A stretch of 64,000 nt of DNA from the NCBI RefSeq assembly GCF_007671675.1, contig NZ_VCGW01000001.1, forward strand, positions 310,001-374,000. The letters are read 5' to 3'. The position numbers and the translations under genes were made by a program. Position 1 is the stretch's first letter, and the number at the start of each line of letters is the position of its first letter. Under the pieces are notes generated by a model. That model did not search any database. It worked only from the letters and a program-made list of their open reading frames with translations, and was not told the origin of the DNA. The DNA comes from Marinobacter maritimus (GTDB lineage: Bacteria > Pseudomonadota > Gammaproteobacteria > Pseudomonadales > Oleiphilaceae). Shown here piece after piece: positions 1-64,000 of the stretch.

Positions 1-127
1 CTCAATTATCGGGTTCAGCGCTAAGGGCGCCGACCGAATGGGGCGTGTCGCTTCTGTTCTGGCAAGGGGTGAGGGGCTGACGGCTCACGCTCGTTCAGCT
101 GAATACAGGATTAAAAACGATGAGTAA
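1..127 (+). CDS. hisD: Histidinol dehydrogenase, C-terminal end (partial)
   Basis: The gene enters from the left edge; only about 41 C-terminal residues are visible, read in the frame starting at base 2. The tail contains [20 protein letters not shown], which resembles the C-terminus of proteobacterial HisD, where an EGLxAHxxA pattern precedes the end. HisD oxidises L-histidinol to L-histidine, the last step of histidine synthesis. The TAA stop at 125-127 overlaps the first codons of hisC (start 120), so the two genes are translationally coupled as in many his operons. Identity rests on this short tail plus the hisC neighbour. Confidence 0.75.
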
Positions 128-1172
128 ATTCTGGAGTCCTTTGGTCAGCAGCCTGGTTCCTTATGTACCAGGCGAACAGCCCAAAATGGCTAATCTGGTA
201 AAGCTGAACACCAACGAAAACCCCTTCGGCCCTTCACCAAAAGTCATCGAAGCCATACAGGCCGAACTCAATGACAGCCTGCGCCTCTACCCGGATCCGG
301 AAGGCGAAAGCCTGCGCCAGGCCATTGCCGGATATCACAGCGTAACGCGCGAGCAAGTATTCCTGGGCAACGGCTCCGACGAAGTTCTGGCCCACATTTT
401 TTACGCCCTGTTCCAGCACGGCCAGCCCGTTCTCTTTCCGGATGTCACCTACAGCTTCTATCCGGTGTACTGCGGCCTCTACAAGATAGAAGGCAGAACT
501 GTACCCCTCACAGACAGCTTCGAGATCAACCCGGAAGACTACAAACAACCCAACGGCGGAATCATCTTCCCCAACCCCAACGCGCCCACCGGCCGTTACC
601 TCGGGCTCGAGCACGTAGAAGCAATCTTGCAGGCCAACCCGGAGCGCGTGGTCGTGGTGGACGAGGCCTACGTGGATTTTGGTGGCGAATCTGCCATCAA
701 GCTCGTCGACATATATCCCAACTTGCTGGTCAGCCAGACGCTGTCCAAAGCCCGTTCATTGGCGGGCCTGCGCGTTGGCTTCGCCATCGGTCATCCGGAT
801 CTGATCGAAGCTCTGAACCGGGTTAAAAACAGCTTCAACAGCTATCCTTTGGACAGGCTTGCCCTGGCTGGCGCAAAAGCCGCTTACGAAGACGAAGCCT
901 GGTTCCAGAAGTCCTGCAAAGGTGTGATATCCGAACGCGAACGCGTGACGAAAAGTCTGGAAGGCCTGAGCTTTGAAGTTTTACCTTCTAAAGCGAACTT
1001 CGTGTTCGCCCGTCACAGGGCGAAGTCTGGTGAAAGTCTGGCAAAAGCTCTGAGGGAGCAAGGCATCATTGTTCGCCACTTCAACAAGCCCAGAATTAGC
1101 GACTTCCTGAGAATAACCATTGGCACTCCTGAACAGAACAATTCACTGATTTCAGGCCTTAACTCCCTGTAA
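120..1172 (+). CDS. hisC: Histidinol-phosphate aminotransferase
   Basis: 350 residues, normal for HisC. It is a PLP enzyme that converts imidazole-acetol phosphate and glutamate to histidinol phosphate in histidine biosynthesis (cytoplasm). Visible landmarks are [12 protein letters not shown] near the N-terminus, the substrate region [10 protein letters not shown] (about residues 152-161), VVDEAYVDF (about 179-187) and the PLP lysine in [12 protein letters not shown] (Lys210). The ATG at 120 lies inside the end of hisD, giving an overlapping his gene pair. A long inverted repeat follows 20 bases after the stop and may end the transcript. Confidence 0.95.
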
Positions 1173-1191
1173 ACGAGAAAAGTTCGATAGA

Positions 1192-1299
1192 GGCCGGCAG
1201 GGAAGGGTCTTCCGGGAATGTCGGAGGCCATGGATGGCCGGAGTCAAGCGCACACGGATGTGCTTGTAGCGGTTCCCGGAAGACCTTTCCCTGCCGGCC
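1192..1299. repeat. Long imperfect inverted repeat between hisC and the Nif3 gene
   Basis: The arms at 1192-1218 and 1273-1299 are 27 bases each and complementary with a single mismatch; each contains GGCCGGCAGGGAA-type sequence. The 54-base loop holds smaller palindromes (around CCATGGATGG and CACACGGATGTG). The core GCGGTTCCCGGAAG at 1269-1282 recurs exactly at 18656-18669 inside another hairpin. This looks like a dispersed intergenic palindromic element of the kind common in Marinobacter-like genomes. It may act as a transcription terminator or RNA-stabilising hairpin, but there is no T-tract. Confidence 0.75.
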
Positions 1300-1340
1300 G
1301 GTAACTCCAGAGTCCAGGTCAAAACAGGAGGAGAAAGCAC

Positions 1341-2084
1341 ATGGCAAATCGTGACAGCATTCTCGCGAAACTCAATGAATGGCTCCAGCCTGAGAACTTT
1401 CAAGACTACTGTCCAAATGGTCTGCAAGTTGAAGGCAAGCGCGACGTTAATATCATCGTCACCGGCGTAACCGCCTCCCGCGCACTGATCGAAGCTGCCA
1501 TCGCCGCAAACGCAGACATGCTAATTGTTCACCACGGATACTTCTGGAAAGGCGAAGACCAGCGCATTCAAGGCATGAAGCGTGAACGCCTCAAGCGCCT
1601 GCTGGATAACGACATCAACCTCGTCGCCTACCATCTGCCGCTGGATGATCACCCGGAATACGGCAACAACCGGCAGCTTGCAGATATCCTCGATGTCAGG
1701 AACCCGCGACCGTTAAACGGGCTGGTCTGGGAGGGAGAGCTTCAGGAAGCAATGAGCCGTGAGAAGTTCGGGTTGCACATTGCCAGAGCGCTCCACCGCG
1801 AACCGTTAATCGTTGGCGACGGCAAAGCAGATATCAAACGGGTAGGGTGGTGTACCGGGGCGGCGCAAGGGTTTATCAACACCGCGATTGATGCAGGCCT
1901 CGATGCCTACATCAGCGGCGAAATCTCCGAACCGACAACCCACACCGCCAGAGAGTGTGGCATTCATTATTACGCCGCCGGGCACCACGCGACCGAGCGC
2001 TACGGTGTAAAAGCGCTCGGTGCAGCGTTAGAAAAGGGATTTGGTATCAGTCATCGGTTTATCGATTGCGATAATCCAGTCTGA
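1341..2084 (+). CDS. Nif3-like dinuclear metal centre protein (YbgI / GTP cyclohydrolase I type 2 family)
   Basis: 247 residues, the same size as E. coli YbgI. Family members form toroidal hexamers with a dinuclear metal site, but a firm physiological role is not established. Metal-site motifs are visible: HHGYFWKG (His64-His65), YHLPLDDHPEYGNN (about residues 95-108) and the C-terminal AAGHHATERYG. The ATG at 1341 has a strong AGGAGG-like site about 10 bases upstream, which fixes the start. It converges tail to tail with the zapG-like gene, with no spacer (TGA ends at 2084). Confidence 0.88.
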   Translation: MANRDSILAKLNEWLQPENFQDYCPNGLQVEGKRDVNIIVTGVTASRALIEAAIAANADMLIVHHGYFWKGEDQRIQGMKRERLKRLLDNDINLVAYHLPLDDHPEYGNNRQLADILDVRNPRPLNGLVWEGELQEAMSREKFGLHIARALHREPLIVGDGKADIKRVGWCTGAAQGFINTAIDAGLDAYISGEISEPTTHTARECGIHYYAAGHHATERYGVKALGAALEKGFGISHRFIDCDNPV

Positions 2085-2513
2085 TCAAGCCTGCGTTGCT
2101 TTCTCGCCCTTTTTTAAACCGAAGTCTTCAGAAAGCGTGCCCGAAGTCTTGGGGGCGTAATCCCGGGGTGGCTCAGCGCCATCCTCGCTGACTTCCTCCA
2201 GGCGCTTGCGGGATGTTTGCTCAGCAAGTTCGGCCATCCAGTCCTCATCGTTGCACAGGCGATTCGCACCGCGAGCCATATGCTGGTTCACATCGCGGTA
2301 CGCGTCATTGAATTGGCGCAACAAATGGGCTGACTCCATAAAATGCTCGTTCACCTGGGCCTGATAACGGGTGTACTCGTTGCGCAGTTCTTCTGCCTGT
2401 TGCTCCGCACGGCGTTGCCGGAGCGTGGATCCTTGCCCCGAGCGGCCAACAATCGCTCCGATGACAATGCCAACAATCAGTGCGGCAATCGCTGCCAGAA
2501 TCAGGTTTGTCAT
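2085..2513 (-). CDS. DUF1043 / YhcB (ZapG-like) inner-membrane protein
   Basis: 142 residues from the ATG at 2513. Starting there places one transmembrane segment (about residues 3-22, LILAAIAALIVGIVIGAIVG) right at the N-terminus, typical of the YhcB/ZapG family. A charged coiled-coil region rich in Arg, Gln and Glu follows (about 25-90), then a disordered tail. Family proteins sit at the cytoplasmic membrane with a cytoplasmic coiled coil and have been linked to envelope growth and cell division. The gene is divergent from zapE, another division-associated gene; the 194-base gap probably holds both promoters. Confidence 0.85.
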   Translation of the reverse strand: MTNLILAAIAALIVGIVIGAIVGRSGQGSTLRQRRAEQQAEELRNEYTRYQAQVNEHFMESAHLLRQFNDAYRDVNQHMARGANRLCNDEDWMAELAEQTSRKRLEEVSEDGAEPPRDYAPKTSGTLSEDFGLKKGEKATQA

Positions 2514-2707
2514 ATGCTGTGTCGTCCTGTTGCCGAAAAAATGAACCAAACTATGTGAGTCAGTATAACGCTCGCAGCCTCATCAGCCCATGCTTGAGTG
2601 CTGCGCCAATCGTCGTATTGCCCAGCCGCTGTTCAGCATGGCGAAAAAACCGGAAATACGCGATAATTCGCCGCCCAAAATCAACGATCAGACCCCGGGA
2701 TTTCCTG

Positions 2708-3841
2708 ATGACAGCTTCTATGCCTTCTGAAACGCCTGCGCACCAGACGCCATGGCAGCGCTACCAAACGGATCTTGAGCGCTCGGACTTTCTCAAGGAT
2801 GCCGCTCAGGCTGATGCTGTGCAACGCCTTCAGACACTTTACGACAAACTGGTGGAAGCGGAAAGCGAACGCGGCAAAGCAATGGCCAAATTGCGGCGCA
2901 AGTTAAGAAAGGGCAGGGAAGAGCCAGTCAAAGGCCTTTATTTCTGGGGTGGTGTTGGCCGTGGCAAAACCTATCTTATGGACACGTTCTTCGAGTCCTT
3001 GCCGTTCAAGCGCAAGATGCGCGTGCACTTTCATCGTTTTATGCAACGGGTTCACCAGGAGCTGAAAAACTTCAAAGGCGAAAAGAATCCGCTGGATCTT
3101 GTGGCTAAAAAGTTTGCCGATGAAACCCGCGTGATCTGCTTCGACGAATTTTTTGTGTCCGATATTGGCGACGCCATGATTCTCGCAACTCTCATGGGTG
3201 GCCTGTTCAAGCGTGGCGTCACTTTGGTGTGCACTTCCAACATAGTGCCCGACGGCCTCTATAAAGATGGCCTGCAGCGGGCGCGCTTCTTGCCGGCCAT
3301 CGCGCTCGTAAAGAAATACACCGATGTGGTGAACGTTGATGGCGGCGTTGATTACCGCCTGCGGACTCTGGAGCAGGCGGAGCTCTACCACTCGCCCCTG
3401 GACGAAGAAGCCGATGCCAGCCTGCGCAGTAGTTTTGATGCTCTGGCAGTTGAGGCGGGTAAACACAGCAAGTCCATGGAGATCAACGGACGCAAGATTC
3501 CCGCGCAGGCCCACGCTGATGATGTGGTCTGGTTTGATTTCAAAGACGTGTGCGACGGCCCCCGTAGCCAGAACGACTACATTGAGTTGGCTCGCCAATT
3601 CCACGCGATCATTGTCAGTAATGTCCCCGTCCTCGGCGGTGAAAAAGACGATCAGTCGCGCCGATTCGTAAATATGATAGACGAGTTCTACGATCGCAAT
3701 GTGAAGGTTATTATTTCAGCGGCGGCTCCGATAACAGAACTATACTCCGGCGGGCGTCTGAGCTTTGAATTTGAACGCACCGAATCGCGTCTTCTGGAAA
3801 TGCAGTCCCAGGAATATCTGGAGGCTCCACACAAGCCATAG
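2708..3841 (+). CDS. zapE: Cell division protein ZapE (AFG1-like ATPase)
   Basis: 377 residues from the ATG at 2708, close to E. coli ZapE (375). The reading frame stays open upstream to 2480 but that part overlaps the divergent zapG-like gene and looks non-coding; ATG 2720 is an alternative. Walker A is GGVGRGKTYLMD (from residue 81) and Walker B-like sequence is VICFDEFFVSDIGDA. The HFHRFMQRVHQEL segment between them is typical of the AFG1/ZapE family. ZapE is an ATPase acting with FtsZ during constriction. The protein ends QSQEYLEAPH, also typical. Confidence 0.92.
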   Translation: MTASMPSETPAHQTPWQRYQTDLERSDFLKDAAQADAVQRLQTLYDKLVEAESERGKAMAKLRRKLRKGREEPVKGLYFWGGVGRGKTYLMDTFFESLPFKRKMRVHFHRFMQRVHQELKNFKGEKNPLDLVAKKFADETRVICFDEFFVSDIGDAMILATLMGGLFKRGVTLVCTSNIVPDGLYKDGLQRARFLPAIALVKKYTDVVNVDGGVDYRLRTLEQAELYHSPLDEEADASLRSSFDALAVEAGKHSKSMEINGRKIPAQAHADDVVWFDFKDVCDGPRSQNDYIELARQFHAIIVSNVPVLGGEKDDQSRRFVNMIDEFYDRNVKVIISAAAPITELYSGGRLSFEFERTESRLLEMQSQEYLEAPHKP

Positions 3842-4099
3842 CTGGAGCAAAAAACGATCAAAAGCAAAGTGGTTGCATCCAGAATTGTTGTCTATAGTGA
3901 ACGCAGTACGAAGAAACCCGGCGTCGATCGGGGTGGTGAGCGGGTGGTGAGGGCAAAATCATACTTTTGACTGATCAAAGCACTGGACAGCGTTAGCTAT
4001 AGTGCCTAGATCACGAGCACTGTGCATGAAGCCTCCTATACATCGTGAACACCAATAATCAGAGCAGCGACTCAGAACAACAAATGGAGTAGCCTTCCA
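3842..4099. other. Intergenic region before the DUF1302 gene
   Basis: 258 bases with no convincing gene. The last 150 bases become AT-richer and probably hold the promoter and leader of the DUF1302-DUF1329 operon. No clear -35/-10 pair or operator could be singled out by eye. Confidence 0.4.
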
Positions 4100-5944
4100 A
4101 TGACAAGAAAAATCCATCAATGGCAGCGTTGGACAAAATTACCGCTCGCCGTGGCAGTGGCGGCCGGTATGTCTGGTCAAGCATCTGCTTATTCTTTTTA
4201 CCTCGGGGATGTAGAAACCCAGTTTAACACCACGCTGTCCGCCGGTGTCGGCTGGAGGGTTTCTGAGCGCGACAAACGCCTGATTGCGCAGGGCAACCTT
4301 GGTCCGCAGTTTGCCAACACCACCACAGGTGCGTCGACGAACAACTACGACGATGGCAACCTGAACTTCGATAAAGGCGATACCTACTCCAAGATCGTTA
4401 AAGGCAACAGCGAGCTGTTCCTGAACTACGATGTGAACAGCGATACCCTGACTCGTGTGGGTGCGCTGGTTCGAGGTCGCTACTGGTATGATTTTGAACT
4501 CAAAGACGAGAACCGCGCTGTCGATTACGTGGGGCAGCAACGGGAACTGAACAGCGAGGCGAAAGCTAATGCGTCGGGTGGTGAAATCCTTGACGCATAC
4601 GTGTTCACTGATTGGTACCTTGGTAATGTCCCCCTGAGCGTTCGCTATGGCAAGCAGGTCGTCAGTTGGGGCGAGAGTACCTTTATTCAGGGTGGTATAA
4701 ACACAATCAACCCTGTTGACGTGCCAGCATTTCGTGCTCCAGGTTCCGAGCTTAAAGATGCTCTGTTACCAGTTGAAATGCTCTACATGTCGGCGGGTGT
4801 CACGGAAAATATATCGATTGAGGCGTTTGTGCAAACAGACTGGGCACCCGTTCGCCCGGATGATTGCGGCACTTTCTTCTCCACCAACGACTTTGCCTCC
4901 GATGGTTGTGGACCTGTACTACTTGCGGGCCAGTTGCCGGATTCCCAGGCTCAGGCCCAGGGTTTCATAGCGCCGCGCCTTGGAGATGTTGAAGCAGATT
5001 CGAAAGATCAGTTCGGGGTTGCAATGCGCTGGTATGTTCCTGCGTTGAACGATTCCGAGCTTGGCTTTTATTACATCAAGTATAATAGCCGCTTACCCTA
5101 TGTGAGTGGCACCATCAAGGACGGAAGTAGCCCGTTCCCATCGTACTTCATAGAGTACCCCGAAAATATCGATCTTTATGGTATCAGCATCAACACCAAC
5201 ACCCCGGGTGGCTGGTCTTTGGGTGCAGAATACTCCTATCGTGACAATGTACCGCTGCAATGGAACGCTTTCGAGCTGATCTTCGGTGGTCTGCAGAAAC
5301 GTGGTCCCAATGGAGAAGTACTGAGCAAACTCGAACAGCAGCGTCTGGAAGAGCTTGGAGCTATAGTACCGGGCTCGAAGGTTTCCGGTAATGACCGCTT
5401 TGGTGTATCTCAAGCTCAGTTTACGTTGATCAAGTTCTTCGACCAGGTAATGGGTGCAAGTCGCCTGTCTCTGATCACGGAGTTTGGTGCAACGTATGTT
5501 CATGATCTGCCAAGCCTCGATGAGGCCCGTTACGGTCGTTCAGGCACCTTCGGTATCGGCACTCTGCCTCTTGCCAATGGCGACCTGTGCAAAGGCGAGG
5601 GCGGTACGGCTGAAAACATCAATACTAGCTATTGCACCAATGACGGCTTCACCACAGACTTCTCCTGGGGCTACCGCTCCCGTCTGGTCTGGAACTACCA
5701 GAATGCCTTTGCAGGCATCAACCTGTCGCCGCAACTGGCGTGGAGTCATGATGTAAAAGGTTACAGCCCACAGCCGGGTGGCAATTTCAACGAGGGTAGC
5801 AAGGCTATCGGTCTATCCCTTGAAGCGGTTTACCAGAACAAGATTACAGGCAACATCGGTTACACGAACTTTTTCGGCGGCAAGCCGTATAATGAGTTGA
5901 CTGATCGTGATTTCGTGAGTGCCAGCGTTTCCTACTCATTCTGA
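4100..5944 (+). CDS. DUF1302 family envelope protein
   Basis: 614 residues with an N-terminal signal peptide (charged start, hydrophobic LAVAVAAGMSGQ, predicted cut after ASA near residue 30). The mature part is rich in alternating aromatic/polar strands and ends in SVSYSF, a C-terminal aromatic as in outer-membrane beta-barrels. These features suggest a barrel of the DUF1302 family. The family usually sits directly upstream of a DUF1329 gene, as here (33-base gap), and the pair has been associated with handling or export of hydrophobic compounds; the exact substrate is not known. The downstream MalT-like regulator may control it. Confidence 0.88.
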   Translation: MTRKIHQWQRWTKLPLAVAVAAGMSGQASAYSFYLGDVETQFNTTLSAGVGWRVSERDKRLIAQGNLGPQFANTTTGASTNNYDDGNLNFDKGDTYSKIVKGNSELFLNYDVNSDTLTRVGALVRGRYWYDFELKDENRAVDYVGQQRELNSEAKANASGGEILDAYVFTDWYLGNVPLSVRYGKQVVSWGESTFIQGGINTINPVDVPAFRAPGSELKDALLPVEMLYMSAGVTENISIEAFVQTDWAPVRPDDCGTFFSTNDFASDGCGPVLLAGQLPDSQAQAQGFIAPRLGDVEADSKDQFGVAMRWYVPALNDSELGFYYIKYNSRLPYVSGTIKDGSSPFPSYFIEYPENIDLYGISINTNTPGGWSLGAEYSYRDNVPLQWNAFELIFGGLQKRGPNGEVLSKLEQQRLEELGAIVPGSKVSGNDRFGVSQAQFTLIKFFDQVMGASRLSLITEFGATYVHDLPSLDEARYGRSGTFGIGTLPLANGDLCKGEGGTAENINTSYCTNDGFTTDFSWGYRSRLVWNYQNAFAGINLSPQLAWSHDVKGYSPQPGGNFNEGSKAIGLSLEAVYQNKITGNIGYTNFFGGKPYNELTDRDFVSASVSYSF

Positions 5945-5977
5945 ATCGCCAAGAATTCGTTTAACGAGGTAATTTAA

Positions 5978-7339
5978 ATGAAACTAAACCAGAAATTACT
6001 GGCTACAGGCGTTTTGGCCGCGAGTCTTGTCGCAGGCCAGGCTTGGGGTGCAGTTTCTTCCGAAGAAGCCGCCAAACTCGGTGATTCCCTGACACCAATG
6101 GGCGCGGAAAAGGCCGGTAACGGCGGCGCTATTCCTGCCTGGACAGGTGGTTTGACAACGCCTCCTGCCGGCTATAAGGGAGACGGGATCTATGTGAACC
6201 CGTTCCCGAATGAGACGCCCCAGTTCACTATTGATCAGAGCAACGTTGCTGAATATGCAGACAAGCTGTCCCCCGGGCAGGTAGCAATGATCAAGCAATA
6301 CCCGAACTACGTGCTTCCGGTTTACGAGACTCACCGTACAGCGGCTTACCCGAAAGACGTTATGGATGAAACGGTCAAGAATGCGACCGGTACAGAGCTG
6401 ATCAAGGACGGCAACGGTCTGGGCAACTACCAGAATGCAACGCCATTCCCGATTCCGCAGAATGGTCTGGAAGCAATCTGGAACCACATTACGCGATATC
6501 GTGGTGGTTCCGTACAGCGCAACGTAGGTCAGGCAACGCCTACCGCCAACGGCGCCTACTCGATCGTGAAGTTTCAGGATGAGTTGACCTGGAGGACCTA
6601 TCTGGAAGATTACAGCCCGGGTGAAGATGCCAACGTACTGTTCTATTTCAAGCAGGCCATCACCGCTCCGGCGCGTTTGGCTGGTAACGTGTTGCTGGTT
6701 CACGAGACCATCGATCAGGTTGCAGAACCACGTCGCGCCTGGGTATACAACGCTGGCCAGCGTCGTGTTCGCCGTGCACCTCAGGTTGCCTACGACGGAC
6801 CGGGTACTGCGTCTGACGGCATGCGTACGTCAGATAACTTCGATATGTTCAACGGCGCACCAGACCGTTACAACTGGGAACTGGTTGGCAAGAAGGAAAT
6901 GTACATTCCGTACAACTCCTACAAGCTGGTTGACCGGAGTGTGAGCTACGAGCAGATCATCAAGCCTGGCCATATCAATCAGGATCTGACCCGTTACGAG
7001 CTTCACCGTGTGTGGCACGTGCGCGCAACCCTGAAAGAGGGCGAGCGTCATATCTACGCCAAGCGTGACTTCTATATTGACGAAGACACCTGGCAGGCGT
7101 CGGTCATTGACCACTATGACGGCCGTGGTGAGCTCTGGCGTGTGGCAGAAGCCCACTCCATGCAGTTCTATGATCAGATCGTTCCCTGGTATGCGGTTGA
7201 AACCCTGTACGATCTATTGTCTGGCCGCTATCTGGTTCTGGGTCTGACAAACGAGGAAGTCGATCCGTATCAGTTTGGCGTCAAGCGCCAGTCCAGAGAT
7301 TACACACCGGCTGCTTTGCGCAGGGCCGGAACCCGTTAA
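5978..7339 (+). CDS. DUF1329 family exported protein
   Basis: 453 residues with a signal peptide (MKLNQKLLATGVLAASLVAG, cut after AWG/A near residue 25). The mature N-terminus, LGDSLTPMGAEKAGN then IPAWTGGL, is the hallmark of DUF1329, an outer-membrane lipoprotein-sorting-like fold. A body rich in Tyr, Trp and Arg follows. It is the obligate partner of DUF1302 proteins and forms a two-gene operon with the preceding gene, closed by a strong hairpin at 7360-7385. A periplasmic carrier of a hydrophobic ligand is an inference from fold and pairing. Confidence 0.9.
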   Translation: MKLNQKLLATGVLAASLVAGQAWGAVSSEEAAKLGDSLTPMGAEKAGNGGAIPAWTGGLTTPPAGYKGDGIYVNPFPNETPQFTIDQSNVAEYADKLSPGQVAMIKQYPNYVLPVYETHRTAAYPKDVMDETVKNATGTELIKDGNGLGNYQNATPFPIPQNGLEAIWNHITRYRGGSVQRNVGQATPTANGAYSIVKFQDELTWRTYLEDYSPGEDANVLFYFKQAITAPARLAGNVLLVHETIDQVAEPRRAWVYNAGQRRVRRAPQVAYDGPGTASDGMRTSDNFDMFNGAPDRYNWELVGKKEMYIPYNSYKLVDRSVSYEQIIKPGHINQDLTRYELHRVWHVRATLKEGERHIYAKRDFYIDEDTWQASVIDHYDGRGELWRVAEAHSMQFYDQIVPWYAVETLYDLLSGRYLVLGLTNEEVDPYQFGVKRQSRDYTPAALRRAGTR

Positions 7340-7359
7340 ACGGGCGTGTTGATCTACAT

Positions 7360-7385
7360 AAACGGCGGGCCTCGGCCCGCCGTTT
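7360..7385 (+). terminator. Hairpin terminator after the DUF1329 gene
   Basis: Perfect 11-bp stem (7360-7370 with 7375-7385, AAACGGCGGGC) and a 4-base loop, 20 bases after the stop. The descending arm ends in TTT followed by ATGTTT, a weak T-tract. It closes the DUF1302-DUF1329 operon. Confidence 0.8.
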
Positions 7386-7501
7386 ATGTTTCTGTGATAA
7401 AAAACTGCCGCCAAAAAAACACCTTTCATGTCAAAACTTTGCAGCCAGCCCCTCAATTGGTTTAACCTCACTATCATACTAAAGGCGTACCGGGGCAGTG
7501 T

Positions 7502-10189
7502 GTGAAATCATTCCACGATGGCTATGCAGCCAATGACGAATTCCAGTCAGCAAACAGCGGACTTCAGCGTGGCGAACTGGTAAGAGATTTGCTGAAGCAA
7601 AGATTACAGGCACCGATCGTTCCAGCTGATTCGTTGGCGCGCCATCACCTCAATGCTTTGATTGCCGATGCATTAATGCCGCGCGGTGTGATTTTTGTGG
7701 AAGCCCCCTGCGGGTATGGGAAATCCCATACCTTGGCCATGGGAATCCAGGCTACCGGGATCAGTGGGGAAAATGTCCGTTGGCTGCCCCTGAACTCACA
7801 GGACAACGCGCCTACCCGTTTCCTTAATCTGTTGTCCGTAGCACTGGATATTCCCGAATCCTCTGAAAGCAGCCTGCAAGGCGGCGCTACCTTTCCTGAT
7901 GCGCTTGCGATAATGCTCATGGGCCTGAGAAAAGTGCAGGCGCCGCAGCCTTCCATTCTGGTCCTGGATGGCCTTCATCACATCACGAACCCGGCGGTTG
8001 TTGCCTTGCTTCAGCAGTTGGTAGCCGATATACCGCCTCATTTTTCAGTTGTGATGCTTTCCCGGCAGGCGTTGCCCTATGAAACCCACGCTTTGGAGCT
8101 GGAAAACCGGTTTACCCGCCTAGGTACCGAAAAGCTGGAGTTCAGCCGAAGCGAAACCTTTGAGTTCTTCCGGGATGTTCTGGGTGATCAGCAGCTAACC
8201 AGTGTGGCAGTTGATCATTTGTACGATCTTACCGAGGGTTGGCCCACGCCACTTGCGCTTTATCGCCGGGATATCCGTCAAAGCTCGGAGAGACACGCTG
8301 TTGCAGATACACCCAGTGTTGAGCGCTTTTTAAAGGAATCCGTATTGGGCAGCCTGACACCCGGGCAGGTCCGCTCCCTCAGAGCCATATCAGAGCTCGG
8401 GCTGTGCTCAGACGAGCTGCTACTCGCATTTGAATCCCTGATTCCAGACGGTGTGTTGCTGCCATCCGAGGCATTTGAACGCGGGCTGCCCGTAAAGATC
8501 ATGCCGGGCTGGGGTCGCTGGTACCGGCTCAACCCGCTGTTAATGGAGTGGCTCAGAACACCTGTAATGGCGGGCTATTCCGACAGGATGGCGGCAGCGA
8601 GCCGATGGTTTGGCAGCCGCAACCAGTTTCCCGAAGCTCTGAAGTACTCGTTGTTGGCAGGGGATGCGGAAGAAGTTATCCGCATTGCATCTGAGGGTTC
8701 CGAGGCGTTGTTGCTGGGGCAGGACACGGCATCGTTGCTACGCTTGCGCAAAAGCCTTCCTGCACCGTTGCTTGAACGCAGCCCCAGGCTAAGAATTGTC
8801 TACAGTTGGGTGCACGCCATTGGCGGCCAGTTCCAGCAGGCGCGGGCCCTTATTGAGGGCATGGACGATGAAACCCGACAAGAGCATGAAACACGAATCT
8901 GCGCGCTCAGAGCGTTTATACTGCGCGGCGAAGGGCAGGTTGCACCGGCTCTGGAAATGGCTGAACGTGCGCTTTCAGGGCGAGAGCTTTCAACCCAGGG
9001 CCAGCTGGTCACTCAGATGGTGCGTGCCAGTGCGTTGTGCGCATCCGGGCGTTTCACAGAAGCCCGGGAAGCCAATCGAGCAGCGTCGCGCTTGGCCAGG
9101 GAGGCAGGAGATTCCGGCTCGGAAGCATTGGCGGTGTACGCGCACGCCCGGATTGAATTGGGCAAAGGTGCGCTCCGGCATGCAGAGCAGTTGCTGCGGA
9201 CCGGCCTGGATACCGTTGTACAGGAGCTCGCCCGACCCGCCAGAATCGGCGAAACGCGGCTCCAGTTGAATCTGGTGCTCGTACTCTGGCATCAGGGGCG
9301 CGACGCGGAGGCCGATAGGCTGCTGGTTACCTGTGGTCGCCATGCGGAGCAGACCCGGGATCTCGGATTACTGCTGGCGATGGCGATACGGGTGTTAATG
9401 TGTCGCTCTCAGGGCCGGCTGGAGGATGCGTTTGTGTGGATCGGACGGGCCGAGCGCACCATGCACACCTGGCAGGTGGATGAATCCCTCTATGTTCCAG
9501 TGCTTGAAGCCCTGAAAGCCAGTTGCTGGCTGGCTCAGAATCAGCTTGAAAGTGTCGCTCAGGCACTTGCGAGGCTGGAGCCCTACCGGAAAGCCAAATG
9601 CGTTCCGGAGCTCTTCCCGATGATGCCCGGGTTGCTGGACTGCCTTCAGGTACGCCTGGATCTCGCTCGCGGCGAAACCGTAAGGGCCCGTGAAACGCTC
9701 GTGAACATACGTAAACGCTATGATGAGGCGATTCCCTGGGGCGTAGACATACACATGCGGCTGTTGAATGCTCTGCTCGTCAGCGAAGATAAGGGCGTTA
9801 CTGCGGCTCAGAAAATTCTTGTAGGTGTGGTATTCGAAGCGGAAAAGGAACACTTCATAAGTCCGTTCGCAGAGCTCAACCTTGAGCTCAAGGAGCTAAT
9901 GGAGAAGACCTACAGCCAGCTGCCTGACACCCCGTTCCGGGATGCCTTGGGCCGGCTGTTTGGCATGGCGGGAAAGACCTTGCCTGCGTTGCTGGCCGAA
10001 CCCATCAGTGATCGGGAACAGGGCGTGCTCGAGCTGATCGCCAATGGTTTATCGAATCAGGAAATCGCCGACAAGCTGCACATTTCGCTGCACACGGTAA
10101 AGACTCACGCCCGGCGTATAAACGCCAAGCTGGACGTGCGCTCCCGCACCCAGGCGACTGTTCGTGCCCGGGAGCTGGGGCTGCTGTAA
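7502..10189 (+). CDS. MalT-like LuxR family transcriptional regulator (large ATP-binding type)
   Basis: 895 residues, typical for LAL/MalT-type regulators. The N-terminal STAND-like ATPase has Walker A EAPCGYGKSHT (about residues 68-78) and Walker B ILVLDGLHHI. A long alpha-helical TPR-like middle follows. The C-terminal LuxR helix-turn-helix (about 832-890) has SDREQGVLELIANGLSNQEI and LHISLHTVKTHARRI. The start is a GTG at 7502. It lies just downstream of the DUF1302-DUF1329 operon, an arrangement that suggests it senses the same substrate. Neither ligand nor target promoters can be read from sequence. Confidence 0.92.
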   Translation: MKSFHDGYAANDEFQSANSGLQRGELVRDLLKQRLQAPIVPADSLARHHLNALIADALMPRGVIFVEAPCGYGKSHTLAMGIQATGISGENVRWLPLNSQDNAPTRFLNLLSVALDIPESSESSLQGGATFPDALAIMLMGLRKVQAPQPSILVLDGLHHITNPAVVALLQQLVADIPPHFSVVMLSRQALPYETHALELENRFTRLGTEKLEFSRSETFEFFRDVLGDQQLTSVAVDHLYDLTEGWPTPLALYRRDIRQSSERHAVADTPSVERFLKESVLGSLTPGQVRSLRAISELGLCSDELLLAFESLIPDGVLLPSEAFERGLPVKIMPGWGRWYRLNPLLMEWLRTPVMAGYSDRMAAASRWFGSRNQFPEALKYSLLAGDAEEVIRIASEGSEALLLGQDTASLLRLRKSLPAPLLERSPRLRIVYSWVHAIGGQFQQARALIEGMDDETRQEHETRICALRAFILRGEGQVAPALEMAERALSGRELSTQGQLVTQMVRASALCASGRFTEAREANRAASRLAREAGDSGSEALAVYAHARIELGKGALRHAEQLLRTGLDTVVQELARPARIGETRLQLNLVLVLWHQGRDAEADRLLVTCGRHAEQTRDLGLLLAMAIRVLMCRSQGRLEDAFVWIGRAERTMHTWQVDESLYVPVLEALKASCWLAQNQLESVAQALARLEPYRKAKCVPELFPMMPGLLDCLQVRLDLARGETVRARETLVNIRKRYDEAIPWGVDIHMRLLNALLVSEDKGVTAAQKILVGVVFEAEKEHFISPFAELNLELKELMEKTYSQLPDTPFRDALGRLFGMAGKTLPALLAEPISDREQGVLELIANGLSNQEIADKLHISLHTVKTHARRINAKLDVRSRTQATVRARELGLL

Positions 10190-10209
10190 AGCCCAAGAGG
10201 CGCAATGAT

Positions 10210-10244
10210 GAACCGGATCAAGGCTGGGCCCGGTTCTCGTTTTT
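10210..10244 (+). terminator. Probable terminator of the MalT-like regulator
   Basis: Stem GAACCGG (10210-10216) with CCGGTTC (10230-10236), 13-base loop, then TCGTTTTT on the plus strand. It lies in the short gap between two convergent genes and overlaps the last codons of the acyltransferase. Confidence 0.5.
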
Positions 10245-11132
10245 GATGGCTTCTATGCGGGCGTCTTTCTCGGCCCATAATCCACTGACCCAGCGCTGGA
10301 ATTCCACCCGCGTTTCGCGCCCATTCTCATAATCCATTCCAAGAAACTGCTTTGGAATTTCCCGCACCCGGATGTCGATCACAATGGTGCGGATACGCCC
10401 GCTCAGATAATCCCAGATGCCTATGCTACGTTGCTTACCGGGGTACACAATCGTCACATCCAGCATGGTATGCAGCATGTCGCCCATGGCACCCAGAACA
10501 AACGCCGTGCCACCCGCTCTTGGCTTGAGAAGGTGTTTGTAAGGTGAGTTCTGACGTTTGTGTTTGGTGGGGGTGAAGCGTGTCCCTTCCATGAAATTGA
10601 AGATGGTCACTGGTGTATAACGGAACTTCTCGCACGCAGCCTGGGTAGCGGCAATGTCTTTGCCTTTCAGTTCCGGTTTCCGGGCAATCTGTTCTTTGGT
10701 GTGGCGGTGCATAAATGGAAAGTCCAGCGCCCACCAGGCAACCCCCAGAAAGGGGACCCATATCAGCTGTTTTTTCAGAAAGAACTTAAGCAGGGGGATT
10801 CGGCTGTTGAGCACGTACTGTATGGCCGGAATGTCAGCCCAGCTCTGATGATTGCAGGTGACAAAATACCAATGCTCACGGCTGAGGTGTTCCGCACCCC
10901 GCACATCCCACTCAACCTTGTGCAGAACATCCATCACCAGATTGTTGACCCCGATCCACAACCTGGCAATGTTATTCAGCACAACGGTGCAACCCTTGCG
11001 AATAGCAACCACGGGGAGCACAAGCTTGAGTAGCGCGAACAACATCAGAAACGGAAAAAGTACGAGGGTGTTGACGAGTACAGACAGGGCCGCCAGGGTT
11101 CCCTTCAGCGGCGCAGGCAGAAAATAAAGCAT
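10218..11132 (-). CDS. YihG/PlsC-like acyltransferase
   Basis: 304 residues. Two hydrophobic N-terminal segments (about residues 9-45) precede a PlsC acyltransferase domain with the HxxxxD motif NHQSWADI (about residue 92) and the second motif FMEGTRFTPTK. Size and layout fit E. coli YihG-type inner-membrane 1-acyl-glycerophosphate acyltransferases, which move an acyl chain onto lysophospholipid. It runs in the same direction as the glucosaminidase and lipoprotein genes upstream but with independent spacing. Substrate is unknown. Confidence 0.88.
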   Translation of the reverse strand: MLYFLPAPLKGTLAALSVLVNTLVLFPFLMLFALLKLVLPVVAIRKGCTVVLNNIARLWIGVNNLVMDVLHKVEWDVRGAEHLSREHWYFVTCNHQSWADIPAIQYVLNSRIPLLKFFLKKQLIWVPFLGVAWWALDFPFMHRHTKEQIARKPELKGKDIAATQAACEKFRYTPVTIFNFMEGTRFTPTKHKRQNSPYKHLLKPRAGGTAFVLGAMGDMLHTMLDVTIVYPGKQRSIGIWDYLSGRIRTIVIDIRVREIPKQFLGMDYENGRETRVEFQRWVSGLWAEKDARIEAIKNENRAQP

Positions 11133-11169
11133 GCGGGAAAGTCTCAGGTTATCAGAGGTTCATCGGAGA

Positions 11170-12117
11170 TCAGCCCTCGGCAGAAGTGCGGGTGCTCTCA
11201 CCCACGTTCTTACCGGCAATATGACCCGGGAGCAGGGCTTCCTCGGCACTTGCCGATGCCAGATCCTTCAGGTGCGATGGGCTGCGATCGCTTAGAGTTT
11301 TCCTGAATTCGGTATCGTAGAATTCCAGATTGTTATAGCGAATCATTGAACGAATTTCATTAACATATTCTTCGCCGCGCACGGAATAGCTGACCAATCC
11401 GCGGGCAAGGGCAAGCCCGGAAAGCGGATCGCCGGACTGCCTGTCATCAAGGCGAGTGTTGCGCAGACCCTGATAACTCGTATGTCGGTTCAGATTCTGG
11501 ATGTAGGCCCTTACGGAGTGGTAGGGCGATGGGAAGGAGGCCACTTCATGGCTGGCACCTTCTACACGGCTAAGGGGAACCAGGCCGCAGCCCTTGGAGA
11601 AGCACCACTGGCCAAACAGGTTATTGCCTCGAAGCGCAAAGCGCGACGTACCCCAGGCCGACTCATTGGCCGCCTGCGCCAGAATCAGTGACGGTGGGAT
11701 AACGTCCAGGCGCTTTCCCAGCAGGGCAAATTGCTCGGGGCTACCAGGCTCTTCCTCCACCCGTAAGCGTTTGGATTGAGCGGCGAGCCAAATATGCTCC
11801 TTTTTTGACAGCGTGGTTTTGCTCGCAAGACTGTCAAGATAGTCCCGCTCAATGAGAATGCGGGAATTGGCAAGCACGATGCGCGGGTACAGAAACGAAA
11901 AGAACGCGGCCTTCCTCTCAGTGGTGTCCTGATAGCCAGAGAAGTCCGGGAGGTCGTCGCGAGCCCATGCGGGCAGTGGAGGTAGTGAGCTCAAGGCGGG
12001 CTCCGAACCGTTATTACTGTCACTGGCTGAGCGTTCGGGTGGAACGTAAAGGCCGCCCCCGATGGCAAAAGCGAATAAGGGAACAACCAGCATCAGCGAA
12101 CGCATTGCAGCGGACAT
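11170..12117 (-). CDS. Bax-like glucosaminidase domain protein
   Basis: 315 residues from ATG 12117, chosen because it starts directly before a signal/anchor (MRSLMLVVPLFAFAIGGGLY); an upstream in-frame start at 12162 would add 15 charged residues. The C-terminal half holds a glucosaminidase (Pfam PF01832-type) domain: LAQAANESAWGTSRFA, with the catalytic Glu in NESAWG, then NNLFGQWCFSKGCG. This matches E. coli Bax, a predicted peptidoglycan beta-N-acetylglucosaminidase. Likely a periplasmic cell-wall hydrolase, possibly anchored. Confidence 0.85.
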   Translation of the reverse strand: MSAAMRSLMLVVPLFAFAIGGGLYVPPERSASDSNNGSEPALSSLPPLPAWARDDLPDFSGYQDTTERKAAFFSFLYPRIVLANSRILIERDYLDSLASKTTLSKKEHIWLAAQSKRLRVEEEPGSPEQFALLGKRLDVIPPSLILAQAANESAWGTSRFALRGNNLFGQWCFSKGCGLVPLSRVEGASHEVASFPSPYHSVRAYIQNLNRHTSYQGLRNTRLDDRQSGDPLSGLALARGLVSYSVRGEEYVNEIRSMIRYNNLEFYDTEFRKTLSDRSPSHLKDLASASAEEALLPGHIAGKNVGESTRTSAEG

Positions 12118-12229
12118 AAAACCTCTCGTCACAACCTGTCTGTGTGCCCGGCGAGCCTGCAATTTCGGCCGATTCGGGCGATAGTGTTGGTAATTATAAC
12201 AGGTTGTACGAGCAGGGTTAGCGGAGGGT

Positions 12230-14422
12230 TCACGGCAGCTGGGTTGCGATCAAAAGACCGAGCTGCCTCTCGCTGTTAACACGATCCCGGTACGTGAGAA
12301 AAAACTGGCTCAGATCGGCCGTCACGAAGCCTTCCAGAATTATGTCTCCGGCGCTTAAGCGAACCTTGCCGGCGCCTTGGTCGATGTATGCCAAGTTGGC
12401 AACCAGTTGGCCCGAAGCTGGCGGGGAGACGCTTTCATCATCCACAGAATGATGCACTTCCAGGGTGTTGCTATCGAGATTTGCGGTGCTGCCTGAAAGC
12501 TCCAGTACGCCGTTATCGAGGTGAACGAGCCGATTGAAGCCGTCTTCCATGGCGAGAACAAAACCCTGGACTCTGTAACGCCCGGAACTCGGTGCCGCAG
12601 AGTTGGTTGTTTCTGCAGCAACAAGCAAGCCGTCACCTATCACACCACCAGGAGATGCAGCGTCGGCCAGCGCAAAGGCCAGCAACGAGCCATTTGGCAC
12701 ACTGGCACCCACGCCCAGGTCTGGCTGGCCAAATGGTCCTGCCGGGTTGTTAACGTCGAGATTAAGCCGGCCGATATTCTGGCTGCCACTGCTCAGAAGG
12801 GCGGAGCGCGGGGTTATTGTCCAGCTATCTGTGCGAGTGCCTGTATCGTTCACCGAGACGGCGCCAGAGCTGTCTCGGCTGAGTGTGGTAAATGCCTGGG
12901 TTTGGCTGATAGAGCTGCTGCCGGAAGCCGCACTGACCTGCCACAGGCCAGATCCTGCCTCCACCTGCACCGGAGTCGCTGATTGTGAAAACCGGGCTGC
13001 AAGGTAAACCGTGTTGTACTCACGGCCATTCAGGACTCCTGCATCAAAGTCTTCTTCCCGCAACAGGTTGAGCTCCAGCGCTGAGAGATAATGAGCTTCC
13101 AGTTCCTCTTTGCGCTTGAGTTTGTCGACCTCCGATTCCAGGGCAATGGCTTTGCCCGCACTGAAATAGCCGGCCAGAGCGCGATCCGGTCCGAGATTGG
13201 CACTGCCGGCCCCACCGGTATAGGCATCCAGAAAGTAGGGGTTACGCGTCCAGCCGATTGTTCTGGCACTGTTCCGGTCTGTAATGCTTTGGTAAAGCGC
13301 ACGGCCAGCCAGCAGCCGGGCATCATCATCCAATGTGGCGGCACCAGGCGAGGACGAATGCGTGTTCAGGGCCCAGGTTTCGGCACCCCGGGTATAGAAT
13401 TCATTCCCCCGTTTGTGCACAAGGGTTTTTCGGTCGTACGGAATCTGCGTGGCAAGTGAGGTTACCTTGATGTTGAAAATATCAAAGCTCGCCAGGGTCA
13501 GCCCCGGATATCGATACGCGGGTTCATCACCGGTACCGGTTTGCTCCTCCCGCCCAAGACGTACGCCCCACTGGCCAGATCCGGTAAAACTGCTCTCCAG
13601 AAACGTCTGCCCCAGCTCGATCCCCATAAAAACCGAGTTATAGTCCGCTGAGCTGGCGGCTATTTTTCCGGAGGACTGGTCATCCAGCAAGGCGTAATCG
13701 GCCATGGAGGCGACATAGCTGGCAAAGTCTGCACGCAGCGACAGCAGGTCAAGCGCGCTTTCAATGCTGGCGCTGCCTGGAATATCAATCTCGAAATCGT
13801 GCACCTGGTCAACCAGGGTGGGCCAGACATATTTATTGAGGCACAGGGCGTTATTGGTCTCCATCACACAATCAAGGATTCTCTGGTACTCGCCGGGGGT
13901 GTATCGGGGAATGGTGTTGCGCACCAGGTATTCGGAGAACGGATTGATCTTCACATCCCGGTCGGCGTCGGCCGCCAGAGCCCGCAGGGTTGTATTGCCA
14001 TACTGAGCTTCAATGATCACGTCTGGCGCCTGAGGCTGACCATTCTGGAAGCGGATTATCGTAAATCCGTTGTTGTCCTGGCGTGTGGTGTAGGACAAAG
14101 TGCCAAGGTTCTGAAGGTTTCGGTTGGTTCGGTACACGCTGATGGTGTCTGGCTGAACAATGCGAAGGTTGCGCCGTGTTGGCTCGCCGTCTGGCGCGAG
14201 ATTGCCAGGTACCTCGAGAGTGATTCGGACTTCGTTGGCATTGAGCCCGCTGCTGTTGCCGGAATCGCCGGTGCTGCCGGTGCTGAAATCATCCACCGGG
14301 TTGTTGGTGCCGCCAAAGCTGTTGGGTTGGTTGCGGACGTCGTCAATGGCGTCTTCGCCGCCTCCGCAGGCAGTGGTTAGCGAAATAATACAAAGGATAA
14401 GTAACCCGGGATTCAGTCGCAT
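12230..14422 (-). CDS. Large predicted lipoprotein of unknown function
   Basis: 730 residues. The N-terminus is a classical lipoprotein signal: MRLNPGLLILCIISLTTAC with the lipobox LTTAC (Cys19) followed by GGGEDA, so no Asp at +2 and outer-membrane sorting is expected. A Ser/Gly/Asn-rich linker (about 30-65) leads to a mixed domain and a C-terminal region rich in beta-type repeats (Ser, Gly, Asp, Thr). I recognise no family. It is flanked by the Bax-like hydrolase and the YfaZ porin-like gene, all on the minus strand, which suggests an envelope role but nothing more specific. Confidence 0.75.
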   Translation of the reverse strand: MRLNPGLLILCIISLTTACGGGEDAIDDVRNQPNSFGGTNNPVDDFSTGSTGDSGNSSGLNANEVRITLEVPGNLAPDGEPTRRNLRIVQPDTISVYRTNRNLQNLGTLSYTTRQDNNGFTIIRFQNGQPQAPDVIIEAQYGNTTLRALAADADRDVKINPFSEYLVRNTIPRYTPGEYQRILDCVMETNNALCLNKYVWPTLVDQVHDFEIDIPGSASIESALDLLSLRADFASYVASMADYALLDDQSSGKIAASSADYNSVFMGIELGQTFLESSFTGSGQWGVRLGREEQTGTGDEPAYRYPGLTLASFDIFNIKVTSLATQIPYDRKTLVHKRGNEFYTRGAETWALNTHSSSPGAATLDDDARLLAGRALYQSITDRNSARTIGWTRNPYFLDAYTGGAGSANLGPDRALAGYFSAGKAIALESEVDKLKRKEELEAHYLSALELNLLREEDFDAGVLNGREYNTVYLAARFSQSATPVQVEAGSGLWQVSAASGSSSISQTQAFTTLSRDSSGAVSVNDTGTRTDSWTITPRSALLSSGSQNIGRLNLDVNNPAGPFGQPDLGVGASVPNGSLLAFALADAASPGGVIGDGLLVAAETTNSAAPSSGRYRVQGFVLAMEDGFNRLVHLDNGVLELSGSTANLDSNTLEVHHSVDDESVSPPASGQLVANLAYIDQGAGKVRLSAGDIILEGFVTADLSQFFLTYRDRVNSERQLGLLIATQLP

Positions 14423-14498
14423 ATTTGGCAGTCCGTGCTAAAAAACGGTAGCCAGTCTAGCAGTGCAGGTTTCGGGAAAGCGTGAGGGAGGACACGAA

Positions 14499-14523
14499 AC
14501 GGGCGCCCGGAGAGGGCGCCCGT
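14499..14523 (-). terminator. Hairpin terminator downstream of the YfaZ gene
   Basis: Perfect 10-bp stem ACGGGCGCCC (14499-14508 with 14514-14523) with a 5-base loop, 20 bases after the YfaZ stop. On the minus strand it is followed by TTCGT, a weak T-tract. Confidence 0.7.
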
Positions 14524-14542
14524 ACCAGATAGGCAAGCGGGT

Positions 14543-15103
14543 TTAGAAGAAAATCTTCATGCCAGCCATAACGCCTTCATCCAGGTTGATGTCACCGCTG
14601 TACGGCGAGTCCAGTTCGGTATTCAAGTACCGGTAACCGGCGAACAGTTCAGCGTTGCGGATAACCCGGTAGCTGCCGCGCAGTTCAACACTGGTCATCT
14701 CTTCCGAGTCACCAAACGAGAGGATTCGTGGTGCATAGTGCAAGCCGCCAGTGAAGGAAAGGCCCGGAACGTTGGGAATGTTCACAGTCGCAAAGCCACC
14801 AAGGCCCACTGCGCCGCCATCCAGGCGATCGTCGTCCCAGCCTATCGCGCGCATACCGATACCGGCGGTTGTGGGCAGGTTGCCCAGCGCGGTGCGGCCT
14901 TGGGCGTGGAAATCCACGTTGCCAATATGGCGGCTACCTTCATGGTAGGTATAACCGGCGCCGAGCTGAAGGTCGTTGTTGTTGCCGAAAAAGTTCACTT
15001 GGCCCTTTACGGAATCGTTGGTCAGGCTCAGGTCCAGGTCGCTGGCAAATACAGGCGCAGCAGCCAGAGAAAGAGCCAACACGGAAATACGGGATACTTT
15101 CAT
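14543..15103 (-). CDS. YfaZ family outer-membrane protein
   Basis: 186 residues with a clean signal peptide (MKVSRISVLALSLAAAPVFA, cut before SDLDLSL). The mature part alternates in a beta-strand pattern, LGAGYTYHEGSRH and ELRGSYRVIRNAELFAGYRY, and ends in KIFF with a terminal Phe, typical of an outer-membrane barrel. The family is YfaZ; function is unknown. The gene stands alone with its own terminator. Confidence 0.85.
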   Translation of the reverse strand: MKVSRISVLALSLAAAPVFASDLDLSLTNDSVKGQVNFFGNNNDLQLGAGYTYHEGSRHIGNVDFHAQGRTALGNLPTTAGIGMRAIGWDDDRLDGGAVGLGGFATVNIPNVPGLSFTGGLHYAPRILSFGDSEEMTSVELRGSYRVIRNAELFAGYRYLNTELDSPYSGDINLDEGVMAGMKIFF

Positions 15104-15226
15104 TCTTTTACCTTCTTGATTGCGTGCAGGTATTGATTGTGGGCGAATGGTAACGGGCTACCCGGGGTACCACAACTTACAAGCATGTAAGCCCTTGGAC
15201 AGAATTATTCAAATGGGCCTACAGAC

Positions 15227-15415
15227 TCAATGGCGCGTTGTTTCGCCGCCCTGGTCCAGATCGTCCGGAGACGCGTTCTCCGCCGGAACCTTGTATTCCT
15301 CGTTGGCCCAGGCGCCAAGGTCAATCAGCTTGCAGCGTTCTGAACAGAATGGTCTTGAAGGATTGGACTCCGTCCATTCCACGGATTTTTTGCAGGTGGG
15401 GCATTCTACGTTCAT
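15227..15415 (-). CDS. yacG: DNA gyrase inhibitor YacG
   Basis: 62 residues. The CPTCKK and [12 protein letters not shown] motifs give a C4 zinc site (Cys5, Cys8, Cys24, Cys28), exactly the YacG pattern. E. coli YacG binds GyrB and inhibits gyrase. In many gammaproteobacteria yacG lies near coaE and pilD; here it is 4 kb from coaE with a sensor kinase, trmO and an unknown gene in between, all on the minus strand, so the ancestral neighbourhood is recognisable but interrupted. Confidence 0.92.
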
Positions 15416-15471
15416 GTGGACCTTTCAAATCGTTAATCGTGTGTGCAGTTGCCGCATAGAGCTTGGCGGCG

Positions 15472-17832
15472 TTATACAGGGGCTTTTGCAGGAGCGCCAT
15501 GGGCGTATTGTTCCAGTACTGCCCGTAGCATTTCAATATTGACAGGCTTGGCGACAAATGAATCCATCCCGGCCCGACGGCAGCGCTCCTCATCCTCTTC
15601 CATAGCGCTGGCGGTAAGAGCGACGACTGGCACCCGTGGTCGCTTGCGGGCTTCTTCCCAGGCGCGCAGGCGCCGGGTGGCCTCAAAGCCGTCCATTCTG
15701 GGCATCATGCAGTCCATAAATATCAAATCAAAAGGGTGCCATTGCCACAAGCTGGATGCAGCCTCACCATCATTTGCCGTCATCACATCACACCCCAGTT
15801 TCTCCAGCAGCCTTCGGGTCAACGTCCGGTTTACCGGGTTATCTTCGACCAATAACACTTTCATACGGCGGGAGGTGAGCTCACGGCGCTTTTCAGTATC
15901 ATCGCTGGTTTGCAGGGAGAACCGGGTAAGGAAGCACCGATCTTCCTTTGTGGCGTCTTCGAACAGTTGGTTCAGAATGGGGCTCAGGCAAGATTCCCGC
16001 AGGGACTTGCTGAGAAAGGCATCCGCCCCGGCCTGGCGGAAATGCTCGGCATCGCCACGCTGCGGGTTGGATGAGAGAATCAACAGACGCATATCCGCCC
16101 ATAGAGGGTTGCTGCGCACCTGGCGGCATAGCAGATCGCTGTCCATATCCGGCAAAAAGCCGTCGAGGATAATCGCGTCAAATGGCTCCTGGCTGTCGAA
16201 CGCCAGGCGTAACGATGTCAGGGCCTCTCCGGCGGATTTGACAGCCTCGATGTGGACATCATGGCGCGACAGCATTTCCAGCGTAATTTTACGGGACAGC
16301 TCGTAGGAATCGGCTACCAGCACGCGCTTGCCCTTCAACATGCGCGTATCCGGGCGCATGCGCGATCCACTCTCGGGCGCTGCGGGCAGCGTCAGTTCAA
16401 TCCAGAATGTAGAACCTTCGCCGGGCCGGCTTTCCAGATCCAGAGAGCCTTGCATCAGATTGACCAGCTGGCGACAGATGGTCAGCCCCAGCCCGGCACC
16501 GGGCAGCTGGCGCTGGAATCTCTGGCCCAGCTGCACATAAGGCTCGTACACCAGCGGGACGTCTTCCGGATTTATACCAATGCCAGTGTCTTCAACCGCC
16601 AGACGCAAACGAACCTTCTCATCCCGACGCCCTAACACCTCAATACTGATCAGCACATGCCCGGAATCTGTAAATTTGATCGCGTTGGAAACGAGATTCA
16701 GCAACACCTGGCGAATCCGCACCGGGTCACCCCGAAGGGCCCAAGGCAGCTCCTCGTCAATGCGTAACTCCAGTGCCAGCCCTTTTTCCCGTGCCCGGTC
16801 GCCCAGCATGTGTACCAGGTCGTTGAGGGTTTCCCGCAGATCGAAAGGAATGTCCTCAAGTACAAGCTTTTCAGCTTCCATGCTGGAAATGTCCAGCAGG
16901 TCGTTGATGATGGCAGAAAGGCTTTCAGAGGCGCTGAGCAGGGTGTGTACGTACTCGCTTTGCTCCTGGTCAAGTGGCGTGTCAGTCAGCAGATTGGCGT
17001 ACCCGAGAACAGACTGCAGGGGCGTACGCAGCTCGTGGCTTACATTCGCGAGAAACTGGTTTTTTGCGCGGTTGGCTCGTATCGCCTCATCCCGCTCACC
17101 CTGGGATTGGAGGGTGGTTTGCCGGAGTGATCGGGTATCTTCCAGAATCTGAAGCCGCATCTTGTTTAGCGCCTGCTCAAGCTCTGAAAGCTCATCCGGG
17201 TGTTTGGGAGGCCTGCGCTTCAACTTGAGAGGGTCCACCAGCGCATCCAGGTTCAGCCGCGCAGCGTAGTCTGCCATGGATTCCATATGGCGAGAGAGGG
17301 TGAGGCGCACGATGACCACAAGCCCCAGCGTGCCCAGCATCACAACAATTGACTGAAACAGCAGGTTAATCAGTGCACTGTTGCGTAGCTCCGAATAGAC
17401 CTGCTCAACCGATGAGGTGATCGTAAGCGTGCCCATGTCTTCCGGGCCACGGAAAGTTGAGCGATTGAATATCAACGGGAAGGTTTGCGAAATAACACGG
17501 CCTTCCGGGTAGCCGCCGGTACTGAACTCCTCACCGGTGGAGGTCACGACTCTGGCGTAGTGAATGGCCTCTACCGCTCGCATGTCATCCAGGCTATTGG
17601 CCACCTCGCTGAAATTCATCAGCCAGATGTTGTTGCTCATACTGCCGGAGACCAGCCCTGCGGCGCGTTGCTGGGTCTCCTGAAGATCAGATTTTCGGCG
17701 TTCAAACTCACCGATCATTTGCACGCCGGTGGCAACCAGAGAAATAACCAGGCTGAACAGCAGCACATACACAAGCAGCCGCATTGCCAGCGGCCGGATA
17801 CCCATGCGCGTGAAAAACCGATTTGAGAGCAA
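15472..17832 (-). CDS. Hybrid sensor histidine kinase with two receiver domains
   Basis: 786 residues. A transmembrane segment at about 17-38, a periplasmic sensor region of about 110 residues and a second membrane segment near 155-178 lead to a HAMP-like linker. The HisKA domain has the phospho-acceptor in FLANVSHELRTP (His266), then HATPase motifs (LLNLVSNAIKFT, DTGIGI, GAGLGLTICRQL). Two receiver domains follow: about 500-620 (ILDGFLPDMD) and about 655-775 (LIFMDCMMPRMDG). No Hpt domain is present, so a separate phosphotransfer protein is expected. Layout is BarA-like but without Hpt. No response regulator is adjacent. Confidence 0.9.
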   Translation of the reverse strand: MLSNRFFTRMGIRPLAMRLLVYVLLFSLVISLVATGVQMIGEFERRKSDLQETQQRAAGLVSGSMSNNIWLMNFSEVANSLDDMRAVEAIHYARVVTSTGEEFSTGGYPEGRVISQTFPLIFNRSTFRGPEDMGTLTITSSVEQVYSELRNSALINLLFQSIVVMLGTLGLVVIVRLTLSRHMESMADYAARLNLDALVDPLKLKRRPPKHPDELSELEQALNKMRLQILEDTRSLRQTTLQSQGERDEAIRANRAKNQFLANVSHELRTPLQSVLGYANLLTDTPLDQEQSEYVHTLLSASESLSAIINDLLDISSMEAEKLVLEDIPFDLRETLNDLVHMLGDRAREKGLALELRIDEELPWALRGDPVRIRQVLLNLVSNAIKFTDSGHVLISIEVLGRRDEKVRLRLAVEDTGIGINPEDVPLVYEPYVQLGQRFQRQLPGAGLGLTICRQLVNLMQGSLDLESRPGEGSTFWIELTLPAAPESGSRMRPDTRMLKGKRVLVADSYELSRKITLEMLSRHDVHIEAVKSAGEALTSLRLAFDSQEPFDAIILDGFLPDMDSDLLCRQVRSNPLWADMRLLILSSNPQRGDAEHFRQAGADAFLSKSLRESCLSPILNQLFEDATKEDRCFLTRFSLQTSDDTEKRRELTSRRMKVLLVEDNPVNRTLTRRLLEKLGCDVMTANDGEAASSLWQWHPFDLIFMDCMMPRMDGFEATRRLRAWEEARKRPRVPVVALTASAMEEDEERCRRAGMDSFVAKPVNIEMLRAVLEQYAHGAPAKAPV

Positions 17833-17875
17833 TGCACAAATTCCCTGTGTCGACTACTAAATCACCAACGGAAGT

Positions 17876-18619
17876 CTAACAGACCGTCAGCACTTCGACA
17901 CGTTTCTGTGAATGATCATTCATAAACCGGAATCGCACGTTCAGATCATAAAGGTGCGCTCCGTAAATACGCTCCTCATCACGGCCCCTGCGAAAGGAAG
18001 GGCGAGGGTCGTAACTCACAATATCCGTTATGAGAAGCTTCAGGTCCGGATACTGCTCTGGTGGCAGGTTGGCAAGCTGCGCCTCGGCTTCTGGCAGAAA
18101 AGCGACTTCCAGGCGCTCGGTAGTCGCCGATTCAGCCCAGCCCAGCCCTGCATCCGGTATCGAATCGGCAAACGGCAGATAAGGTTTGATATCCAGAATC
18201 GGCGTGCCCTCAATCAAATCGTGATCGCTTATCTGCAGAGCCAGTTGGCCGTCTTTGCGCACAAGGCCCTCGTTACGGACTACGGATAGCCCGAGGCTGT
18301 TTGGCCGGAACGGTGAACGGCTGGCGAATACGCCCATTTTCTGGTTTCCACCCAGGCGAGGTGGCCGAACCACCGGTCGCCACTCTGCCCGCACGGCTTC
18401 GTGAAACTGGAAAATCAGCCAGAGATGGCTGGCGGTTTCCAGACCCCGAAAAGCATCTTCCCGGTCATAGGGTGGCTGGATAATCAGGTCGGCTCTGGCG
18501 TAGCGAGTGAGGCCTGGTTGGCGGGGCACTCCAAATTTGTCTTTGAAGCATGAACGAGTAATAGCGATGGGTGTAAGCGCCAAGGCGTCTGAGGCAGGAA
18601 TAGAGTGGTGTCTGGGCAT
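17876..18619 (-). CDS. trmO: tRNA (N6-threonylcarbamoyladenosine-37) methyltransferase TrmO
   Basis: 247 residues from ATG 18619 (E. coli TrmO has 235). An upstream in-frame start at 18655 lies inside a hairpin repeat; 18619 has an AGGAC-type ribosome site. Diagnostic strings are KFGVPRQPGLTR, GLETASHLWLIFQFH, RPPRLGGNQKMGVFASRSPF and DIKPYLPFADSIPDA. TrmO uses SAM to methylate t6A37 in a Thr tRNA, tuning decoding. The tail DPRPSFRRGRDEERIYG is also family-typical. Confidence 0.93.
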   Translation of the reverse strand: MPRHHSIPASDALALTPIAITRSCFKDKFGVPRQPGLTRYARADLIIQPPYDREDAFRGLETASHLWLIFQFHEAVRAEWRPVVRPPRLGGNQKMGVFASRSPFRPNSLGLSVVRNEGLVRKDGQLALQISDHDLIEGTPILDIKPYLPFADSIPDAGLGWAESATTERLEVAFLPEAEAQLANLPPEQYPDLKLLITDIVSYDPRPSFRRGRDEERIYGAHLYDLNVRFRFMNDHSQKRVEVLTVC

Positions 18620-18644
18620 GGGTCCTGGTTCGAACTCCGTGGTT

Positions 18645-18687
18645 GAGGCCTGCAAGCGGTTCCCGGAAGGCCCCGCTTGCAGGCCTC
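18645..18687. repeat. Hairpin element between trmO and the upstream gene
   Basis: Perfect 15-bp stem (GAGGCCTGCAAGCGG at 18645-18659 with 18673-18687) and a 13-base loop containing TTCCCGGAAGG. The stem-loop junction contains GCGGTTCCCGGAAG (18656-18669), identical to the core of the repeat at 1269-1282. Probably a terminator-like palindrome for the upstream minus-strand gene, without a T-tract. Confidence 0.65.
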
Positions 18688-18701
18688 CTCAGATTTGGGA
18701 G

Positions 18702-19823
18702 TTAGAAGTCGGGGTTAATGCTACCGGAAAAGAACATCTCTACGCGAAAAAGAACGGAGCCCTGATCTTTGAAGCTCTTCTCTCTCGGAAAGGTGAGTGC
18801 AGGTATAAGCTCTGCGAACAGCCAATCGCTGTGGAGCCTGTAGCGCCAGGTAAGGTCAACAAACGCCGAAGTTGTTCGCCAGCCTGGTTTGCTCTCGCCG
18901 AGAACGCCCACGCGCGGATTGAGTGTTGAGCGATTGTTCAGGCGCTTATAGGTACTGAAAATCTGCGAAGCAACAAATTCGCTGTCGTTATGCACCCATT
19001 CAAGCTCAGAAGAAGTCCAGAAACGCCAGCCGTTGCCAACATCCCGGCTAGCGCTGAACCAGGTGCGGGCACCCCAGCCATCCTGGTGATAGTAGTAAAA
19101 ACGTTGCTGTGCTCGAAAGGCCCAGTCTTCGTTTGCTTTCCAGTATTTTTCCGCCGTTGCCCGCCAGAAGGCATCCGGCGGAAAGTGCAGGCGGGCGCCT
19201 ATGTCGTTAGACAGGTTAATGGCGTCTCCGATTTGCGAGAGATACCGCAAAGCGCCTGTTGCCGTGCCTGTTGTGCGGTCTGGTTCCGTCAATTGTCGAT
19301 CGCGCTGGCGTTCTTCGAGGGGAATAAGCTCGTCGCTTTCGCTTTCGATAACCAGTCGCAGTTTGCGCTTTGTGGTTGGTATGTCCAGTCGAAACTTGAT
19401 CTCTGGCTCGAATTGGGCCGGGGCGCCGTATTCGGATTCGGTGGCAAAGCCGAGGCGCAGGTAGCTCTCGTTATTCGGGAGGCTGTGGCTCTCACCGGAG
19501 AGCGTTCGGTCGGCCCAGTTCCCAAGGGACTGGACTTTTGGGCCCTGAAGACGCTCCTGGCGCAGGATGAAGTTGCTGAAACCCATCCAGTAGGAGTCCC
19601 TCGGCTCCGCCCAGTACTCATCCGGATCAAACGTGTAGAATGACGGTGGCAGTTTCGCAGGCACCAGGGTGTCGGTTATAGAGTGTTCCTGAACCTTGAA
19701 TACTGGCTCAATGCCGTAACTGCTTGTGCTGATAAAAAGGAGCAAGGCTGTAACTGTTAGAGCAAAAGCCGAACCCTGCCTCAAACGGAGCTGATCAACC
19801 AAAGTCCACCATGAACCTTTCAT
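18702..19823 (-). CDS. Exported protein of unknown function, possibly outer-membrane
   Basis: 373 residues from ATG 19823, chosen because MKGSWW is followed after some 15 residues by a signal-like stretch (AFALTVTALLLFISTSSYG). In-frame codons run up to 19874 within coaE. The mature part contains many aromatic/charged alternating segments (NWAFRAQQRFYYYHQDGWG, WRYRLHSDWLFAELIP) and ends FFSGSINPDF with a terminal Phe, suggesting a beta-barrel. I recognise no named family. It overlaps the end of coaE by 29 bases in another frame, so it is probably cotranscribed with coaE. Confidence 0.7.
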   Translation of the reverse strand: MKGSWWTLVDQLRLRQGSAFALTVTALLLFISTSSYGIEPVFKVQEHSITDTLVPAKLPPSFYTFDPDEYWAEPRDSYWMGFSNFILRQERLQGPKVQSLGNWADRTLSGESHSLPNNESYLRLGFATESEYGAPAQFEPEIKFRLDIPTTKRKLRLVIESESDELIPLEERQRDRQLTEPDRTTGTATGALRYLSQIGDAINLSNDIGARLHFPPDAFWRATAEKYWKANEDWAFRAQQRFYYYHQDGWGARTWFSASRDVGNGWRFWTSSELEWVHNDSEFVASQIFSTYKRLNNRSTLNPRVGVLGESKPGWRTTSAFVDLTWRYRLHSDWLFAELIPALTFPREKSFKDQGSVLFRVEMFFSGSINPDF

Positions 19824-20394
19824 GCAATGCGCGAACCTCGGCTGCAACGTTTTCTTTGGGCTGGTTGTTATCAATTACGGCACTTGCTTTGCTGATGCGC
19901 TGCTCGCGGGGCATTTGAGCAGCGATAATTCGCTCAACTTGCTCCCGGGAGTTGGTATCCCGGGCCATGGTGCGCGCAATTTGAACATCAACAGGAACAT
20001 CCACCACCAGCACTTGTTCAACCAGTTTGTTCTGGTCGGTTTCCAGCAGCAGGGGAGACACTAACAGAACGTAAGGCAAAGTATAATCGGTGGGATGAAG
20101 CTGGCGAATAAGTTCCTCACGGATGACCGGGTGCAACAGGCTCTCAAGCCACACACGCTGCTCCGGCTGCTCAAATACAATCTGCCGAAGGCGTGCTCTA
20201 TCGAGTGCTCCGTCGTCTGTGAGAATGTCCTGCCCGAAGTGATCGGCAATAGCAGTCAACGCAGGCATTCCCGGCTCAACCACTTCGCGGGCGACATCGT
20301 CCGCATCCACCCAGTGCACGCCCAAAGCGCCAAACTGACGCGCGACCGTGGATTTGCCAGACCCGATACCGCCTGTAAGCCCGATAATGCTCAT
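19795..20394 (-). CDS. coaE: Dephospho-CoA kinase
   Basis: 199 residues from ATG 20394. A TTG at 20406 is in frame but overlaps the pilD stop and would place four residues ahead of the conserved start MSIIGLTGGIGSGKST (P-loop at residues 8-15). CoaE phosphorylates dephospho-CoA in the last step of coenzyme A synthesis. The VDADDVAREVVEPG segment is family-typical. It follows pilD by 8 bases, the common pilBCD-coaE order of pseudomonads and relatives. Confidence 0.95.
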   Translation of the reverse strand: MSIIGLTGGIGSGKSTVARQFGALGVHWVDADDVAREVVEPGMPALTAIADHFGQDILTDDGALDRARLRQIVFEQPEQRVWLESLLHPVIREELIRQLHPTDYTLPYVLLVSPLLLETDQNKLVEQVLVVDVPVDVQIARTMARDTNSREQVERIIAAQMPREQRISKASAVIDNNQPKENVAAEVRALHERFMVDFG

Positions 20395-20402
20395 CTGATG
20401 CT

Positions 20403-21278
20403 TCAAATCCCTAACAGCCCGTCCCAGAATTCCTGAATCTCAACGCCAAACCACAAACACAACAACCCGGCAGCGGCAAGGTAGGGGCCAAACGGAATGG
20501 GCACTTCACGGCCATGCTTCTTGAAGACCATCAGGCTGATACCCACTACCGCACCCACTACGGAAGACAACAGAATCACTGCGGGCAACAACTCCCACCC
20601 CAGCCAGGCGCCCAGAGCGGCCAGCAGCTTGAAATCACCGTGGCCCATGCCTTCCTTGCCGGTGGCAAGCTTGAACAACCAGTAAACAGACCAGAGGGAA
20701 AGGTAACCAAAAACCGCGCCCAGGAAAGCGCTGTTAAAATCGCCCAGATATCCGAAATAGCTCAACATCAATCCGAGCCACATTAAGGGCAGGGTGATGC
20801 TGTCTGGCAGAAGCTGGGTATCGAAATCGATCACGGTCAGGGCGACTAGTGCCCAAACCAGCAACAGAGTTAGCAATGTCGACTCTGAAGGGCCCCCAAC
20901 CACTAAAGTGATCACGGAAAACAGAGCCGTTACCGCTTCAATTACCGGGTAGCGAATCGAAATATGCGCCTTACAACTGCCACACTTGCCGCCAAGAAGC
21001 AGGTAGCTGATCACCGGGATATTCTCCCAGGCTCGGATTTTATGGCCGCAGGAAGGGCAGGTAGAGGCTGGCCTGGAAAGGGTTATGCGTTCTTCCTGTT
21101 TATGCTGAGCTTCGGGAATCTCAAGAAACGCCTCGCACTGGCATCGCCAATCCTGATGCATCATCTTCGGCAGGCGGAGGATAACAACGTTCAGGAAGCT
21201 ACCGATGCATAACGAAACGAATATTACAGTGAGGTATAGAAGCCAGGGACTTGAAAGGAAAACGTTTAATGTGGACAT
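20403..21278 (-). CDS. pilD: Type IV prepilin leader peptidase / N-methyltransferase
   Basis: 291 residues, polytopic inner-membrane aspartyl protease that cleaves type IV prepilins after Gly and N-methylates the new Phe. The cytoplasmic loop has the paired CxxC zinc motifs (CPSCGHKI and CGSCKAHI). The two catalytic Asp lie in TVIDFDTQLLPD and GHGDFKLLAALGAW. It acts on both pilins in this window. Directly upstream is a GC-rich hairpin separating it from pilC. Confidence 0.96.
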   Translation of the reverse strand: MSTLNVFLSSPWLLYLTVIFVSLCIGSFLNVVILRLPKMMHQDWRCQCEAFLEIPEAQHKQEERITLSRPASTCPSCGHKIRAWENIPVISYLLLGGKCGSCKAHISIRYPVIEAVTALFSVITLVVGGPSESTLLTLLLVWALVALTVIDFDTQLLPDSITLPLMWLGLMLSYFGYLGDFNSAFLGAVFGYLSLWSVYWLFKLATGKEGMGHGDFKLLAALGAWLGWELLPAVILLSSVVGAVVGISLMVFKKHGREVPIPFGPYLAAAGLLCLWFGVEIQEFWDGLLGI

Positions 21279-21309
21279 TCAAAAGCTCTAAGTGATTCTT
21301 TATTTCTCT

Positions 21310-21342
21310 CCCGCCCCTCTCCCCCAGTGGGAGAGGGGCGGG
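21310..21342. repeat. GC-rich palindromic repeat between pilC and pilD
   Basis: Perfect 14-bp stem CCCGCCCCTCTCCC (21310-21323) with 21329-21342 and a 5-base loop. The CCCCTCTCCC / GGGAGAGGGG core also occurs within rfbB at 39631-39655, so this is a copy of a dispersed repeat. It may weaken transcription from pilC into pilD. Confidence 0.8.
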
Positions 21343-21350
21343 GCGGAAAC

Positions 21351-22571
21351 CTACCCAACAACCTGCCCCATCTGGAAGATCGGAAGGTACATAGCAATAA
21401 TCAATCCACCCACAAGAACACCCAAAACAGCCATAATCATCGGTTCCATCAGTGCAGTAAGGTTATCCACCATGTCATCAACCACACCCTCATAATGTTC
21501 CGCGACCTTCTCCAGCATCTCATCCAGGTTACCGGATTCCTCACCAATAGCCGTCAACTGCACGGCCATCACCGGAAAAATATCCTGCTGTCGCATGGAT
21601 GCCTGCAGTTGGGTACCGCTGGAGACATCGTTTTTGATGCGTTGAATGGCATCCCGATAAACTGCGTTGCCGGTGGCGCCGGCGACAGAATCCAAGGCGT
21701 CTACAAGGGGAACACCCGCAGCAAAGGTCGTGGACAAAACCCGCCCGAATTTGGCGACGGCTGACTTGTCTATGATCTCGCCCATAATTGGTAGTTTAAG
21801 GACATATTTGTCCACAAAATCCGAAAATTTCTGGGACCGGCGATTTGCTTCCTTGAATAGGAAAATCGCACCCACAATACCCAGCAATACCACAAACCAC
21901 CAGGATTGCATCCATTCAGAGAGTCGCACAACCATCTGGGTGAATACTGGAAGCTCAGCGCCAAAGCCCTGAAATAGACTTTCAAACTGCGGAACAACTT
22001 TTACCAAAAGAATTGCGGTAACAACTATTGCAACGACGACAACCGCTATAGGGTAGGTCATCGCCTTTTTTACTTTCTTCTTCAGCAGTTCGGTTTTTTC
22101 TAGGTAGGTGGCGATACGGTCCAGCATCTTCTCCAACGCACCAGCTTTCTCGCCAGAATCCACCAGGTTGCAGTAAAGGTCGTCAAAGTGCTTCGGATGT
22201 TTGCGAAGCGCCCCGGCAAAACTGGTACCGGAAGCAATGTCATTGCGGATAGCCATTACGAGATCTTGCAGCCCTTTGTTCTCGAGGCCGTCAGTAACAA
22301 TGTCAAAGCTCTGAACCAGCGGCACACCGGCTTTCATCATCGTCGCCAGCTGCCTCGTGAGCATAGCAATATCAAAAGGTGTGATCTTTTTGCTGCCCCC
22401 AAACAATGGCTTGGGCTTTTTCTTGACCTTATCGGGGATGATGCCCTGTTTACGTAGCTGGGCTTTTACCAAGGCCAGGTTAGAGCCGGCAAGCTCGCCT
22501 TTGGACTTGTTGCCTTTTCGGTCTTTGCCTTCCCAGATGTACGATTCCAGCTTTTGCGCTTTCTCTGCCAT
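21351..22571 (-). CDS. pilC: Type IV pilus inner-membrane platform protein
   Basis: 406 residues, standard for PilC/GspF. Two T2SSF domains each carry a cytoplasmic helical bundle followed by membrane helices: MLTRQLATMMKAGVPLVQSF in the first copy and KFGRVLSTTFAAGVPLVDAL in the second. Hydrophobic segments are near 175-200, 225-240 and the C-terminus (MIMAVLGVLVGGLIIAMYL). PilC anchors the PilB/PilT motor at the inner membrane. It begins 2 bases after the pilB stop. Confidence 0.96.
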   Translation of the reverse strand: MAEKAQKLESYIWEGKDRKGNKSKGELAGSNLALVKAQLRKQGIIPDKVKKKPKPLFGGSKKITPFDIAMLTRQLATMMKAGVPLVQSFDIVTDGLENKGLQDLVMAIRNDIASGTSFAGALRKHPKHFDDLYCNLVDSGEKAGALEKMLDRIATYLEKTELLKKKVKKAMTYPIAVVVVAIVVTAILLVKVVPQFESLFQGFGAELPVFTQMVVRLSEWMQSWWFVVLLGIVGAIFLFKEANRRSQKFSDFVDKYVLKLPIMGEIIDKSAVAKFGRVLSTTFAAGVPLVDALDSVAGATGNAVYRDAIQRIKNDVSSGTQLQASMRQQDIFPVMAVQLTAIGEESGNLDEMLEKVAEHYEGVVDDMVDNLTALMEPMIMAVLGVLVGGLIIAMYLPIFQMGQVVG

Positions 22572-22573
22572 GC

Positions 22574-24289
22574 TTAATCCTTCGTCACGCGGTTGGCTTC
22601 CTCAAGACTGGTCACGCCCTCAATCACTTTCATAAGTGCTGATTGGCGTAAATTCCGGAAGCCTTCTGCCTGAGCCTGCTGTGCAATTTTAATGGAGCTG
22701 GCTTCTTCCATAATCATGCTGGCCAGCTTTTCGGTAACCTTGACCACCTCGTAAATACCGACGCGGCCTTTATATCCATTATTGCATTTATCACAGCCCT
22801 TTGGGTGGTACAACTTGAACCCTGTATCAATTTGTTCCTGTGTGAACCCCTCGGTCAAAAGCACGTCTTTTGGAACGTCACCGGGCTGTTTGCACGAACT
22901 GCACAGGCGTCGGCCTAGGCGCTGGGCAATAATCAGGCTTACCGACGTGGCAATGTTAAACGCGGGGACGCCCATATTCATCATCCGGGTCAGCGTTTCT
23001 GCAGCGCTGTTGGTGTGCAGGGTAGAGAGTACCAGGTGTCCGGTCTGTGCCGCCTTGATGGCAATATTGGCTGTTTCAAGGTCCCGAATCTCACCCACCA
23101 TGATCACGTCAGGATCCTGACGAAGGAATGCCCGCAGTGCTTCTGCGAATCCCAAGCCAACCCGGTTGTTCACGTTGACTTGGTTGATGCCCTCAAGGTT
23201 AATCTCAGCAGGGTCCTCAGCCGTGGAAATATTGATGTCTGCTGTGTTGAGAATATTCAAGCCTGTATACAAAGATACTGTTTTACCTGAACCTGTGGGG
23301 CCTGTAACCAGAACCATGCCCTGTGGTTGAGCAAGTGCATCCATATACAGTTTCTTCTGATCTTCCTCGTAGCCCAGCGCGTCAATGCCCAGTTTTGCCT
23401 GGCTAGGGTCAAGAATTCGAAGAACGATTTTCTCGCCCCAGAGCGTCGGTAAGGTGTTTACACGGAAGTCGATGGCCTTGGTCTTGGACAGCTTCATCTT
23501 GATCCGGCCATCCTGGGGAACGCGCCGCTCGGAAATGTCCAGTTGCGCCATGATCTTTACACGCGCAGAAATTTTGGGTGCCAGCTTAATGGAGGGGCGC
23601 GACATCTCCTTCAAAATGCCGTCTGTCCGGTATCGAACTCTATAGATTTTTTCGTAAGGTTCGAAATGCACATCTGAGGCGCCCCCACGAATGGCGTCCA
23701 AAAGCATCTTATTAACATATTTTACAATTGGCGCATCATCTACATCGCTCGCTGAAACGGCTCCGTCATCTTCCTGCTCGCCGCCCTCAGTTTCCACGCC
23801 CTCCAAATCGGCATCATCCAGATCGCCCATGCTGGTGTCGTGAGACTCCAGGTACTTGTCGATAGCTTCACGGAGCTTGGCGTCGTCAACCAGAATGGGG
23901 TCGGTGCTCAGGCCGGTGTTGAACTTGATTTCGTCCAGCGCCTGAATGTTCGTGGGGTCGGAAACCGCAATGAAAAGCCTGTTGCCTCGCTTGTATAGTG
24001 GAAGTGCGTTGTGTTTCCGCACCAGCTTCTCGTCAACCACCTTGTCCGGCATCATCTCCGGAAGAAACGCCGAGAGATCCAGAACAGAAACCCCGAATTC
24101 CATTGCAGCGGAAAAGGCCAGTTTTGAGCTGTCTGCCAGCTTGTTCTGGGTAAGGTAGGTGATCAGTGGAATACGGTTCTGAGACGCCTGAACAAACGCG
24201 TCCTTGGCGACCGTCTCATCAAGAAGCCCGTCATCCACAAAGCGCCGAGCGAGCCCGGTAAGCGTGATATTACTTTGGTTAGTAGCCAT
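22574..24289 (-). CDS. pilB: Type IV pilus assembly ATPase
   Basis: 571 residues. An N-terminal MshE_N/T2SSE_N domain precedes the secretion ATPase: Walker A GPTGSGKTVSLYTG (about residue 330), Asp box, Walker B-like VIMVGEIRDLETANIA and a His box HLVLSTLHTNSAAET. The tetracysteine zinc motif is CSSCKQPG and CDKCNNGYKGR. PilB powers pilus extension. It is the first gene of the minus-strand pilBCD-coaE unit, divergent from pilA. Confidence 0.97.
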   Translation of the reverse strand: MATNQSNITLTGLARRFVDDGLLDETVAKDAFVQASQNRIPLITYLTQNKLADSSKLAFSAAMEFGVSVLDLSAFLPEMMPDKVVDEKLVRKHNALPLYKRGNRLFIAVSDPTNIQALDEIKFNTGLSTDPILVDDAKLREAIDKYLESHDTSMGDLDDADLEGVETEGGEQEDDGAVSASDVDDAPIVKYVNKMLLDAIRGGASDVHFEPYEKIYRVRYRTDGILKEMSRPSIKLAPKISARVKIMAQLDISERRVPQDGRIKMKLSKTKAIDFRVNTLPTLWGEKIVLRILDPSQAKLGIDALGYEEDQKKLYMDALAQPQGMVLVTGPTGSGKTVSLYTGLNILNTADINISTAEDPAEINLEGINQVNVNNRVGLGFAEALRAFLRQDPDVIMVGEIRDLETANIAIKAAQTGHLVLSTLHTNSAAETLTRMMNMGVPAFNIATSVSLIIAQRLGRRLCSSCKQPGDVPKDVLLTEGFTQEQIDTGFKLYHPKGCDKCNNGYKGRVGIYEVVKVTEKLASMIMEEASSIKIAQQAQAEGFRNLRQSALMKVIEGVTSLEEANRVTKD

Positions 24290-24682
24290 AAACTGAGTAA
24301 AGAATGCCGCCTAAGTGACTGAAAATGGGTTTTGTCGATTGAAGAGTTTAGATGGCTGGCTTAGGTTTGGAAAGGCGTGTGACTAATTTGCGGACTCCAA
24401 TTGAGATTGGTTAGACAAACAAAAGTGAGTAGGAAGGGGTGGTGTGTGACAAATTTTGTCACCGAATGACGGGGAGCGGCTCTGTAGTCATCGTGCTGAC
24501 ATGTTGCGTTAGGTGTGATGATGTATTGTAGGCTCTTGATTGATAATGCTTTGATACTATTTTTGTTAGTTGGCATGAGGAGTGCTTGGGGCTATTCAGG
24601 CTCAAGAAAACCGGTTGCGGGGCAAGGCTCCACCGGCCCCGGGCCAATTCGAGTTGATCAACGACAATCATAGAGGTCGAAT
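24290..24682. other. Divergent pilB-pilA intergenic region
   Basis: 393 bases without a believable gene. It holds the sigma-54 promoter of pilA at 24570-24588, the roughly 85-base pilA leader and, at the left end, the pilB leader. The AT-rich stretch 24300-24570 would be the place for PilR activator sites, but I could not assign any. Confidence 0.6.
24570..24588 (+). promoter_or_regulatory. Sigma-54 (RpoN) promoter of pilA
   Basis: TTGGCATGAGGAGTGCTTG carries the -24 GG (24572-24573) and -12 GC (24584-24585) separated by exactly 10 bases, as required for RpoN. Predicted start is near 24597, giving a leader of about 85 bases. pilA genes of Pseudomonas and relatives are RpoN- and PilR-dependent. 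The PilR/PilS genes are not in this window. Confidence 0.75.
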
Positions 24683-25195
24683 ATGAATAACATTAAAATC
24701 AATCACGCCCAGAAGGGTTTCACGCTAATCGAACTTATGATCGTTGTTGCGATCATCGGTATTTTGGCGGCTATCGCTATTCCGCAGTATCAAGACTACA
24801 TCGCTCGTTCTCAGGTCACTCGCGTAGTTGGAGAAGTTAATTCGCTCAAGACTAATATCGAAGACTCACTTAACCGAGGAGCGACAATTATCACGGGTTA
24901 CAGTGACGATCTGACTGTAAGCCCGATCCAGATCGCACTTGGCTATGATTCTGACAAGTCCAATCTGCTTGATTCAACTGCTGGAACAAATGGTATGGCG
25001 GTGACGGACGGTGCTACCGCAGCGCCCACCATTGAAGCTACAATGGGCGGCGATGCTTCATCTGCGGTAGCCGGTGCAGTGGTAACGATTACACGTGATG
25101 CGTCGGGTCGCTGGAATTGTGCCGTAACTGGTAAGACCGATGGCACTGATGGTTGGAAAGACAGCTACGCACCCGCAGGCTGCCCAGCGTCTTAA
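24683..25195 (+). CDS. pilA: Major type IVa pilin
   Basis: 170 residues. A short charged leader ([12 protein letters not shown]) is cut by PilD before Phe13 of [20 protein letters not shown], with the conserved Glu5 of the mature pilin. Two cysteines near the C-terminus (WNCAVTG ... GCPAS) form the usual D-region disulfide loop. The protein ends in serine, the residue glycosylated by TfpO in P. aeruginosa 1244; a TfpO-like ligase lies 1.2 kb downstream. AGAGG ahead of the ATG is a good ribosome site. A strong terminator follows. Confidence 0.96.
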
Positions 25196-25254
25196 TTTTT
25201 TACTTGCTGACTTAATCATCATGGATAGGCTCAGCTCAGCCTGACTTGATTCCC

Positions 25255-25294
25255 AAAGGCCCGGCGGCTTCGACCGCCGGGCCTTTGCTTTTTC
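25255..25294 (+). terminator. Intrinsic terminator of pilA
   Basis: 13-bp stem AAAGGCCCGGCGG (25255-25267) with 25274-25286, 6-base loop CTTCGA, then GCTTTTTC. A classical strong rho-independent terminator that isolates pilA from the second pilin gene. Confidence 0.9.
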
Positions 25295-25313
25295 TGGGGC
25301 ATGTATTCTGGGG

Positions 25314-25700
25314 CTATGTCAAAGCCGATGTATAAATATGGCCAATTTCAGCAATAAGGCTGCATGCCAGACACGCCAAAGCTCCGGCCAAGCCTGCCAG
25401 ATACAGAGGGTAGTATTCAGAGGGAAGGGGAGTTGCTCGGGCTGCCCGCCGCCGCTTCTGCCGGTAATTCTGATAGGTTGTCTCAAACCGCGTTGCTCTA
25501 ACGCACCACGGGTCGGGGTCAATATTCAGCCGCTCCAGAATCGGCAGCGCTTTGTTGTTGATCGCGCCATGCTTGTCTTCCCGGCTAATCCGCCCGGTGC
25601 GGTGCACCAGTTCCAGGTAGTCTTCGAAAGCAAATAGGAAGACCCGCTGAAAACCATTACGAATTACACCCTCAAATCCCAGCAGCGGTTTTAATGGCAC
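25314..25700 (-). pseudogene. C-terminal remnant of a Y1 (REP-associated/IS200-like) transposase
   Basis: 128 codons remain open. The segment DYLELVHRTGRISREDKHGAI followed by LPILERLNIDPDPW resembles the C-terminal part of long TnpA-REP type Y1 transposases (usually DYLELVDWTGR, DDKRGAI, PPILERLG). The catalytic HUH and Tyr region is missing and I see no continuation in 25701-25927, so this is a decayed fragment sitting between the two pilin genes. The last 40 residues are hydrophobic and probably not original. Family assignment is from memory of the motif. Confidence 0.55.
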
Positions 25701-25871
25701 CGTAAATTCGTTCTTCTATTCAGGCTCGCCGATGTTCGTAACTGAGCCCGGTAATACGGTCTTATCCATACAGAAACACTCTCGCAGTGCGCAGCGGGAA
25801 ATTAAGTGGTAGAAAAGGGATCCTGCAACCCAGTTAGCCCTCCAAGTATTAATTTATTCTCCAATCAGGTT

Positions 25872-25890
25872 TTGGCTCTGAATTTGCTTG
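25872..25890 (+). promoter_or_regulatory. Sigma-54 (RpoN) promoter of the second pilin gene
   Basis: TTGGCTCTGAATTTGCTTG has GG at 25874-25875 and GC at 25886-25887 with exactly 10 bases between, and shares the flanks TTGGC and TGCTTG with the pilA promoter. Predicted start is near 25899, 29 bases before the ATG. The second pilin is therefore probably under the same RpoN control. Confidence 0.7.
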
Positions 25891-25927
25891 ATCAATATAT
25901 GAGCCAGCTGCTAGAGACTGATCGCTG

Positions 25928-26368
25928 ATGACCAAAAATACCGGCTTTACCTTGATAGAACTGATGATCGTTGTAGCGGTCATCGGCATATTGGCTGCCA
26001 TTGCTATCCCTTCCTATCAGGGATATATAATAAAAACCCAAACAAACCGCGCTGTAGGTGAGTTGTCAGCTTACAGGGCCCCGTTTGAAGAGCGCACAGG
26101 TTCCGGTGGAAGCGTTACCAATAATGATATTGGCTATACCCCATCGGATCTTACTAACGGCGTTCAAGCCGTCAATATAGGCACGCTCAATCCCGACGGG
26201 TCAGGTCAGCTTCAAGTGACCATGGGCGGCAATGCACACCCAAATTTGACAGGTTTGATTCTGCGTTTTGATCGCGATGCGTCAGGACGGTGGGAGTGTG
26301 TCGTTGATAATACAGCAGTAGCAACAAGCTGGATGTCGTCCTATTTGCCGTCCAGTTGCCGATTGTAA
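25928..26368 (+). CDS. Second type IVa pilin (PilA paralogue)
   Basis: 146 residues. The leader is only MTKNTG; PilD would cut before [20 protein letters not shown], keeping Glu5. The conserved core SGRWECVV and a final Cys pair (WEC ... SSCRL) give a D-region loop, as in PilA. It is shorter than PilA (170 residues) and ends in Leu, not Ser, so it would not be a C-terminal-serine glycosylation substrate. It has its own sigma-54 signature and is followed after 53 bases by the glycan ligase gene. Could be a major pilin variant or a minor subunit. Confidence 0.9.
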
Positions 26369-26421
26369 GTCTGCCAGTCTGATTTCAAATTCAATATTTA
26401 TCCTTTACACCAGAGGACGTG

Positions 26422-27894
26422 ATGCAAAAAGCCTGGAATGCCGCTCTTTGGTTATTCGTTGCTGTGGTGTTTGCCAGCGTTCTGTTTGCAGATTTTTTAT
26501 TGCTGCCGTTCGGTGGTTATGCTTCGCAGCGGTTTATATTGGCATGCCTCTTGGCACTGGTGGTTAGCTTTTCAGTAGTGGGTTTGATTTATCAGCACGG
26601 TTGGGCTTTGCTCGGGCGCGTATGGTCTGTGGTCGTGGTTGCTGGTGGTTTTTTGTTGTTGGCACTGCCGTTTGGCGAGGCGCCTCATAACTGGGCGGAG
26701 CCTGGACTATATGCCGCGTTCTTTCTTGGTTTCGTATTGGCGGGCAGTTTGCCGGGAAGTGATAAGCATAGGCAATACTTTGTCGTTGTTTTGGTTAGTG
26801 TTGCAGCGGCCTCAACGTCTGCTTACGGTGGTGCCACTATAACGGTTTACCTGTTTGCACTTTCTGACCAAGTAGCAAATCTGTCGAATTTTATTCCTTG
26901 GGGTTTTGTGAGTATTCGCTATTGGAGCCACATCGCCACTTGGCTCATACCATTACTGCCTCTGGCTGTGCTTATCGGGCCGCTTCAGAATCAAAGACTG
27001 TGGCGATTTTTCATTGCGCTGGGCGCGGCGCTTTGGTGGTGGGTGGTGTTCCTTTCGTCCTCTCGGGGAACTATGTTGGGGCTTGCGTTCGGAGTGCTTG
27101 TTGCGATTGTGCTGATTGGTCGCCCGGCGCTACCCTGGTTGAAGATGTTTCTACGGTATCTGACGTATGGCGTAATTGCATGGCTGTTTCTTTCAGTACT
27201 CGTCCCTTCATTGTTGCTCAATGAAGTAAGTATGCGTGCGTTGAAGGCGGATACGTCTGGCCGAGTGCCACTGTTCATTGAAGCTTGGCGAATGAGCCTT
27301 GAAAATTTCCCCCTCGGTATGGGACCACAGTCTTGGCTGACCCATGAAGTCTTGACTGAAGGCTACCTGCAGTCTCCTAAGTTCGGTCATCCCCACAATA
27401 TGTATTTGATGTGGGCCGCAGAGTACGGCTGGCTGCTGATTGGTGCTCTTTTAATATTGATGAGTCAGGCCGTCCGGCGTTTTTGGAAGTTACGTGATGA
27501 AGTGCGTGTCGGCGAAAGAACGGACCTGGTACTGCCAATTGCTGCATTCACGGCATCGGTTTCAGCCGCTTTACTACATGCTGGTGTCTCTGCAGTATTT
27601 ATTGCCCCAGGCTCGATGTTGATCGGTTTTCTGGTGCTCTGTGTGTTCTGGGCATTAATTTCGCCTGAATCCCGACCGGTTACACCCAAGCTGCCTAAAG
27701 TAAGGGCGTTAGCAGCGGTTTTTGTCGGGCTGCTCATGAGTGTGCTATGCCTCTACTGGCTGAGTGAGGTGACGGAATACTACAAAGCTATGGAAGGTGA
27801 TCGAGAATTCTATTACGAAAATGTGCCAGCGGGCACGCTTCCAAGATTCTGGTTTCACGGGAATTTTCCTCGCCACCCGAATCAAATGCCTTAG
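26422..27894 (+). CDS. O-antigen ligase-like (Wzy_C) pilin O-oligosaccharyltransferase candidate
   Basis: 490 residues from ATG 26422 (a GTG at 26419 is too close to the GAGGA site). About 11 hydrophobic segments; the Wzy_C signature lies in the large periplasmic loop, GMGPQSWLTHE then FGHPHNMYLMWAAEYGW. This family covers WaaL ligases and the pilin glycosylases TfpO/PilO and PglL. In P. aeruginosa group I strains tfpO (461 residues) lies directly downstream of pilA and adds one O-antigen unit to the C-terminal Ser. Position after two pilin genes supports the same role; a WaaL role is the alternative. The donor could be the cluster at 32-64 kb. Confidence 0.8.
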   Translation: MQKAWNAALWLFVAVVFASVLFADFLLLPFGGYASQRFILACLLALVVSFSVVGLIYQHGWALLGRVWSVVVVAGGFLLLALPFGEAPHNWAEPGLYAAFFLGFVLAGSLPGSDKHRQYFVVVLVSVAAASTSAYGGATITVYLFALSDQVANLSNFIPWGFVSIRYWSHIATWLIPLLPLAVLIGPLQNQRLWRFFIALGAALWWWVVFLSSSRGTMLGLAFGVLVAIVLIGRPALPWLKMFLRYLTYGVIAWLFLSVLVPSLLLNEVSMRALKADTSGRVPLFIEAWRMSLENFPLGMGPQSWLTHEVLTEGYLQSPKFGHPHNMYLMWAAEYGWLLIGALLILMSQAVRRFWKLRDEVRVGERTDLVLPIAAFTASVSAALLHAGVSAVFIAPGSMLIGFLVLCVFWALISPESRPVTPKLPKVRALAAVFVGLLMSVLCLYWLSEVTEYYKAMEGDREFYYENVPAGTLPRFWFHGNFPRHPNQMP

Positions 27895-27974
27895 AAGAAA
27901 CTGATGACCTTGGATTGGCAGTGTCAGCCGGTTAGAGCGTCGTCCAGGCAATGAATATTTGGACCTGCTCAATC

Positions 27975-30182
27975 TTATCGTTTTGTCTGGCCTTCTATTA
28001 ACGGCGAGTGCGTACCACCCTCCCCATCCATCTGAACACTAATCCTAGGCGCCGCCACATCAATATACCGCTCCTCCATATTCCGCTTCAGCAACAGATT
28101 AAAAGCCCTTGAAACATCCCACTGACACTCCGGTTTGGTCCGCATCCGCATCCGCAACACCGGGCACCCTTCCTCAAACGAGTGAATGCCCTGCATCTCA
28201 AGCGGTGACCAGATCAGCCATCGCATGTCCGGCTGCGTGCGAAGCTCCTCAGCGGTTTCTTCCATCAGAAGGATCGCGTCATCAATCGGCAGTTCACGGG
28301 GAATCCGGATCTTGATCAGCGCAATACCAAACTGGCGGGACATATTGTGAATGGAGCTGATTTTGCTGAAGGTGATGTGATGAACAACGCCTTCAAGATC
28401 CCGCAACCGCACGGTTCGTAGGTTGAATCCTTCCACCGTTCCCATGAAGCCGTTGATCTCCACAAAATCGCCGACCGACATGGAGTCTTCAACCACAATG
28501 AACAGGCCGGTGATCAAATCCTGAACAAGCGTCTGGGCGCCGAAACCTACAGCCAAACCGATAATACCGGCACCGGCCAAAAGGGGCGTTACGTCGACAC
28601 CCAATGTGGATAGGCCCACAAAGATGGCGACTATTACAATCGTGATCAGGAGGGTGTTCCGGGCAATGGGAACAATTGTTTGCGCCCTTGCCGGGTTGAT
28701 TCGTTTCTTACGATCGCCGCCGCGCAGTGCCCGCTCCAGGAGCTCATCTATAAAAATCCAGACGATATTGGCAATCAGCAGCGTGAGAATTACACCGATC
28801 AGGCTGTTCGTTAAGCCGATACTGACCGGTGGTTTTTCACCTATGCCCAGCAGCGACAAATCCCAGATCTGCAGAACCAGCTCAAAAAATGCCAGCCATG
28901 CGGCAGTCTGAAGCAAGCGATAACCAAAGCGCACCAGCCTTTGGCTGAACTTGCTAAGCGCCTGGTGCTTGGGGCTGTTCTCCTGAATGCCAAAAAGCCC
29001 CTGGATGGTGAGTGTTACCGCAAGCAGTAGCGCGCCGATCATGGCCTTACCCAAGGCCGCATCTGCCTCTCCATCGTTCACAAACGCTGCGACCACCGAG
29101 GCACTGATGGCCAGCAGCATCGGGATATGCCAAAGCCGGGCCAGCAGGGCGGTTACTTCCCGCCATACGCTCTGGTCCTTGCGCTGCTTGTAAGGTCGGT
29201 TGCGGATCAGGTGAGTAACAGGGCGGCGGTTTCGAACGATAAGGAAAAAGCTCAGCAGGGCGGCGGCGATGCTGAAGGTCAGAGCCAGCGCACTGGCTAG
29301 TTCCGTGCCGAGCAGTGAGGTGAGCTCCGGCGTACCAAGTGCATCCCCAAGGGCGAAGAGCACGCCGATAATAAACAAAGGCACCAACATTCGCCGGCGT
29401 AGGATAAGCACGGCTGTCTGGCGATGGCCACTGGAGAAAATGGAGATAGTCACATCAAAGAATGACGTCAGCCCGCGGGCAGCGAGAGCGGCATAGGCCA
29501 GAATTAATACCGTGGTTTGAGCGCTTTCCGATATGCCAAACGTCGGCAGGCCCGCCAGAAGCGCGGTAAAGGTAATTAGGAAGGGTAAAATGCGCCGCGC
29601 GAAATGCGCGACCAGCATCCACGTCTTGGGCTGTCTTGGCATTTGCACAGGCCAGTCGCGCCAGGCAAAAAACAGGCGGGCCAGGCGTGAAAGCCCCCAA
29701 AGTGCCACTAGCCACACCGTAAGCCCGGCTATGGTTTCAGCCAGTACGTGAAATGATACGCCCGTTAACAGTTTATCGGCAGCAAGGTAGGCGTTGTGAA
29801 AATGGGTTTTCCATTTCCCAAGGGATGTTTCTGCAGAGCTATCCGGGCCGGCTGCCTTACCGAAAAAAACTGAAAGTGCACCGAGTAGCCCATGGTCGGT
29901 GGCGGACTCTTTTGCGGTTTGTGACGCTTCAGCCTGCAGCCCCTGTTGTATGGCCTTGAGTTGCTCTACCAGAGCGCGCCGGCTCTCGTCGTCTTGCAGG
30001 GCCTGAATGGTAACCTCAAGAGACGCCTCCAGTTCTTCGGGCGAGGCGTCCTCTTCCTCTGTCTGTCCAGAGGATCCGCCTGAAAGCCCGGGTATTCCGG
30101 GGAGCGTGAAGGGTTGGGCTTGAACCGCACCAACTGCTGAAAACAGTAAGAAAAAGCCAAAAAAGAGCGCAGTGAACTTCAA
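27975..30182 (-). CDS. MscS family mechanosensitive channel (YbiO-like)
   Basis: 735 residues, near E. coli YbiO (741). A signal peptide (MKFTALFFGFFLLFSAVGAVQA) begins directly at the TTG start, which is fused to the stop of the upstream gene (TTGA), so this unusual start is well supported. A periplasmic region, about ten membrane segments and the MscS core follow: pore helix LLAGAGIIGLAVGFGAQTLV, then the beta domain with VEDSMSVGDFVEINGFMGTV. Such channels open on membrane tension to release solutes during hypo-osmotic shock. Translationally coupled to the metallo-beta-lactamase gene. Confidence 0.9.
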   Translation of the reverse strand: MKFTALFFGFFLLFSAVGAVQAQPFTLPGIPGLSGGSSGQTEEEDASPEELEASLEVTIQALQDDESRRALVEQLKAIQQGLQAEASQTAKESATDHGLLGALSVFFGKAAGPDSSAETSLGKWKTHFHNAYLAADKLLTGVSFHVLAETIAGLTVWLVALWGLSRLARLFFAWRDWPVQMPRQPKTWMLVAHFARRILPFLITFTALLAGLPTFGISESAQTTVLILAYAALAARGLTSFFDVTISIFSSGHRQTAVLILRRRMLVPLFIIGVLFALGDALGTPELTSLLGTELASALALTFSIAAALLSFFLIVRNRRPVTHLIRNRPYKQRKDQSVWREVTALLARLWHIPMLLAISASVVAAFVNDGEADAALGKAMIGALLLAVTLTIQGLFGIQENSPKHQALSKFSQRLVRFGYRLLQTAAWLAFFELVLQIWDLSLLGIGEKPPVSIGLTNSLIGVILTLLIANIVWIFIDELLERALRGGDRKKRINPARAQTIVPIARNTLLITIVIVAIFVGLSTLGVDVTPLLAGAGIIGLAVGFGAQTLVQDLITGLFIVVEDSMSVGDFVEINGFMGTVEGFNLRTVRLRDLEGVVHHITFSKISSIHNMSRQFGIALIKIRIPRELPIDDAILLMEETAEELRTQPDMRWLIWSPLEMQGIHSFEEGCPVLRMRMRTKPECQWDVSRAFNLLLKRNMEERYIDVAAPRISVQMDGEGGTHSPLIEGQTKR

Positions 30183-31540
30183 ATTTCAACCTCTTCAAAC
30201 AAATCCGGCACCTCTGAGTCCCATCCAAACTGTTCGTTGATCCGCTTGCGCATTATGTCACTCGCCAGCATCTCGCCGTGGGTGACGTACACTTTCTCTG
30301 GCTCAAGGGAACCCTGCTCAAGCCATTGAAGGATCTCATTATAGTCGCCGTGAGCGGAGAGGGAGCCCAGGTTGTGTATTTCGGCTTTTACTGGCCAATA
30401 TTCCCCGTGGATTTTTACCGACTCCACACCTGCCACCAATCGATCGCCCCGGGTTCCTGGCGCCTGAAAGCCCGCGAAAATCACGCTGTTTCTGTGGTTT
30501 GGTAGCAGCGTTTTGAGGTGATGGAGTACTCGGCCACCGCTGGCCATGCCGCTGGCGGAAACGATGATGCAAGGGTAGCGCACGGAATCCAGCTTGATGG
30601 ATTCATCCACGGTGCGAACGAACTCGGTATGGTTGTCGATCTCTTCGCACTGGCTGGCGCTCAGTTTGTGCTCTTTGTGGTGCTTGCAAAAAATCTCCGT
30701 GGCTTTGATGGCCATGGGGCTGTTAAGAAACACCGGCAGTTTTGGGATGCGCCCTTCTTTCATGATTTTGTGAATTACATAGAGCAACATCTGGGCACGG
30801 CCAACGGCAAAAGCGGGTATCAATACAATGCCACCCCGGCCTGCGGTGCGAGTGATGATCTCTGCCAGCTCGGTCTCCGGGTCTGTTTCCTCGTGCAGCC
30901 GGTCGCCGTAGGTGGATTCGCAAACAAGTACGTCGGCTTTCTTGATGGGCTCCGGCGGGCGCATGATCGGGTCGCTCTGCCGGCCCACATCGCCACTGAA
31001 TACCACCGTGCGATCATCCGCTTTGTGGTGAACATGCACGCAAGAGGATCCCAGAATATGCCCGGCAGGGGTAAAGGTCACTTCAACGCCTTTTACCGGC
31101 TCGAAAGTTTCGTGGTAATGGAGGGGTTCAAAGTGTTTCAGGGCTTCCCAGGCATCCTTCACGGTAAACAGGGGCTCAGGATGTTCGTGCTTCGAGAATT
31201 TCTTGCGGAAGGCGTACTTGGCATCCTCTTCCTGCAGAAAACCCGCATCCGGAAGGAGCACTTTGCACAGATCGTGGGTGCCCTGAGTGCAGTAAATTTT
31301 GCCTTTGAAGCCGTTTTTAACCAGTGCTGGCAGGTAACCTGTGTGGTCTATATGGGCATGGGTCAAAACCACGGCATCAATAGTGCTTGGGTCTACAGGA
31401 AACTTCGCCCAATTCCTTCTGCGCAGGGTTTTCACGCCTTGGTACATGCCGCAATCAATCAACACACGATGCTTGTCGTCGGAAAGCAGGTAGCGTGAAC
31501 CGGTTACCGTGCCGGTGCCGCCGAGGAAGCGAAGTTTCAT
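30179..31540 (-). CDS. MBL-fold / beta-CASP RNA-processing hydrolase
   Basis: 453 residues from ATG 31540 (MKLRFLGGTGTVTGS); in-frame codons continue to 31618 but look non-coding. It has the zinc motif LTHAHIDHTGYLP (about residues 55-67), FSGDVGRQSDPIM, the beta-CASP part (IPAFAVGRAQMLLYVI) and the RNA-specificity C-terminus (GSLSAHGDYNEIL, VYVTHGE). Family members (CPSF-like, RNase J-like) are RNA endo/exonucleases; the physiological substrate here is unknown. It overlaps the mscS-type gene by 4 bases. Confidence 0.9.
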   Translation of the reverse strand: MKLRFLGGTGTVTGSRYLLSDDKHRVLIDCGMYQGVKTLRRRNWAKFPVDPSTIDAVVLTHAHIDHTGYLPALVKNGFKGKIYCTQGTHDLCKVLLPDAGFLQEEDAKYAFRKKFSKHEHPEPLFTVKDAWEALKHFEPLHYHETFEPVKGVEVTFTPAGHILGSSCVHVHHKADDRTVVFSGDVGRQSDPIMRPPEPIKKADVLVCESTYGDRLHEETDPETELAEIITRTAGRGGIVLIPAFAVGRAQMLLYVIHKIMKEGRIPKLPVFLNSPMAIKATEIFCKHHKEHKLSASQCEEIDNHTEFVRTVDESIKLDSVRYPCIIVSASGMASGGRVLHHLKTLLPNHRNSVIFAGFQAPGTRGDRLVAGVESVKIHGEYWPVKAEIHNLGSLSAHGDYNEILQWLEQGSLEPEKVYVTHGEMLASDIMRKRINEQFGWDSEVPDLFEEVEI

Positions 31541-31682
31541 ATACAAAGGACCTTTTTGCCGATTAGGTTGGAATGCGTTTGAAGTGAGTTTTACAAGATT
31601 GCCTGAAAGCGCCACCACAGAAAAGCCTGAATACGGTCGGTGGTCAATATTTGCTACTATTCAGAAACACCAGCGAAGCAGG

Positions 31683-32459
31683 ATGCAAGGCATGCACTAC
31701 AGCTCAATACTTCCGGAAGTGATCAAAGTGGCGGATGAAGCCAGCACTAAGGTTCTCCACATCTACCAGTCTGATTTCAAGGTGAGCTACAAGGAAGACG
31801 AATCACCCATCACCGCTGCGGATATTGCGAGCCACGAGACCATTGTAAAAGGTCTGCGTAACATAAGCCGGGATATTCCGATTCTTTCGGAAGAGGGCGC
31901 CCAGGCCTCTTGGGAGGAGCGTAAACTCTGGCGCCGGTTCTGGCTGGTTGATCCGATTGATGGCACTAAAGAGTTCACTCAACGCTCTGGCGAGTTCACG
32001 GTAAATATCGCTCTGATTGAAGGTGGTGAGCCGGTCATGGGCGTTGTTACAGCCCCGGCCTTAAAGGAAGCATTTTGGGGTATTAAAGGTGAGGGCGCTC
32101 ACAAGCGTGACCGAACCGGGCGAATTCATCGCATCCGCGTAACAGAACCCCAGGCAACCAAGCGCGTTGTCGCCAGCAAAAATCATATGAATGATGAGAC
32201 TCGCACCTTTATTAAAGCTCTCGGAGCCCACAAAACGATTCAGGCCGGCAGTTCCCTCAAATTCTGCCGGATAGCAGAAGGCCACGCCGATATTTATCCG
32301 CGCATGGGGCCGACCAGTGAGTGGGACACCGCTGCAGCCCATGCTGTGTTGCTTGCAGCTGGTGGAAATGTGCACACTTTGGAGGGGCAGCCTTTGCAAT
32401 ACGGCAAAGAAGATGTGCTAAACCCGTATTTCATCGCTGCAGGAAACTGGTATTTTTGA
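31683..32459 (+). CDS. cysQ: 3'(2'),5'-bisphosphate nucleotidase CysQ
   Basis: 258 residues from ATG 31683; ATG 31692 (MHYSSILPE) is equally possible and closer to the E. coli length (246). Inositol-monophosphatase fold with metal-binding motifs SPITAADIASHE, LSEEGAQ, DPIDGTKEFTQRSGEFTVNIA and WDTAAAHAVLLAAGG. CysQ hydrolyses PAP to AMP, recycling the by-product of sulfate assimilation. It lies divergent from the MBL gene, just before rfaH; no functional link with the polysaccharide cluster is evident. Confidence 0.94.
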   Translation: MQGMHYSSILPEVIKVADEASTKVLHIYQSDFKVSYKEDESPITAADIASHETIVKGLRNISRDIPILSEEGAQASWEERKLWRRFWLVDPIDGTKEFTQRSGEFTVNIALIEGGEPVMGVVTAPALKEAFWGIKGEGAHKRDRTGRIHRIRVTEPQATKRVVASKNHMNDETRTFIKALGAHKTIQAGSSLKFCRIAEGHADIYPRMGPTSEWDTAAAHAVLLAAGGNVHTLEGQPLQYGKEDVLNPYFIAAGNWYF

Positions 32460-32505
32460 TGCGTTTTTAAGATCACGGCTCATCATTAACTAACACCGGA
32501 ATCGT

Positions 32506-32985
32506 ATGACTTGGTACGCACTCCAGCACAAGCCCGCTCAAGGCGATCGGGCACTTACCCATTTGCAGAATCAGGATATCGCCTGTTTCTACCCGAAAAT
32601 CCAGGTAGAAAAAATCAAAGCTGGGAAGCGCATCCAGAGGCTTGAGCCGCTTTTTCCTGGTTACTTGTTCGTCAACCTGGATCAGACGGACCCCTCATGG
32701 GCAAAGCTTCGTTCCACTCGCGGTGTAATTCGTGTTGTCAGTTTCGCGAACAAGCCTGCCGCAATAGCAGATGACGTGATTCGGCACGTCAAAGACAGTC
32801 TTGATGCTGTTACACAGCAGGGTGGGCTCAGGTCTGGCGAGGCGGTTCAGCTAGGCGAAGGCCCCTTTGAGGGCCTTAATGCTGTTTTTCAGGCGTATGA
32901 TGGTGAAGAGCGGGCCGTTGTGCTTATTAGCTTTATGCAGAAACAACAGTCTGTGAAGATCCCGATTTCGGCAATAAAGCGATAG
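32506..32985 (+). CDS. rfaH: Transcription antitermination protein RfaH (NusG paralogue)
   Basis: 159 residues (E. coli RfaH 162). The N-terminal NGN domain opens MTWYALQHKPAQGDRALTHL and contains the FPGYLFVNLD and STRGVIRVV segments; the C-terminal KOW part has AVQLGEGPFEGLNAVFQAYD then LISFMQKQQSVKIPISAIKR. RfaH boards RNA polymerase paused at ops and suppresses polarity in long virulence and LPS operons. It sits at the head of the polysaccharide cluster, and an exact ops sequence occurs 1.2 kb downstream (34155-34166), so it probably works in cis on this operon. Confidence 0.92.
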   Translation: MTWYALQHKPAQGDRALTHLQNQDIACFYPKIQVEKIKAGKRIQRLEPLFPGYLFVNLDQTDPSWAKLRSTRGVIRVVSFANKPAAIADDVIRHVKDSLDAVTQQGGLRSGEAVQLGEGPFEGLNAVFQAYDGEERAVVLISFMQKQQSVKIPISAIKR

Positions 32986-33122
32986 ACATCGAGAATTACT
33001 TACCGGCCGGTAACGGAAATGGTCAGGCATACACTGTAAACTGTACACCGTTCCTACACTGGATCCGATTTCGCCAGATTATACATTCCGATTCCAAGTT
33101 TTGTTTTCCGGGCTGCAGTCTA

Positions 33123-33902
33123 ATGAATGACACGCAAAACACGTCCTCTGGCGTTCAACGGCCAGATTATTCCGATGAGATCAGTCTGGTTGATCTTGTT
33201 GCGACGTTTATCCGCAGGCGCCGGGTTTTTTATGTGGTCTTTATTGCCGTTGTCCTAGGTGGCTTAGCCTACGCAATGTGGATGCCAGACAAGTATGAGT
33301 ATGCAAGCCTTATTCAGATAGCTCAAAAAGACAGCAAAGAGTTTGTTCAGCCGCCAGAGACAATAATGGCAACGTTGGAGAGCCGCTGGTTGCCAGAAAT
33401 ACAAACCACGTATCGCGAAGAGCATGGCAGAAAACTCCCTTTTGATGTGTCTTTCGATAACCCCGAAAGCACGGGGCTCATTCGTTTCAGCAGTAGCGCG
33501 ATCAAGGGAGATGAAAAAGCCGTTGGCGCTGCTCATAGTGCCTTGATCAGCCGCGTGAAGGGGCATCAAGAAATTTTGATTGAGGGAGAGCGTCAGGGCC
33601 TTAAGCGGCAGATAGGGTCGCTGGACAGTGCCATTGAGACACTGAAGGGTGAGAAGGACGCCGGTGAAGCGATAGCTGGCGCCATAGAGAGGCGCTCAAG
33701 GCTTGAGGGTAAACTTGAAAGTCTACAGGGAATTCAGGTGCTTGTTACCAGCCGCCAAAGTGCTGAGAAAATTGCCCCAAAGCGTAGCTTGATTGTTGTG
33801 CTATCAATATTGCTCGGTAGCATGTTGGGTGTTTTTGTGGCGTTTATGAGTGAGTTTGCGGCCACGGTGAGAAACCAAGTGGCAACGGATAGCGCTGGCT
33901 GA
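33123..33902 (+). CDS. Wzz/chain-length determinant family protein (first copy)
   Basis: 259 residues. The two Wzz transmembrane helices are at about 38-54 (VFYVVFIAVVLGGLAYAMW) and 220-245 (SLIVVLSILLGSMLGVFVAF), the latter preceded by the Pro-containing KIAPKRS motif. A periplasmic coiled-coil region lies between. Wzz proteins set the chain length of Wzy-made polymers. The periplasmic part is short. A second Wzz family protein follows at 38244, so two chain regulators are encoded. Confidence 0.87.
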   Translation: MNDTQNTSSGVQRPDYSDEISLVDLVATFIRRRRVFYVVFIAVVLGGLAYAMWMPDKYEYASLIQIAQKDSKEFVQPPETIMATLESRWLPEIQTTYREEHGRKLPFDVSFDNPESTGLIRFSSSAIKGDEKAVGAAHSALISRVKGHQEILIEGERQGLKRQIGSLDSAIETLKGEKDAGEAIAGAIERRSRLEGKLESLQGIQVLVTSRQSAEKIAPKRSLIVVLSILLGSMLGVFVAFMSEFAATVRNQVATDSAG

Positions 33903-33991
33903 TTGCTGTTCGAGTTAGGTGACTTTCTGACTCTTTGACAACCTTTGACGCTCTCGCAGCGGTTTGGTTTGTATGTCCGGCTTTTTGTCAC

Positions 33992-34019
33992 TTGTTTGTG
34001 CAATACGATGCCGTAGAAT
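33992..34019 (+). promoter_or_regulatory. Possible sigma-70 promoter for the capsule operon
   Basis: TTGTTT (33992-33997) and TAGAAT (34014-34019) with a 16-base spacer, about 100 bases before the Wzi start and 130 bases before the ops element. The spacing would put ops in the early transcribed region, as RfaH needs. Match quality is moderate. Confidence 0.3.
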
Positions 34020-34122
34020 CGGCACGCTTCAGACATGGAACATTCACACACTGACAGGGATGCAGTTGGGAGCGTGTTGTCCCCTCCTCGTTTTTTCCTG
34101 TTATTGCTGGCAATTTATTTCT

Positions 34123-35613
34123 ATGACCTTAAAACACTGGGCCTTGGTCGGTGGGGCGGTAGCGTGCCTGACCAGCACTTTAGCAACGGCGGCACCCTGG
34201 CTTGAGCCGGGTGATGTGCGCGCTCGGTTTGCGGTACAGAAGCTTGCGGATCGCGGCCAACTTCAGCGGCCGGTTACAAGCTGGCCCATAATGTGGGGTT
34301 CCATAACCAATGGCCTGAATGAGGCGGAGGGCACACCTGATGCCGTCACTGGGCTGGCTCGTAACTACCTTGAGTTCGAACGTGCCCGGCAGGCATCCCC
34401 TGGTTTTCGTGCGGAATTTGAAGTCGCGGGCACAAATGAAGTGGCCATGGTTCAGGGCTTTGATCGCGGGCCAATGGCTGAAGCGACAGCAAAACTTGAC
34501 GTGCAATGGCAGGGGCAAAACTGGGCGTTCGGCCTGAGCCCGGCTTATGCCCACAACCCTGATGACGATGAAAGCGCCCGCTTTGATGGCTCCTATCTCG
34601 CAGCCACTGCAGGTAACTGGGTGTTTGGCGTTGGCGCTATCGATCGCTGGTGGGGCCCCGGCTGGCAATCCAGCCTTATCTTGTCCAATAACGCCCGGCC
34701 ATTGCCCTCCGTGTGGCTGAATCGCAAAGACGCCTCTGCGCCTGAGAGTCGCTGGTTGAGCTGGATTGGCCCTTGGCAATTCACAGTGTTTGCCGGGCAG
34801 TATGAAAAAGAACGTAAGGTGCCGGAAGCCAAGCTGATAGGCATGCGCCTGAATCTTCGCCCGCTGGATGGTTTGGAGCTGGGCTTCTCCCGGGCAATTA
34901 TGCTCGGGGGTGAGGGCCGGCCTGAGGGCGCATCTACGATCTGGAATGCGTTGATAGGCAAGGATAACGGTCAGCTGGAAGAAAACGATCCGGGTAATCA
35001 ACTTGCCAGTATAGATGCACGCTATGGTTTCGCCATAGGCGAGCAGTCGATGGGCGTTTATGGCCAGATGATGGGTGAAGACGAAGCCGGTGCCTTCCCT
35101 GCGCGCAAATCCTGGCTTCTGGGTACCGATTGGACGAGTCAGCTGTTTAGCGGCGATCAACAATGGTTTATAGAGTACGCCAACACGTTCGCTGATGACT
35201 TCCTGGGTGACGCCATGCCCAACATCACCTACGACCATTCCCGTTACAACAGCGGCTATCGCTATTACGGCCGCACCATGGGCGCCAGCTTCAGTGGCGA
35301 TGCAGAAGCCATTACGCTAGGCGGCTTTCATTTTTTCGACGACGGACGCAATCTTTCGGCCAGCTTGAGCTTTGTTGAGTTCAACAAAGACGGGATAAGC
35401 CGAACACCGGTGATCGATAAAGACATCAAGTTGATGGTCCCCGCGGAAAATGCCAAACAAGTAATCGCAAAAGTCGGCTATGGCACCGAGTTGCTTAATG
35501 GCTGGCTGGACCTCAGCGCGCAGTTTGCAGATAAAAAGCTTGAGTTGGTCAATCCGGCAGACAATGAAGCAGGCCAGTGGTCTGTTGGCGCCAGTTGGCG
35601 ATACCGTTTTTAA
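34123..35613 (+). CDS. wzi: Capsule assembly protein Wzi family
   Basis: 496 residues from ATG 34123 (E. coli Wzi 479). The start is set by the signal peptide MTLKHWALVGGAVACLTSTL, cut after ATA before APWLEPGD. The mature N-terminus (DVRARFAVQKLADRGQLQRP, WPIMWGSI) and DRWWGPGWQSSLILSNNARP are typical of the family, and the terminal GASWRYRF ends the outer-membrane barrel. Wzi anchors capsular polysaccharide at the cell surface. The ribosome site is weak. The ops element lies within codons 11-15, so the same bases serve as RfaH recruitment site and signal peptide. Confidence 0.87.
   Translation: MTLKHWALVGGAVACLTSTLATAAPWLEPGDVRARFAVQKLADRGQLQRPVTSWPIMWGSITNGLNEAEGTPDAVTGLARNYLEFERARQASPGFRAEFEVAGTNEVAMVQGFDRGPMAEATAKLDVQWQGQNWAFGLSPAYAHNPDDDESARFDGSYLAATAGNWVFGVGAIDRWWGPGWQSSLILSNNARPLPSVWLNRKDASAPESRWLSWIGPWQFTVFAGQYEKERKVPEAKLIGMRLNLRPLDGLELGFSRAIMLGGEGRPEGASTIWNALIGKDNGQLEENDPGNQLASIDARYGFAIGEQSMGVYGQMMGEDEAGAFPARKSWLLGTDWTSQLFSGDQQWFIEYANTFADDFLGDAMPNITYDHSRYNSGYRYYGRTMGASFSGDAEAITLGGFHFFDDGRNLSASLSFVEFNKDGISRTPVIDKDIKLMVPAENAKQVIAKVGYGTELLNGWLDLSAQFADKKLELVNPADNEAGQWSVGASWRYRF
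34153..34166 (+). promoter_or_regulatory. ops (RfaH recruitment) element / JUMPstart 3' half
   Basis: GGGGCGGTAGCGTG at 34153-34166 contains the complete 12-nt ops sequence GGCGGTAGCGTG known from E. coli rfa, rfb and capsule operons, and also matches the two preceding G residues of JUMPstart. It lies 31 bases downstream of the wzi start codon rather than in the leader. With a cis-encoded RfaH 1.2 kb upstream, it is very likely functional. Confidence 0.85.
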
Positions 35614-35673
35614 CACGTTTCATCTAATTGATAACTCCAAACTCTTTTCCAAAACATATACTGGATACCCGCT

Positions 35674-38244
35674 GTGAACTTTAAGCGTTTTCTTCTTTCT
35701 TTATCACTATTAATGCCTTTGTGTGTTTCCGCTCAATCAATAACACCCTCTCAGATCCAGCAGTTTAAATCCCTCCCCCAAGCCCAGCAGGAAGCTTTGG
35801 CGCGGCAGTACGGCGTGGATCTGGATCAGATTCAGGGGAGTGCTTCGCAAGACCACCCCAAAGTGAATCAACAGATCTCGGTCGTCGAGCCGCTGGAGAA
35901 AGACACCAGCCAAGGCGAAGACAAGAAAGACAGCAAACCTGCTAAAGAAGAGCAAGCGTTCAGCGAAAAGAACCATGGCCTGAAGCCGTTTGGCTACGAG
36001 TTGTTTGAAGGTAAGCCCAGCACATTTGCTCCAGTGACCGAAATACCGGTTCCTGCCAACTATACACTGGGCCCTGGTGACGAATTGAAAGTTCAGCTTT
36101 GGGGCAACGAAAACCGCCAGCTATCGCTGGTTGTTTCCCGCGATGGCACCATCGAGATGCCTGAAAGAGGGCCGGTTAATGTCGCCGGCATGAGCTTTCA
36201 GCAAATCAGAGAAGAAATTAGCAGACTGGTCGCAGAACAGTACATTGGCGTAAAAGCGGCGGTTTCTTTGGGCGAGCTGCGTAGTATGCGGGTATTTGTG
36301 CTGGGTGAAGCGCGCACGCCGGGATCGTTCAGTGTTAGTTCGCTCTCTACCATAACCAACGCACTTTATGTATCTGGCGGCATTCGCCACACAGGTTCTT
36401 TGCGCAACGTACAATTAAAACGCAACGGGAAGGTTGTAAGCACGCTTGATCTTTACGACCTGCTGCTTAAAGGTGACACCAGCGGTGATGTGCGCCTTCA
36501 ACCCGGAGACGCAGTATTTATTCCGGCTGTAGGTCCTCGTGTTGGAATAGATGGAGAAGTGTATCGCCCAGCGCTGTATGAAATTAAAAACTCCACCACG
36601 CTGGACGATTTGGTAAATCTGGCTGGAGGCCTCACCTCTCAAGCCTATCCGCAAATAACGCGAATCGAACGTACGAACCAGGATTTCCTGCGGGTAATAG
36701 CGGAAGCCGATCTCACCAATAACCAGGGCAAGCGCGCTAAGGTAAAGTCTGGTGACCGAGTTTCGGTTGCATCTATCGCGGATGTGACAGGCCAGTATGT
36801 CGAAATAACGGGTGCTGCCACTCGTGAAGGCAAATTCGCCTGGGTGCCGGGAATGCGGGTGAGCTCCATAATCCGCAACTTGGACGCAGATCTGTTGCCA
36901 ATAGCCGATACCAACTTCGCAGCCGTCGTCAGAACAAATCCCGATACCCAGCAGGTTTCCGTACTGAGCCTGGAGCTTAAGAATGCAGTAAGCAATCCCG
37001 GTGGGTCAGTCGATCTGATCATGCAGGAAAAAGACCAGTTGCTGGTGTTTGCGGATGAGGGTAAGGGCGATTTCAAACAAAGCTTCCCTGAAAACCCGGA
37101 GAAGGGCAATGGGGGCGATGTGACGCAAGAAGGCGTTGAGGATGAAGCAGACACAAAGCGCTTTAGCCGCGATACGCTATTTGATCCTGTGGTAAAGCGC
37201 TTAAAAGCCCAAGCCACGCCGTCAACACCGCAACAAACCATGACCATCAGTGGACCGGTTCGTTACCCCGGTGAGTACCCCCTGCCAGCAACCGGTAAAG
37301 TGAAAGATGCCATTGTTATGGCCGGAGGGTTAACGGATTCAGCCCTTATGTTAGACGCAGAGTTAGCCCGCCGGAGTTTGAACAGCAATGGGGTAGAACA
37401 AACTCAGCTGCGCACAATCAGCTTGGCTGATGCAATGAATGATCAAATAGATATACAGCTGCAAAGCCGTGATCGCCTGATGGTGAGATCCATACCTCTG
37501 TTCGGTGCCACACGCACCATTAAACTGGAAGGTGAAGTGGTTTATCCAGGCGAGTACACGTTCAGCGATGGCGAGACCCTGGTGGATGTTCTCACACGTG
37601 CTGGAGGGCTCACCAGCAATGCATTCCCTCGTGGCGCCGTATTTACCCGCAAAAAACTGCGTGAACTGGAAGCTCAGCGTCTGCTGGAAGCTGAAAAGCG
37701 ACTGCAGGGTGACCTGCTAGGTGTCCGGCTGGAAGGCGATAACTTTGGTGGCCAGAGTGCACAGCGCGTAGAACAGGTTCAGAGATTGCTAGACGATGTG
37801 CAAACTAGCCGACCAGTAGGGCGCATGGTGATTGAACTTGCCTCTGTGCTTGAAGATAGCAGCTACCAGTCTATTCGCCTCCAGGATGGTGACACGTTGA
37901 ACGTTCCCATTATCCCTCAGGCCGTGAGCGTATTCGGCGAAGTGCAATTCCCCACAAGCCATCTGCACTCAGAAGGTTTAACGGTAGACGACTATCTCGA
38001 GCGTTCCGGCGGGCCCACCCGTCAGGCGGACGAGAGCCGGGTGTATGTCGTGAAAGCCGACGGCTCGGTAATGTTGCCTGAGAAAAGCGCGTGGTTTGGT
38101 GGTCGCAGCCAGCAGTTGCAGCCGGGTGATACGGTCATCATGCCGATCGATGTAGACCGCCTGAACCAGCTGGAGCTTTGGACGAACGTAAGCCAGATCG
38201 TTTATCAGATGGCTCTAGGTGCAGCTGCAGTGGGTAACCTCTGA
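35674..38244 (+). CDS. Wza/OtnA-like polysaccharide export protein with multiple SLBB domains
   Basis: 856 residues, much longer than E. coli Wza (379) and like the OtnA/GfcE-type large exporters. GTG start at 35674 followed by a signal peptide ending VSA; no lipobox Cys. The poly-export domain is at about 127-205 (NYTLGPGDELKVQLWGNENR, SRDGTIEMPERGPVNVAGM). Successive SLBB-type units follow (VFVLGEARTPGSFSVSS, IDGEVYRPALYEI, ISGPVRYPGEYPLPATG, LEGEVVYPGEYTFSDGETL, VFGEVQFPTSHLH). It would form the outer-membrane/periplasmic conduit for the polymer. No Wzc kinase gene is present nearby. Confidence 0.9.
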   Translation: MNFKRFLLSLSLLMPLCVSAQSITPSQIQQFKSLPQAQQEALARQYGVDLDQIQGSASQDHPKVNQQISVVEPLEKDTSQGEDKKDSKPAKEEQAFSEKNHGLKPFGYELFEGKPSTFAPVTEIPVPANYTLGPGDELKVQLWGNENRQLSLVVSRDGTIEMPERGPVNVAGMSFQQIREEISRLVAEQYIGVKAAVSLGELRSMRVFVLGEARTPGSFSVSSLSTITNALYVSGGIRHTGSLRNVQLKRNGKVVSTLDLYDLLLKGDTSGDVRLQPGDAVFIPAVGPRVGIDGEVYRPALYEIKNSTTLDDLVNLAGGLTSQAYPQITRIERTNQDFLRVIAEADLTNNQGKRAKVKSGDRVSVASIADVTGQYVEITGAATREGKFAWVPGMRVSSIIRNLDADLLPIADTNFAAVVRTNPDTQQVSVLSLELKNAVSNPGGSVDLIMQEKDQLLVFADEGKGDFKQSFPENPEKGNGGDVTQEGVEDEADTKRFSRDTLFDPVVKRLKAQATPSTPQQTMTISGPVRYPGEYPLPATGKVKDAIVMAGGLTDSALMLDAELARRSLNSNGVEQTQLRTISLADAMNDQIDIQLQSRDRLMVRSIPLFGATRTIKLEGEVVYPGEYTFSDGETLVDVLTRAGGLTSNAFPRGAVFTRKKLRELEAQRLLEAEKRLQGDLLGVRLEGDNFGGQSAQRVEQVQRLLDDVQTSRPVGRMVIELASVLEDSSYQSIRLQDGDTLNVPIIPQAVSVFGEVQFPTSHLHSEGLTVDDYLERSGGPTRQADESRVYVVKADGSVMLPEKSAWFGGRSQQLQPGDTVIMPIDVDRLNQLELWTNVSQIVYQMALGAAAVGNL

Positions 38245-39197
38245 TGAATCAGCGCGTTGAGTTCGAGCAGGCAAGTCAGTACGCAGATGATGAAATAGAT
38301 CTTCGCCAGATTTTCGCCACATTGTGGTCAGGGAAGTGGGTTGTTATAGCGTTTACAATCTTATTCGCTGCGGGTGGCGTGGCGTTTGCGCTTATGAAGC
38401 CGGATATCTATCAGGCAAGCGTACTGGTGGCGCCCGCTAATGATGAAGGTGGTGTTAAAGGCCTGAGTGGGCAGTTGGGAGGCTTGGCCAGCTTGGCGGG
38501 TATCAATCTGGGAGGCGGCGGTTCTAATCAAACTGTTATCGCCAAAGAAGTACTGCAGTCCCGTGCATTTCTGACTGATTTTATACGTCGGCATCAGTTG
38601 GCCGTCCCGCTGAAAGCTGTTAATGGTTGGAACAAAGAAAAGCAGCGGTGGCAGTACAACCGGGAAGTCTATAATCCGGAGACGGAAGAGTGGTTGAAGG
38701 ACGACAAAGGCGAGAGCTTAGCACCTACCGACTGGGATCTGGTGAAAACATTTAAGGGGGATCACCTGAGTGTGAGCGAGAGCAAAGATACTGGCATGCT
38801 CACAATCAGTATCAAAAGCCTGTCCCCCATAGCAGCGAAAGAATGGGCTGGGCTATTGGTAGCTGATATCAACGAACATATGCGTCGAGAAGATGTGGGT
38901 ACTTCTGAGGCACGTATCGCCTATCTCGAGGGCAAGCTGGAAGAAACCAGTATTGCCGGAATGCAGCAAGTCTTTTACCAGCTCATTGAAAGCGAAACCC
39001 GCACGGTAATGCTGGCCAACGCGCAACCGGAATACGTCTTCAAAACTGTAGATCCGGCTGTAGCGCCCCAAGAGAAAAGTGAACCCAAGCGCGCTTTGAT
39101 CGTCGTGTTGGCTGTAATGCTAGGCGGCATGCTGGGTGTATTTGTTGTCTTCATACGTGCTTTCATAAAATCCGATAAATTTGAAGAAAAATTATGA
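38244..39197 (+). CDS. Wzz/chain-length determinant family protein (second copy)
   Basis: 317 residues. N-terminal [20 protein letters not shown] leads into the first membrane helix (about 33-50), followed by the GYxAS-like region ([14 protein letters not shown]) and a Gly-rich [16 protein letters not shown]. The second helix near the C-terminus is preceded by [20 protein letters not shown], the proline-rich Wzz motif. It overlaps the Wza stop (TGATGA) and the RfbB start (ATGA), so it is in the same operon. There is no cytoplasmic kinase domain, so polymer length is set without a Wzc-type BY-kinase. Confidence 0.92.
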
Positions 39198-40345
39198 AAC
39201 TCCTGATCACCGGCGGTGCCGGCTTCATCGGCTCCGCCGTAATTCGTCACATCCTCACCAAGACCAGTGATGAAGTGGTCAATCTCGACAAGCTCACTTA
39301 CGCTGGCAACCTCGAAAGCTTGGCTGAAGTAAGTGATAGCGAACGCTACAGCTTCGAGCAAGTAGACATCTGCAATCGAGCAGAAGTAGATCGCGTGCTG
39401 GCCCAACACCAGCCAGATGCAATAATGCACTTGGCCGCCGAAAGCCACGTAGACCGCTCCATAGATGGCCCCGCGGAATTTATCGAAACCAATATAGTAG
39501 GAACCTACACCCTGCTGGAAGCCACCCGCCAGTACTGGCAGGCCATGGAAGCCGAGAAAAAAGCCAACTTCCGCTTCCACCACATAAGCACAGACGAAGT
39601 CTACGGCGACCTCCCGCACCCAAACCAGTTCCCCTCTCCCCCGGCGGGAGAGGGGCTAGGGGAGAGGGGGGAGCGTGTATTCCCGATCACGGGAGAGGGG
39701 CCAGGGGAGAGGGGGGAATCTCTGCCTCTCTTCACAGAAGAGACGGCCTATGCCCCAAGCAGCCCCTATAGCGCCAGCAAAGCCAGCTCAGACCACCTGG
39801 TACGAGCCTGGCATCGTACCTACGGCCTGCCTGTACTCGTCACAAACTGCAGCAACAACTACGGCCCCTTCCACTTCCCGGAAAAGCTCGTCCCGTTGAT
39901 GATCCTCAACGCCCTGGAAGGCAAGCCGCTCCCGGTTTACGGCAAAGGTGACCAGATTCGCGATTGGCTCTACGTAGAAGACCACGCCCGCGCGCTCTAC
40001 AAAGTCGTCAAAGCAGGCAAGCCCGGCGAAACCTACAATATTGGCGGCCACAACGAAAAACAGAACATCGAAGTGGTGCACACCCTGTGCGACATCCTCC
40101 AGGAACTGCGACCACAGGAAAAAAATTACCGCGATCTCATTACCACTGTAAAAGACCGCCCAGGCCACGACAGGCGCTACGCCATAGACGCTAGCAAAAT
40201 CCAGAAAGAACTCGGCTGGGTGCCAGAAGAAACCTTCGCAACCGGCATCCGCAAAACCGTAAATTGGTATCTGGCTAATCTGGATTGGTGTCAGCGCGTG
40301 CAGGACGGCAGTTATCAGCGCGAAAGATTGGGAGCAACAGCATGA
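39194..40345 (+). CDS. rfbB: dTDP-glucose 4,6-dehydratase with an in-frame repeat insertion
   Basis: 383 residues (usual about 355-361). The NAD motif is [10 protein letters not shown]; the active site is STDEVYGDL then [15 protein letters not shown]; the tail is [20 protein letters not shown]. It converts dTDP-glucose to dTDP-4-keto-6-deoxyglucose. Between GDLPHP and LPLFTEE there are 33 residues, where E. coli RfbB has 8, with a duplicated GEGxGERGE motif; these are coded by a GC-rich repeat at 39631-39717. The rest of the enzyme is intact and in frame, so activity is likely kept. rfbC and rfbD (rhamnose branch) are absent; wecE lies downstream. Confidence 0.93.
39631..39717 (+). repeat. 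GC-rich repeat inserted within rfbB
   Basis: Starts with a hairpin CCCCTCTCCC (39631-39640) and GGGAGAGGGG (39646-39655). The G-rich arm then repeats: the 27-base unit beginning at 39646 recurs at 39691 with one mismatch (T/C), a 45-base period, which is 15 codons. The same CCCCTCTCCC/GGGAGAGGGG palindrome lies between pilC and pilD (21310-21342). Translated here as repeated GEGLGERGE / GEGPGERGE. Confidence 0.88.
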
Positions 40346-41223
40346 AAGGCATCATCCTCGCAGGCGGCTCCGGCACTCGCCTATACCCCATAACACAGGG
40401 CACCTCCAAACAACTGCTGCCTGTATACGACAAACCTATGATCTACTACCCGCTCTCTGTACTCATGCTGGCGGGCATCCGGGATATCCTCATCATTACC
40501 ACTCCGGAAGATTTGGCTGGCTTCAAGCGTGCCTTGGGTGACGGCGAGCAGTTTGGCGTTAACCTCAGCTATGAGGTGCAGCCAACGCCCGATGGCTTGG
40601 CGCAGGCCTTCATTATTGGCGAAGAGTTTATTGGTGAGGATAGCGTTTGTCTGGTACTCGGCGACAATATCTTCTATGGGCAGGGTTTTGTTCCCAAACT
40701 CCACGAAGCCGTGGAGCAGGTTGAAGAGCGAGGTGGAGCAACTGTATTTGGGTATCAGGTTAAAGACCCGGAGCGTTTTGGTGTAGTAGCGTTCGATAAC
40801 GCTCATAAAGCCATCTCGATCGAAGAAAAGCCATCCAAACCAAAATCGCACTTTGCAGTCACTGGTCTGTACTTCTACGACAACAAAGTAGTCGAGATCG
40901 CAAAAACTGTTCAGCCATCAAGACGTGGTGAGCTGGAAATTACAGACGTGAATCGAGCGTATCTGGAGCAGGGCGAACTGAACGTAAACCTTCTGGGCCG
41001 GGGCTTTGCCTGGCTGGACACAGGTACCCACGAAAGTTTGCTGGAAGCCGCACAGTTTGTAGAAACCATTGAAAAGCGCCAAGGCTACAAAATCGCCTGC
41101 CTGGAAGAAATTGGTTACAACCAGGGCTGGTTAAGCAGACAGAAAGTAGAGCAACAAGCGCAGGAATTACGCAAAAACAGCTATGGCGAATATCTCAGCG
41201 CCTTGGTCTGTGGCGAGCTCTGA
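40342..41223 (+). CDS. rfbA: Glucose-1-phosphate thymidylyltransferase
   Basis: 293 residues from ATG 40342, which overlaps the rfbB stop (ATGA). The start motif is [20 protein letters not shown], then [27 protein letters not shown] and [17 protein letters not shown], all typical of RmlA/RffH. It makes dTDP-glucose from dTTP and glucose-1-phosphate, feeding RfbB. With wecE nearby and no rhamnose genes, its flux here goes to an amino sugar, dTDP-Fuc4N. Confidence 0.96.
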
Positions 41224-41234
41224 AAGGTAATTTT

Positions 41235-42279
41235 GTGATTTTACACGTAGCAGGGCTTGATAAGTTCATCCCACCATTTGTCGAATTCGCTAAGGAAGAA
41301 TTTCAGGAAGAGAAGCATCAATTCTGGTTTACGGGTTCTGTTGAAAAATACCCATTAGATCAGAGTGAAGCCGTGTATGTGTGGAAGCGGCACTTTGGCC
41401 AAGCTTGCGGGCGACGCAAAACTGGTTAAACAGCTCCACAGCGCCCGAAAGGTTATGCTCCATGGACTATTCAACATCCGGGTTGTTCTCATTCTGGCGC
41501 TTTGTCTGTGGGTACTGGCTAAGTGCCACTGGGTAATCTAGGGCGGAGATCTTTTCCAATATAAAAAAACGACTAAAGCCCTGCGATCTCGCATTAGAGA
41601 AGCTCTGCGGAGTTTTGTTATCCGCAGAGTCGGACATTTGGTCACCTATATCGATGGTGACGTGAAACTGGCCCGCCAATGGTACGGGGCGAAAGGTGCT
41701 CACCACGAATGCATCATGTAACTGAGCAATGTCGTCGATTCCAAAACTACAGGGGAGGCAGCTCCCAACACTGGCCATGAGGGTTTGAAAATACTCCTCG
41801 GTAACTCTGCCGATCCAAGAAACAACCACATCGAAGCGCTCGAACGCCTGTTGCCCTTTAAAGAAATCAGGGCATCAAAATATTTGTCCTTGTCTTATGG
41901 CGACCAAAACATGCAAAAAAGTAATCAGCCGCGGTGAAGAGTGGTTTGGAGATAAATTTGTGCCCATGACGGACTTTATGTCGTTTGAGCAATACTTGGA
42001 GGTTTTTAAAAGCCTTGATGTCGCGATCTTCAACCATCGACGACAGCAGGCCATGGGACACACCATTATGCTTTTTAGTATCGGGAAAACGGTTTTATGC
42101 GGAGCGAAGTGAACTAATGGCATTGTCTGTATAGCTTGGGAATTAAGCTGAACGACGTTGATAATATAGCGCTCTCCCGGGTAGCGCCCCATGAAGCCGA
42201 AGGGAATGCTCGTGTAGTTCGCCCATATTTTTCAAGGGCAACGCGGGTTGAGCAACTTTCAGATATTTCCGAGGGATAG
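41235..42279 (+). pseudogene. Broken GT56 / WecF-like TDP-Fuc4NAc transferase
   Basis: Four partial frames together read as one WecF-type protein of about 345 residues. Frame A from GTG 41235 (ILHVAGLDKFIPPF) shifts near 41390 into frame B (KLVKQLHSARKVMLHGLFN). There a TAG at 41539-41541 replaces the Trp of the conserved WVIWGGDLFQY motif; the frame goes on to HLVTYIDGDVKLARQWYGAK. A poly-A run near 41914-41920 shifts to frame C (KKVISRGEEWFGDKFVPMTD, FNHRRQQAMGHTIMLF), and a last shift or stop near 42113 precedes the end at 42277. WecF adds Fuc4NAc to the ECA lipid intermediate. The gene is clearly inactivated. Family call is from the recognisable motifs. Confidence 0.75.
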
Positions 42280-42280
42280 A

Positions 42281-42844
42281 ATGGCTTATTTAACCGAAGC
42301 GCAGCTACAGGCGATGGGTTTTAAGACTGTAGGTGGAAATGTAAAAGTGAGCGACAAGGCGAGCATCTATAATCCTGAAGTGATTGAGCTTGGTGATTAT
42401 TCACGTATTGACGACTTCTGTGTTGTATCCGGAAAGGTTTCAATTGGACGATATTGTCATATCACCCCAATGTGTTTAGTTGCTGGGGGCTCTCCCGGAG
42501 TCACGCTCTCGGATTTTTGTACTCTGGCCTATGGAGTACAAGTTTTTGCGCAGTCTGATGATTACAGCGGCAGTACCATGGTGAATTCACTAATTCCTGC
42601 CAAATTCAAAAATGAGTATTTCGCTGAGGTGCTTATAGAGAGGCAGGTAATTATCGGAGCAGGCTCAATCATTTTTCCAGGTGTTACAATCCGACAAGGG
42701 TGCTCGGTTGGCGCCATGACGCTATTGAATAAAAGCACCCAGCCCTGGGGAATCTACGCAGGCAAACCTGCCCGCAGAATTAAGGATCGAAAACAAGATT
42801 TACTCGAACTGGAAGCGCAATTTCTCAAAGAGCAGCAAGAATGA
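42281..42844 (+). CDS. Left-handed beta-helix (hexapeptide) acetyltransferase
   Basis: 187 residues from ATG 42281, which has a GAGG ribosome site; upstream codons belong to the pseudogene. Hexapeptide-like turns appear from about residue 45 (IELGDYSRIDDFCVVSGKVS), followed by VIIGAGSIIFPGVTIRQGC, typical of the galactoside-acetyltransferase class, and PWGIYAGKPARRIKDR at the end. It overlaps wecE by 4 bases. In enterobacteria the Fuc4N N-acetyltransferase (WecD/RffC) is a GNAT enzyme; here this LbH protein takes that genomic place, so it may N-acetylate dTDP-Fuc4N as FdtC/QdtC-type enzymes do on related sugars. O-acetylation of the polymer is the alternative. Confidence 0.85.
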   Translation: MAYLTEAQLQAMGFKTVGGNVKVSDKASIYNPEVIELGDYSRIDDFCVVSGKVSIGRYCHITPMCLVAGGSPGVTLSDFCTLAYGVQVFAQSDDYSGSTMVNSLIPAKFKNEYFAEVLIERQVIIGAGSIIFPGVTIRQGCSVGAMTLLNKSTQPWGIYAGKPARRIKDRKQDLLELEAQFLKEQQE

Positions 42845-43971
42845 TCCCGTTTAACATGCCACCCTGCACGGGGGCCGAAGAGCAGTACATCAAACAGGCG
42901 CTAAAAAGCAACAAGCTCTCCGGCGATGGCCCTTTCGGCAAAAGGTGCCAGAACTGGTTCGAAAAAAACCTACCAGCCAAGAAAACCCTGCTGACTCCTT
43001 CTTGTACGGCCGCTCTGGAATTGGCGGCGATCCTAATAGACATTAAGCCGGGCGATGAGGTCATCATGCCGAGCTACACCTTCGTGAGTACAGCAAATGC
43101 CTTCGTACTCCGTGGTGCAAAGATTGTGTTCGTGGATATCCGCCCAGATACCATGAATATTGATGAAAGCCTGATCGAGGATGCAATCACTCCTAGCACC
43201 CGAGCTATTGTGCCCGTGCACTACGCTGGCGTTGCCTGCGAGATGGACACCATCATGGCCATTGCCGAGCGCCACAACCTTTACGTGGTTGAAGATGCAG
43301 CTCAAGGCATGATGAGCAGCTACAAAGGGCGTGCGCTGGGAACCATCGGCCATCTGGGAGCTTTCAGCTTCCACGAAACCAAGAACTACACCAGTGGTGG
43401 TGAAGGTGGCTTGCTGATCATCAACGACGAACAGTTTGCGGAGCGTGCCGAGGTCATTCGCGAGAAAGGCACCAACCGGAGTCAGTTCTTCCGGGGCATG
43501 GTCGATAAGTACCAATGGGTGGATATCGGCAGCAGCTACCTGCCAAGCGAATTGCAGGCCGCTTACCTGTGGGCACAGCTGGAGCATGCAACCGAAATCA
43601 ATGAGTCGCGCCTGAACGCCTGGCAATATTACTGGCACCACATACAGCTGCTTGCGGAACAGGGGCGCATTGAACTTGCCACCATTCCAAACGGCTGCAC
43701 GCACAACGGCCACATGTTTTACCTAAAAATCTCCGGGCTGAAGGAGCGTACCGCTTTGCTGGAACACCTTAAGAGCAAGGGTATTCACGCGGTATTTCAT
43801 TATGTGCCGTTGCATACCGCCAAAGCAGGTGCCGCTTTCGGACGATTCCACGGGGAAGATCGTTTCACTACCAGTGAAAGCGAGCGGTTGGTTAGGTTGC
43901 CGATGTGGTTTGGCCTACCCAAAGATGATCAAATGCGCCTGATATCGGCTATAGAAGAGTTCTACGCGTGA
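42841..43971 (+). CDS. wecE: dTDP-4-amino-4,6-dideoxygalactose transaminase
   Basis: 376 residues, collinear with E. coli WecE (RffA). Landmarks are the start MIPFNMPP, LTPSCTAALELAA, GDEVIMPSYTFVSTANAFVL, VVEDAAQGMMSSYKGRALG and the PLP lysine in GAFSFHETKNYTSGGEGG. It transfers an amino group from glutamate to dTDP-4-keto-6-deoxyglucose, giving dTDP-Fuc4N, the precursor of Fuc4NAc. Start and stop overlap the neighbours by 4 bases on each side, so it lies in a tightly coupled operon. Confidence 0.95.
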   Translation: MIPFNMPPCTGAEEQYIKQALKSNKLSGDGPFGKRCQNWFEKNLPAKKTLLTPSCTAALELAAILIDIKPGDEVIMPSYTFVSTANAFVLRGAKIVFVDIRPDTMNIDESLIEDAITPSTRAIVPVHYAGVACEMDTIMAIAERHNLYVVEDAAQGMMSSYKGRALGTIGHLGAFSFHETKNYTSGGEGGLLIINDEQFAERAEVIREKGTNRSQFFRGMVDKYQWVDIGSSYLPSELQAAYLWAQLEHATEINESRLNAWQYYWHHIQLLAEQGRIELATIPNGCTHNGHMFYLKISGLKERTALLEHLKSKGIHAVFHYVPLHTAKAGAAFGRFHGEDRFTTSESERLVRLPMWFGLPKDDQMRLISAIEEFYA

Positions 43972-45383
43972 GATTTCGTAAGATTACTGCCTTCTCGATA
44001 GGGCCAGTTGGTGGCGCTGCATTAGGCTTAATAACTCTACCTTTCCTTACATGGTTTTTTTCGGCTGAAGATATTGGCCGATTTACTATGCTTCAAGTGT
44101 CTCTCGGTTTAAGCACAAGTTTATTTAGCTTGGCTATGCATCAGGCTTATGTAAGGGAGTATCATGAAGTGGCTGATAGGGCCGCGCTGTTTAAAGCAGC
44201 CATTTTCCCAAGCATATCTATTTTAACAGTTTTAGTATTATTATCGCTGATTTTGCCGCTCTCAATTTCGAAAATTTTGTTTGAAGTTGAATCTGTTTTG
44301 CTTGAAGCGCTTTTGTTTATAGGCGGTTATTCTGTGCTGATAATAAATTTCTTAGCACACGTGCTTAGAATGGAGGAGCGTGGGCTAGCATTCTCAGCGA
44401 CACAAGTTTCACCAAAGCTATTTTTCATAATATGCATAAGCGCTATTTTTATTCTAAGTATAGAGTCAAGCTTTCAAATTCTGATCATGATGAATACCTT
44501 TGCGGTATTCGGATCCTTATGTATATTTGCTTTTCTAACTCGAAAAACATGGATGGCAGCAATATCTAGACCATTAAATGTGGGTTTGATTAAAAAAATG
44601 CTTTCGTTTAGCTTGCCACTTGTTGCTGGTGGCCTTGCTTACTGGGGGCTGACAACAATGGATAGATTCTTTTTAAGAGCTTTATCCGGGTTTGAACAGC
44701 TTGGCGTGTATGCAATCTCAGTGTCGCTGGCAGCAGCAGTTTCAGTCTTATCAACTATTTTCTCAAATTTATGGCATCCGACTGTGTATAGGTGGATAAA
44801 AGAAGGTGTCGAGCCTGCTCGCATACAGGCAGTAATTGAAAATATGTTTATTGTAGTTGCCATAACCTGGTCTCTAGTTGGGTTACTATCGTGGGTAGTC
44901 CCATACTTTTTGCCGCCTCGATACCAAGCCGTTGAGTATTTGATTGTTGCCTGTGTAGCTATGCCTCTATTCTACATGCTTTCAGAAACGACTGTAGTTG
45001 GAATTGGTATAACGCGACGTACGAGCTTCTCCATGATTTCCTCTATAGCTGCCGCCTTAGTTAATGCTGTTTTAAATTTTTTGCTCATACCAAAATATGG
45101 TGCAGCAGGTGCAGCACTTGCTACTCTTTTCTCGTTCTTCGTGTTTTTTTTGATTAGAACGGAATCGAGCGCATGGCTTTGGGTTTCGTTGCCCCGAATG
45201 AAAATGTACTTTTTGATAACTGCTTATCTATTTGCTACCGCCACCATGGTAGTAACAGAAGCAAGAATCAAGAATTTTAATGCAATTTGGGTGGGGCTAA
45301 TACTGTTAACTGCTTTTATGTATTACTCTCGATTGTTTCAGTCTTTCTGGTTTATAAAAAACTATTTGAGTAAAGAGGTTTGA
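43968..45383 (+). CDS. wzx: Wzx-like polysaccharide flippase
   Basis: 471 residues with about 12-14 membrane segments spread over the whole length. The N-terminal ISIGPVGGAALGLITLPFLT-like helix (here FSIGPVGGAALGLITLPFLT) is typical of the MATE/MOP Wzx family. It flips the lipid-linked repeat unit to the periplasm. The GTG start at 43968 overlaps the wecE stop. Base composition drops sharply here to AT-rich, marking the strain-specific part of the cluster and probable acquisition from another source. Confidence 0.88.
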   Translation: MRFRKITAFSIGPVGGAALGLITLPFLTWFFSAEDIGRFTMLQVSLGLSTSLFSLAMHQAYVREYHEVADRAALFKAAIFPSISILTVLVLLSLILPLSISKILFEVESVLLEALLFIGGYSVLIINFLAHVLRMEERGLAFSATQVSPKLFFIICISAIFILSIESSFQILIMMNTFAVFGSLCIFAFLTRKTWMAAISRPLNVGLIKKMLSFSLPLVAGGLAYWGLTTMDRFFLRALSGFEQLGVYAISVSLAAAVSVLSTIFSNLWHPTVYRWIKEGVEPARIQAVIENMFIVVAITWSLVGLLSWVVPYFLPPRYQAVEYLIVACVAMPLFYMLSETTVVGIGITRRTSFSMISSIAAALVNAVLNFLLIPKYGAAGAALATLFSFFVFFLIRTESSAWLWVSLPRMKMYFLITAYLFATATMVVTEARIKNFNAIWVGLILLTAFMYYSRLFQSFWFIKNYLSKEV

Positions 45384-46652
45384 ATGTTATTTATCAATGG
45401 CGCTCTAGGATTAGGCGGGCTTGAAACCTTTTATGTGAGAATGGCAAAGGAGCGCGCAAAGCAAGGCTTGCCAACATCGCTTTTGTTGTTGTCAAAGCCA
45501 GAAGCAAGTGATGAAAATCTATTAGAAGAAATGAAAAAATATGCGAAAGTGGTTTTCACTCAAGATATCTTTTCGATTAGCGCCGGTTTTTCACGTAGAT
45601 TTCCTCTGCTTTCACCAGTAAAAAAAAATGCTCTTTCAAATCTATTTGAAAATGTAAATCAAATTCATGTCTCTGATGGAATGCTTGGCCTTGTAGGAGA
45701 AAGGTTTAATAGAATTTCTGGTAAAAATATTCCTATCACGATTGGCTTTTATCATTATATACAATATCTATGGGGTGGCGAAAAGGTTCCAAGTTTTGAA
45801 AAAACAAATCGAAGGTTTGTATTCAAGTTTCTCCCTAAAGAAGCTCTGTTGATGTTTTCTGATGGTGTCAAAGACCTTTACGAAAAAAATAAATCGATGA
45901 ATTTAGAGGGCGCCCAAGTATTTAGATTAGGAGTGGTTGATAAAAAAAAGGTTCGGGTAAGTGGAAGTTTGAAACGCCCTTTGAAAATTATAGCTATAGG
46001 TCGCTTAGTTGATTTTAAAACCTACAACCTTTACATGCTTGAAGTTGTAAGCGAGCTAAAGACAAAAGGTATATTTGTCAAGCTTGATATTTTCGGGGAT
46101 GGCCCATTAAAACAGCATATAATAACGAAAATTAATCAGTTAGAATTAAACGATTCTGTAGCATTGAAGGGTAGTCTTGAATATTCCAAATTTGACGAAA
46201 CCGTTTCTCACTATGATTTATTTGTAGGTAGTGGGACGGCAATTATACAGGCAGCATCATTAGGTTTGCCATCAATTATTGGTGTCGAAAACGTGATTCA
46301 TTCCAAAACTTATGGTTATTTTTCAGATTTTTACAAGTATGAATATAACCTTAAAGGTTTAAGCTTTCCTTTATTGTCTGTGGAAAAAATCATTGAAAAC
46401 TATTTCTTTATGGATGAAGGTAAACGACTGGAGTTGAAAAAGTCGCACATCATCGCCAGTGAAGTGTTCACCAATGAGGCATGCCAGAAGGGAATGGATG
46501 CGTTAAAAAACATTAGAATGCCAGTGCAAGGTTTTAAATATAATCGATGGTCCTATGAACTATCTAGATTGATCGATAGAGTTAACTTAAGACTTAATAA
46601 AAACCATCCAAGGTTGAGGAAGTTTGAGGATTTTAGAAAGTTACATGAATGA
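45384..46652 (+). CDS. Glycosyltransferase family 4-like protein
   Basis: 422 residues. The N-terminus GALGLGGLETFYVRMAKERA is a GT4-type donor/acceptor start (GGxE). The C-terminal Rossmann half has IAIGRLVDFKTYNLYMLEVV, LDIFGDGPLKQHI and FVGSGTAIIQAASLGLPSII, which stands in place of the usual ExxxxxxxE segment. It adds a sugar to the lipid-linked unit in the cytoplasm; donor and linkage cannot be read. The ATG abuts the wzx stop with no gap. AT-rich coding like its neighbours. Confidence 0.85.
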   Translation: MLFINGALGLGGLETFYVRMAKERAKQGLPTSLLLLSKPEASDENLLEEMKKYAKVVFTQDIFSISAGFSRRFPLLSPVKKNALSNLFENVNQIHVSDGMLGLVGERFNRISGKNIPITIGFYHYIQYLWGGEKVPSFEKTNRRFVFKFLPKEALLMFSDGVKDLYEKNKSMNLEGAQVFRLGVVDKKKVRVSGSLKRPLKIIAIGRLVDFKTYNLYMLEVVSELKTKGIFVKLDIFGDGPLKQHIITKINQLELNDSVALKGSLEYSKFDETVSHYDLFVGSGTAIIQAASLGLPSIIGVENVIHSKTYGYFSDFYKYEYNLKGLSFPLLSVEKIIENYFFMDEGKRLELKKSHIIASEVFTNEACQKGMDALKNIRMPVQGFKYNRWSYELSRLIDRVNLRLNKNHPRLRKFEDFRKLHE

Positions 46653-46881
46653 CTGTGAATGCGATTAATAGATTGTGTCCAAAAATACTGGGAGCAATTT
46701 GGATTAAGGTGCTCAAAGAGTTTTGGATGGCGAAAGTTTAAAGCCTTAATCAAGCGTTTGGCATCAAGGGAGCCTGAATCTGGTTTGTGGCACTCATGGC
46801 AAAGCGGGCTTTCAGGCCCGACACTGAATTAACGGCAAACCGGATATTTATCACGCGCTTCTCAACGGTTTAAATTAGCCC
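46653..46881. other. Gap between glycosyltransferase and wzy
   Basis: 229 bases without a credible gene. The composition changes from AT-rich to a GC-richer patch at about 46780-46840, as if a foreign fragment were left by recombination. A short palindrome (AAGCGGGCTTTCAGGCCCG) lies at about 46803-46821. Nothing else identified. Confidence 0.4.
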
Positions 46882-47973
46882 ATGATCCATTTTACACTTT
46901 ACTTCTTTGTCTTGTTATTATCATGGATTGCCTTAGTAAGTAACATAGACAATAAAAAAGTTCTCAACACTTGTCTGGCCGTGTCGTTTTTTCTTGTCCT
47001 CTATCTAGTCATTGGGTTTCGTGTGGACTCAATTGATTATGTGAGCTATAAGTCTATATTTGAGAAAGTTAATTTTTCCCAGTTTTCGATACCGATATTC
47101 AATTCGAATGAGGGGTCAAGCGGCAGAGAGTTTTTGTTCGCATCTTCTGTTTCATTGTTTAAGCTTCTTAATCTTAGTTTTGAGTCATTCATTGCATTTA
47201 TTGCTTTTCTATCGGTTTTTATAAAGTTCAATATTTTTTGGCGCAATTCTCCTTATTTCTGGCTTTCAGTTCTGATATACCTTTCGTTTTCGTATTTTAA
47301 AGATCTTGGCCAGATACGAAGTGCGTTATCTGCGACCATTCTTGTATTTTCTTTTAATCAGATAGTTTCTCGTAAATTTCACTATTACATTATTTATGTA
47401 ATAATAGCGGCAGGCATTCAGATATTTTTGATCTTTGCCGTCATATTGTATGTTTTCCATTGGTATTTTCATCGTTATTTAAAATTGTTTCTGTTGTTTT
47501 TTAGTCTTTTTTTGCCAGATTTGATTTTTTATATATATGAATATTCGGCTGATTTTATTCGTGCATTAAACCCTTTTATTTTTTATAAAATTAATGGTTA
47601 TATGGCGGTCCAACAAGATATAAACGTATTTGGTTTAGGAAATATTTTTCGAGTCTCCGTCGTAGCCGCCATGATATTCATGGGGGGCTGGTTAAATTTT
47701 TCCAAGTCTTCGATTGTATCTGTAAGCCTCTCTTCCGTTTCCTTAGGACTGATTTTTTATAATTGTTTTAGCTTTATTCCAGCTGTCGCAGAGCGATCTA
47801 TTGATGTATTTGTTTTTTTGCCTGCGTGTCTCTTGTTTCCTATCTTTGTTTCTAAGATGGCAGGGGGCGTTCAGAAGCAAATTGTCTTCATGCTCGTTGT
47901 GCTTTATTGTTTGGCATTTTTTATCGGAGGTGTTTCTTCGGCAGGAGAGTATCGAAATTTGCTTTTAGTGTAG
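46882..47973 (+). CDS. wzy: Wzy-like polysaccharide polymerase (EpsG family)
   Basis: 363 residues, extremely hydrophobic and Phe-rich, about 10 membrane segments. The early motif YLVIGFRVDSIDYVSYKSIF matches the EpsG/Wzy pattern, where a short loop with R and D..Y follows the second helix. The middle reads FKDLGQIRSALSATILVFSF, also EpsG-like. It would polymerise repeat units in the periplasm, with length set by the two Wzz proteins. Strongly AT-rich, with a gap on both sides, so it may have been swapped as a cassette. Confidence 0.82.
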   Translation: MIHFTLYFFVLLLSWIALVSNIDNKKVLNTCLAVSFFLVLYLVIGFRVDSIDYVSYKSIFEKVNFSQFSIPIFNSNEGSSGREFLFASSVSLFKLLNLSFESFIAFIAFLSVFIKFNIFWRNSPYFWLSVLIYLSFSYFKDLGQIRSALSATILVFSFNQIVSRKFHYYIIYVIIAAGIQIFLIFAVILYVFHWYFHRYLKLFLLFFSLFLPDLIFYIYEYSADFIRALNPFIFYKINGYMAVQQDINVFGLGNIFRVSVVAAMIFMGGWLNFSKSSIVSVSLSSVSLGLIFYNCFSFIPAVAERSIDVFVFLPACLLFPIFVSKMAGGVQKQIVFMLVVLYCLAFFIGGVSSAGEYRNLLLV

Positions 47974-48479
47974 TTGCGAGCATTGCTAAATGTATCTAGT
48001 GGGTTAAGAGAATATAGAAGCAGCTTTTCAGGCTGCAATATATAAAAACTGAATAGGTGTTCGTGGTAAGTTCCATGGACTTGATAAGGTTCTGTAAGGC
48101 TTTCCACCATTTTAAATTAATACAGGAACCCTGTATAACGCCAATGCTCTCTACATCGCCGGCCGTCTCACTTGACCAACTGTTATAGTCTTAAGACGAA
48201 TTCAAAAGTTTTGCGAATTCGACTTCGATTTTTAATATTTTCCATCGTTTGTGGTCGTTTAATAATATATTGGCTGAAAAGCCGTTTTAAGGGTATTCTC
48301 AACTCTACAGTGATTAATGCGAAAATTTATTTTGATAAGCCTACCCTTGAAAGTGGTAGATTGGGAAAGTGTTATATTTCGGCCACGAGGAAAAAGATAA
48401 AATTTTAGATTGTAATCAAGGTTTTGCAAAAATGGCAATAGGTTTATGCTTGAAATAAAAGTAATGAGACTCTGAAATA
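47974..48479. other. Gap between wzy and the next glycosyltransferase
   Basis: 506 bases with no intact gene. Contains an open stretch of 78 codons at 48172-48408 listed separately. Around 48130-48175 there is a short GC-rich patch unlike the AT-rich flanks, ending in an in-frame TGA, which looks like the 3' end of a lost gene. Probable recombination scar. Confidence 0.45.
48172..48408 (+). pseudogene. Possible truncated N-terminus of an acyltransferase-like gene
   Basis: 78 codons from a TTG. Read as protein it has a hydrophobic stretch (LRFLIFSIVCGRLIIYWL), then FKGILNSTVINAKIYFDKP, vaguely like the beginning of a hexapeptide acetyltransferase. It stops before any repeat would form. No ribosome site is obvious. 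It may be a remnant or chance; I do not assign a function. Confidence 0.25.
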
Positions 48480-49652
48480 ATGAAAGTTGCTAAAATAATT
48501 GAGGGAAGCCCGGATAATAAGATGGGACTTTTCAATGATGCAATCCTTAGAACTAAGCGATTGAAATCAAAAGTGAAAAGCGTCGATTGCTACATGGTTA
48601 GGGTAAGATACAGTTTTGCTCTTCGGATTTTGAAAGGGAAAATCCGGTTGCCTCCTAAAGAAAGAGTATCGCTTGTCGATGGCATCTGGTTTAAGAACCT
48701 CTGGGTCAAAATAGGTCTCTTGGACTATATATTAGTTTATAAATTGAATGCTAGAGCCTTTTTGTGTGAAAGGTCTCTGAGAAAATATGACAATATATTT
48801 CGTGGGTTTGACGTTATTACATCTCACGGACTGCTAGCTAATGTGTTGGCAAAGATTGTTAACGAAAATCAGGGTTTGCCTTACGTACCTACTTGGCATG
48901 GTTCTGATATAAATATATATCCGTTTAAAAACGACAGGAGGCGGATCGCAATAAAATATATTATGGATTCTGCTTATGCGAATGTGTTCGTGAGCAATAA
49001 GTTGATGGAGACCTCCTGTAGAATTTCTAAAAAGAGCAATAAAGAGGTTTTGTACTCTTCAATAAACTCTATTTTTTTCAGATTTAGTGAAGAACGTCGG
49101 AATGAGCTCAGAAGACGGTATAGTATACAAAACAAGAAAGTCGTAGGGTTTGTTGGCAACTTAATAGATATTAAGAATGTGATGGTGTTAGCGCCCTTGT
49201 TTCGTCGATTGCAAGACAGCCTCGAAGATGTTGCTTTTTTTATCGTTGGTGAAGGAAATCGTTCATTTAAGTTGCAGGAAGAAATGTCAAAATTGCGTGT
49301 CAATAATGTAACTTTCTTTGGAAAACTCGATCCTGTAAAAATTCCGGAAATAATGAACGTTATCGATATTTTAGTTCTTCCGAGCTTAAATGAAGGGTTG
49401 CCTTTAGTCACATTGGAAGCGCTTTCGTGCGGAGCTCATGTTGTAGGATCGGATCGCGGTGGTATTCCGGAGGCAATAGGAGTAGATAATACGTTTCGTT
49501 TGGATGACTGCTTTGTTGACAACTGTTCTAAAAGAATATTGGAGGTTTTTGAGGGAAGAGTACAACCTCCGAAGATATCCAACGAGTTTTCAGAAGTTAG
49601 GACTTGTAAGAGGGAGCGGTCATTATTGAGCGAAGCAGTTTCCAAGCGTTAG
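48480..49652 (+). CDS. Glycosyltransferase family 4 protein
   Basis: 390 residues. The N-terminal half has PYVPTWHGSDINIYPFKNDR, a GT4 acceptor-domain motif. The C-terminal half has VGFVGNLIDIKNVMVLAPLF, FFIVGEGNRSFKLQEEM and LVLPSLNEGLPLVTLEALSC with the ExxxxxxxE signature (Glu in NEG and LEA). Retaining transferase acting on the lipid-linked repeat unit; the sugar is unknown. AT-rich and separated from wzy by 506 bases of scar sequence. Confidence 0.9.
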   Translation: MKVAKIIEGSPDNKMGLFNDAILRTKRLKSKVKSVDCYMVRVRYSFALRILKGKIRLPPKERVSLVDGIWFKNLWVKIGLLDYILVYKLNARAFLCERSLRKYDNIFRGFDVITSHGLLANVLAKIVNENQGLPYVPTWHGSDINIYPFKNDRRRIAIKYIMDSAYANVFVSNKLMETSCRISKKSNKEVLYSSINSIFFRFSEERRNELRRRYSIQNKKVVGFVGNLIDIKNVMVLAPLFRRLQDSLEDVAFFIVGEGNRSFKLQEEMSKLRVNNVTFFGKLDPVKIPEIMNVIDILVLPSLNEGLPLVTLEALSCGAHVVGSDRGGIPEAIGVDNTFRLDDCFVDNCSKRILEVFEGRVQPPKISNEFSEVRTCKRERSLLSEAVSKR

Positions 49653-49808
49653 TAATAATTGCTTCTGCTCATTATTCTATATGTAGAAGGGTATTGAAAA
49701 AATCGTTGAGAGTTAAATTTACTATTTCAGTACTTGATCGTCTACGATGGTTGGTAAAACCCACGTTTAAAGCTTCTTTTAAAGTGTTTGCATCGTAAAA
49801 AAGGTGTT

Positions 49809-51086
49809 ATGGATATTTCAAAAATTTGTATGGTTGGCTTAGGGTATATTGGCCTTCCAACGGCAAGTGTAATCGCGTCGAGAAAGTGTAATGTGATTGG
49901 TCTAGACGTGGACCCTGATGTTGTAGATACAATAAATAAAGGCGACATTCATATTGTCGAGCCAGACTTGGATATGATTGTCCATGCTGCTGTGAGCGAA
50001 GGCTACCTCCGGGCCACACTTAAGGCCGAGCCCGCAGAAGCCTTTTTGGTTGCCGTGCCTACTCCATTCAAGACGGAAGCAGGCAAAACTCATGTTCCGG
50101 ATTTGAAATATATAGAATCCGCTGCCAAGTCGATCGCTCCAGTTCTTGAAAGAGGGAACTTGGTGATTTTGGAATCTACCTCTCCGGTTGGCACGACTGA
50201 ACAGTTCGCGGCGTGGTTGGCTGAAGCGAGACCGGACTTGACGTTTCCGCAAACTGATGGGGAAGAATCGGACATTCGAATTGCTCACTGCCCTGAAAGG
50301 GTTCTGCCTGGCCATGTCATACGGGAGCTGGTCGCTAACGACCGGGTAATTGGCGGTTTGACCCCAGCCTGCTCTGAAGCCGCATTTCGTCTTTACGAGA
50401 TTTTTGTTGAAGGTGAATGTATCACTACTACCGCGCGTACAGCGGAGATGGCAAAGCTTACCGAAAATAGTTTCCGAGACGTGAATATCGCCTTTGCTAA
50501 TGAGTTATCGCTGATTTGCGACAAACTCGACATCGATGTTTGGGAACTTATTGAGCTGGCAAATCGACATCCACGCGTTAATATCCTGAAGCCCGGACCG
50601 GGTGTTGGTGGACACTGTATTGCTGTGGACCCGTGGTTTATTGTCAGCGAAACTCCGGAGCAAGCGCGATTAATTCGTATGGCTAGGGAAGTAAATGATG
50701 CCAAGCCGCAGTGGGTAATCGATAAGGTTAAATCAGCAATAGGGCAGTTCTTGCAGCAGCACTTCGATCATACAGCAAAGGATGTGAAGGTGGCGCTGTT
50801 TGGTCTCGCATTCAAGCCAGATATTGATGATCTGCGTGAAAGCCCTGCCTTGGCAATTGCGGTAGAGTTGGAGCAATCTTTAGCGGGTTCTTTGATGGTT
50901 GTTGAACCAAATATTGAAGTTGCACCTGCAGGACTAGCGAGAGCCTCGCTAGTGAGTAGTGATGAAGCGATCGAGCAGGCCGACATTTGTGTGATTATGG
51001 TTGCGCATCGAGAATTCAAAGGATTAGATTTTTCCGGAAAACTAGATGAATTCGTCATCGATGTGGTAGCAAGTGGGCGAGCGTAA
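49809..51086 (+). CDS. wecC: UDP-N-acetyl-D-mannosamine dehydrogenase (first copy)
   Basis: 425 residues from ATG 49809 (AAGG site 5 bases upstream). N-terminal [20 protein letters not shown] binds [18 protein letters not shown]-type loop (here [20 protein letters not shown]), HCPERVLPG, and [19 protein letters not shown] with the catalytic cysteine. It oxidises UDP-ManNAc to UDP-ManNAcA. A second wecC of different sequence and length (403) occurs at 57667. Composition rises again to the genomic level here. The following wecB is broken. Confidence 0.92.
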   Translation: MDISKICMVGLGYIGLPTASVIASRKCNVIGLDVDPDVVDTINKGDIHIVEPDLDMIVHAAVSEGYLRATLKAEPAEAFLVAVPTPFKTEAGKTHVPDLKYIESAAKSIAPVLERGNLVILESTSPVGTTEQFAAWLAEARPDLTFPQTDGEESDIRIAHCPERVLPGHVIRELVANDRVIGGLTPACSEAAFRLYEIFVEGECITTTARTAEMAKLTENSFRDVNIAFANELSLICDKLDIDVWELIELANRHPRVNILKPGPGVGGHCIAVDPWFIVSETPEQARLIRMAREVNDAKPQWVIDKVKSAIGQFLQQHFDHTAKDVKVALFGLAFKPDIDDLRESPALAIAVELEQSLAGSLMVVEPNIEVAPAGLARASLVSSDEAIEQADICVIMVAHREFKGLDFSGKLDEFVIDVVASGRA

Positions 51087-51099
51087 AAAGGAGAAGTTT

Positions 51100-51415
51100 T
51101 TGAAAGTTTTAACTGTTTTTGGAACTAGGCCAGAAGCCATAAAAAATGGCCCCAGTGGTGTTGGCGCTGCAGGATGATGATCGGTTTGAACCGGTATTGT
51201 GTGTAACTGGCCAGCATCGTGAAATGCTGGACCAGGTGCTGTCGTTATTTTCTCTGGTGCCGGATTATGATCTGAACATTATGAGGCCGGGCCAAGATTT
51301 AACGGATGTAACTACCGGTATTCTGCAGGGTATGCGGAGCGTTCTGACAGAAGCGAAGCCAGACCTGGTGCTGGTACATGGCGACACGGCCACCACCTTC
51401 GCCGCCACCCTCGTC
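51100..51415 (+). pseudogene. wecB: Frameshifted and truncated wecB (UDP-GlcNAc 2-epimerase), first copy
   Basis: From TTG 51100 (good AAAGGAG site) the product reads [15 protein letters not shown], then the run of A residues at 51141-51146 appears to carry one extra A, shifting the frame; the +1 frame continues [20 protein letters not shown] to [16 protein letters not shown]. The gene then stops at about 51414, where sequence of an IS30-type transposase begins. Roughly the first quarter of a 380-residue epimerase remains. The intact copy is at 58878. Confidence 0.9.
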
Positions 51416-51618
51416 CTGCCGAGGTTGAGCAGCGACTTTGGATCGGAGACTGGGAAGGCGATACCGTCCTGAAGGGCCACAAGGAATCGGGTCTGGCCAC
51501 CCTGGTGTATCGCCGCACTGGCTATTTGCAGGCAGCCTTGTTGCCCGAGGTGAAGGCGGGCCTGTCAACAACAGCGAAGTTTGACCGCTTTTTATCAGTT
51601 TAGATTGTCCGGTTTTCA

Positions 51619-52422
51619 TCAGTTTTCAGTGTCCGGTTTTTGAGTGTCTGTGCCGTCACATTCCTCCTGTTGCTGAGTCGTACCGGGGACGATCCCGGCC
51701 TTGCGTTTGTCCTTCAGTCGGTAACTTTCACCCTTGATGTTCAGCGTGGTTGAGTGGTGCAGTAACCGATCCAGGATAGCCGTGGCGATGACCTGATCGC
51801 CGAACACCTCGCCCCAGTCCATAAAGCTCTTGTTGGAGGTCAGGATGGTGCAGGCTCGCTCGTAGCGACGGTTGATCAGCCGGAAGAACAGGCTGGCTTC
51901 CTCCCGGGTCATGGGTAGGTAACCAATCTCGTCAAGCACCAGCACCTTTGGGTAGCTCAGCTGCTGGAGCTGACGGTCCAGTCGGTTCTCCTGTCGCGCT
52001 TTCATCAGGGTGCTTACCAGGCGATCCAAAGTCATGAACAGAACCCTGTGGCCAGCCTCAGCTGCTTTTACGCCAAGGGCAACGGCCAGATGGGTTTTAC
52101 CCACGCCCGGTGGTCCCAGCAGGATGACGTTCTCGTTGCGCTCCACGAACCCTAATCCGGACAGGTCCCGGATCAGCTTGCGGTCAATGCTCGGCTGGAA
52201 GGTGAAGTCGAACTGTTCCAGGGTTTTGATCCACGGCAGTCTGGCCTGCTTGAGGCGCGTATCAAGGCCTTTCTGGTGGCGGCCACCCCATTCCTGGGCC
52301 AGGGCCTGTTCGAGGAACTCCCGGTAATTCAGATCCTTCTTGCTGGCGTGTTCGCACAAGGTGTCCAGGGAGGCTTGGAGGTGGTCCATCTTGAGTCGGT
52401 CGAGGAGTTGGTCCAGGTTCAT
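51619..52422 (-). CDS. istB: IS21 helper ATPase IstB
   Basis: 267 residues. AAA+ ATPase with Walker A LGPPGVGKTHLAVALG (about residues 102-117), Walker B VLVLDEIGYLP and sensor ILTSNKSFMDWG. IstB assembles on target DNA and recruits the IstA transposase. The start overlaps the istA stop by 4 bases (ATGA). The extreme C-terminus (from GIVPGTTQQQEE) is hydrophilic. Confidence 0.95.
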   Translation of the reverse strand: MNLDQLLDRLKMDHLQASLDTLCEHASKKDLNYREFLEQALAQEWGGRHQKGLDTRLKQARLPWIKTLEQFDFTFQPSIDRKLIRDLSGLGFVERNENVILLGPPGVGKTHLAVALGVKAAEAGHRVLFMTLDRLVSTLMKARQENRLDRQLQQLSYPKVLVLDEIGYLPMTREEASLFFRLINRRYERACTILTSNKSFMDWGEVFGDQVIATAILDRLLHHSTTLNIKGESYRLKDKRKAGIVPGTTQQQEECDGTDTQKPDTEN

Positions 52423-53603
52423 TGGAGTATCTCCTCATACACAGAGAGGCTCCGGTGCTGCACTGGCAGCACGTCTTGCCACAGCGGTTCGTGGTGTTCG
52501 GCCACGGTTTGCCAGCCCTGCTTGCGATCCGCCATCCGGTGGCGCGCCACCTCCTGTCCCCGGATGTCGTAGACGGTGAGTTCTCCGTCCAGGCTGACTC
52601 GAATGGTCACCCGCTGCCCGCAGCACTCGGCCGGCACACTGTAGCGGTTGCCATGCACATCGATGTAGGCGTCCCAGCCAACATGTCGGACATCGTAATA
52701 GCGGGTATCGAAGTCCGTTTCGGGCCTTTGCAAAAGTTGAGGTTGCTCCTCCTGAAACCTCTCGGCCGGGGTCTGCCGGAAACGCCTCAGCAGCCGCTGC
52801 TGAGCGTAGGTATTCAACCAGTGCTCCAGTAGCTGATTAAGGTGTGCGTAGCTGTCGAAGCTGCGATATCGCTGGAAGAAGTGGTGCTTCACATATCCGA
52901 CCATTCGTTCGGTCTTACCCTTTGTCCTGGGCCGCTGGGGCCGACAGGCCTTAGCGACAAAGCCGTAATGGTTGGCCAGCTCCAGGAAGCCAGCATTGAA
53001 CGTCACCTTGCCATCACGATCATGGCGAACCACGGCTGCCTTCTGGTTGTCCACCAGAACACTGGCCGGGACGCCGCCAAAGTACCGGAAGGCCTGCACC
53101 AGCGACTCATAGGTATGCTCGGCATCCTGACGTGGGCCCGCCCAGACATGGAAGTGTCGGGAATAACCCAGCACGTTCACCGCAATGTTGACGGTGCACA
53201 ACCGGCCGGCCACCTCGGTGCGAATCTCGCCCCAGTCATGCTGGAGCTGTTTGCCAGGGTGCGTCTCGTATCGGACGGTTCGCTTGCTGGCTCGCAGGGG
53301 GCGCTTGGGCTGGATGTACTCACGAACCAGAGTGGATGAACCGGCGTAACCCTGCTCGCGCAGCTGTTGGAAAATCACCTCTGCGTTCCAGACTTCATCG
53401 GCCAACTGCTGATCGATAAAGGGCTTGAAGGGGTCGAGCTTACTGGACCGGCGTGACTTCGGCCTACCTGTGGGAGGTGCAGGAAGCGCCAGATACCGAC
53501 GCACCGTACGTTCTGAACAGCCAATCCGTTGGGCAATGTCCACGATGTGCGCCCCCTGTGCCCGTAGTTGCTTTATCATGTGAAAGTCCTCTCGGCTTTG
53601 CAT
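52419..53603 (-). CDS. istA: IS21 transposase IstA
   Basis: 394 residues from ATG 53603, which has an AGGAAAAG site; codons continue upstream to 53636. N-terminal helix-turn-helix IVDIAQRIGCSERTVRRYL, then the RNase-H DDE core: HDWGEIRTEVAGRLC, VLVDNQKAAVVRHDRDGKV and PRTKGKTERMVGYVKHHFF. It catalyses cut and strand transfer of the element. Confidence 0.95.
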   Translation of the reverse strand: MQSREDFHMIKQLRAQGAHIVDIAQRIGCSERTVRRYLALPAPPTGRPKSRRSSKLDPFKPFIDQQLADEVWNAEVIFQQLREQGYAGSSTLVREYIQPKRPLRASKRTVRYETHPGKQLQHDWGEIRTEVAGRLCTVNIAVNVLGYSRHFHVWAGPRQDAEHTYESLVQAFRYFGGVPASVLVDNQKAAVVRHDRDGKVTFNAGFLELANHYGFVAKACRPQRPRTKGKTERMVGYVKHHFFQRYRSFDSYAHLNQLLEHWLNTYAQQRLLRRFRQTPAERFQEEQPQLLQRPETDFDTRYYDVRHVGWDAYIDVHGNRYSVPAECCGQRVTIRVSLDGELTVYDIRGQEVARHRMADRKQGWQTVAEHHEPLWQDVLPVQHRSLSVYEEILQ

Positions 53604-54078
53604 GAGTCTTTTCCTTTCAGGTTTCGTCACCTTCAAGAAAAGGTCATGCGGGTCGGGTGGACAATCTATCCTGACAATTTACGGACTTTTAGCACTGTTG
53701 CTGACAGGCCTGACCGCTGATGCGATGATCCGGCTACTGCGGCCTCTGCGAGGGGCCGTGAAGACACTGACACTGGACAATGGTTCAGAGTTTGCGGAAC
53801 ACCGGCGCATTGGCAAGGCGGTCACTGCCAGTACGTATTTCTGTGATCCGTACCGATCGAGTCAGCGCGGCACCAATGAAAATACCAATGGCTTGATCCG
53901 GCAATACTTTCCGAAGGGAACGGACTTCAGAAAGGTCACGAAATCGCAGCTAAGGCGGGTGGTGGACAAGCTCAACAACCGGCCCAGAAAGCGGCTTGGG
54001 TATCACACTCCAGCAGAGATATTCTGGGGTGAATACTCAGGCGCCCTGGAAACAGGTGGTGCTGCACTTATTACTTGA

Positions 54079-54220
54079 ATCCAGGACTTCAGAACAGTGG
54101 TCCGGAGAAGCCAAGCTGGCGGTGGTTATAGAAACCGCGCCGCTGTCCGAAAAAGAACTCAGCGTCTATTGCCGCGAAAAAGGCCTCTATGTCGAGCAGG
54201 TAAAGCGTACACGCCAATAA
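54079..54220 (+). pseudogene. IS3 family OrfA fragment
   Basis: Reading in the frame that follows the IS30 tail, SRTSEQWSGEAKLAVVIETA, PLSEKELSVYCREKGLYVEQ resembles the N-terminal helix-turn-helix region of IS3-family OrfA proteins. It stops at 54218-54220 and lacks OrfB. Another relic at the same hotspot. Confidence 0.5.
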
Positions 54221-54407
54221 ATCAGCACCTGTTTTCGCCGTAGCAGTTCATTCAAACTGATTCCTCCAAACCCACACCGAGGAATCCACTATGGCCAATG
54301 AACAAAGCGATCAATCGTCGGGCTACCTCCTTGCAGACTGAGAAGAAAGCTTGAGTGTAGTCGTTTTTACTTTCAGATAAAACCATCTATTAAAAGTGGT
54401 AATGTTA
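54221..54407. other. Insertion-element debris before the next glycosyltransferase
   Basis: 187 bases without a gene. A short open stretch from ATG 54291 (MANEQSDQSSGYLLAD) looks like the start of another decayed element gene. The last 50 bases become AT-rich, where the glycosyltransferase leader begins. Confidence 0.35.
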
Positions 54408-55520
54408 ATGCATTTTTTGTTTTTAATGCCGGTCATGGGCCAGCCTAGATATTCTAAGCGTATCGATATGCTTAAAGCTGAATCTGTGGTTGCAGAAGTG
54501 GCAGCTTTTGAGCGTGATTACCATAAAGGACGAATGCCTAGTTGTCCTGTAACTACCCTTGGAAGGGTAAGGCACGGGCAATACCTAAAAAGAGTTTTAG
54601 TTTATATAAAAAGTTTGATAAAAATACGGAAATTAGCTAAAAGAAATGAAGTCATATACTCGTTCGGACCTGACTTATCTGTTTTAGCTTATATCGCAAC
54701 TTTAGGCTTACCCGTTAAGCGTGTAGCGGAGGTCGCCGATATTCGAGGCCTACAAACGAGTGATAAGCTCAAAGGTAAGCTACTTAGGTTTTTCGAAAAA
54801 AAACTAGTGCAGAAGTTGGATTTGTTAGTTGTTACTGCACCGAAATTTTATAGTGAATATTATCAGAAATGGTTGGGCGTGGATGTCAATCATGTGGTGA
54901 TTGAGAATAAATTAGAGAAGGAAATGTTGGGTAATAGATCGGAAAGTAGAGAGCAACCGGAGTTAAATAAAAGTGATATTATAAAAGTTGGATATTTTGG
55001 CTTACTTCGTTGTAATTGGACTGCTGAAACACTCTATTATTTAGCCAAACTTTACCCTGATAGGTTTCAGGTTAATATAGCTGGTCATTGGATGCTAGAT
55101 TCCAATCTCGAGTTACAATTGCGAGAGTTGGGTAATGTCAAGTATCTCGGTGAATATAAATCTCCGGATGATCTTTATGATTTGTATTCTTCAGTAGACA
55201 TTATTTGGGTTTGTTACGAGCCATTAAGCGATAAAAATTATAACCTGTATTGGGCAAAAACCAATCGTTTTTATGAAAGCCTTTTTTTTAATAAGCCAAT
55301 TATTGCTAGGAGCGGTTCGTGTGATGGTGATTTTGTAAAGGAAAAAAATACTGGATTTTGTGTTTCAGATATAAGCACTGAAGATGCAGTTAGCAGTCTT
55401 AAAGATGTTATAAATTATCGGAGAGTTAATCAATGGAGAGGGGCTGTTAGCAGCTTGCCAGCTAGTGAATTTATATACAATGATGAAGCAAAGTTACTGC
55501 TTAACTCATTAAAATCATAG
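54408..55520 (+). CDS. Glycosyltransferase (GT4-like)
   Basis: 370 residues from ATG 54408 (FLFLMPVMGQPRYSKRID follows); ATG 54402 and GTG 54396 are alternatives and no strong ribosome site decides. N-terminal domain with VIYSFGPDLSVLAYIA and AEVADIRGLQTSDKLKG; C-terminal IKVGYFGLLRCNWTAETLYY and VKYLGEYKSPDDLYDLY and FYESLFFNKPIIARSGS. The pattern is GT-B. Donor unknown. AT-rich like the wzx-wzy block, while the gene after it is not, so it belongs to the same acquired block, cut off from it by wecC and the insertion elements. Confidence 0.82.
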   Translation: MHFLFLMPVMGQPRYSKRIDMLKAESVVAEVAAFERDYHKGRMPSCPVTTLGRVRHGQYLKRVLVYIKSLIKIRKLAKRNEVIYSFGPDLSVLAYIATLGLPVKRVAEVADIRGLQTSDKLKGKLLRFFEKKLVQKLDLLVVTAPKFYSEYYQKWLGVDVNHVVIENKLEKEMLGNRSESREQPELNKSDIIKVGYFGLLRCNWTAETLYYLAKLYPDRFQVNIAGHWMLDSNLELQLRELGNVKYLGEYKSPDDLYDLYSSVDIIWVCYEPLSDKNYNLYWAKTNRFYESLFFNKPIIARSGSCDGDFVKEKNTGFCVSDISTEDAVSSLKDVINYRRVNQWRGAVSSLPASEFIYNDEAKLLLNSLKS

Positions 55521-55533
55521 ATAGTGAAACCTT

Positions 55534-57660
55534 ATGAAGCAAATCCTACAAAATCTCGGCAACGGCGAAACTACCCTTGCCAATGTACCCTGCCCACAAA
55601 ACAAGCCCGGTCACTTATTAATCGCCAGCCAGCGAACACTGGTCAGCGCGGGTACTGAGCGCATGCTGGTTGATTTTGGCAAAGCCAGTGTTCTTGAAAA
55701 AGCCCGTCAGCAGCCTGACAAGGTCAAAATGGTGCTGGATAAGGTAAGAACAGATGGCCTAATGCCGACCGTGGATGCGGTGCGATCCAAGCTGGATCAA
55801 CCGCTGCCCTTGGGTTATTGCAATGCTGGCGTTGTGCTAGAGAGCGGCGTATCCGGATATGAGGTAGGTGATCGGGTTATTTCTAATGGCAACCATGCGG
55901 AAGTGGTTCGTATACCGCAGAACCTGTGTGCGAGGATTCCTGACAATGTAGATGGTGAGTCGGCTGCGTTTACCGTGCTCGCATCTATTGGTTTGCAGGG
56001 CATTCGTCTGGTGCAACCAAGTTTAGGTGAGTGCGTCGTGGTAACGGGGCTAGGTTTGATTGGTCTGGTCACGGTGCAATTGCTCAAAGCGCAGGGCTGT
56101 CGTGTATTGGGTATTGATTTTGATTCTAGCCGCTGTGCCTTGGCGCGTGAGTTTGGCGCAGAAGCGGTTGACCTATCAAAAGGTGAAGACCCCGTAGAGG
56201 CGGCCGCGGCGTTTTCCCGTGGCCGTGGTGTGGATGCGGTGATTATTACTGCGGCGACTAAAAGCAATGAGCCTGTGCACCAGGCCGCCCAGATGTGCCG
56301 TAGGCGTGGCCGTATTGTGCTGGTGGGTGTAGTTGGGCTTGAGCTTTCCCGTGCTGATTTTTATGAAAAAGAGCTGAGCTTTCAGGTCTCCTGCTCTTAC
56401 GGCCCGGGCCGTTATGACTCTGAGTATGAGGAAAAGGGCCGGGATTACCCCATAGGCTTTGTGCGTTGGACGGAACAGCGCAATTTCGAGGCCGTGCTGG
56501 ATATGATGGCCAGCGGTGCACTGAATGTTAAGCCTTTAATTTCCCATCGTTTTGCGATTGAAAGCGCGGTTGAAGCCTATCAGACCCTGAGTGAGCCGAC
56601 CGCTCTAGGTATTCTGTTGTCCTACCCTGCACCTGAGCTGGATCAGACTGAGCTGCTCAGCAGAAAGGTAGCCTTAAACGCCCCGGCTGCCTATCAGCCA
56701 ACGGATGTGGTGTGCTCCTTCCTTGGCGCAGGCAACTATGCCTCCCGGGTGTTGATTCCGGCATTTAAAGAGAGCGGCGCCAAACTGCATAGCCTTGCCA
56801 GCAGTGGCGGTGTCTCTGGTGTGCATCATGGCAAGAAACATGATTTTGCCCATTCGGTTACAGACGAGGCTGAGGTGTATCAAGACGAGGCAGTCAATAC
56901 TGTAGCAATCGCCACCCAGCATAATCTGCACGCTGGCCAGGCGTTGGCTGCCTTGCAGGCCGGCAAACATGTGTTTGTAGAAAAGCCTTTAGCGCTGACA
57001 CTGGAAGAGCTGGACGGGTTGGAAGCAGCTTACCAACAGGCGGGAGGCAAGCAGCATTTGATGGTCGGTTTTAACCGCCGTTTTGCCCCGTTGGTGCAGA
57101 AAATGAAGCAGCTGTTATCGGTCAGCAAGCAGCCGAAAAGCTTCATCATGACCATGAACGCGGGAGAAATACCTGCCAACCACTGGACACAAGATTCGGC
57201 TGTAGGCGGAGGCCGCATTATCGGCGAAGCCTGCCACTATATTGATTTGATGCGTTTTCTGGCCGGTAGCGAGATTACGGGGTTCACCGCCACCAAAATG
57301 GGCGATGTGCCGGGCGTTGAGATAACAGAAGACAAGGCCAGCATCACATTAAGCTTTGCTGATGGTTCATTCGGCACCATCCTATACTTGGCCAACGGCG
57401 GTAAAGCCTTCCCCAAGGAACGCATCGAAGTATTTGCCAATGATGCGGTACTTCAATTGGACAACTTCAAAGCCCTGCGCAGCTATGGTTGGCCTGGCTT
57501 CAAAGGCAAAAAACTGATGAGCCAGGATAAGGGCCAGCAAGCCTGTGCCGCACTTTTTGTAAAAGCCATTCAACAGGGCGAGCCAACCCCCATACCTGCC
57601 GATGAGATTTTTGAAGTGTCGCGAGTCTCGGTGCAGATTGCGCAGAATTTAAGAGGATAA
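55534..57660 (+). CDS. Fused zinc-type alcohol dehydrogenase / Gfo-Idh-MocA oxidoreductase
   Basis: 708 residues. The first half (about 1-365) is an MDR (zinc-alcohol-dehydrogenase-like) domain: LGYCNAGVVLESGVSGYEVG, VVVTGLGLIGLVTVQLLKAQ. The second half (about 390-708) is a Gfo/Idh/MocA domain: CSFLGAGNYASRVLIPAFKE, AGKHVFVEKPLALTLEEL and GGGRIIGEACHYIDLMRFL. Such fusions occur in exopolysaccharide clusters next to heparinase II/III-like genes, as here. It probably modifies a nucleotide sugar or polymer sugar by oxidation/reduction; the substrate is not established. Confidence 0.9.
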   Translation: MKQILQNLGNGETTLANVPCPQNKPGHLLIASQRTLVSAGTERMLVDFGKASVLEKARQQPDKVKMVLDKVRTDGLMPTVDAVRSKLDQPLPLGYCNAGVVLESGVSGYEVGDRVISNGNHAEVVRIPQNLCARIPDNVDGESAAFTVLASIGLQGIRLVQPSLGECVVVTGLGLIGLVTVQLLKAQGCRVLGIDFDSSRCALAREFGAEAVDLSKGEDPVEAAAAFSRGRGVDAVIITAATKSNEPVHQAAQMCRRRGRIVLVGVVGLELSRADFYEKELSFQVSCSYGPGRYDSEYEEKGRDYPIGFVRWTEQRNFEAVLDMMASGALNVKPLISHRFAIESAVEAYQTLSEPTALGILLSYPAPELDQTELLSRKVALNAPAAYQPTDVVCSFLGAGNYASRVLIPAFKESGAKLHSLASSGGVSGVHHGKKHDFAHSVTDEAEVYQDEAVNTVAIATQHNLHAGQALAALQAGKHVFVEKPLALTLEELDGLEAAYQQAGGKQHLMVGFNRRFAPLVQKMKQLLSVSKQPKSFIMTMNAGEIPANHWTQDSAVGGGRIIGEACHYIDLMRFLAGSEITGFTATKMGDVPGVEITEDKASITLSFADGSFGTILYLANGGKAFPKERIEVFANDAVLQLDNFKALRSYGWPGFKGKKLMSQDKGQQACAALFVKAIQQGEPTPIPADEIFEVSRVSVQIAQNLRG

Positions 57661-57666
57661 AGTTTA

Positions 57667-58878
57667 ATGCAACCACAAGTAGTCACCCTCGGCCTGGGTT
57701 ATATCGGCCTCCCAACTTCTGCATTGATGGCAGCTAATAACATTGCTGTGCATGGCGTGGATATTTCGCAGAAGGTAGTGGATACCATCAACTCGGGAAA
57801 AATTCACTTTGTTGAACCGAAGCTGGATACTGCGGTGGCCAGCACGGTAGCAGCGGGCTTTTTACGTGCTGATACCACCGCAGTAGCAGCGGATGTATAT
57901 CTGGTCGTAGTACCCACGCCCTTTAAAGGTGGGAGCCACGAGCCGGACATTTCTTATATTCAAGCAGCTACCGAGAGTATTTTACCGCTGCTCAAAGAAG
58001 GCGACTTATACATCATCGAGTCCACCTCTCCGGTGGGCACAACCGAACGTATGGGCGATTTCATCTACGCCCAGCGACCGGAGTTAAAGGGCAAGCTGCA
58101 TATTGCCTACTGCCCGGAGCGTGTATTGCCTGGCAACGTCATGTATGAGTTGGTGCACAACGACCGTGTGATTGGCGGCGTGGATGATGCTGCCACGCAG
58201 AAGGCGTGCGAGTTCTATCAGCAGTTCGTTAAAGGTGAGTTGCATCGCACCAATGCCCGTACCGCGGAGATGTGCAAGCTGACGGAAAACGCCAGCCGTG
58301 ACGTGCAGATTGCGTTTGCCAACGAGCTATCGCTGATTTGCGATAAGGCAGGCATTGATGCATGGGAGCTTATCCGGCTGGCCAATAAGCACCCCCGGGT
58401 TACCATCCTGCAGCCGGGTAGTGGGGTAGGAGGGCACTGCATTGCAGTTGATCCTTACTTTATTACCTCTGAATTCCCCATGGAATCGCAGATTATTGGC
58501 AAGGCGCGTGAGATAAACAATTACAAAGCTTTCTGGTGTGCGGAAAAGACTAGGCACGCCATTCGTGATTTTGCCACCAGCCAGGGTAAAGCGCCTTCGG
58601 TCGCATTGATGGGGCTTGCCTTCAAACCGAATATTGATGATCTGCGTCAGTCCCCGGCTGTTTATATCGCGCAGAAGGTGCTTCAGGAAGCGGGTGATGA
58701 AAACTACTTTATTGTAGAACCGAACATTCACGAACACGCTTACTATAAGATAACCGATGTAGAGCAGGCGGTTGAACAGGCTGATATTGTCGCGTTTTTG
58801 GTGGCGCATGATGAGTTCAAGCAACTGGAAATACCCGCCGGAAAAGTGGTGCTGGACTTTTGTGGGGTGACAAAATAG
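57667..58878 (+). CDS. wecC: UDP-N-acetyl-D-mannosamine dehydrogenase (second copy)
   Basis: 403 residues. [52 protein letters not shown] and [18 protein letters not shown] with the catalytic cysteine. Oxidises UDP-ManNAc to UDP-ManNAcA. It lies directly before an intact wecB and begins 6 bases after the fused dehydrogenase. It differs clearly from the copy at 49809, so it is not a recent duplication. Confidence 0.95.
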
Positions 58879-60029
58879 TGAAGGTTTTATCCGTATTCGG
58901 TACACGCCCGGAAGCCATCAAAATGGCACCCTTAGTCAAAGCTCTGGCTGAAGACAGCTTTTTTGATGCCAGGGTGTGCGTGACGGCCCAGCACCGGGAA
59001 ATGCTTGATCAGGTGCTGGAGCTGTTTGAGATAGCACCGGATTATGATTTGAACCTGATGAAGGGCGGTCAGGATCTCTACGATATCACCTCGGGTGTGT
59101 TGCTTGGCCTGCGGGATGTGCTGAAGGAGTTTCAGCCGGATATTGTTCTGGTGCATGGCGACACCGCTACCACCTTTGCTGCAACCCTGGCTGCTTTCTA
59201 TCAGCAAATTCCGGTTGGTCATGTAGAAGCAGGTTTGCGCACGGGCAATATGTCTTCGCCCTGGCCAGAGGAAGCCAATCGCGTGCTGACCGGCCGCCTG
59301 GCTGCTGTGCATTTTGCACCGACCGAGCGTAATCAGAATGCCTTGTTGGGTGAGCATATTGCCGCTGACAAAATCACTATTACTGGCAATACAGTGATTG
59401 ATGCTTTGCAGTGGGTGGTGAAGAAGATTGATCAGTCGACTGAGCTAAAAGACAGTATTCAGGCTGTTTTGCAGCAGGCCGGCTTGAACACCGATGCGTT
59501 AAGCAAGCGGTATGTGCTGGTCACAGGCCATCGACGTGAGAATTTTGGCGAAGGCTTTGAAAATATCTGTAAGGCACTGAGCCAGTTGGCTGCCGCCAAT
59601 CCTGATACCCACTTTATTTATCCGGTGCATTTGAACCCCAATGTGCAGGAGCCGGTAAAGCGCTTGCTGGGTAATTCAAGCAACGTTCAGTTGATCGAAC
59701 CGTTGGGTTATGAGCCGTTTGTTTACCTGATGCAGAATGCTTATCTGGTATTGACTGACAGCGGCGGTGTGCAGGAAGAAGCCCCCGGCCTGGGTAAGCC
59801 GGTGTTGGTGATGCGCGACACCACCGAACGCCCAGAAGCCGTCGATGCCGGCACGGTGCGGTTGGTGGGTACCGAAAGCTGTGTCATTCGGGATGCGGTT
59901 CAGGAGTTGCTGGATGATGAAACGGTGTATGAGCGGATGTCTCGTGCACATAACCCTTACGGGGATGGGCAGGCTTGCAGTCGCATTGTTGAGTTTTTGA
60001 AAGCTCGTTCCCAGCCGAAGACTGATTGA
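58878..60029 (+). CDS. wecB: UDP-N-acetylglucosamine 2-epimerase (non-hydrolysing), intact copy
   Basis: 383 residues from GTG 58878, which shares its G with the TAG stop of wec[21 protein letters not shown] at the start, [80 protein letters not shown] and [20 protein letters not shown]. It interconverts UDP-GlcNAc and UDP-ManNAc. It restores the function lost with the copy at 51100. Confidence 0.96.
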
Positions 60030-61856
60030 ATGGCTTCATTCATCTCCAAAATCAAAACAGTGCGTCGCCTTGGTGCTTTGAACGTTTTCAGAGCGCTTTC
60101 GTTTCGTTTGGGTGTTCAACTGGGCGTTAACCGGGTAAGGCATTTGAAAGCAAGTGCGCCTGTCGGACGTTTTTTCTCAAGAACTGAATGGCCAGTAAAT
60201 AGCTGGGATGAATTTCGATACTTTCCTCTGGCGTTCGGCCACGTCGAGGTAAGTCGCGAGGGTGTTCCTGATTGGAACAAAAGCGTGTTGACGGGCAAGT
60301 GCTTCCCGGACTGCCAGAAACCCTGGTATGCAATTCGCGATTTCACAAACGATGTAGGTGACATAAAAGGAATTTGGGAGCTTTCCCGTTTTGACTGGGT
60401 GCTTGGTTTTGCCAGAGAGGGGCAAGCAGGCCATACGGAAGCTTTGGAAAAGTTGCAATCCTGGCTGGAGAGTTGGGTACAAGAAAACCCACCCTACTAT
60501 GGCCCAAACTGGAAATGTGGGCAGGAAGCCTCTATCCGGGTTATGCACTTGGCGATGGCAGCCATTGTGCTTGGGCAAGTTTATAGGCCAGAAAAAGCCC
60601 TGCTGGAGCTGGTTGAAATACACCTGAAGCGTATTGCGCCAACCATTCAATATGCGATTGCCCAGGATAATAACCATGGTACTTCTGAGGCCGCTGCGCT
60701 GTTTATCGGTGGGAGCTGGCTGGCTAGCCATGGTATTTCACAGGGCAGGGGCTGGGAATTAAAAGGCAGGAAGTGGCTGGAAAACCGGGCCAGTCGTCTG
60801 ATAGAGCGGGATGGCAGTTTCAGCCAGTACTCTGTGAATTATCACAGGGTGATGCTGGATACCTTCTCTATGGTAGAAGTGTGGCGGAAAACACTTCAGT
60901 TGCCGGAATTCTCCCGCCACTGGTACACCAAAGCGAAGGCGGCTACAGAATGGTTAATGGCATTGCTTCAGCCGGGCGGTGATGTGCCTAATCTTGGCGC
61001 TAACGATGGCGCCAGGTTACTGCCGCTTGCGGCTGTCGACTATCGCGATTTTCGTCCTTCAGCTCAATTGGCCAATGTGCTTTTTTGTGGCCAAAGGGCG
61101 GTTTCGGAACCTGGAGAGTGGGACGTTCCGCTGAGGCTGTTGTTGGGTGTTGATCTGCCAGAGCCAGTAGCAGAAATCCCCGGAAGTGTGCAGTTCGATG
61201 ACGGTGGCTACGCCATAATGCGTAAAAACCATTGTTTCGCGTTATTCCGTTACCCCCGTTTTCGTTTCCGCCCTGGCCAGGCCGACGCGCTCCATCTCGA
61301 TGTTTGGTTAGGCAGTCGCAACATCCTCCGAGACGGAGGCTCTTACAGCTACAACACGGAAGAGCCTTTGCAATCTTATTTTCCGGGTGTTGAAAGCCAT
61401 AATACCATCCAATTTGATGGTCGCGATCAGATGCCGCGACTTAGCCGATTCTTGTTTGGTGAATGGCTGAAAACCAGTCGCTTCCGGCCTCTAGCTGAAT
61501 CCTCTGAAGGTCTGTCTGTTCTTGCGGGGTATCGCGATTATAAAGGGGCGATGCATACTCGTAAGGTATTGCTTGGCACAGATAAGTTAATAGTTCAAGA
61601 CGATATTGACGGTTTCTCCAAGAATGCTGTGCTACGGTGGCGATTAGAGCCTGGAAAGTGGGAATTGAGTGGCTCTACTGCAAAAAATGAAAATGTAGCC
61701 ATTGCAATCACCAGCACCACTGAGATTGTTCGTTGCGAAATCGTTGATGGCTACGAGTCTCGTTATTACGGCCGCAAAACAACATTGCCGGTTCTTGAAA
61801 TTGAGGTGGCCGACGCTGGCTGCCTGTCCACTGAAATAACCTGGAATGCGATTTGA
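60030..61856 (+). CDS. Heparinase II/III-like (alginate-lyase-superfamily) protein
   Basis: 608 residues. The alpha/alpha toroid N-terminal part carries AIAQDNNHGTSEAAALFIGG and GSFSQYSVNYHRVMLDTFSM; the C-terminal heparinase II/III domain carries ADALHLDVWLGSRNILRDGG, SYSYNTEEPLQSYFPGVESH and NTIQFDGRDQMPR. No signal peptide is visible. Homologues are common in polysaccharide clusters next to the fused dehydrogenase. A lyase or epimerase acting on a uronate-containing polymer (ManNAcA is a uronate) is an inference. Confidence 0.85.
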   Translation: MASFISKIKTVRRLGALNVFRALSFRLGVQLGVNRVRHLKASAPVGRFFSRTEWPVNSWDEFRYFPLAFGHVEVSREGVPDWNKSVLTGKCFPDCQKPWYAIRDFTNDVGDIKGIWELSRFDWVLGFAREGQAGHTEALEKLQSWLESWVQENPPYYGPNWKCGQEASIRVMHLAMAAIVLGQVYRPEKALLELVEIHLKRIAPTIQYAIAQDNNHGTSEAAALFIGGSWLASHGISQGRGWELKGRKWLENRASRLIERDGSFSQYSVNYHRVMLDTFSMVEVWRKTLQLPEFSRHWYTKAKAATEWLMALLQPGGDVPNLGANDGARLLPLAAVDYRDFRPSAQLANVLFCGQRAVSEPGEWDVPLRLLLGVDLPEPVAEIPGSVQFDDGGYAIMRKNHCFALFRYPRFRFRPGQADALHLDVWLGSRNILRDGGSYSYNTEEPLQSYFPGVESHNTIQFDGRDQMPRLSRFLFGEWLKTSRFRPLAESSEGLSVLAGYRDYKGAMHTRKVLLGTDKLIVQDDIDGFSKNAVLRWRLEPGKWELSGSTAKNENVAIAITSTTEIVRCEIVDGYESRYYGRKTTLPVLEIEVADAGCLSTEITWNAI

Positions 61857-63070
61857 GAGTTCTATATGTCCACCAGCACTTTGTCACCCCGAAAGGCGCG
61901 GGCGCCATCCGCTCTTATGCCATGGCTCGGAAGCTCGTAGAGCGTGGTCATAGTGTCACCATGGTTTGCGGTAGCAATACTACAGGTTCCACAGGCCTCG
62001 AAGGTGAATTTACGGGAGGCAAGCGCAGAGGTGTGGTAGACGGCATTGATGTTATTGAGCTTGACTTGGCCTATTCGAATTACGACGGTTTTATGAAGCG
62101 TGTATGGACGTTCTTGTCTTTCGCGCTGCGTAGTATCTGGATTGCCCTGACCGAAAAGTACGACTTGGTATTTGCGACGACCACACCGTTAACGGCTGGT
62201 ATTCCCGGTATTTTTGCCCGCTGGCTAAGGGGCAAGCCCTTTGTGTTTGAGGTTCGGGACTTATGGCCGGAATTGCCTCGTGAAATGGGGGTTATTACCA
62301 ACCCGGTCGTGCTTTGGGTGATGGGGGTGTTGGAGTGGGCCAGCTATCGTTCCGCACATAGGCTGGTAGGTTTGTCTCCAGGTATTGTGGAGGGCATTAC
62401 AAAGCGTGGCGTGCCTCCTGAAAAGGTGGCTATGGTGCCTAACGGTTGTGATCTGGACATTTTCACAGATTTGGCCAAACCATGGCGCCCAGAAGGAATC
62501 GCTGAGACTGATTTGATGGCTATATTTGCCGGTACTCATGGTATTGCAAATGGTTTGGACGCCGTTCTGGACGCTGCCGGTGAATTGAAAAAGCGAGGGC
62601 GGGAAGATATCAAGTTTCTGCTGATTGGTTCCGGTAAACTTAAACCGGCTCTGATGGCAAGGGCCGAACGTAATGGCCTCGATAATGTCGTATTCCATGA
62701 CCCGGTTAAGAAGAGCGAGCTAGCGGGTCTGATGCGGGCAACTGACGTTGGCATGCAGATACTCGCTAATGTGCCCGCTTTTTACTACGGCACGTCTCCT
62801 AATAAATTTTTCGATTACATCGCAGCCGGTGTCCCTGTGTTGAATAATTACCCAGGATGGCTAGCCGATATGATAGAGCGGGAAGCATGCGGCTATGCGG
62901 TGCCACCGGCAGACCCTGCCGCGTTTGCGGATGCGCTGGAGCGGGCTGCTGCTGAGCAGAATCAACTGCCAGTGATGGGTAAAAGAGCGAAGGCCCTGGC
63001 CGAGCGAGAATTTGACCGGGATAAGATGGCGAGTGAATGGGTAGATTGGGTAACTGGAGTGGCCCAATGA
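61853..63070 (+). CDS. WbuB-like GT4 glycosyltransferase
   Basis: 405 residues. TTG start at 61853 fused to the previous stop (TTGA); RVLYVHQHFVTPKGAGAIRS follows immediately, so the start is well placed. VVDGIDVIELDLAYSNYDGF, FEVRDLWPELPREMGVI and the donor motif GTSPNKFFDYIAAGVPVLNN are typical of WbuB/WcaI-type transferases that act on the first sugar of the unit. It sits just before the initiating transferase gene. The donor is probably an N-acetylated amino sugar but cannot be fixed from sequence. Confidence 0.9.
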   Translation: MRVLYVHQHFVTPKGAGAIRSYAMARKLVERGHSVTMVCGSNTTGSTGLEGEFTGGKRRGVVDGIDVIELDLAYSNYDGFMKRVWTFLSFALRSIWIALTEKYDLVFATTTPLTAGIPGIFARWLRGKPFVFEVRDLWPELPREMGVITNPVVLWVMGVLEWASYRSAHRLVGLSPGIVEGITKRGVPPEKVAMVPNGCDLDIFTDLAKPWRPEGIAETDLMAIFAGTHGIANGLDAVLDAAGELKKRGREDIKFLLIGSGKLKPALMARAERNGLDNVVFHDPVKKSELAGLMRATDVGMQILANVPAFYYGTSPNKFFDYIAAGVPVLNNYPGWLADMIEREACGYAVPPADPAAFADALERAAAEQNQLPVMGKRAKALAEREFDRDKMASEWVDWVTGVAQ

Positions 63071-63663
63071 TGAAGCGTCTGTTTGATTTTATAAGTGCGC
63101 TGTTTGGTCTTATGGTTCTGCTTCCGGTGATTGTGGTGGTTGCGATCATGATTCACTGTAAACTTGGCTCCCCAGTGTTCTTTCGCCAAATCCGCCCAGG
63201 TAAAGACGGTAAGCCCTTCCGGATGGTGAAGTTTCGTACCATGCGTGACGCGGTGGACGCCCAAGGTAATACATTGCCGGACTCAGAACGGATGACTCCC
63301 TTTGGTCAGTTCCTTCGCTCCAGCAGCCTGGACGAACTGCCCGGACTCTGGAACGTGCTGAAAGGCGAGATGAGCCTTGTCGGTCCTCGCCCGTTGTTAA
63401 TGGAATATTTGCCGCTTTATTCAAAAGAACAATACCGCCGCCATGACGTCCGCCCTGGCGTGACCGGTTGGGCCCAGGTGAATGGTCGTAATGCGATTTC
63501 CTGGGAGGATAAGTTCAAGCTGGATGTCTGGTATGTAGATCATTGTTCGTTTTGGCTCGATTTGAAGATTCTGTTCCTGACAGTGAAAAAAGTGCTGGTT
63601 CGGGATGGAATTAATGGTAAGGGAGAGGTGACTATGTCCAAGTTCACCGGGAGCAACGATTGA
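63067..63663 (+). CDS. PglC-type initiating sugar-phosphate transferase
   Basis: 198 residues from ATG 63067 (overlaps the upstream stop). Single N-terminal membrane segment (LFDFISALFGLMVLLPVIVV), then GSPVFFRQIRPGKDGKPFRM, VKFRTMRDAVDA, LRSSSLDELPGLWNVLKGEM and SLVGPRPLLMEYLPLYSKEQ, the monotopic phosphoglycosyltransferase pattern with the catalytic Asp-Glu in LDELP. It transfers a sugar-1-phosphate to undecaprenyl phosphate and starts the repeat unit. Small PglC-like members often use UDP-diNAcBac or similar sugars. Confidence 0.92.
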   Translation: MMKRLFDFISALFGLMVLLPVIVVVAIMIHCKLGSPVFFRQIRPGKDGKPFRMVKFRTMRDAVDAQGNTLPDSERMTPFGQFLRSSSLDELPGLWNVLKGEMSLVGPRPLLMEYLPLYSKEQYRRHDVRPGVTGWAQVNGRNAISWEDKFKLDVWYVDHCSFWLDLKILFLTVKKVLVRDGINGKGEVTMSKFTGSND

Positions 63664-64000
63664 TGCGTCTCGCCATTCTCGGAGCCAGCGGCCACGGTAA
63701 AGTAGTAGCTGATGCAGCAGAGCAGGCCGGGTGGCAGAGTGTTGTTTTTTTCGATGATGCCTGGCCGGGCCTCAAGGCCAATGGGCCTTGGGCGATTGAA
63801 GGCAATACCGAAGCGTTGCTTGAGAGGCTGACGGATTTTGATGGTGTGGTCGTTGCCATTGGGAATAATCGTATACGTGCAGTAAAACAAGCTGAGCTTG
63901 TGGCGGCTGGCGGTAAAATGGCCACGATTGTTCACCCGTCAGCAATGGTAAGTGCTCACGCTTCTATAGATGACGGTAGTTTGGTCTTCGCTAATGCAGT
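63663..64000 (+). CDS. PglD/NeuD-like sugar acetyltransferase (partial, runs off window)
   Basis: The first 112 residues are visible. MRLAILGASGHGKVVADAAE is the N-terminal Rossmann-like domain typical of NeuD/PglD proteins; VVVAIGNNRIRAVKQAELVA and IVHPSAMVSAHASIDDGSLV begin the hexapeptide beta-helix. With the PglC-type transferase next to it, it probably N-acetylates a UDP-4-amino sugar; the aminotransferase PglE would be expected downstream. Confidence 0.88.
   Translation, partial: MRLAILGASGHGKVVADAAEQAGWQSVVFFDDAWPGLKANGPWAIEGNTEALLERLTDFDGVVVAIGNNRIRAVKQAELVAAGGKMATIVHPSAMVSAHASIDDGSLVFANA

Follow-up and report, generated by a model that had tools for sequence, protein, structure and literature searches.

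A JUMPstart-like block with an exact ops element forms the predicted translated start of wzi in Marinobacter

An exact copy of the Escherichia coli ops element lies within the signal-peptide codons of the capsule assembly gene wzi in Marinobacter maritimus, as the initial annotation of this DNA had noted, and comparison across the genus confirms that observation in a stronger form than first described. In the 64,000-nucleotide stretch that we analyzed (here, the window), the 12-mer GGCGGTAGCGTG occurs once, with zero mismatches, at 34155 to 34166 on the forward strand. It coincides with codons 11 to 15 (G-A-V-A-C) of the ORF that begins at the ATG at 34123, and lies 32 nt downstream of that start codon; U11 of ops, the pause position in E. 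coli, falls at 34165. We consider it likely that this is a working ops/JUMPstart element that is translated.

An exact ops element inside wzi

On the sense strand, the element sits where a long operon begins. The cluster opens with rfaH (32506 to 32985, +), which encodes a 159-aa NusG-paralogue antiterminator scoring above the cut-off of the TIGR01955 equivalog model (157.9 versus 144.5 bits). The gene ends 1.17 kb before ops, in agreement with the earlier placement of an RfaH gene about 1.2 kb upstream in the same cluster. A gene for a small Wzz-like chain-length protein of 259 aa (33123 to 33902, +; PF02706 Wzz, 3.7e-10) is followed by wzi itself (34123 to 35613, +), the product of which, a capsule assembly outer-membrane protein, matches PF14052 with an E value of 1.3e-89 and 301 bits against a cut-off of 30.1. 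Judged by eye, its signal peptide spans about 34123 to 34191. The remaining co-directional polysaccharide cluster (35674 to 51086, +), in which part of the ORFs were scanned with Pfam, encodes an export protein, a Wzz, a dTDP-glucose dehydratase, a nucleotidyltransferase, an aminotransferase, Polysacc_synt and EpsG proteins, glycosyltransferases, and a UDP-sugar dehydrogenase. An IS21-type element (IstB ATPase and transposase; 51619 to 53636, −) stands opposed to the cluster and may end the RfaH-dependent transcript.

The window reads GGGGCGGTAGCGTG at 34153 to 34166. The two extra G residues, which had been assigned to JUMPstart, also precede the exact 12-mer in the rfbB, wza, and waaQ leaders of E. 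coli MG1655, likewise at the heads of polysaccharide operons. In MG1655, ops is untranslated, and the distance from it to the annotated start codon downstream is 87 nt for rfbB, 190 nt for wza, and 95 nt for waaQ, whereas in Marinobacter it lies inside the coding sequence, 32 nt past the start codon, and rfaH adjoins. In all 66 ops-bearing wzi copies described below, ops comes after the start codon and not, as in a leader, ahead of it in untranslated sequence. As a separate observation, the MG1655 rfbB leader (L202, ~13149) has an ATG 30 nt upstream of ops that is in frame through the element and opens a 15-codon ORF, which may be due to chance.

The frequency of the 12-mer alone proves nothing, because the M. 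maritimus genome contains two perfect copies and the reversed-pattern control also returns two. We therefore rejected significance based on the count, and the original argument from the rarity of a chance match was in this respect weaker than stated; that the match is not a chance one is supported by its position and by its conservation, which settled the matter. The 16-mer GTGGGGCGGTAGCGTG is present in 98 of the 124 Marinobacter genomes, with 0 control hits. The second perfect copy in the M. maritimus genome (L002; G000:C8:118742-118753) is antisense within an rnhB-like ORF and is probably a chance match.

Conservation of the block beyond the protein sequence

We compared 67 wzi copies from 66 genomes of the genus, one of which (G103) supplied two. 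Among the 74 genomes with a wzi match, seven with wzi displaced from ops and one at a contig end (G090) were left out, as was a second partial wzi of G091 (L135) with one ops mismatch; the wzi genes of G028, G035, and G084 are partial or broken, and their 5' ends were kept. With matched Wzi proteins down to about 45% identity, ops is in frame and exactly 32 nt past an NTG start codon (65 ATG, 1 TTG) in 66 of the 67 copies. The sole copy that has lost ops belongs to G093 (L114, 2940 to 3075) and is not among the 66; its codons have drifted, an SD-like AAGGA precedes its ATG, and in this single case the wzi frame is open over 1-496 despite the loss.

Codons 11 to 14 read GGG GCG GTA GCG in all 66 ops-bearing copies, and residues G11 to C15 are constant. 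Over wzi codons 20 to 195, GGG, GCG, and GTA make up fractions of 0.16, 0.20, and 0.20 of the codons for their amino acids, and the top codon of other conserved wzi columns reaches 28 to 79%. Substitutions were counted on a tree that was built from wzi without its first 20 codons and spans 23.7 substitutions per site. The fourfold-degenerate third bases of codons 10 to 14 underwent 0 changes, compared with 12 to 25 (median, 22) at 19 other conserved fourfold sites. All 64 copies with His at position 5 use CAC for it (0 changes); the 18 twofold sites outside codons 1 to 16 underwent 3 to 17 changes, and 17 of them underwent 10 to 17. Outside ops the block is less strict, with third-base changes at Lys4 (8), Val9 (3), and Cys15 (5). 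The translated JUMPstart-like block MTLKHWALVGGAVACL (34123 to 34171, +) is conserved over about 49 nt, from the A of the ATG (+1) to about +49, with positions 4, 8, 19, and 21 varying most.

This pattern of substitution indicates that the block is under selection as DNA or RNA beyond its protein meaning. Conservation in relatives with the same RfaH, synonymous positions included, had been proposed as the check on the element, and the 66 wzi copies bear it out. The accompanying suggestion that a pause signal and translation fall on identical bases is supported as a matter of predicted anatomy. The initial annotation had not remarked on the extent of the block beyond ops, its use in front of yjbH-like genes and short upstream ORFs, the lack of a clear Shine-Dalgarno sequence at the start codon, or the order of start codon and ops, which is reversed from that of the E. 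coli loci compared.

RfaH and its co-occurrence with the element

The best solved relative of the window RfaH is E. coli RfaH (5ond), and the equivalents of K10, R16, E48, T72, R73, I93, F130, R138, and L142 are kept. All of the named autoinhibition residues (E48, I93, F130, L142, and R138, the last of which we take to belong to this group) are thus present. At the ops contacts, K10, T72, and R73 are kept and H65, T66, T68, and N70 are replaced by S, W, K, and R; H65, T66, T68, N70, and T72 are further ops-contacting positions of E. coli RfaH. E48, I93, and F130 (PMC7593976) and L142 (PMC13015549) have been named as residues of interdomain autoinhibition, and K10 and R73 as ops-contacting residues of E. 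coli RfaH (PMC7593976). In an AlphaFold2 model of the window RfaH, residues 117 to 159 have pLDDT values of <50, and the C-terminal domain is too poor for a reading of autoinhibition or of the switch from alpha hairpin to beta barrel.

The NusG paralogues UpxY and LoaP are encoded within the operon that they control. The regulator gene adjoins its target cluster in those systems (PMC7593976), as it does in the window. The window regulator differs from UpxY and LoaP in being RfaH by family model, in keeping the autoinhibition residues, and in having an exact ops target.

Of the 124 Marinobacter genomes, 97 contain both the 16-mer and an RfaH homologue (E up to 1e-15) and 24 contain neither; RfaH alone is found in two (G060 and G093) and the element alone in one (G033), a genome that is 62% complete. 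Five genomes in this tally were identified by elimination between two 124-genome listings. The joint presence or absence in 121 of 124 genomes corresponds to a Fisher value of 3e-22, which is nominal because the genomes are related.

The block in front of other genes and in other genera

The 16-mer occurs in 45 further contexts, which we classified by eye, partly on the presence of a start codon. Two of them (L255 and L256) have no recognizable operon, and one (L259) is the duplicate locus of G070. In that genome, a single contig (G070:C1) carries rfaH and wzi twice each, with identical scores and about 20 kb apart across its ends, which is probably an assembly end overlap.

The block forms the start of YjbH-like proteins in 11 loci; PF06082 (YjbH) was found in both of those scanned, and the other nine were recognized by their shared LAFPGYSG start. 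At another 11 loci it forms the start of short upstream ORFs (uORFs), seven of which precede a sugar-transferase-like gene (PF02397 in the one locus scanned, L120). The uORF frame is open through ops at nine of these 11 loci, the other two carrying a stop at codon 6, and at six of 11 the stop codon of the uORF overlaps the start of the following gene or comes immediately after it (L121 by eye). Since the block stands in front of several unrelated kinds of gene, it has, within the genus at least, been relocated or copied.

A leader form with no start codon at that place is found at 20 loci, 11 of which have an in-frame stop in codons 1 to 15; the count of 0 start codons in 20 is a description and not a test, because the start codon helped to define the class. 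The next start lies 35 to 59 nt after ops in 17 of the 20, which is the classical leader arrangement. One member of the class (L234) is a coding-class copy broken by a single inserted base. Coding and leader copies occur together in three genomes (G047, G063, and G052).

In a genome from another genus of the same family (G120), a yjbH-like gene, identified by sequence, is preceded by the leader form; the gene starts 32 nt past ops and encodes a signal peptide of its own, an arrangement that suggests an ancestral leader form. One from a further genus of the family (G134) has the coding form in wzi (L340, wzi by sequence). A survey of 84,980 species genomes found the start-codon form in 65 stretches, 61 of them titled Marinobacter. 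Outside the genus, no start codon 32 nt before ops was found in L142-L146, L172-L201, or L345-L354, which are loci from part of the places; the exceptions are L340, in the same family, and L330, from Proteobacteria bacterium 005FR1, both in wzi. Three loci with non-Marinobacter titles and Marinobacter-like genes (L270, L298, and L302) carry the start codon 32 nt before ops. In the genome of L340, a further locus (L339) has a TTG 32 nt before ops that opens a 79-codon frame, probably by chance.

Separately, certain order-level genomes contain many exact copies of GGGCGGTAGCGTG on both strands, with zero controls (G166, 21 copies; G317, 6; G338, 5; L187-L189), possibly a dispersed repeat or many RfaH-like targets.

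A predicted hairpin before ops

A predicted RNA hairpin (CACUG/CGGUG with a 9-nt loop; 34135 to 34153, +) lies directly before GGGCGGUAGCGUG, its base 12 nt upstream of the expected paused RNA 3' end. When the loop was allowed to vary, the full stem was found in 27 of 31 distinct wzi sequences, 4 of 5 yjbH-like sequences, 8 of 9 uORF sequences, and 12 of 20 leader sequences, compared with means of 3.2, 0.4, 0.9, and 2.3, respectively, after shuffling of the upstream part; the loci from other genera gave 1 of 4 versus 0.46 expected. In some leader copies the CACTG arm is one base closer. Covariation at fixed pairs lends the predicted stem weak support: across 64 distinct sequences, 83.8% of cells pair versus a shuffle mean of 81.1%, a value reached by 1 of 500 shuffles, and for the leader and other-genus loci the observed value is reached by 183 of 1,000.

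A stem-loop conserved among JUMPstart elements has been reported (PMC2864571). The Marinobacter element shares with the JUMPstart RNA family RF01707 a stem-loop followed by GGGCGGUAGCGUG and differs from it in the sequence of the stem and in the 5' part. It also shares with all three MG1655 JUMPstarts a 5-bp RNA hairpin with its base at an equal offset to ops. The RF01707 model, with its gathering score of 35 bits, found no match between 33900 and 34400 of the window at E values up to 10 and none in 10 relatives including the same genome (150 candidates per genome scored), whereas the three E. coli elements score 55 to 60 bits. Because the model finds no match, we regard the Marinobacter element as either a diverged relative or a look-alike of JUMPstart RNA.

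The start codon and the region upstream

In 66 wzi copies the block encodes the first part of the Wzi signal peptide, and at 11 loci it does so for the YjbH-like proteins. Its anatomy points to translation, because Wzi would otherwise lack the beginning of its signal peptide. For 34 of the 66 wzi copies, reading upstream in frame reaches a stop codon before any further NTG; in the window copy, a TTG lies 159 nt upstream.

No clear Shine-Dalgarno (SD) sequence precedes the wzi start codon (ATG, 34123 to 34125, +; NTG in all 66 ops-bearing copies), which has an anti-SD energy of −1.5 in the window. Mean energies for the coding class are −0.93 for wzi (n = 66), −0.19 for yjbH-like genes (n = 11), and −1.01 for uORFs (n = 11), compared with −4.38 for starts after leader ops (n = 20), −4.48 for rfaH starts (n = 31), and −1.73 for control windows (n = 536). 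SD 4-mers stand before 2 of the 88 starts in the coding class and before 3 of the 20 that follow leader ops, and they occur in 67 of 990 control windows (6.8%); given how rare they are in the background and at the leader-class starts, the figure of 2 of 88 is weak evidence of SD avoidance. By energy, three of the 66 wzi copies match the SD-like level of G093. Where wzi is displaced from ops, its start could be placed at five of seven loci; these genes encode other, ordinary-looking signal peptides and also have no clear SD (mean of the five, −1.7).

Alignment of the 66 upstream regions revealed a conserved promoter-like box (33985 to 34019, +), with TTGTCA at 33985 and TAGAAT at 34014 to 34019. 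The pattern TTGTCA-N15..26-TA[GAT]A[AT]T is found in 34 of 66 wzi upstream regions and 0 of 66 reversed controls, with the end of the −10 element a median of 136 nt before ops; it is also found at 3 of 11 yjbH-like, 5 of 11 uORF, and 0 of 20 leader loci. The box therefore places ops within the first ~150 nt of the putative transcript. A standard sigma-70 scan of 32380 to 35800 returned no site, with 2.5 expected in shuffled sequences. The same alignment shows a conserved 5' leader box, CTGACAGGGATGCAGTTGGG / CTGACAGGGATNCAGTTGGG (34051 to 34070, +), between the promoter-like box and the start codon. We also observed conserved TGTCA-type direct repeats 11 to 12 bp apart before the TAGAAT box, a combination that looks to us like a response-regulator (PhoB/OmpR-type) activated promoter.

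Discussion

We propose that a JUMPstart-like element consisting of a hairpin and ops, probably an untranslated leader in its ancestral form, became the translated 5' end of the first gene in RfaH-controlled polysaccharide operons of Marinobacter and a near relative. Read from the sequence, the anatomy appears to require translation of the block, ties it to rfaH, and has no clear SD; the transcription start, pausing, RfaH loading, RfaH-assisted initiation, and ribosome-assisted escape are what we infer from it. Transcription would begin about 100 nt before wzi, and polymerase would pause at ops U11 (34165), where RfaH from the neighboring gene would load and render polymerase resistant to termination over the long cluster. 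In E. coli, RfaH is recruited at ops (PMC11001881 and PMC7593976). At the pause, the wzi AUG would lie outside the exit channel, 42 nt behind the RNA 3' end; this spacing falls between the distances of 28 nt and 46 nt, taken from the ribosomal P site to the active site of polymerase, that have been reported for collided and coupled complexes, respectively (PMC11711091).

Because the AUG has no clear SD, the most likely scheme is that the KOW domain of activated RfaH would hold a ribosomal subunit on it while polymerase waits. E. coli RfaH is reported to recruit ribosomes to mRNAs without ribosome-binding sites (PMC13015549). The ribosome would then trail polymerase and, after about five codons, could push it from the long-lived ops complex; in E. 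coli, polymerase held by RfaH backtracks and needs help to escape (PMC11001881). The same 16 codons would double as the beginning of the signal peptide. RfaH-assisted initiation, taken alone, is a close call on which we lean slightly against: the AUG without SD may reflect the background, and the 32-nt spacing is no independent proof of a ribosome distance, because leader copies keep a near-equal hairpin-to-ops layout and the DNA element alone may fix it. Other points that weigh against the proposal are the four replaced ops-contacting residues of RfaH, the third-base changes of the block outside ops, and the recovery of the promoter-like box at only 34 of 66 wzi loci.

A serious alternative, though one to which we grant less than an even chance, is that ops/JUMPstart works for antitermination only and that translation is a by-product of an SD-independent start (S1, A/U-rich leader) without RfaH. 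An ATG would have arisen at the edge of a leader element, and its frame would have been captured as a signal peptide. Such an origin accords with the leader copies that have normal downstream starts, found in Marinobacter as well as in further genera of its family (L335, L341, and L342), with the T- and C-rich 60 nt before the wzi ATG, and with the displaced wzi copies, which equally lack a clear SD. It fits less well with the uORFs, most of which stay open through ops and of which six in 11 stop at or just past the next ATG, as if passage of a ribosome were needed. The SD-like AAGGA of the ops-less wzi in G093 and the scarcity of SD 4-mers at coding-class starts also speak against it, yet the three wzi copies that match G093 by energy temper this point.

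That the near-identity of the block stems from a small mobile or recombining cassette that spread recently, rather than from long-term selection, is improbable: such a spread would explain why unrelated kinds of gene carry the block, but the flanks diverge freely while the block is fixed across the depth of the wzi tree, and its retention agrees with rfaH. Still less probable is an RNA attenuator or a nascent-peptide stall sequence unrelated to RfaH. The predicted hairpin and the conserved peptide could suit such a device, but against it stand the exact ops 12-mer, the joint presence or joint absence with rfaH across 121 of 124 genomes, and the leader copies, which cannot act through this peptide. 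Selection on the signal peptide with an incidental ops match accounts for the invariance of G11 to C15 but is refuted by the frozen fourfold sites of codons 10 to 14, and the retention of the block in leaders without a start codon, together with the drift of residues and codons in G093, where wzi stays open without ops, leaves it with next to no credit.

Within the reading of the block as a working ops/JUMPstart that is translated, a bolder version treats the start codon, the hairpin, and ops as a single portable launch cassette with initiation as a checkpoint. We advance it tentatively, since we judge it somewhat doubtful. If it is true, polymerase held at ops by RfaH would present an AUG without SD at the spacing of a coupled ribosome-polymerase complex, and its release into the operon would have to await a ribosome that has started and pushed. 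Wzi, YjbH-like proteins, and stop-start-coupled uORFs would each have acquired the cassette, and passage of the ribosome through ops would be what is selected.

Among the literature matches listed, a coverage that mostly excludes subscription papers, we found no report of a translated ops. The parts and the principle are known; the arrangement is new. The model for E. coli has RfaH load before the ribosome, which must then reach a start codon farther downstream; PMC11001881 describes a need for ribosome capture in the interval from ops to a start codon no more than 100 nt beyond it. Marinobacter presents the opposite order: the AUG precedes ops and should already have emerged from polymerase by the time polymerase arrives at ops. 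Ordinary leader ops elements in the same genus, and sometimes in the same genome, provide an internal control; with this control and the reversed order, ribosome capture and ribosome-assisted escape become directly testable. The translated block of Marinobacter also offers a clear example of regulatory sequence that, by its predicted anatomy, doubles as the code for a signal peptide.
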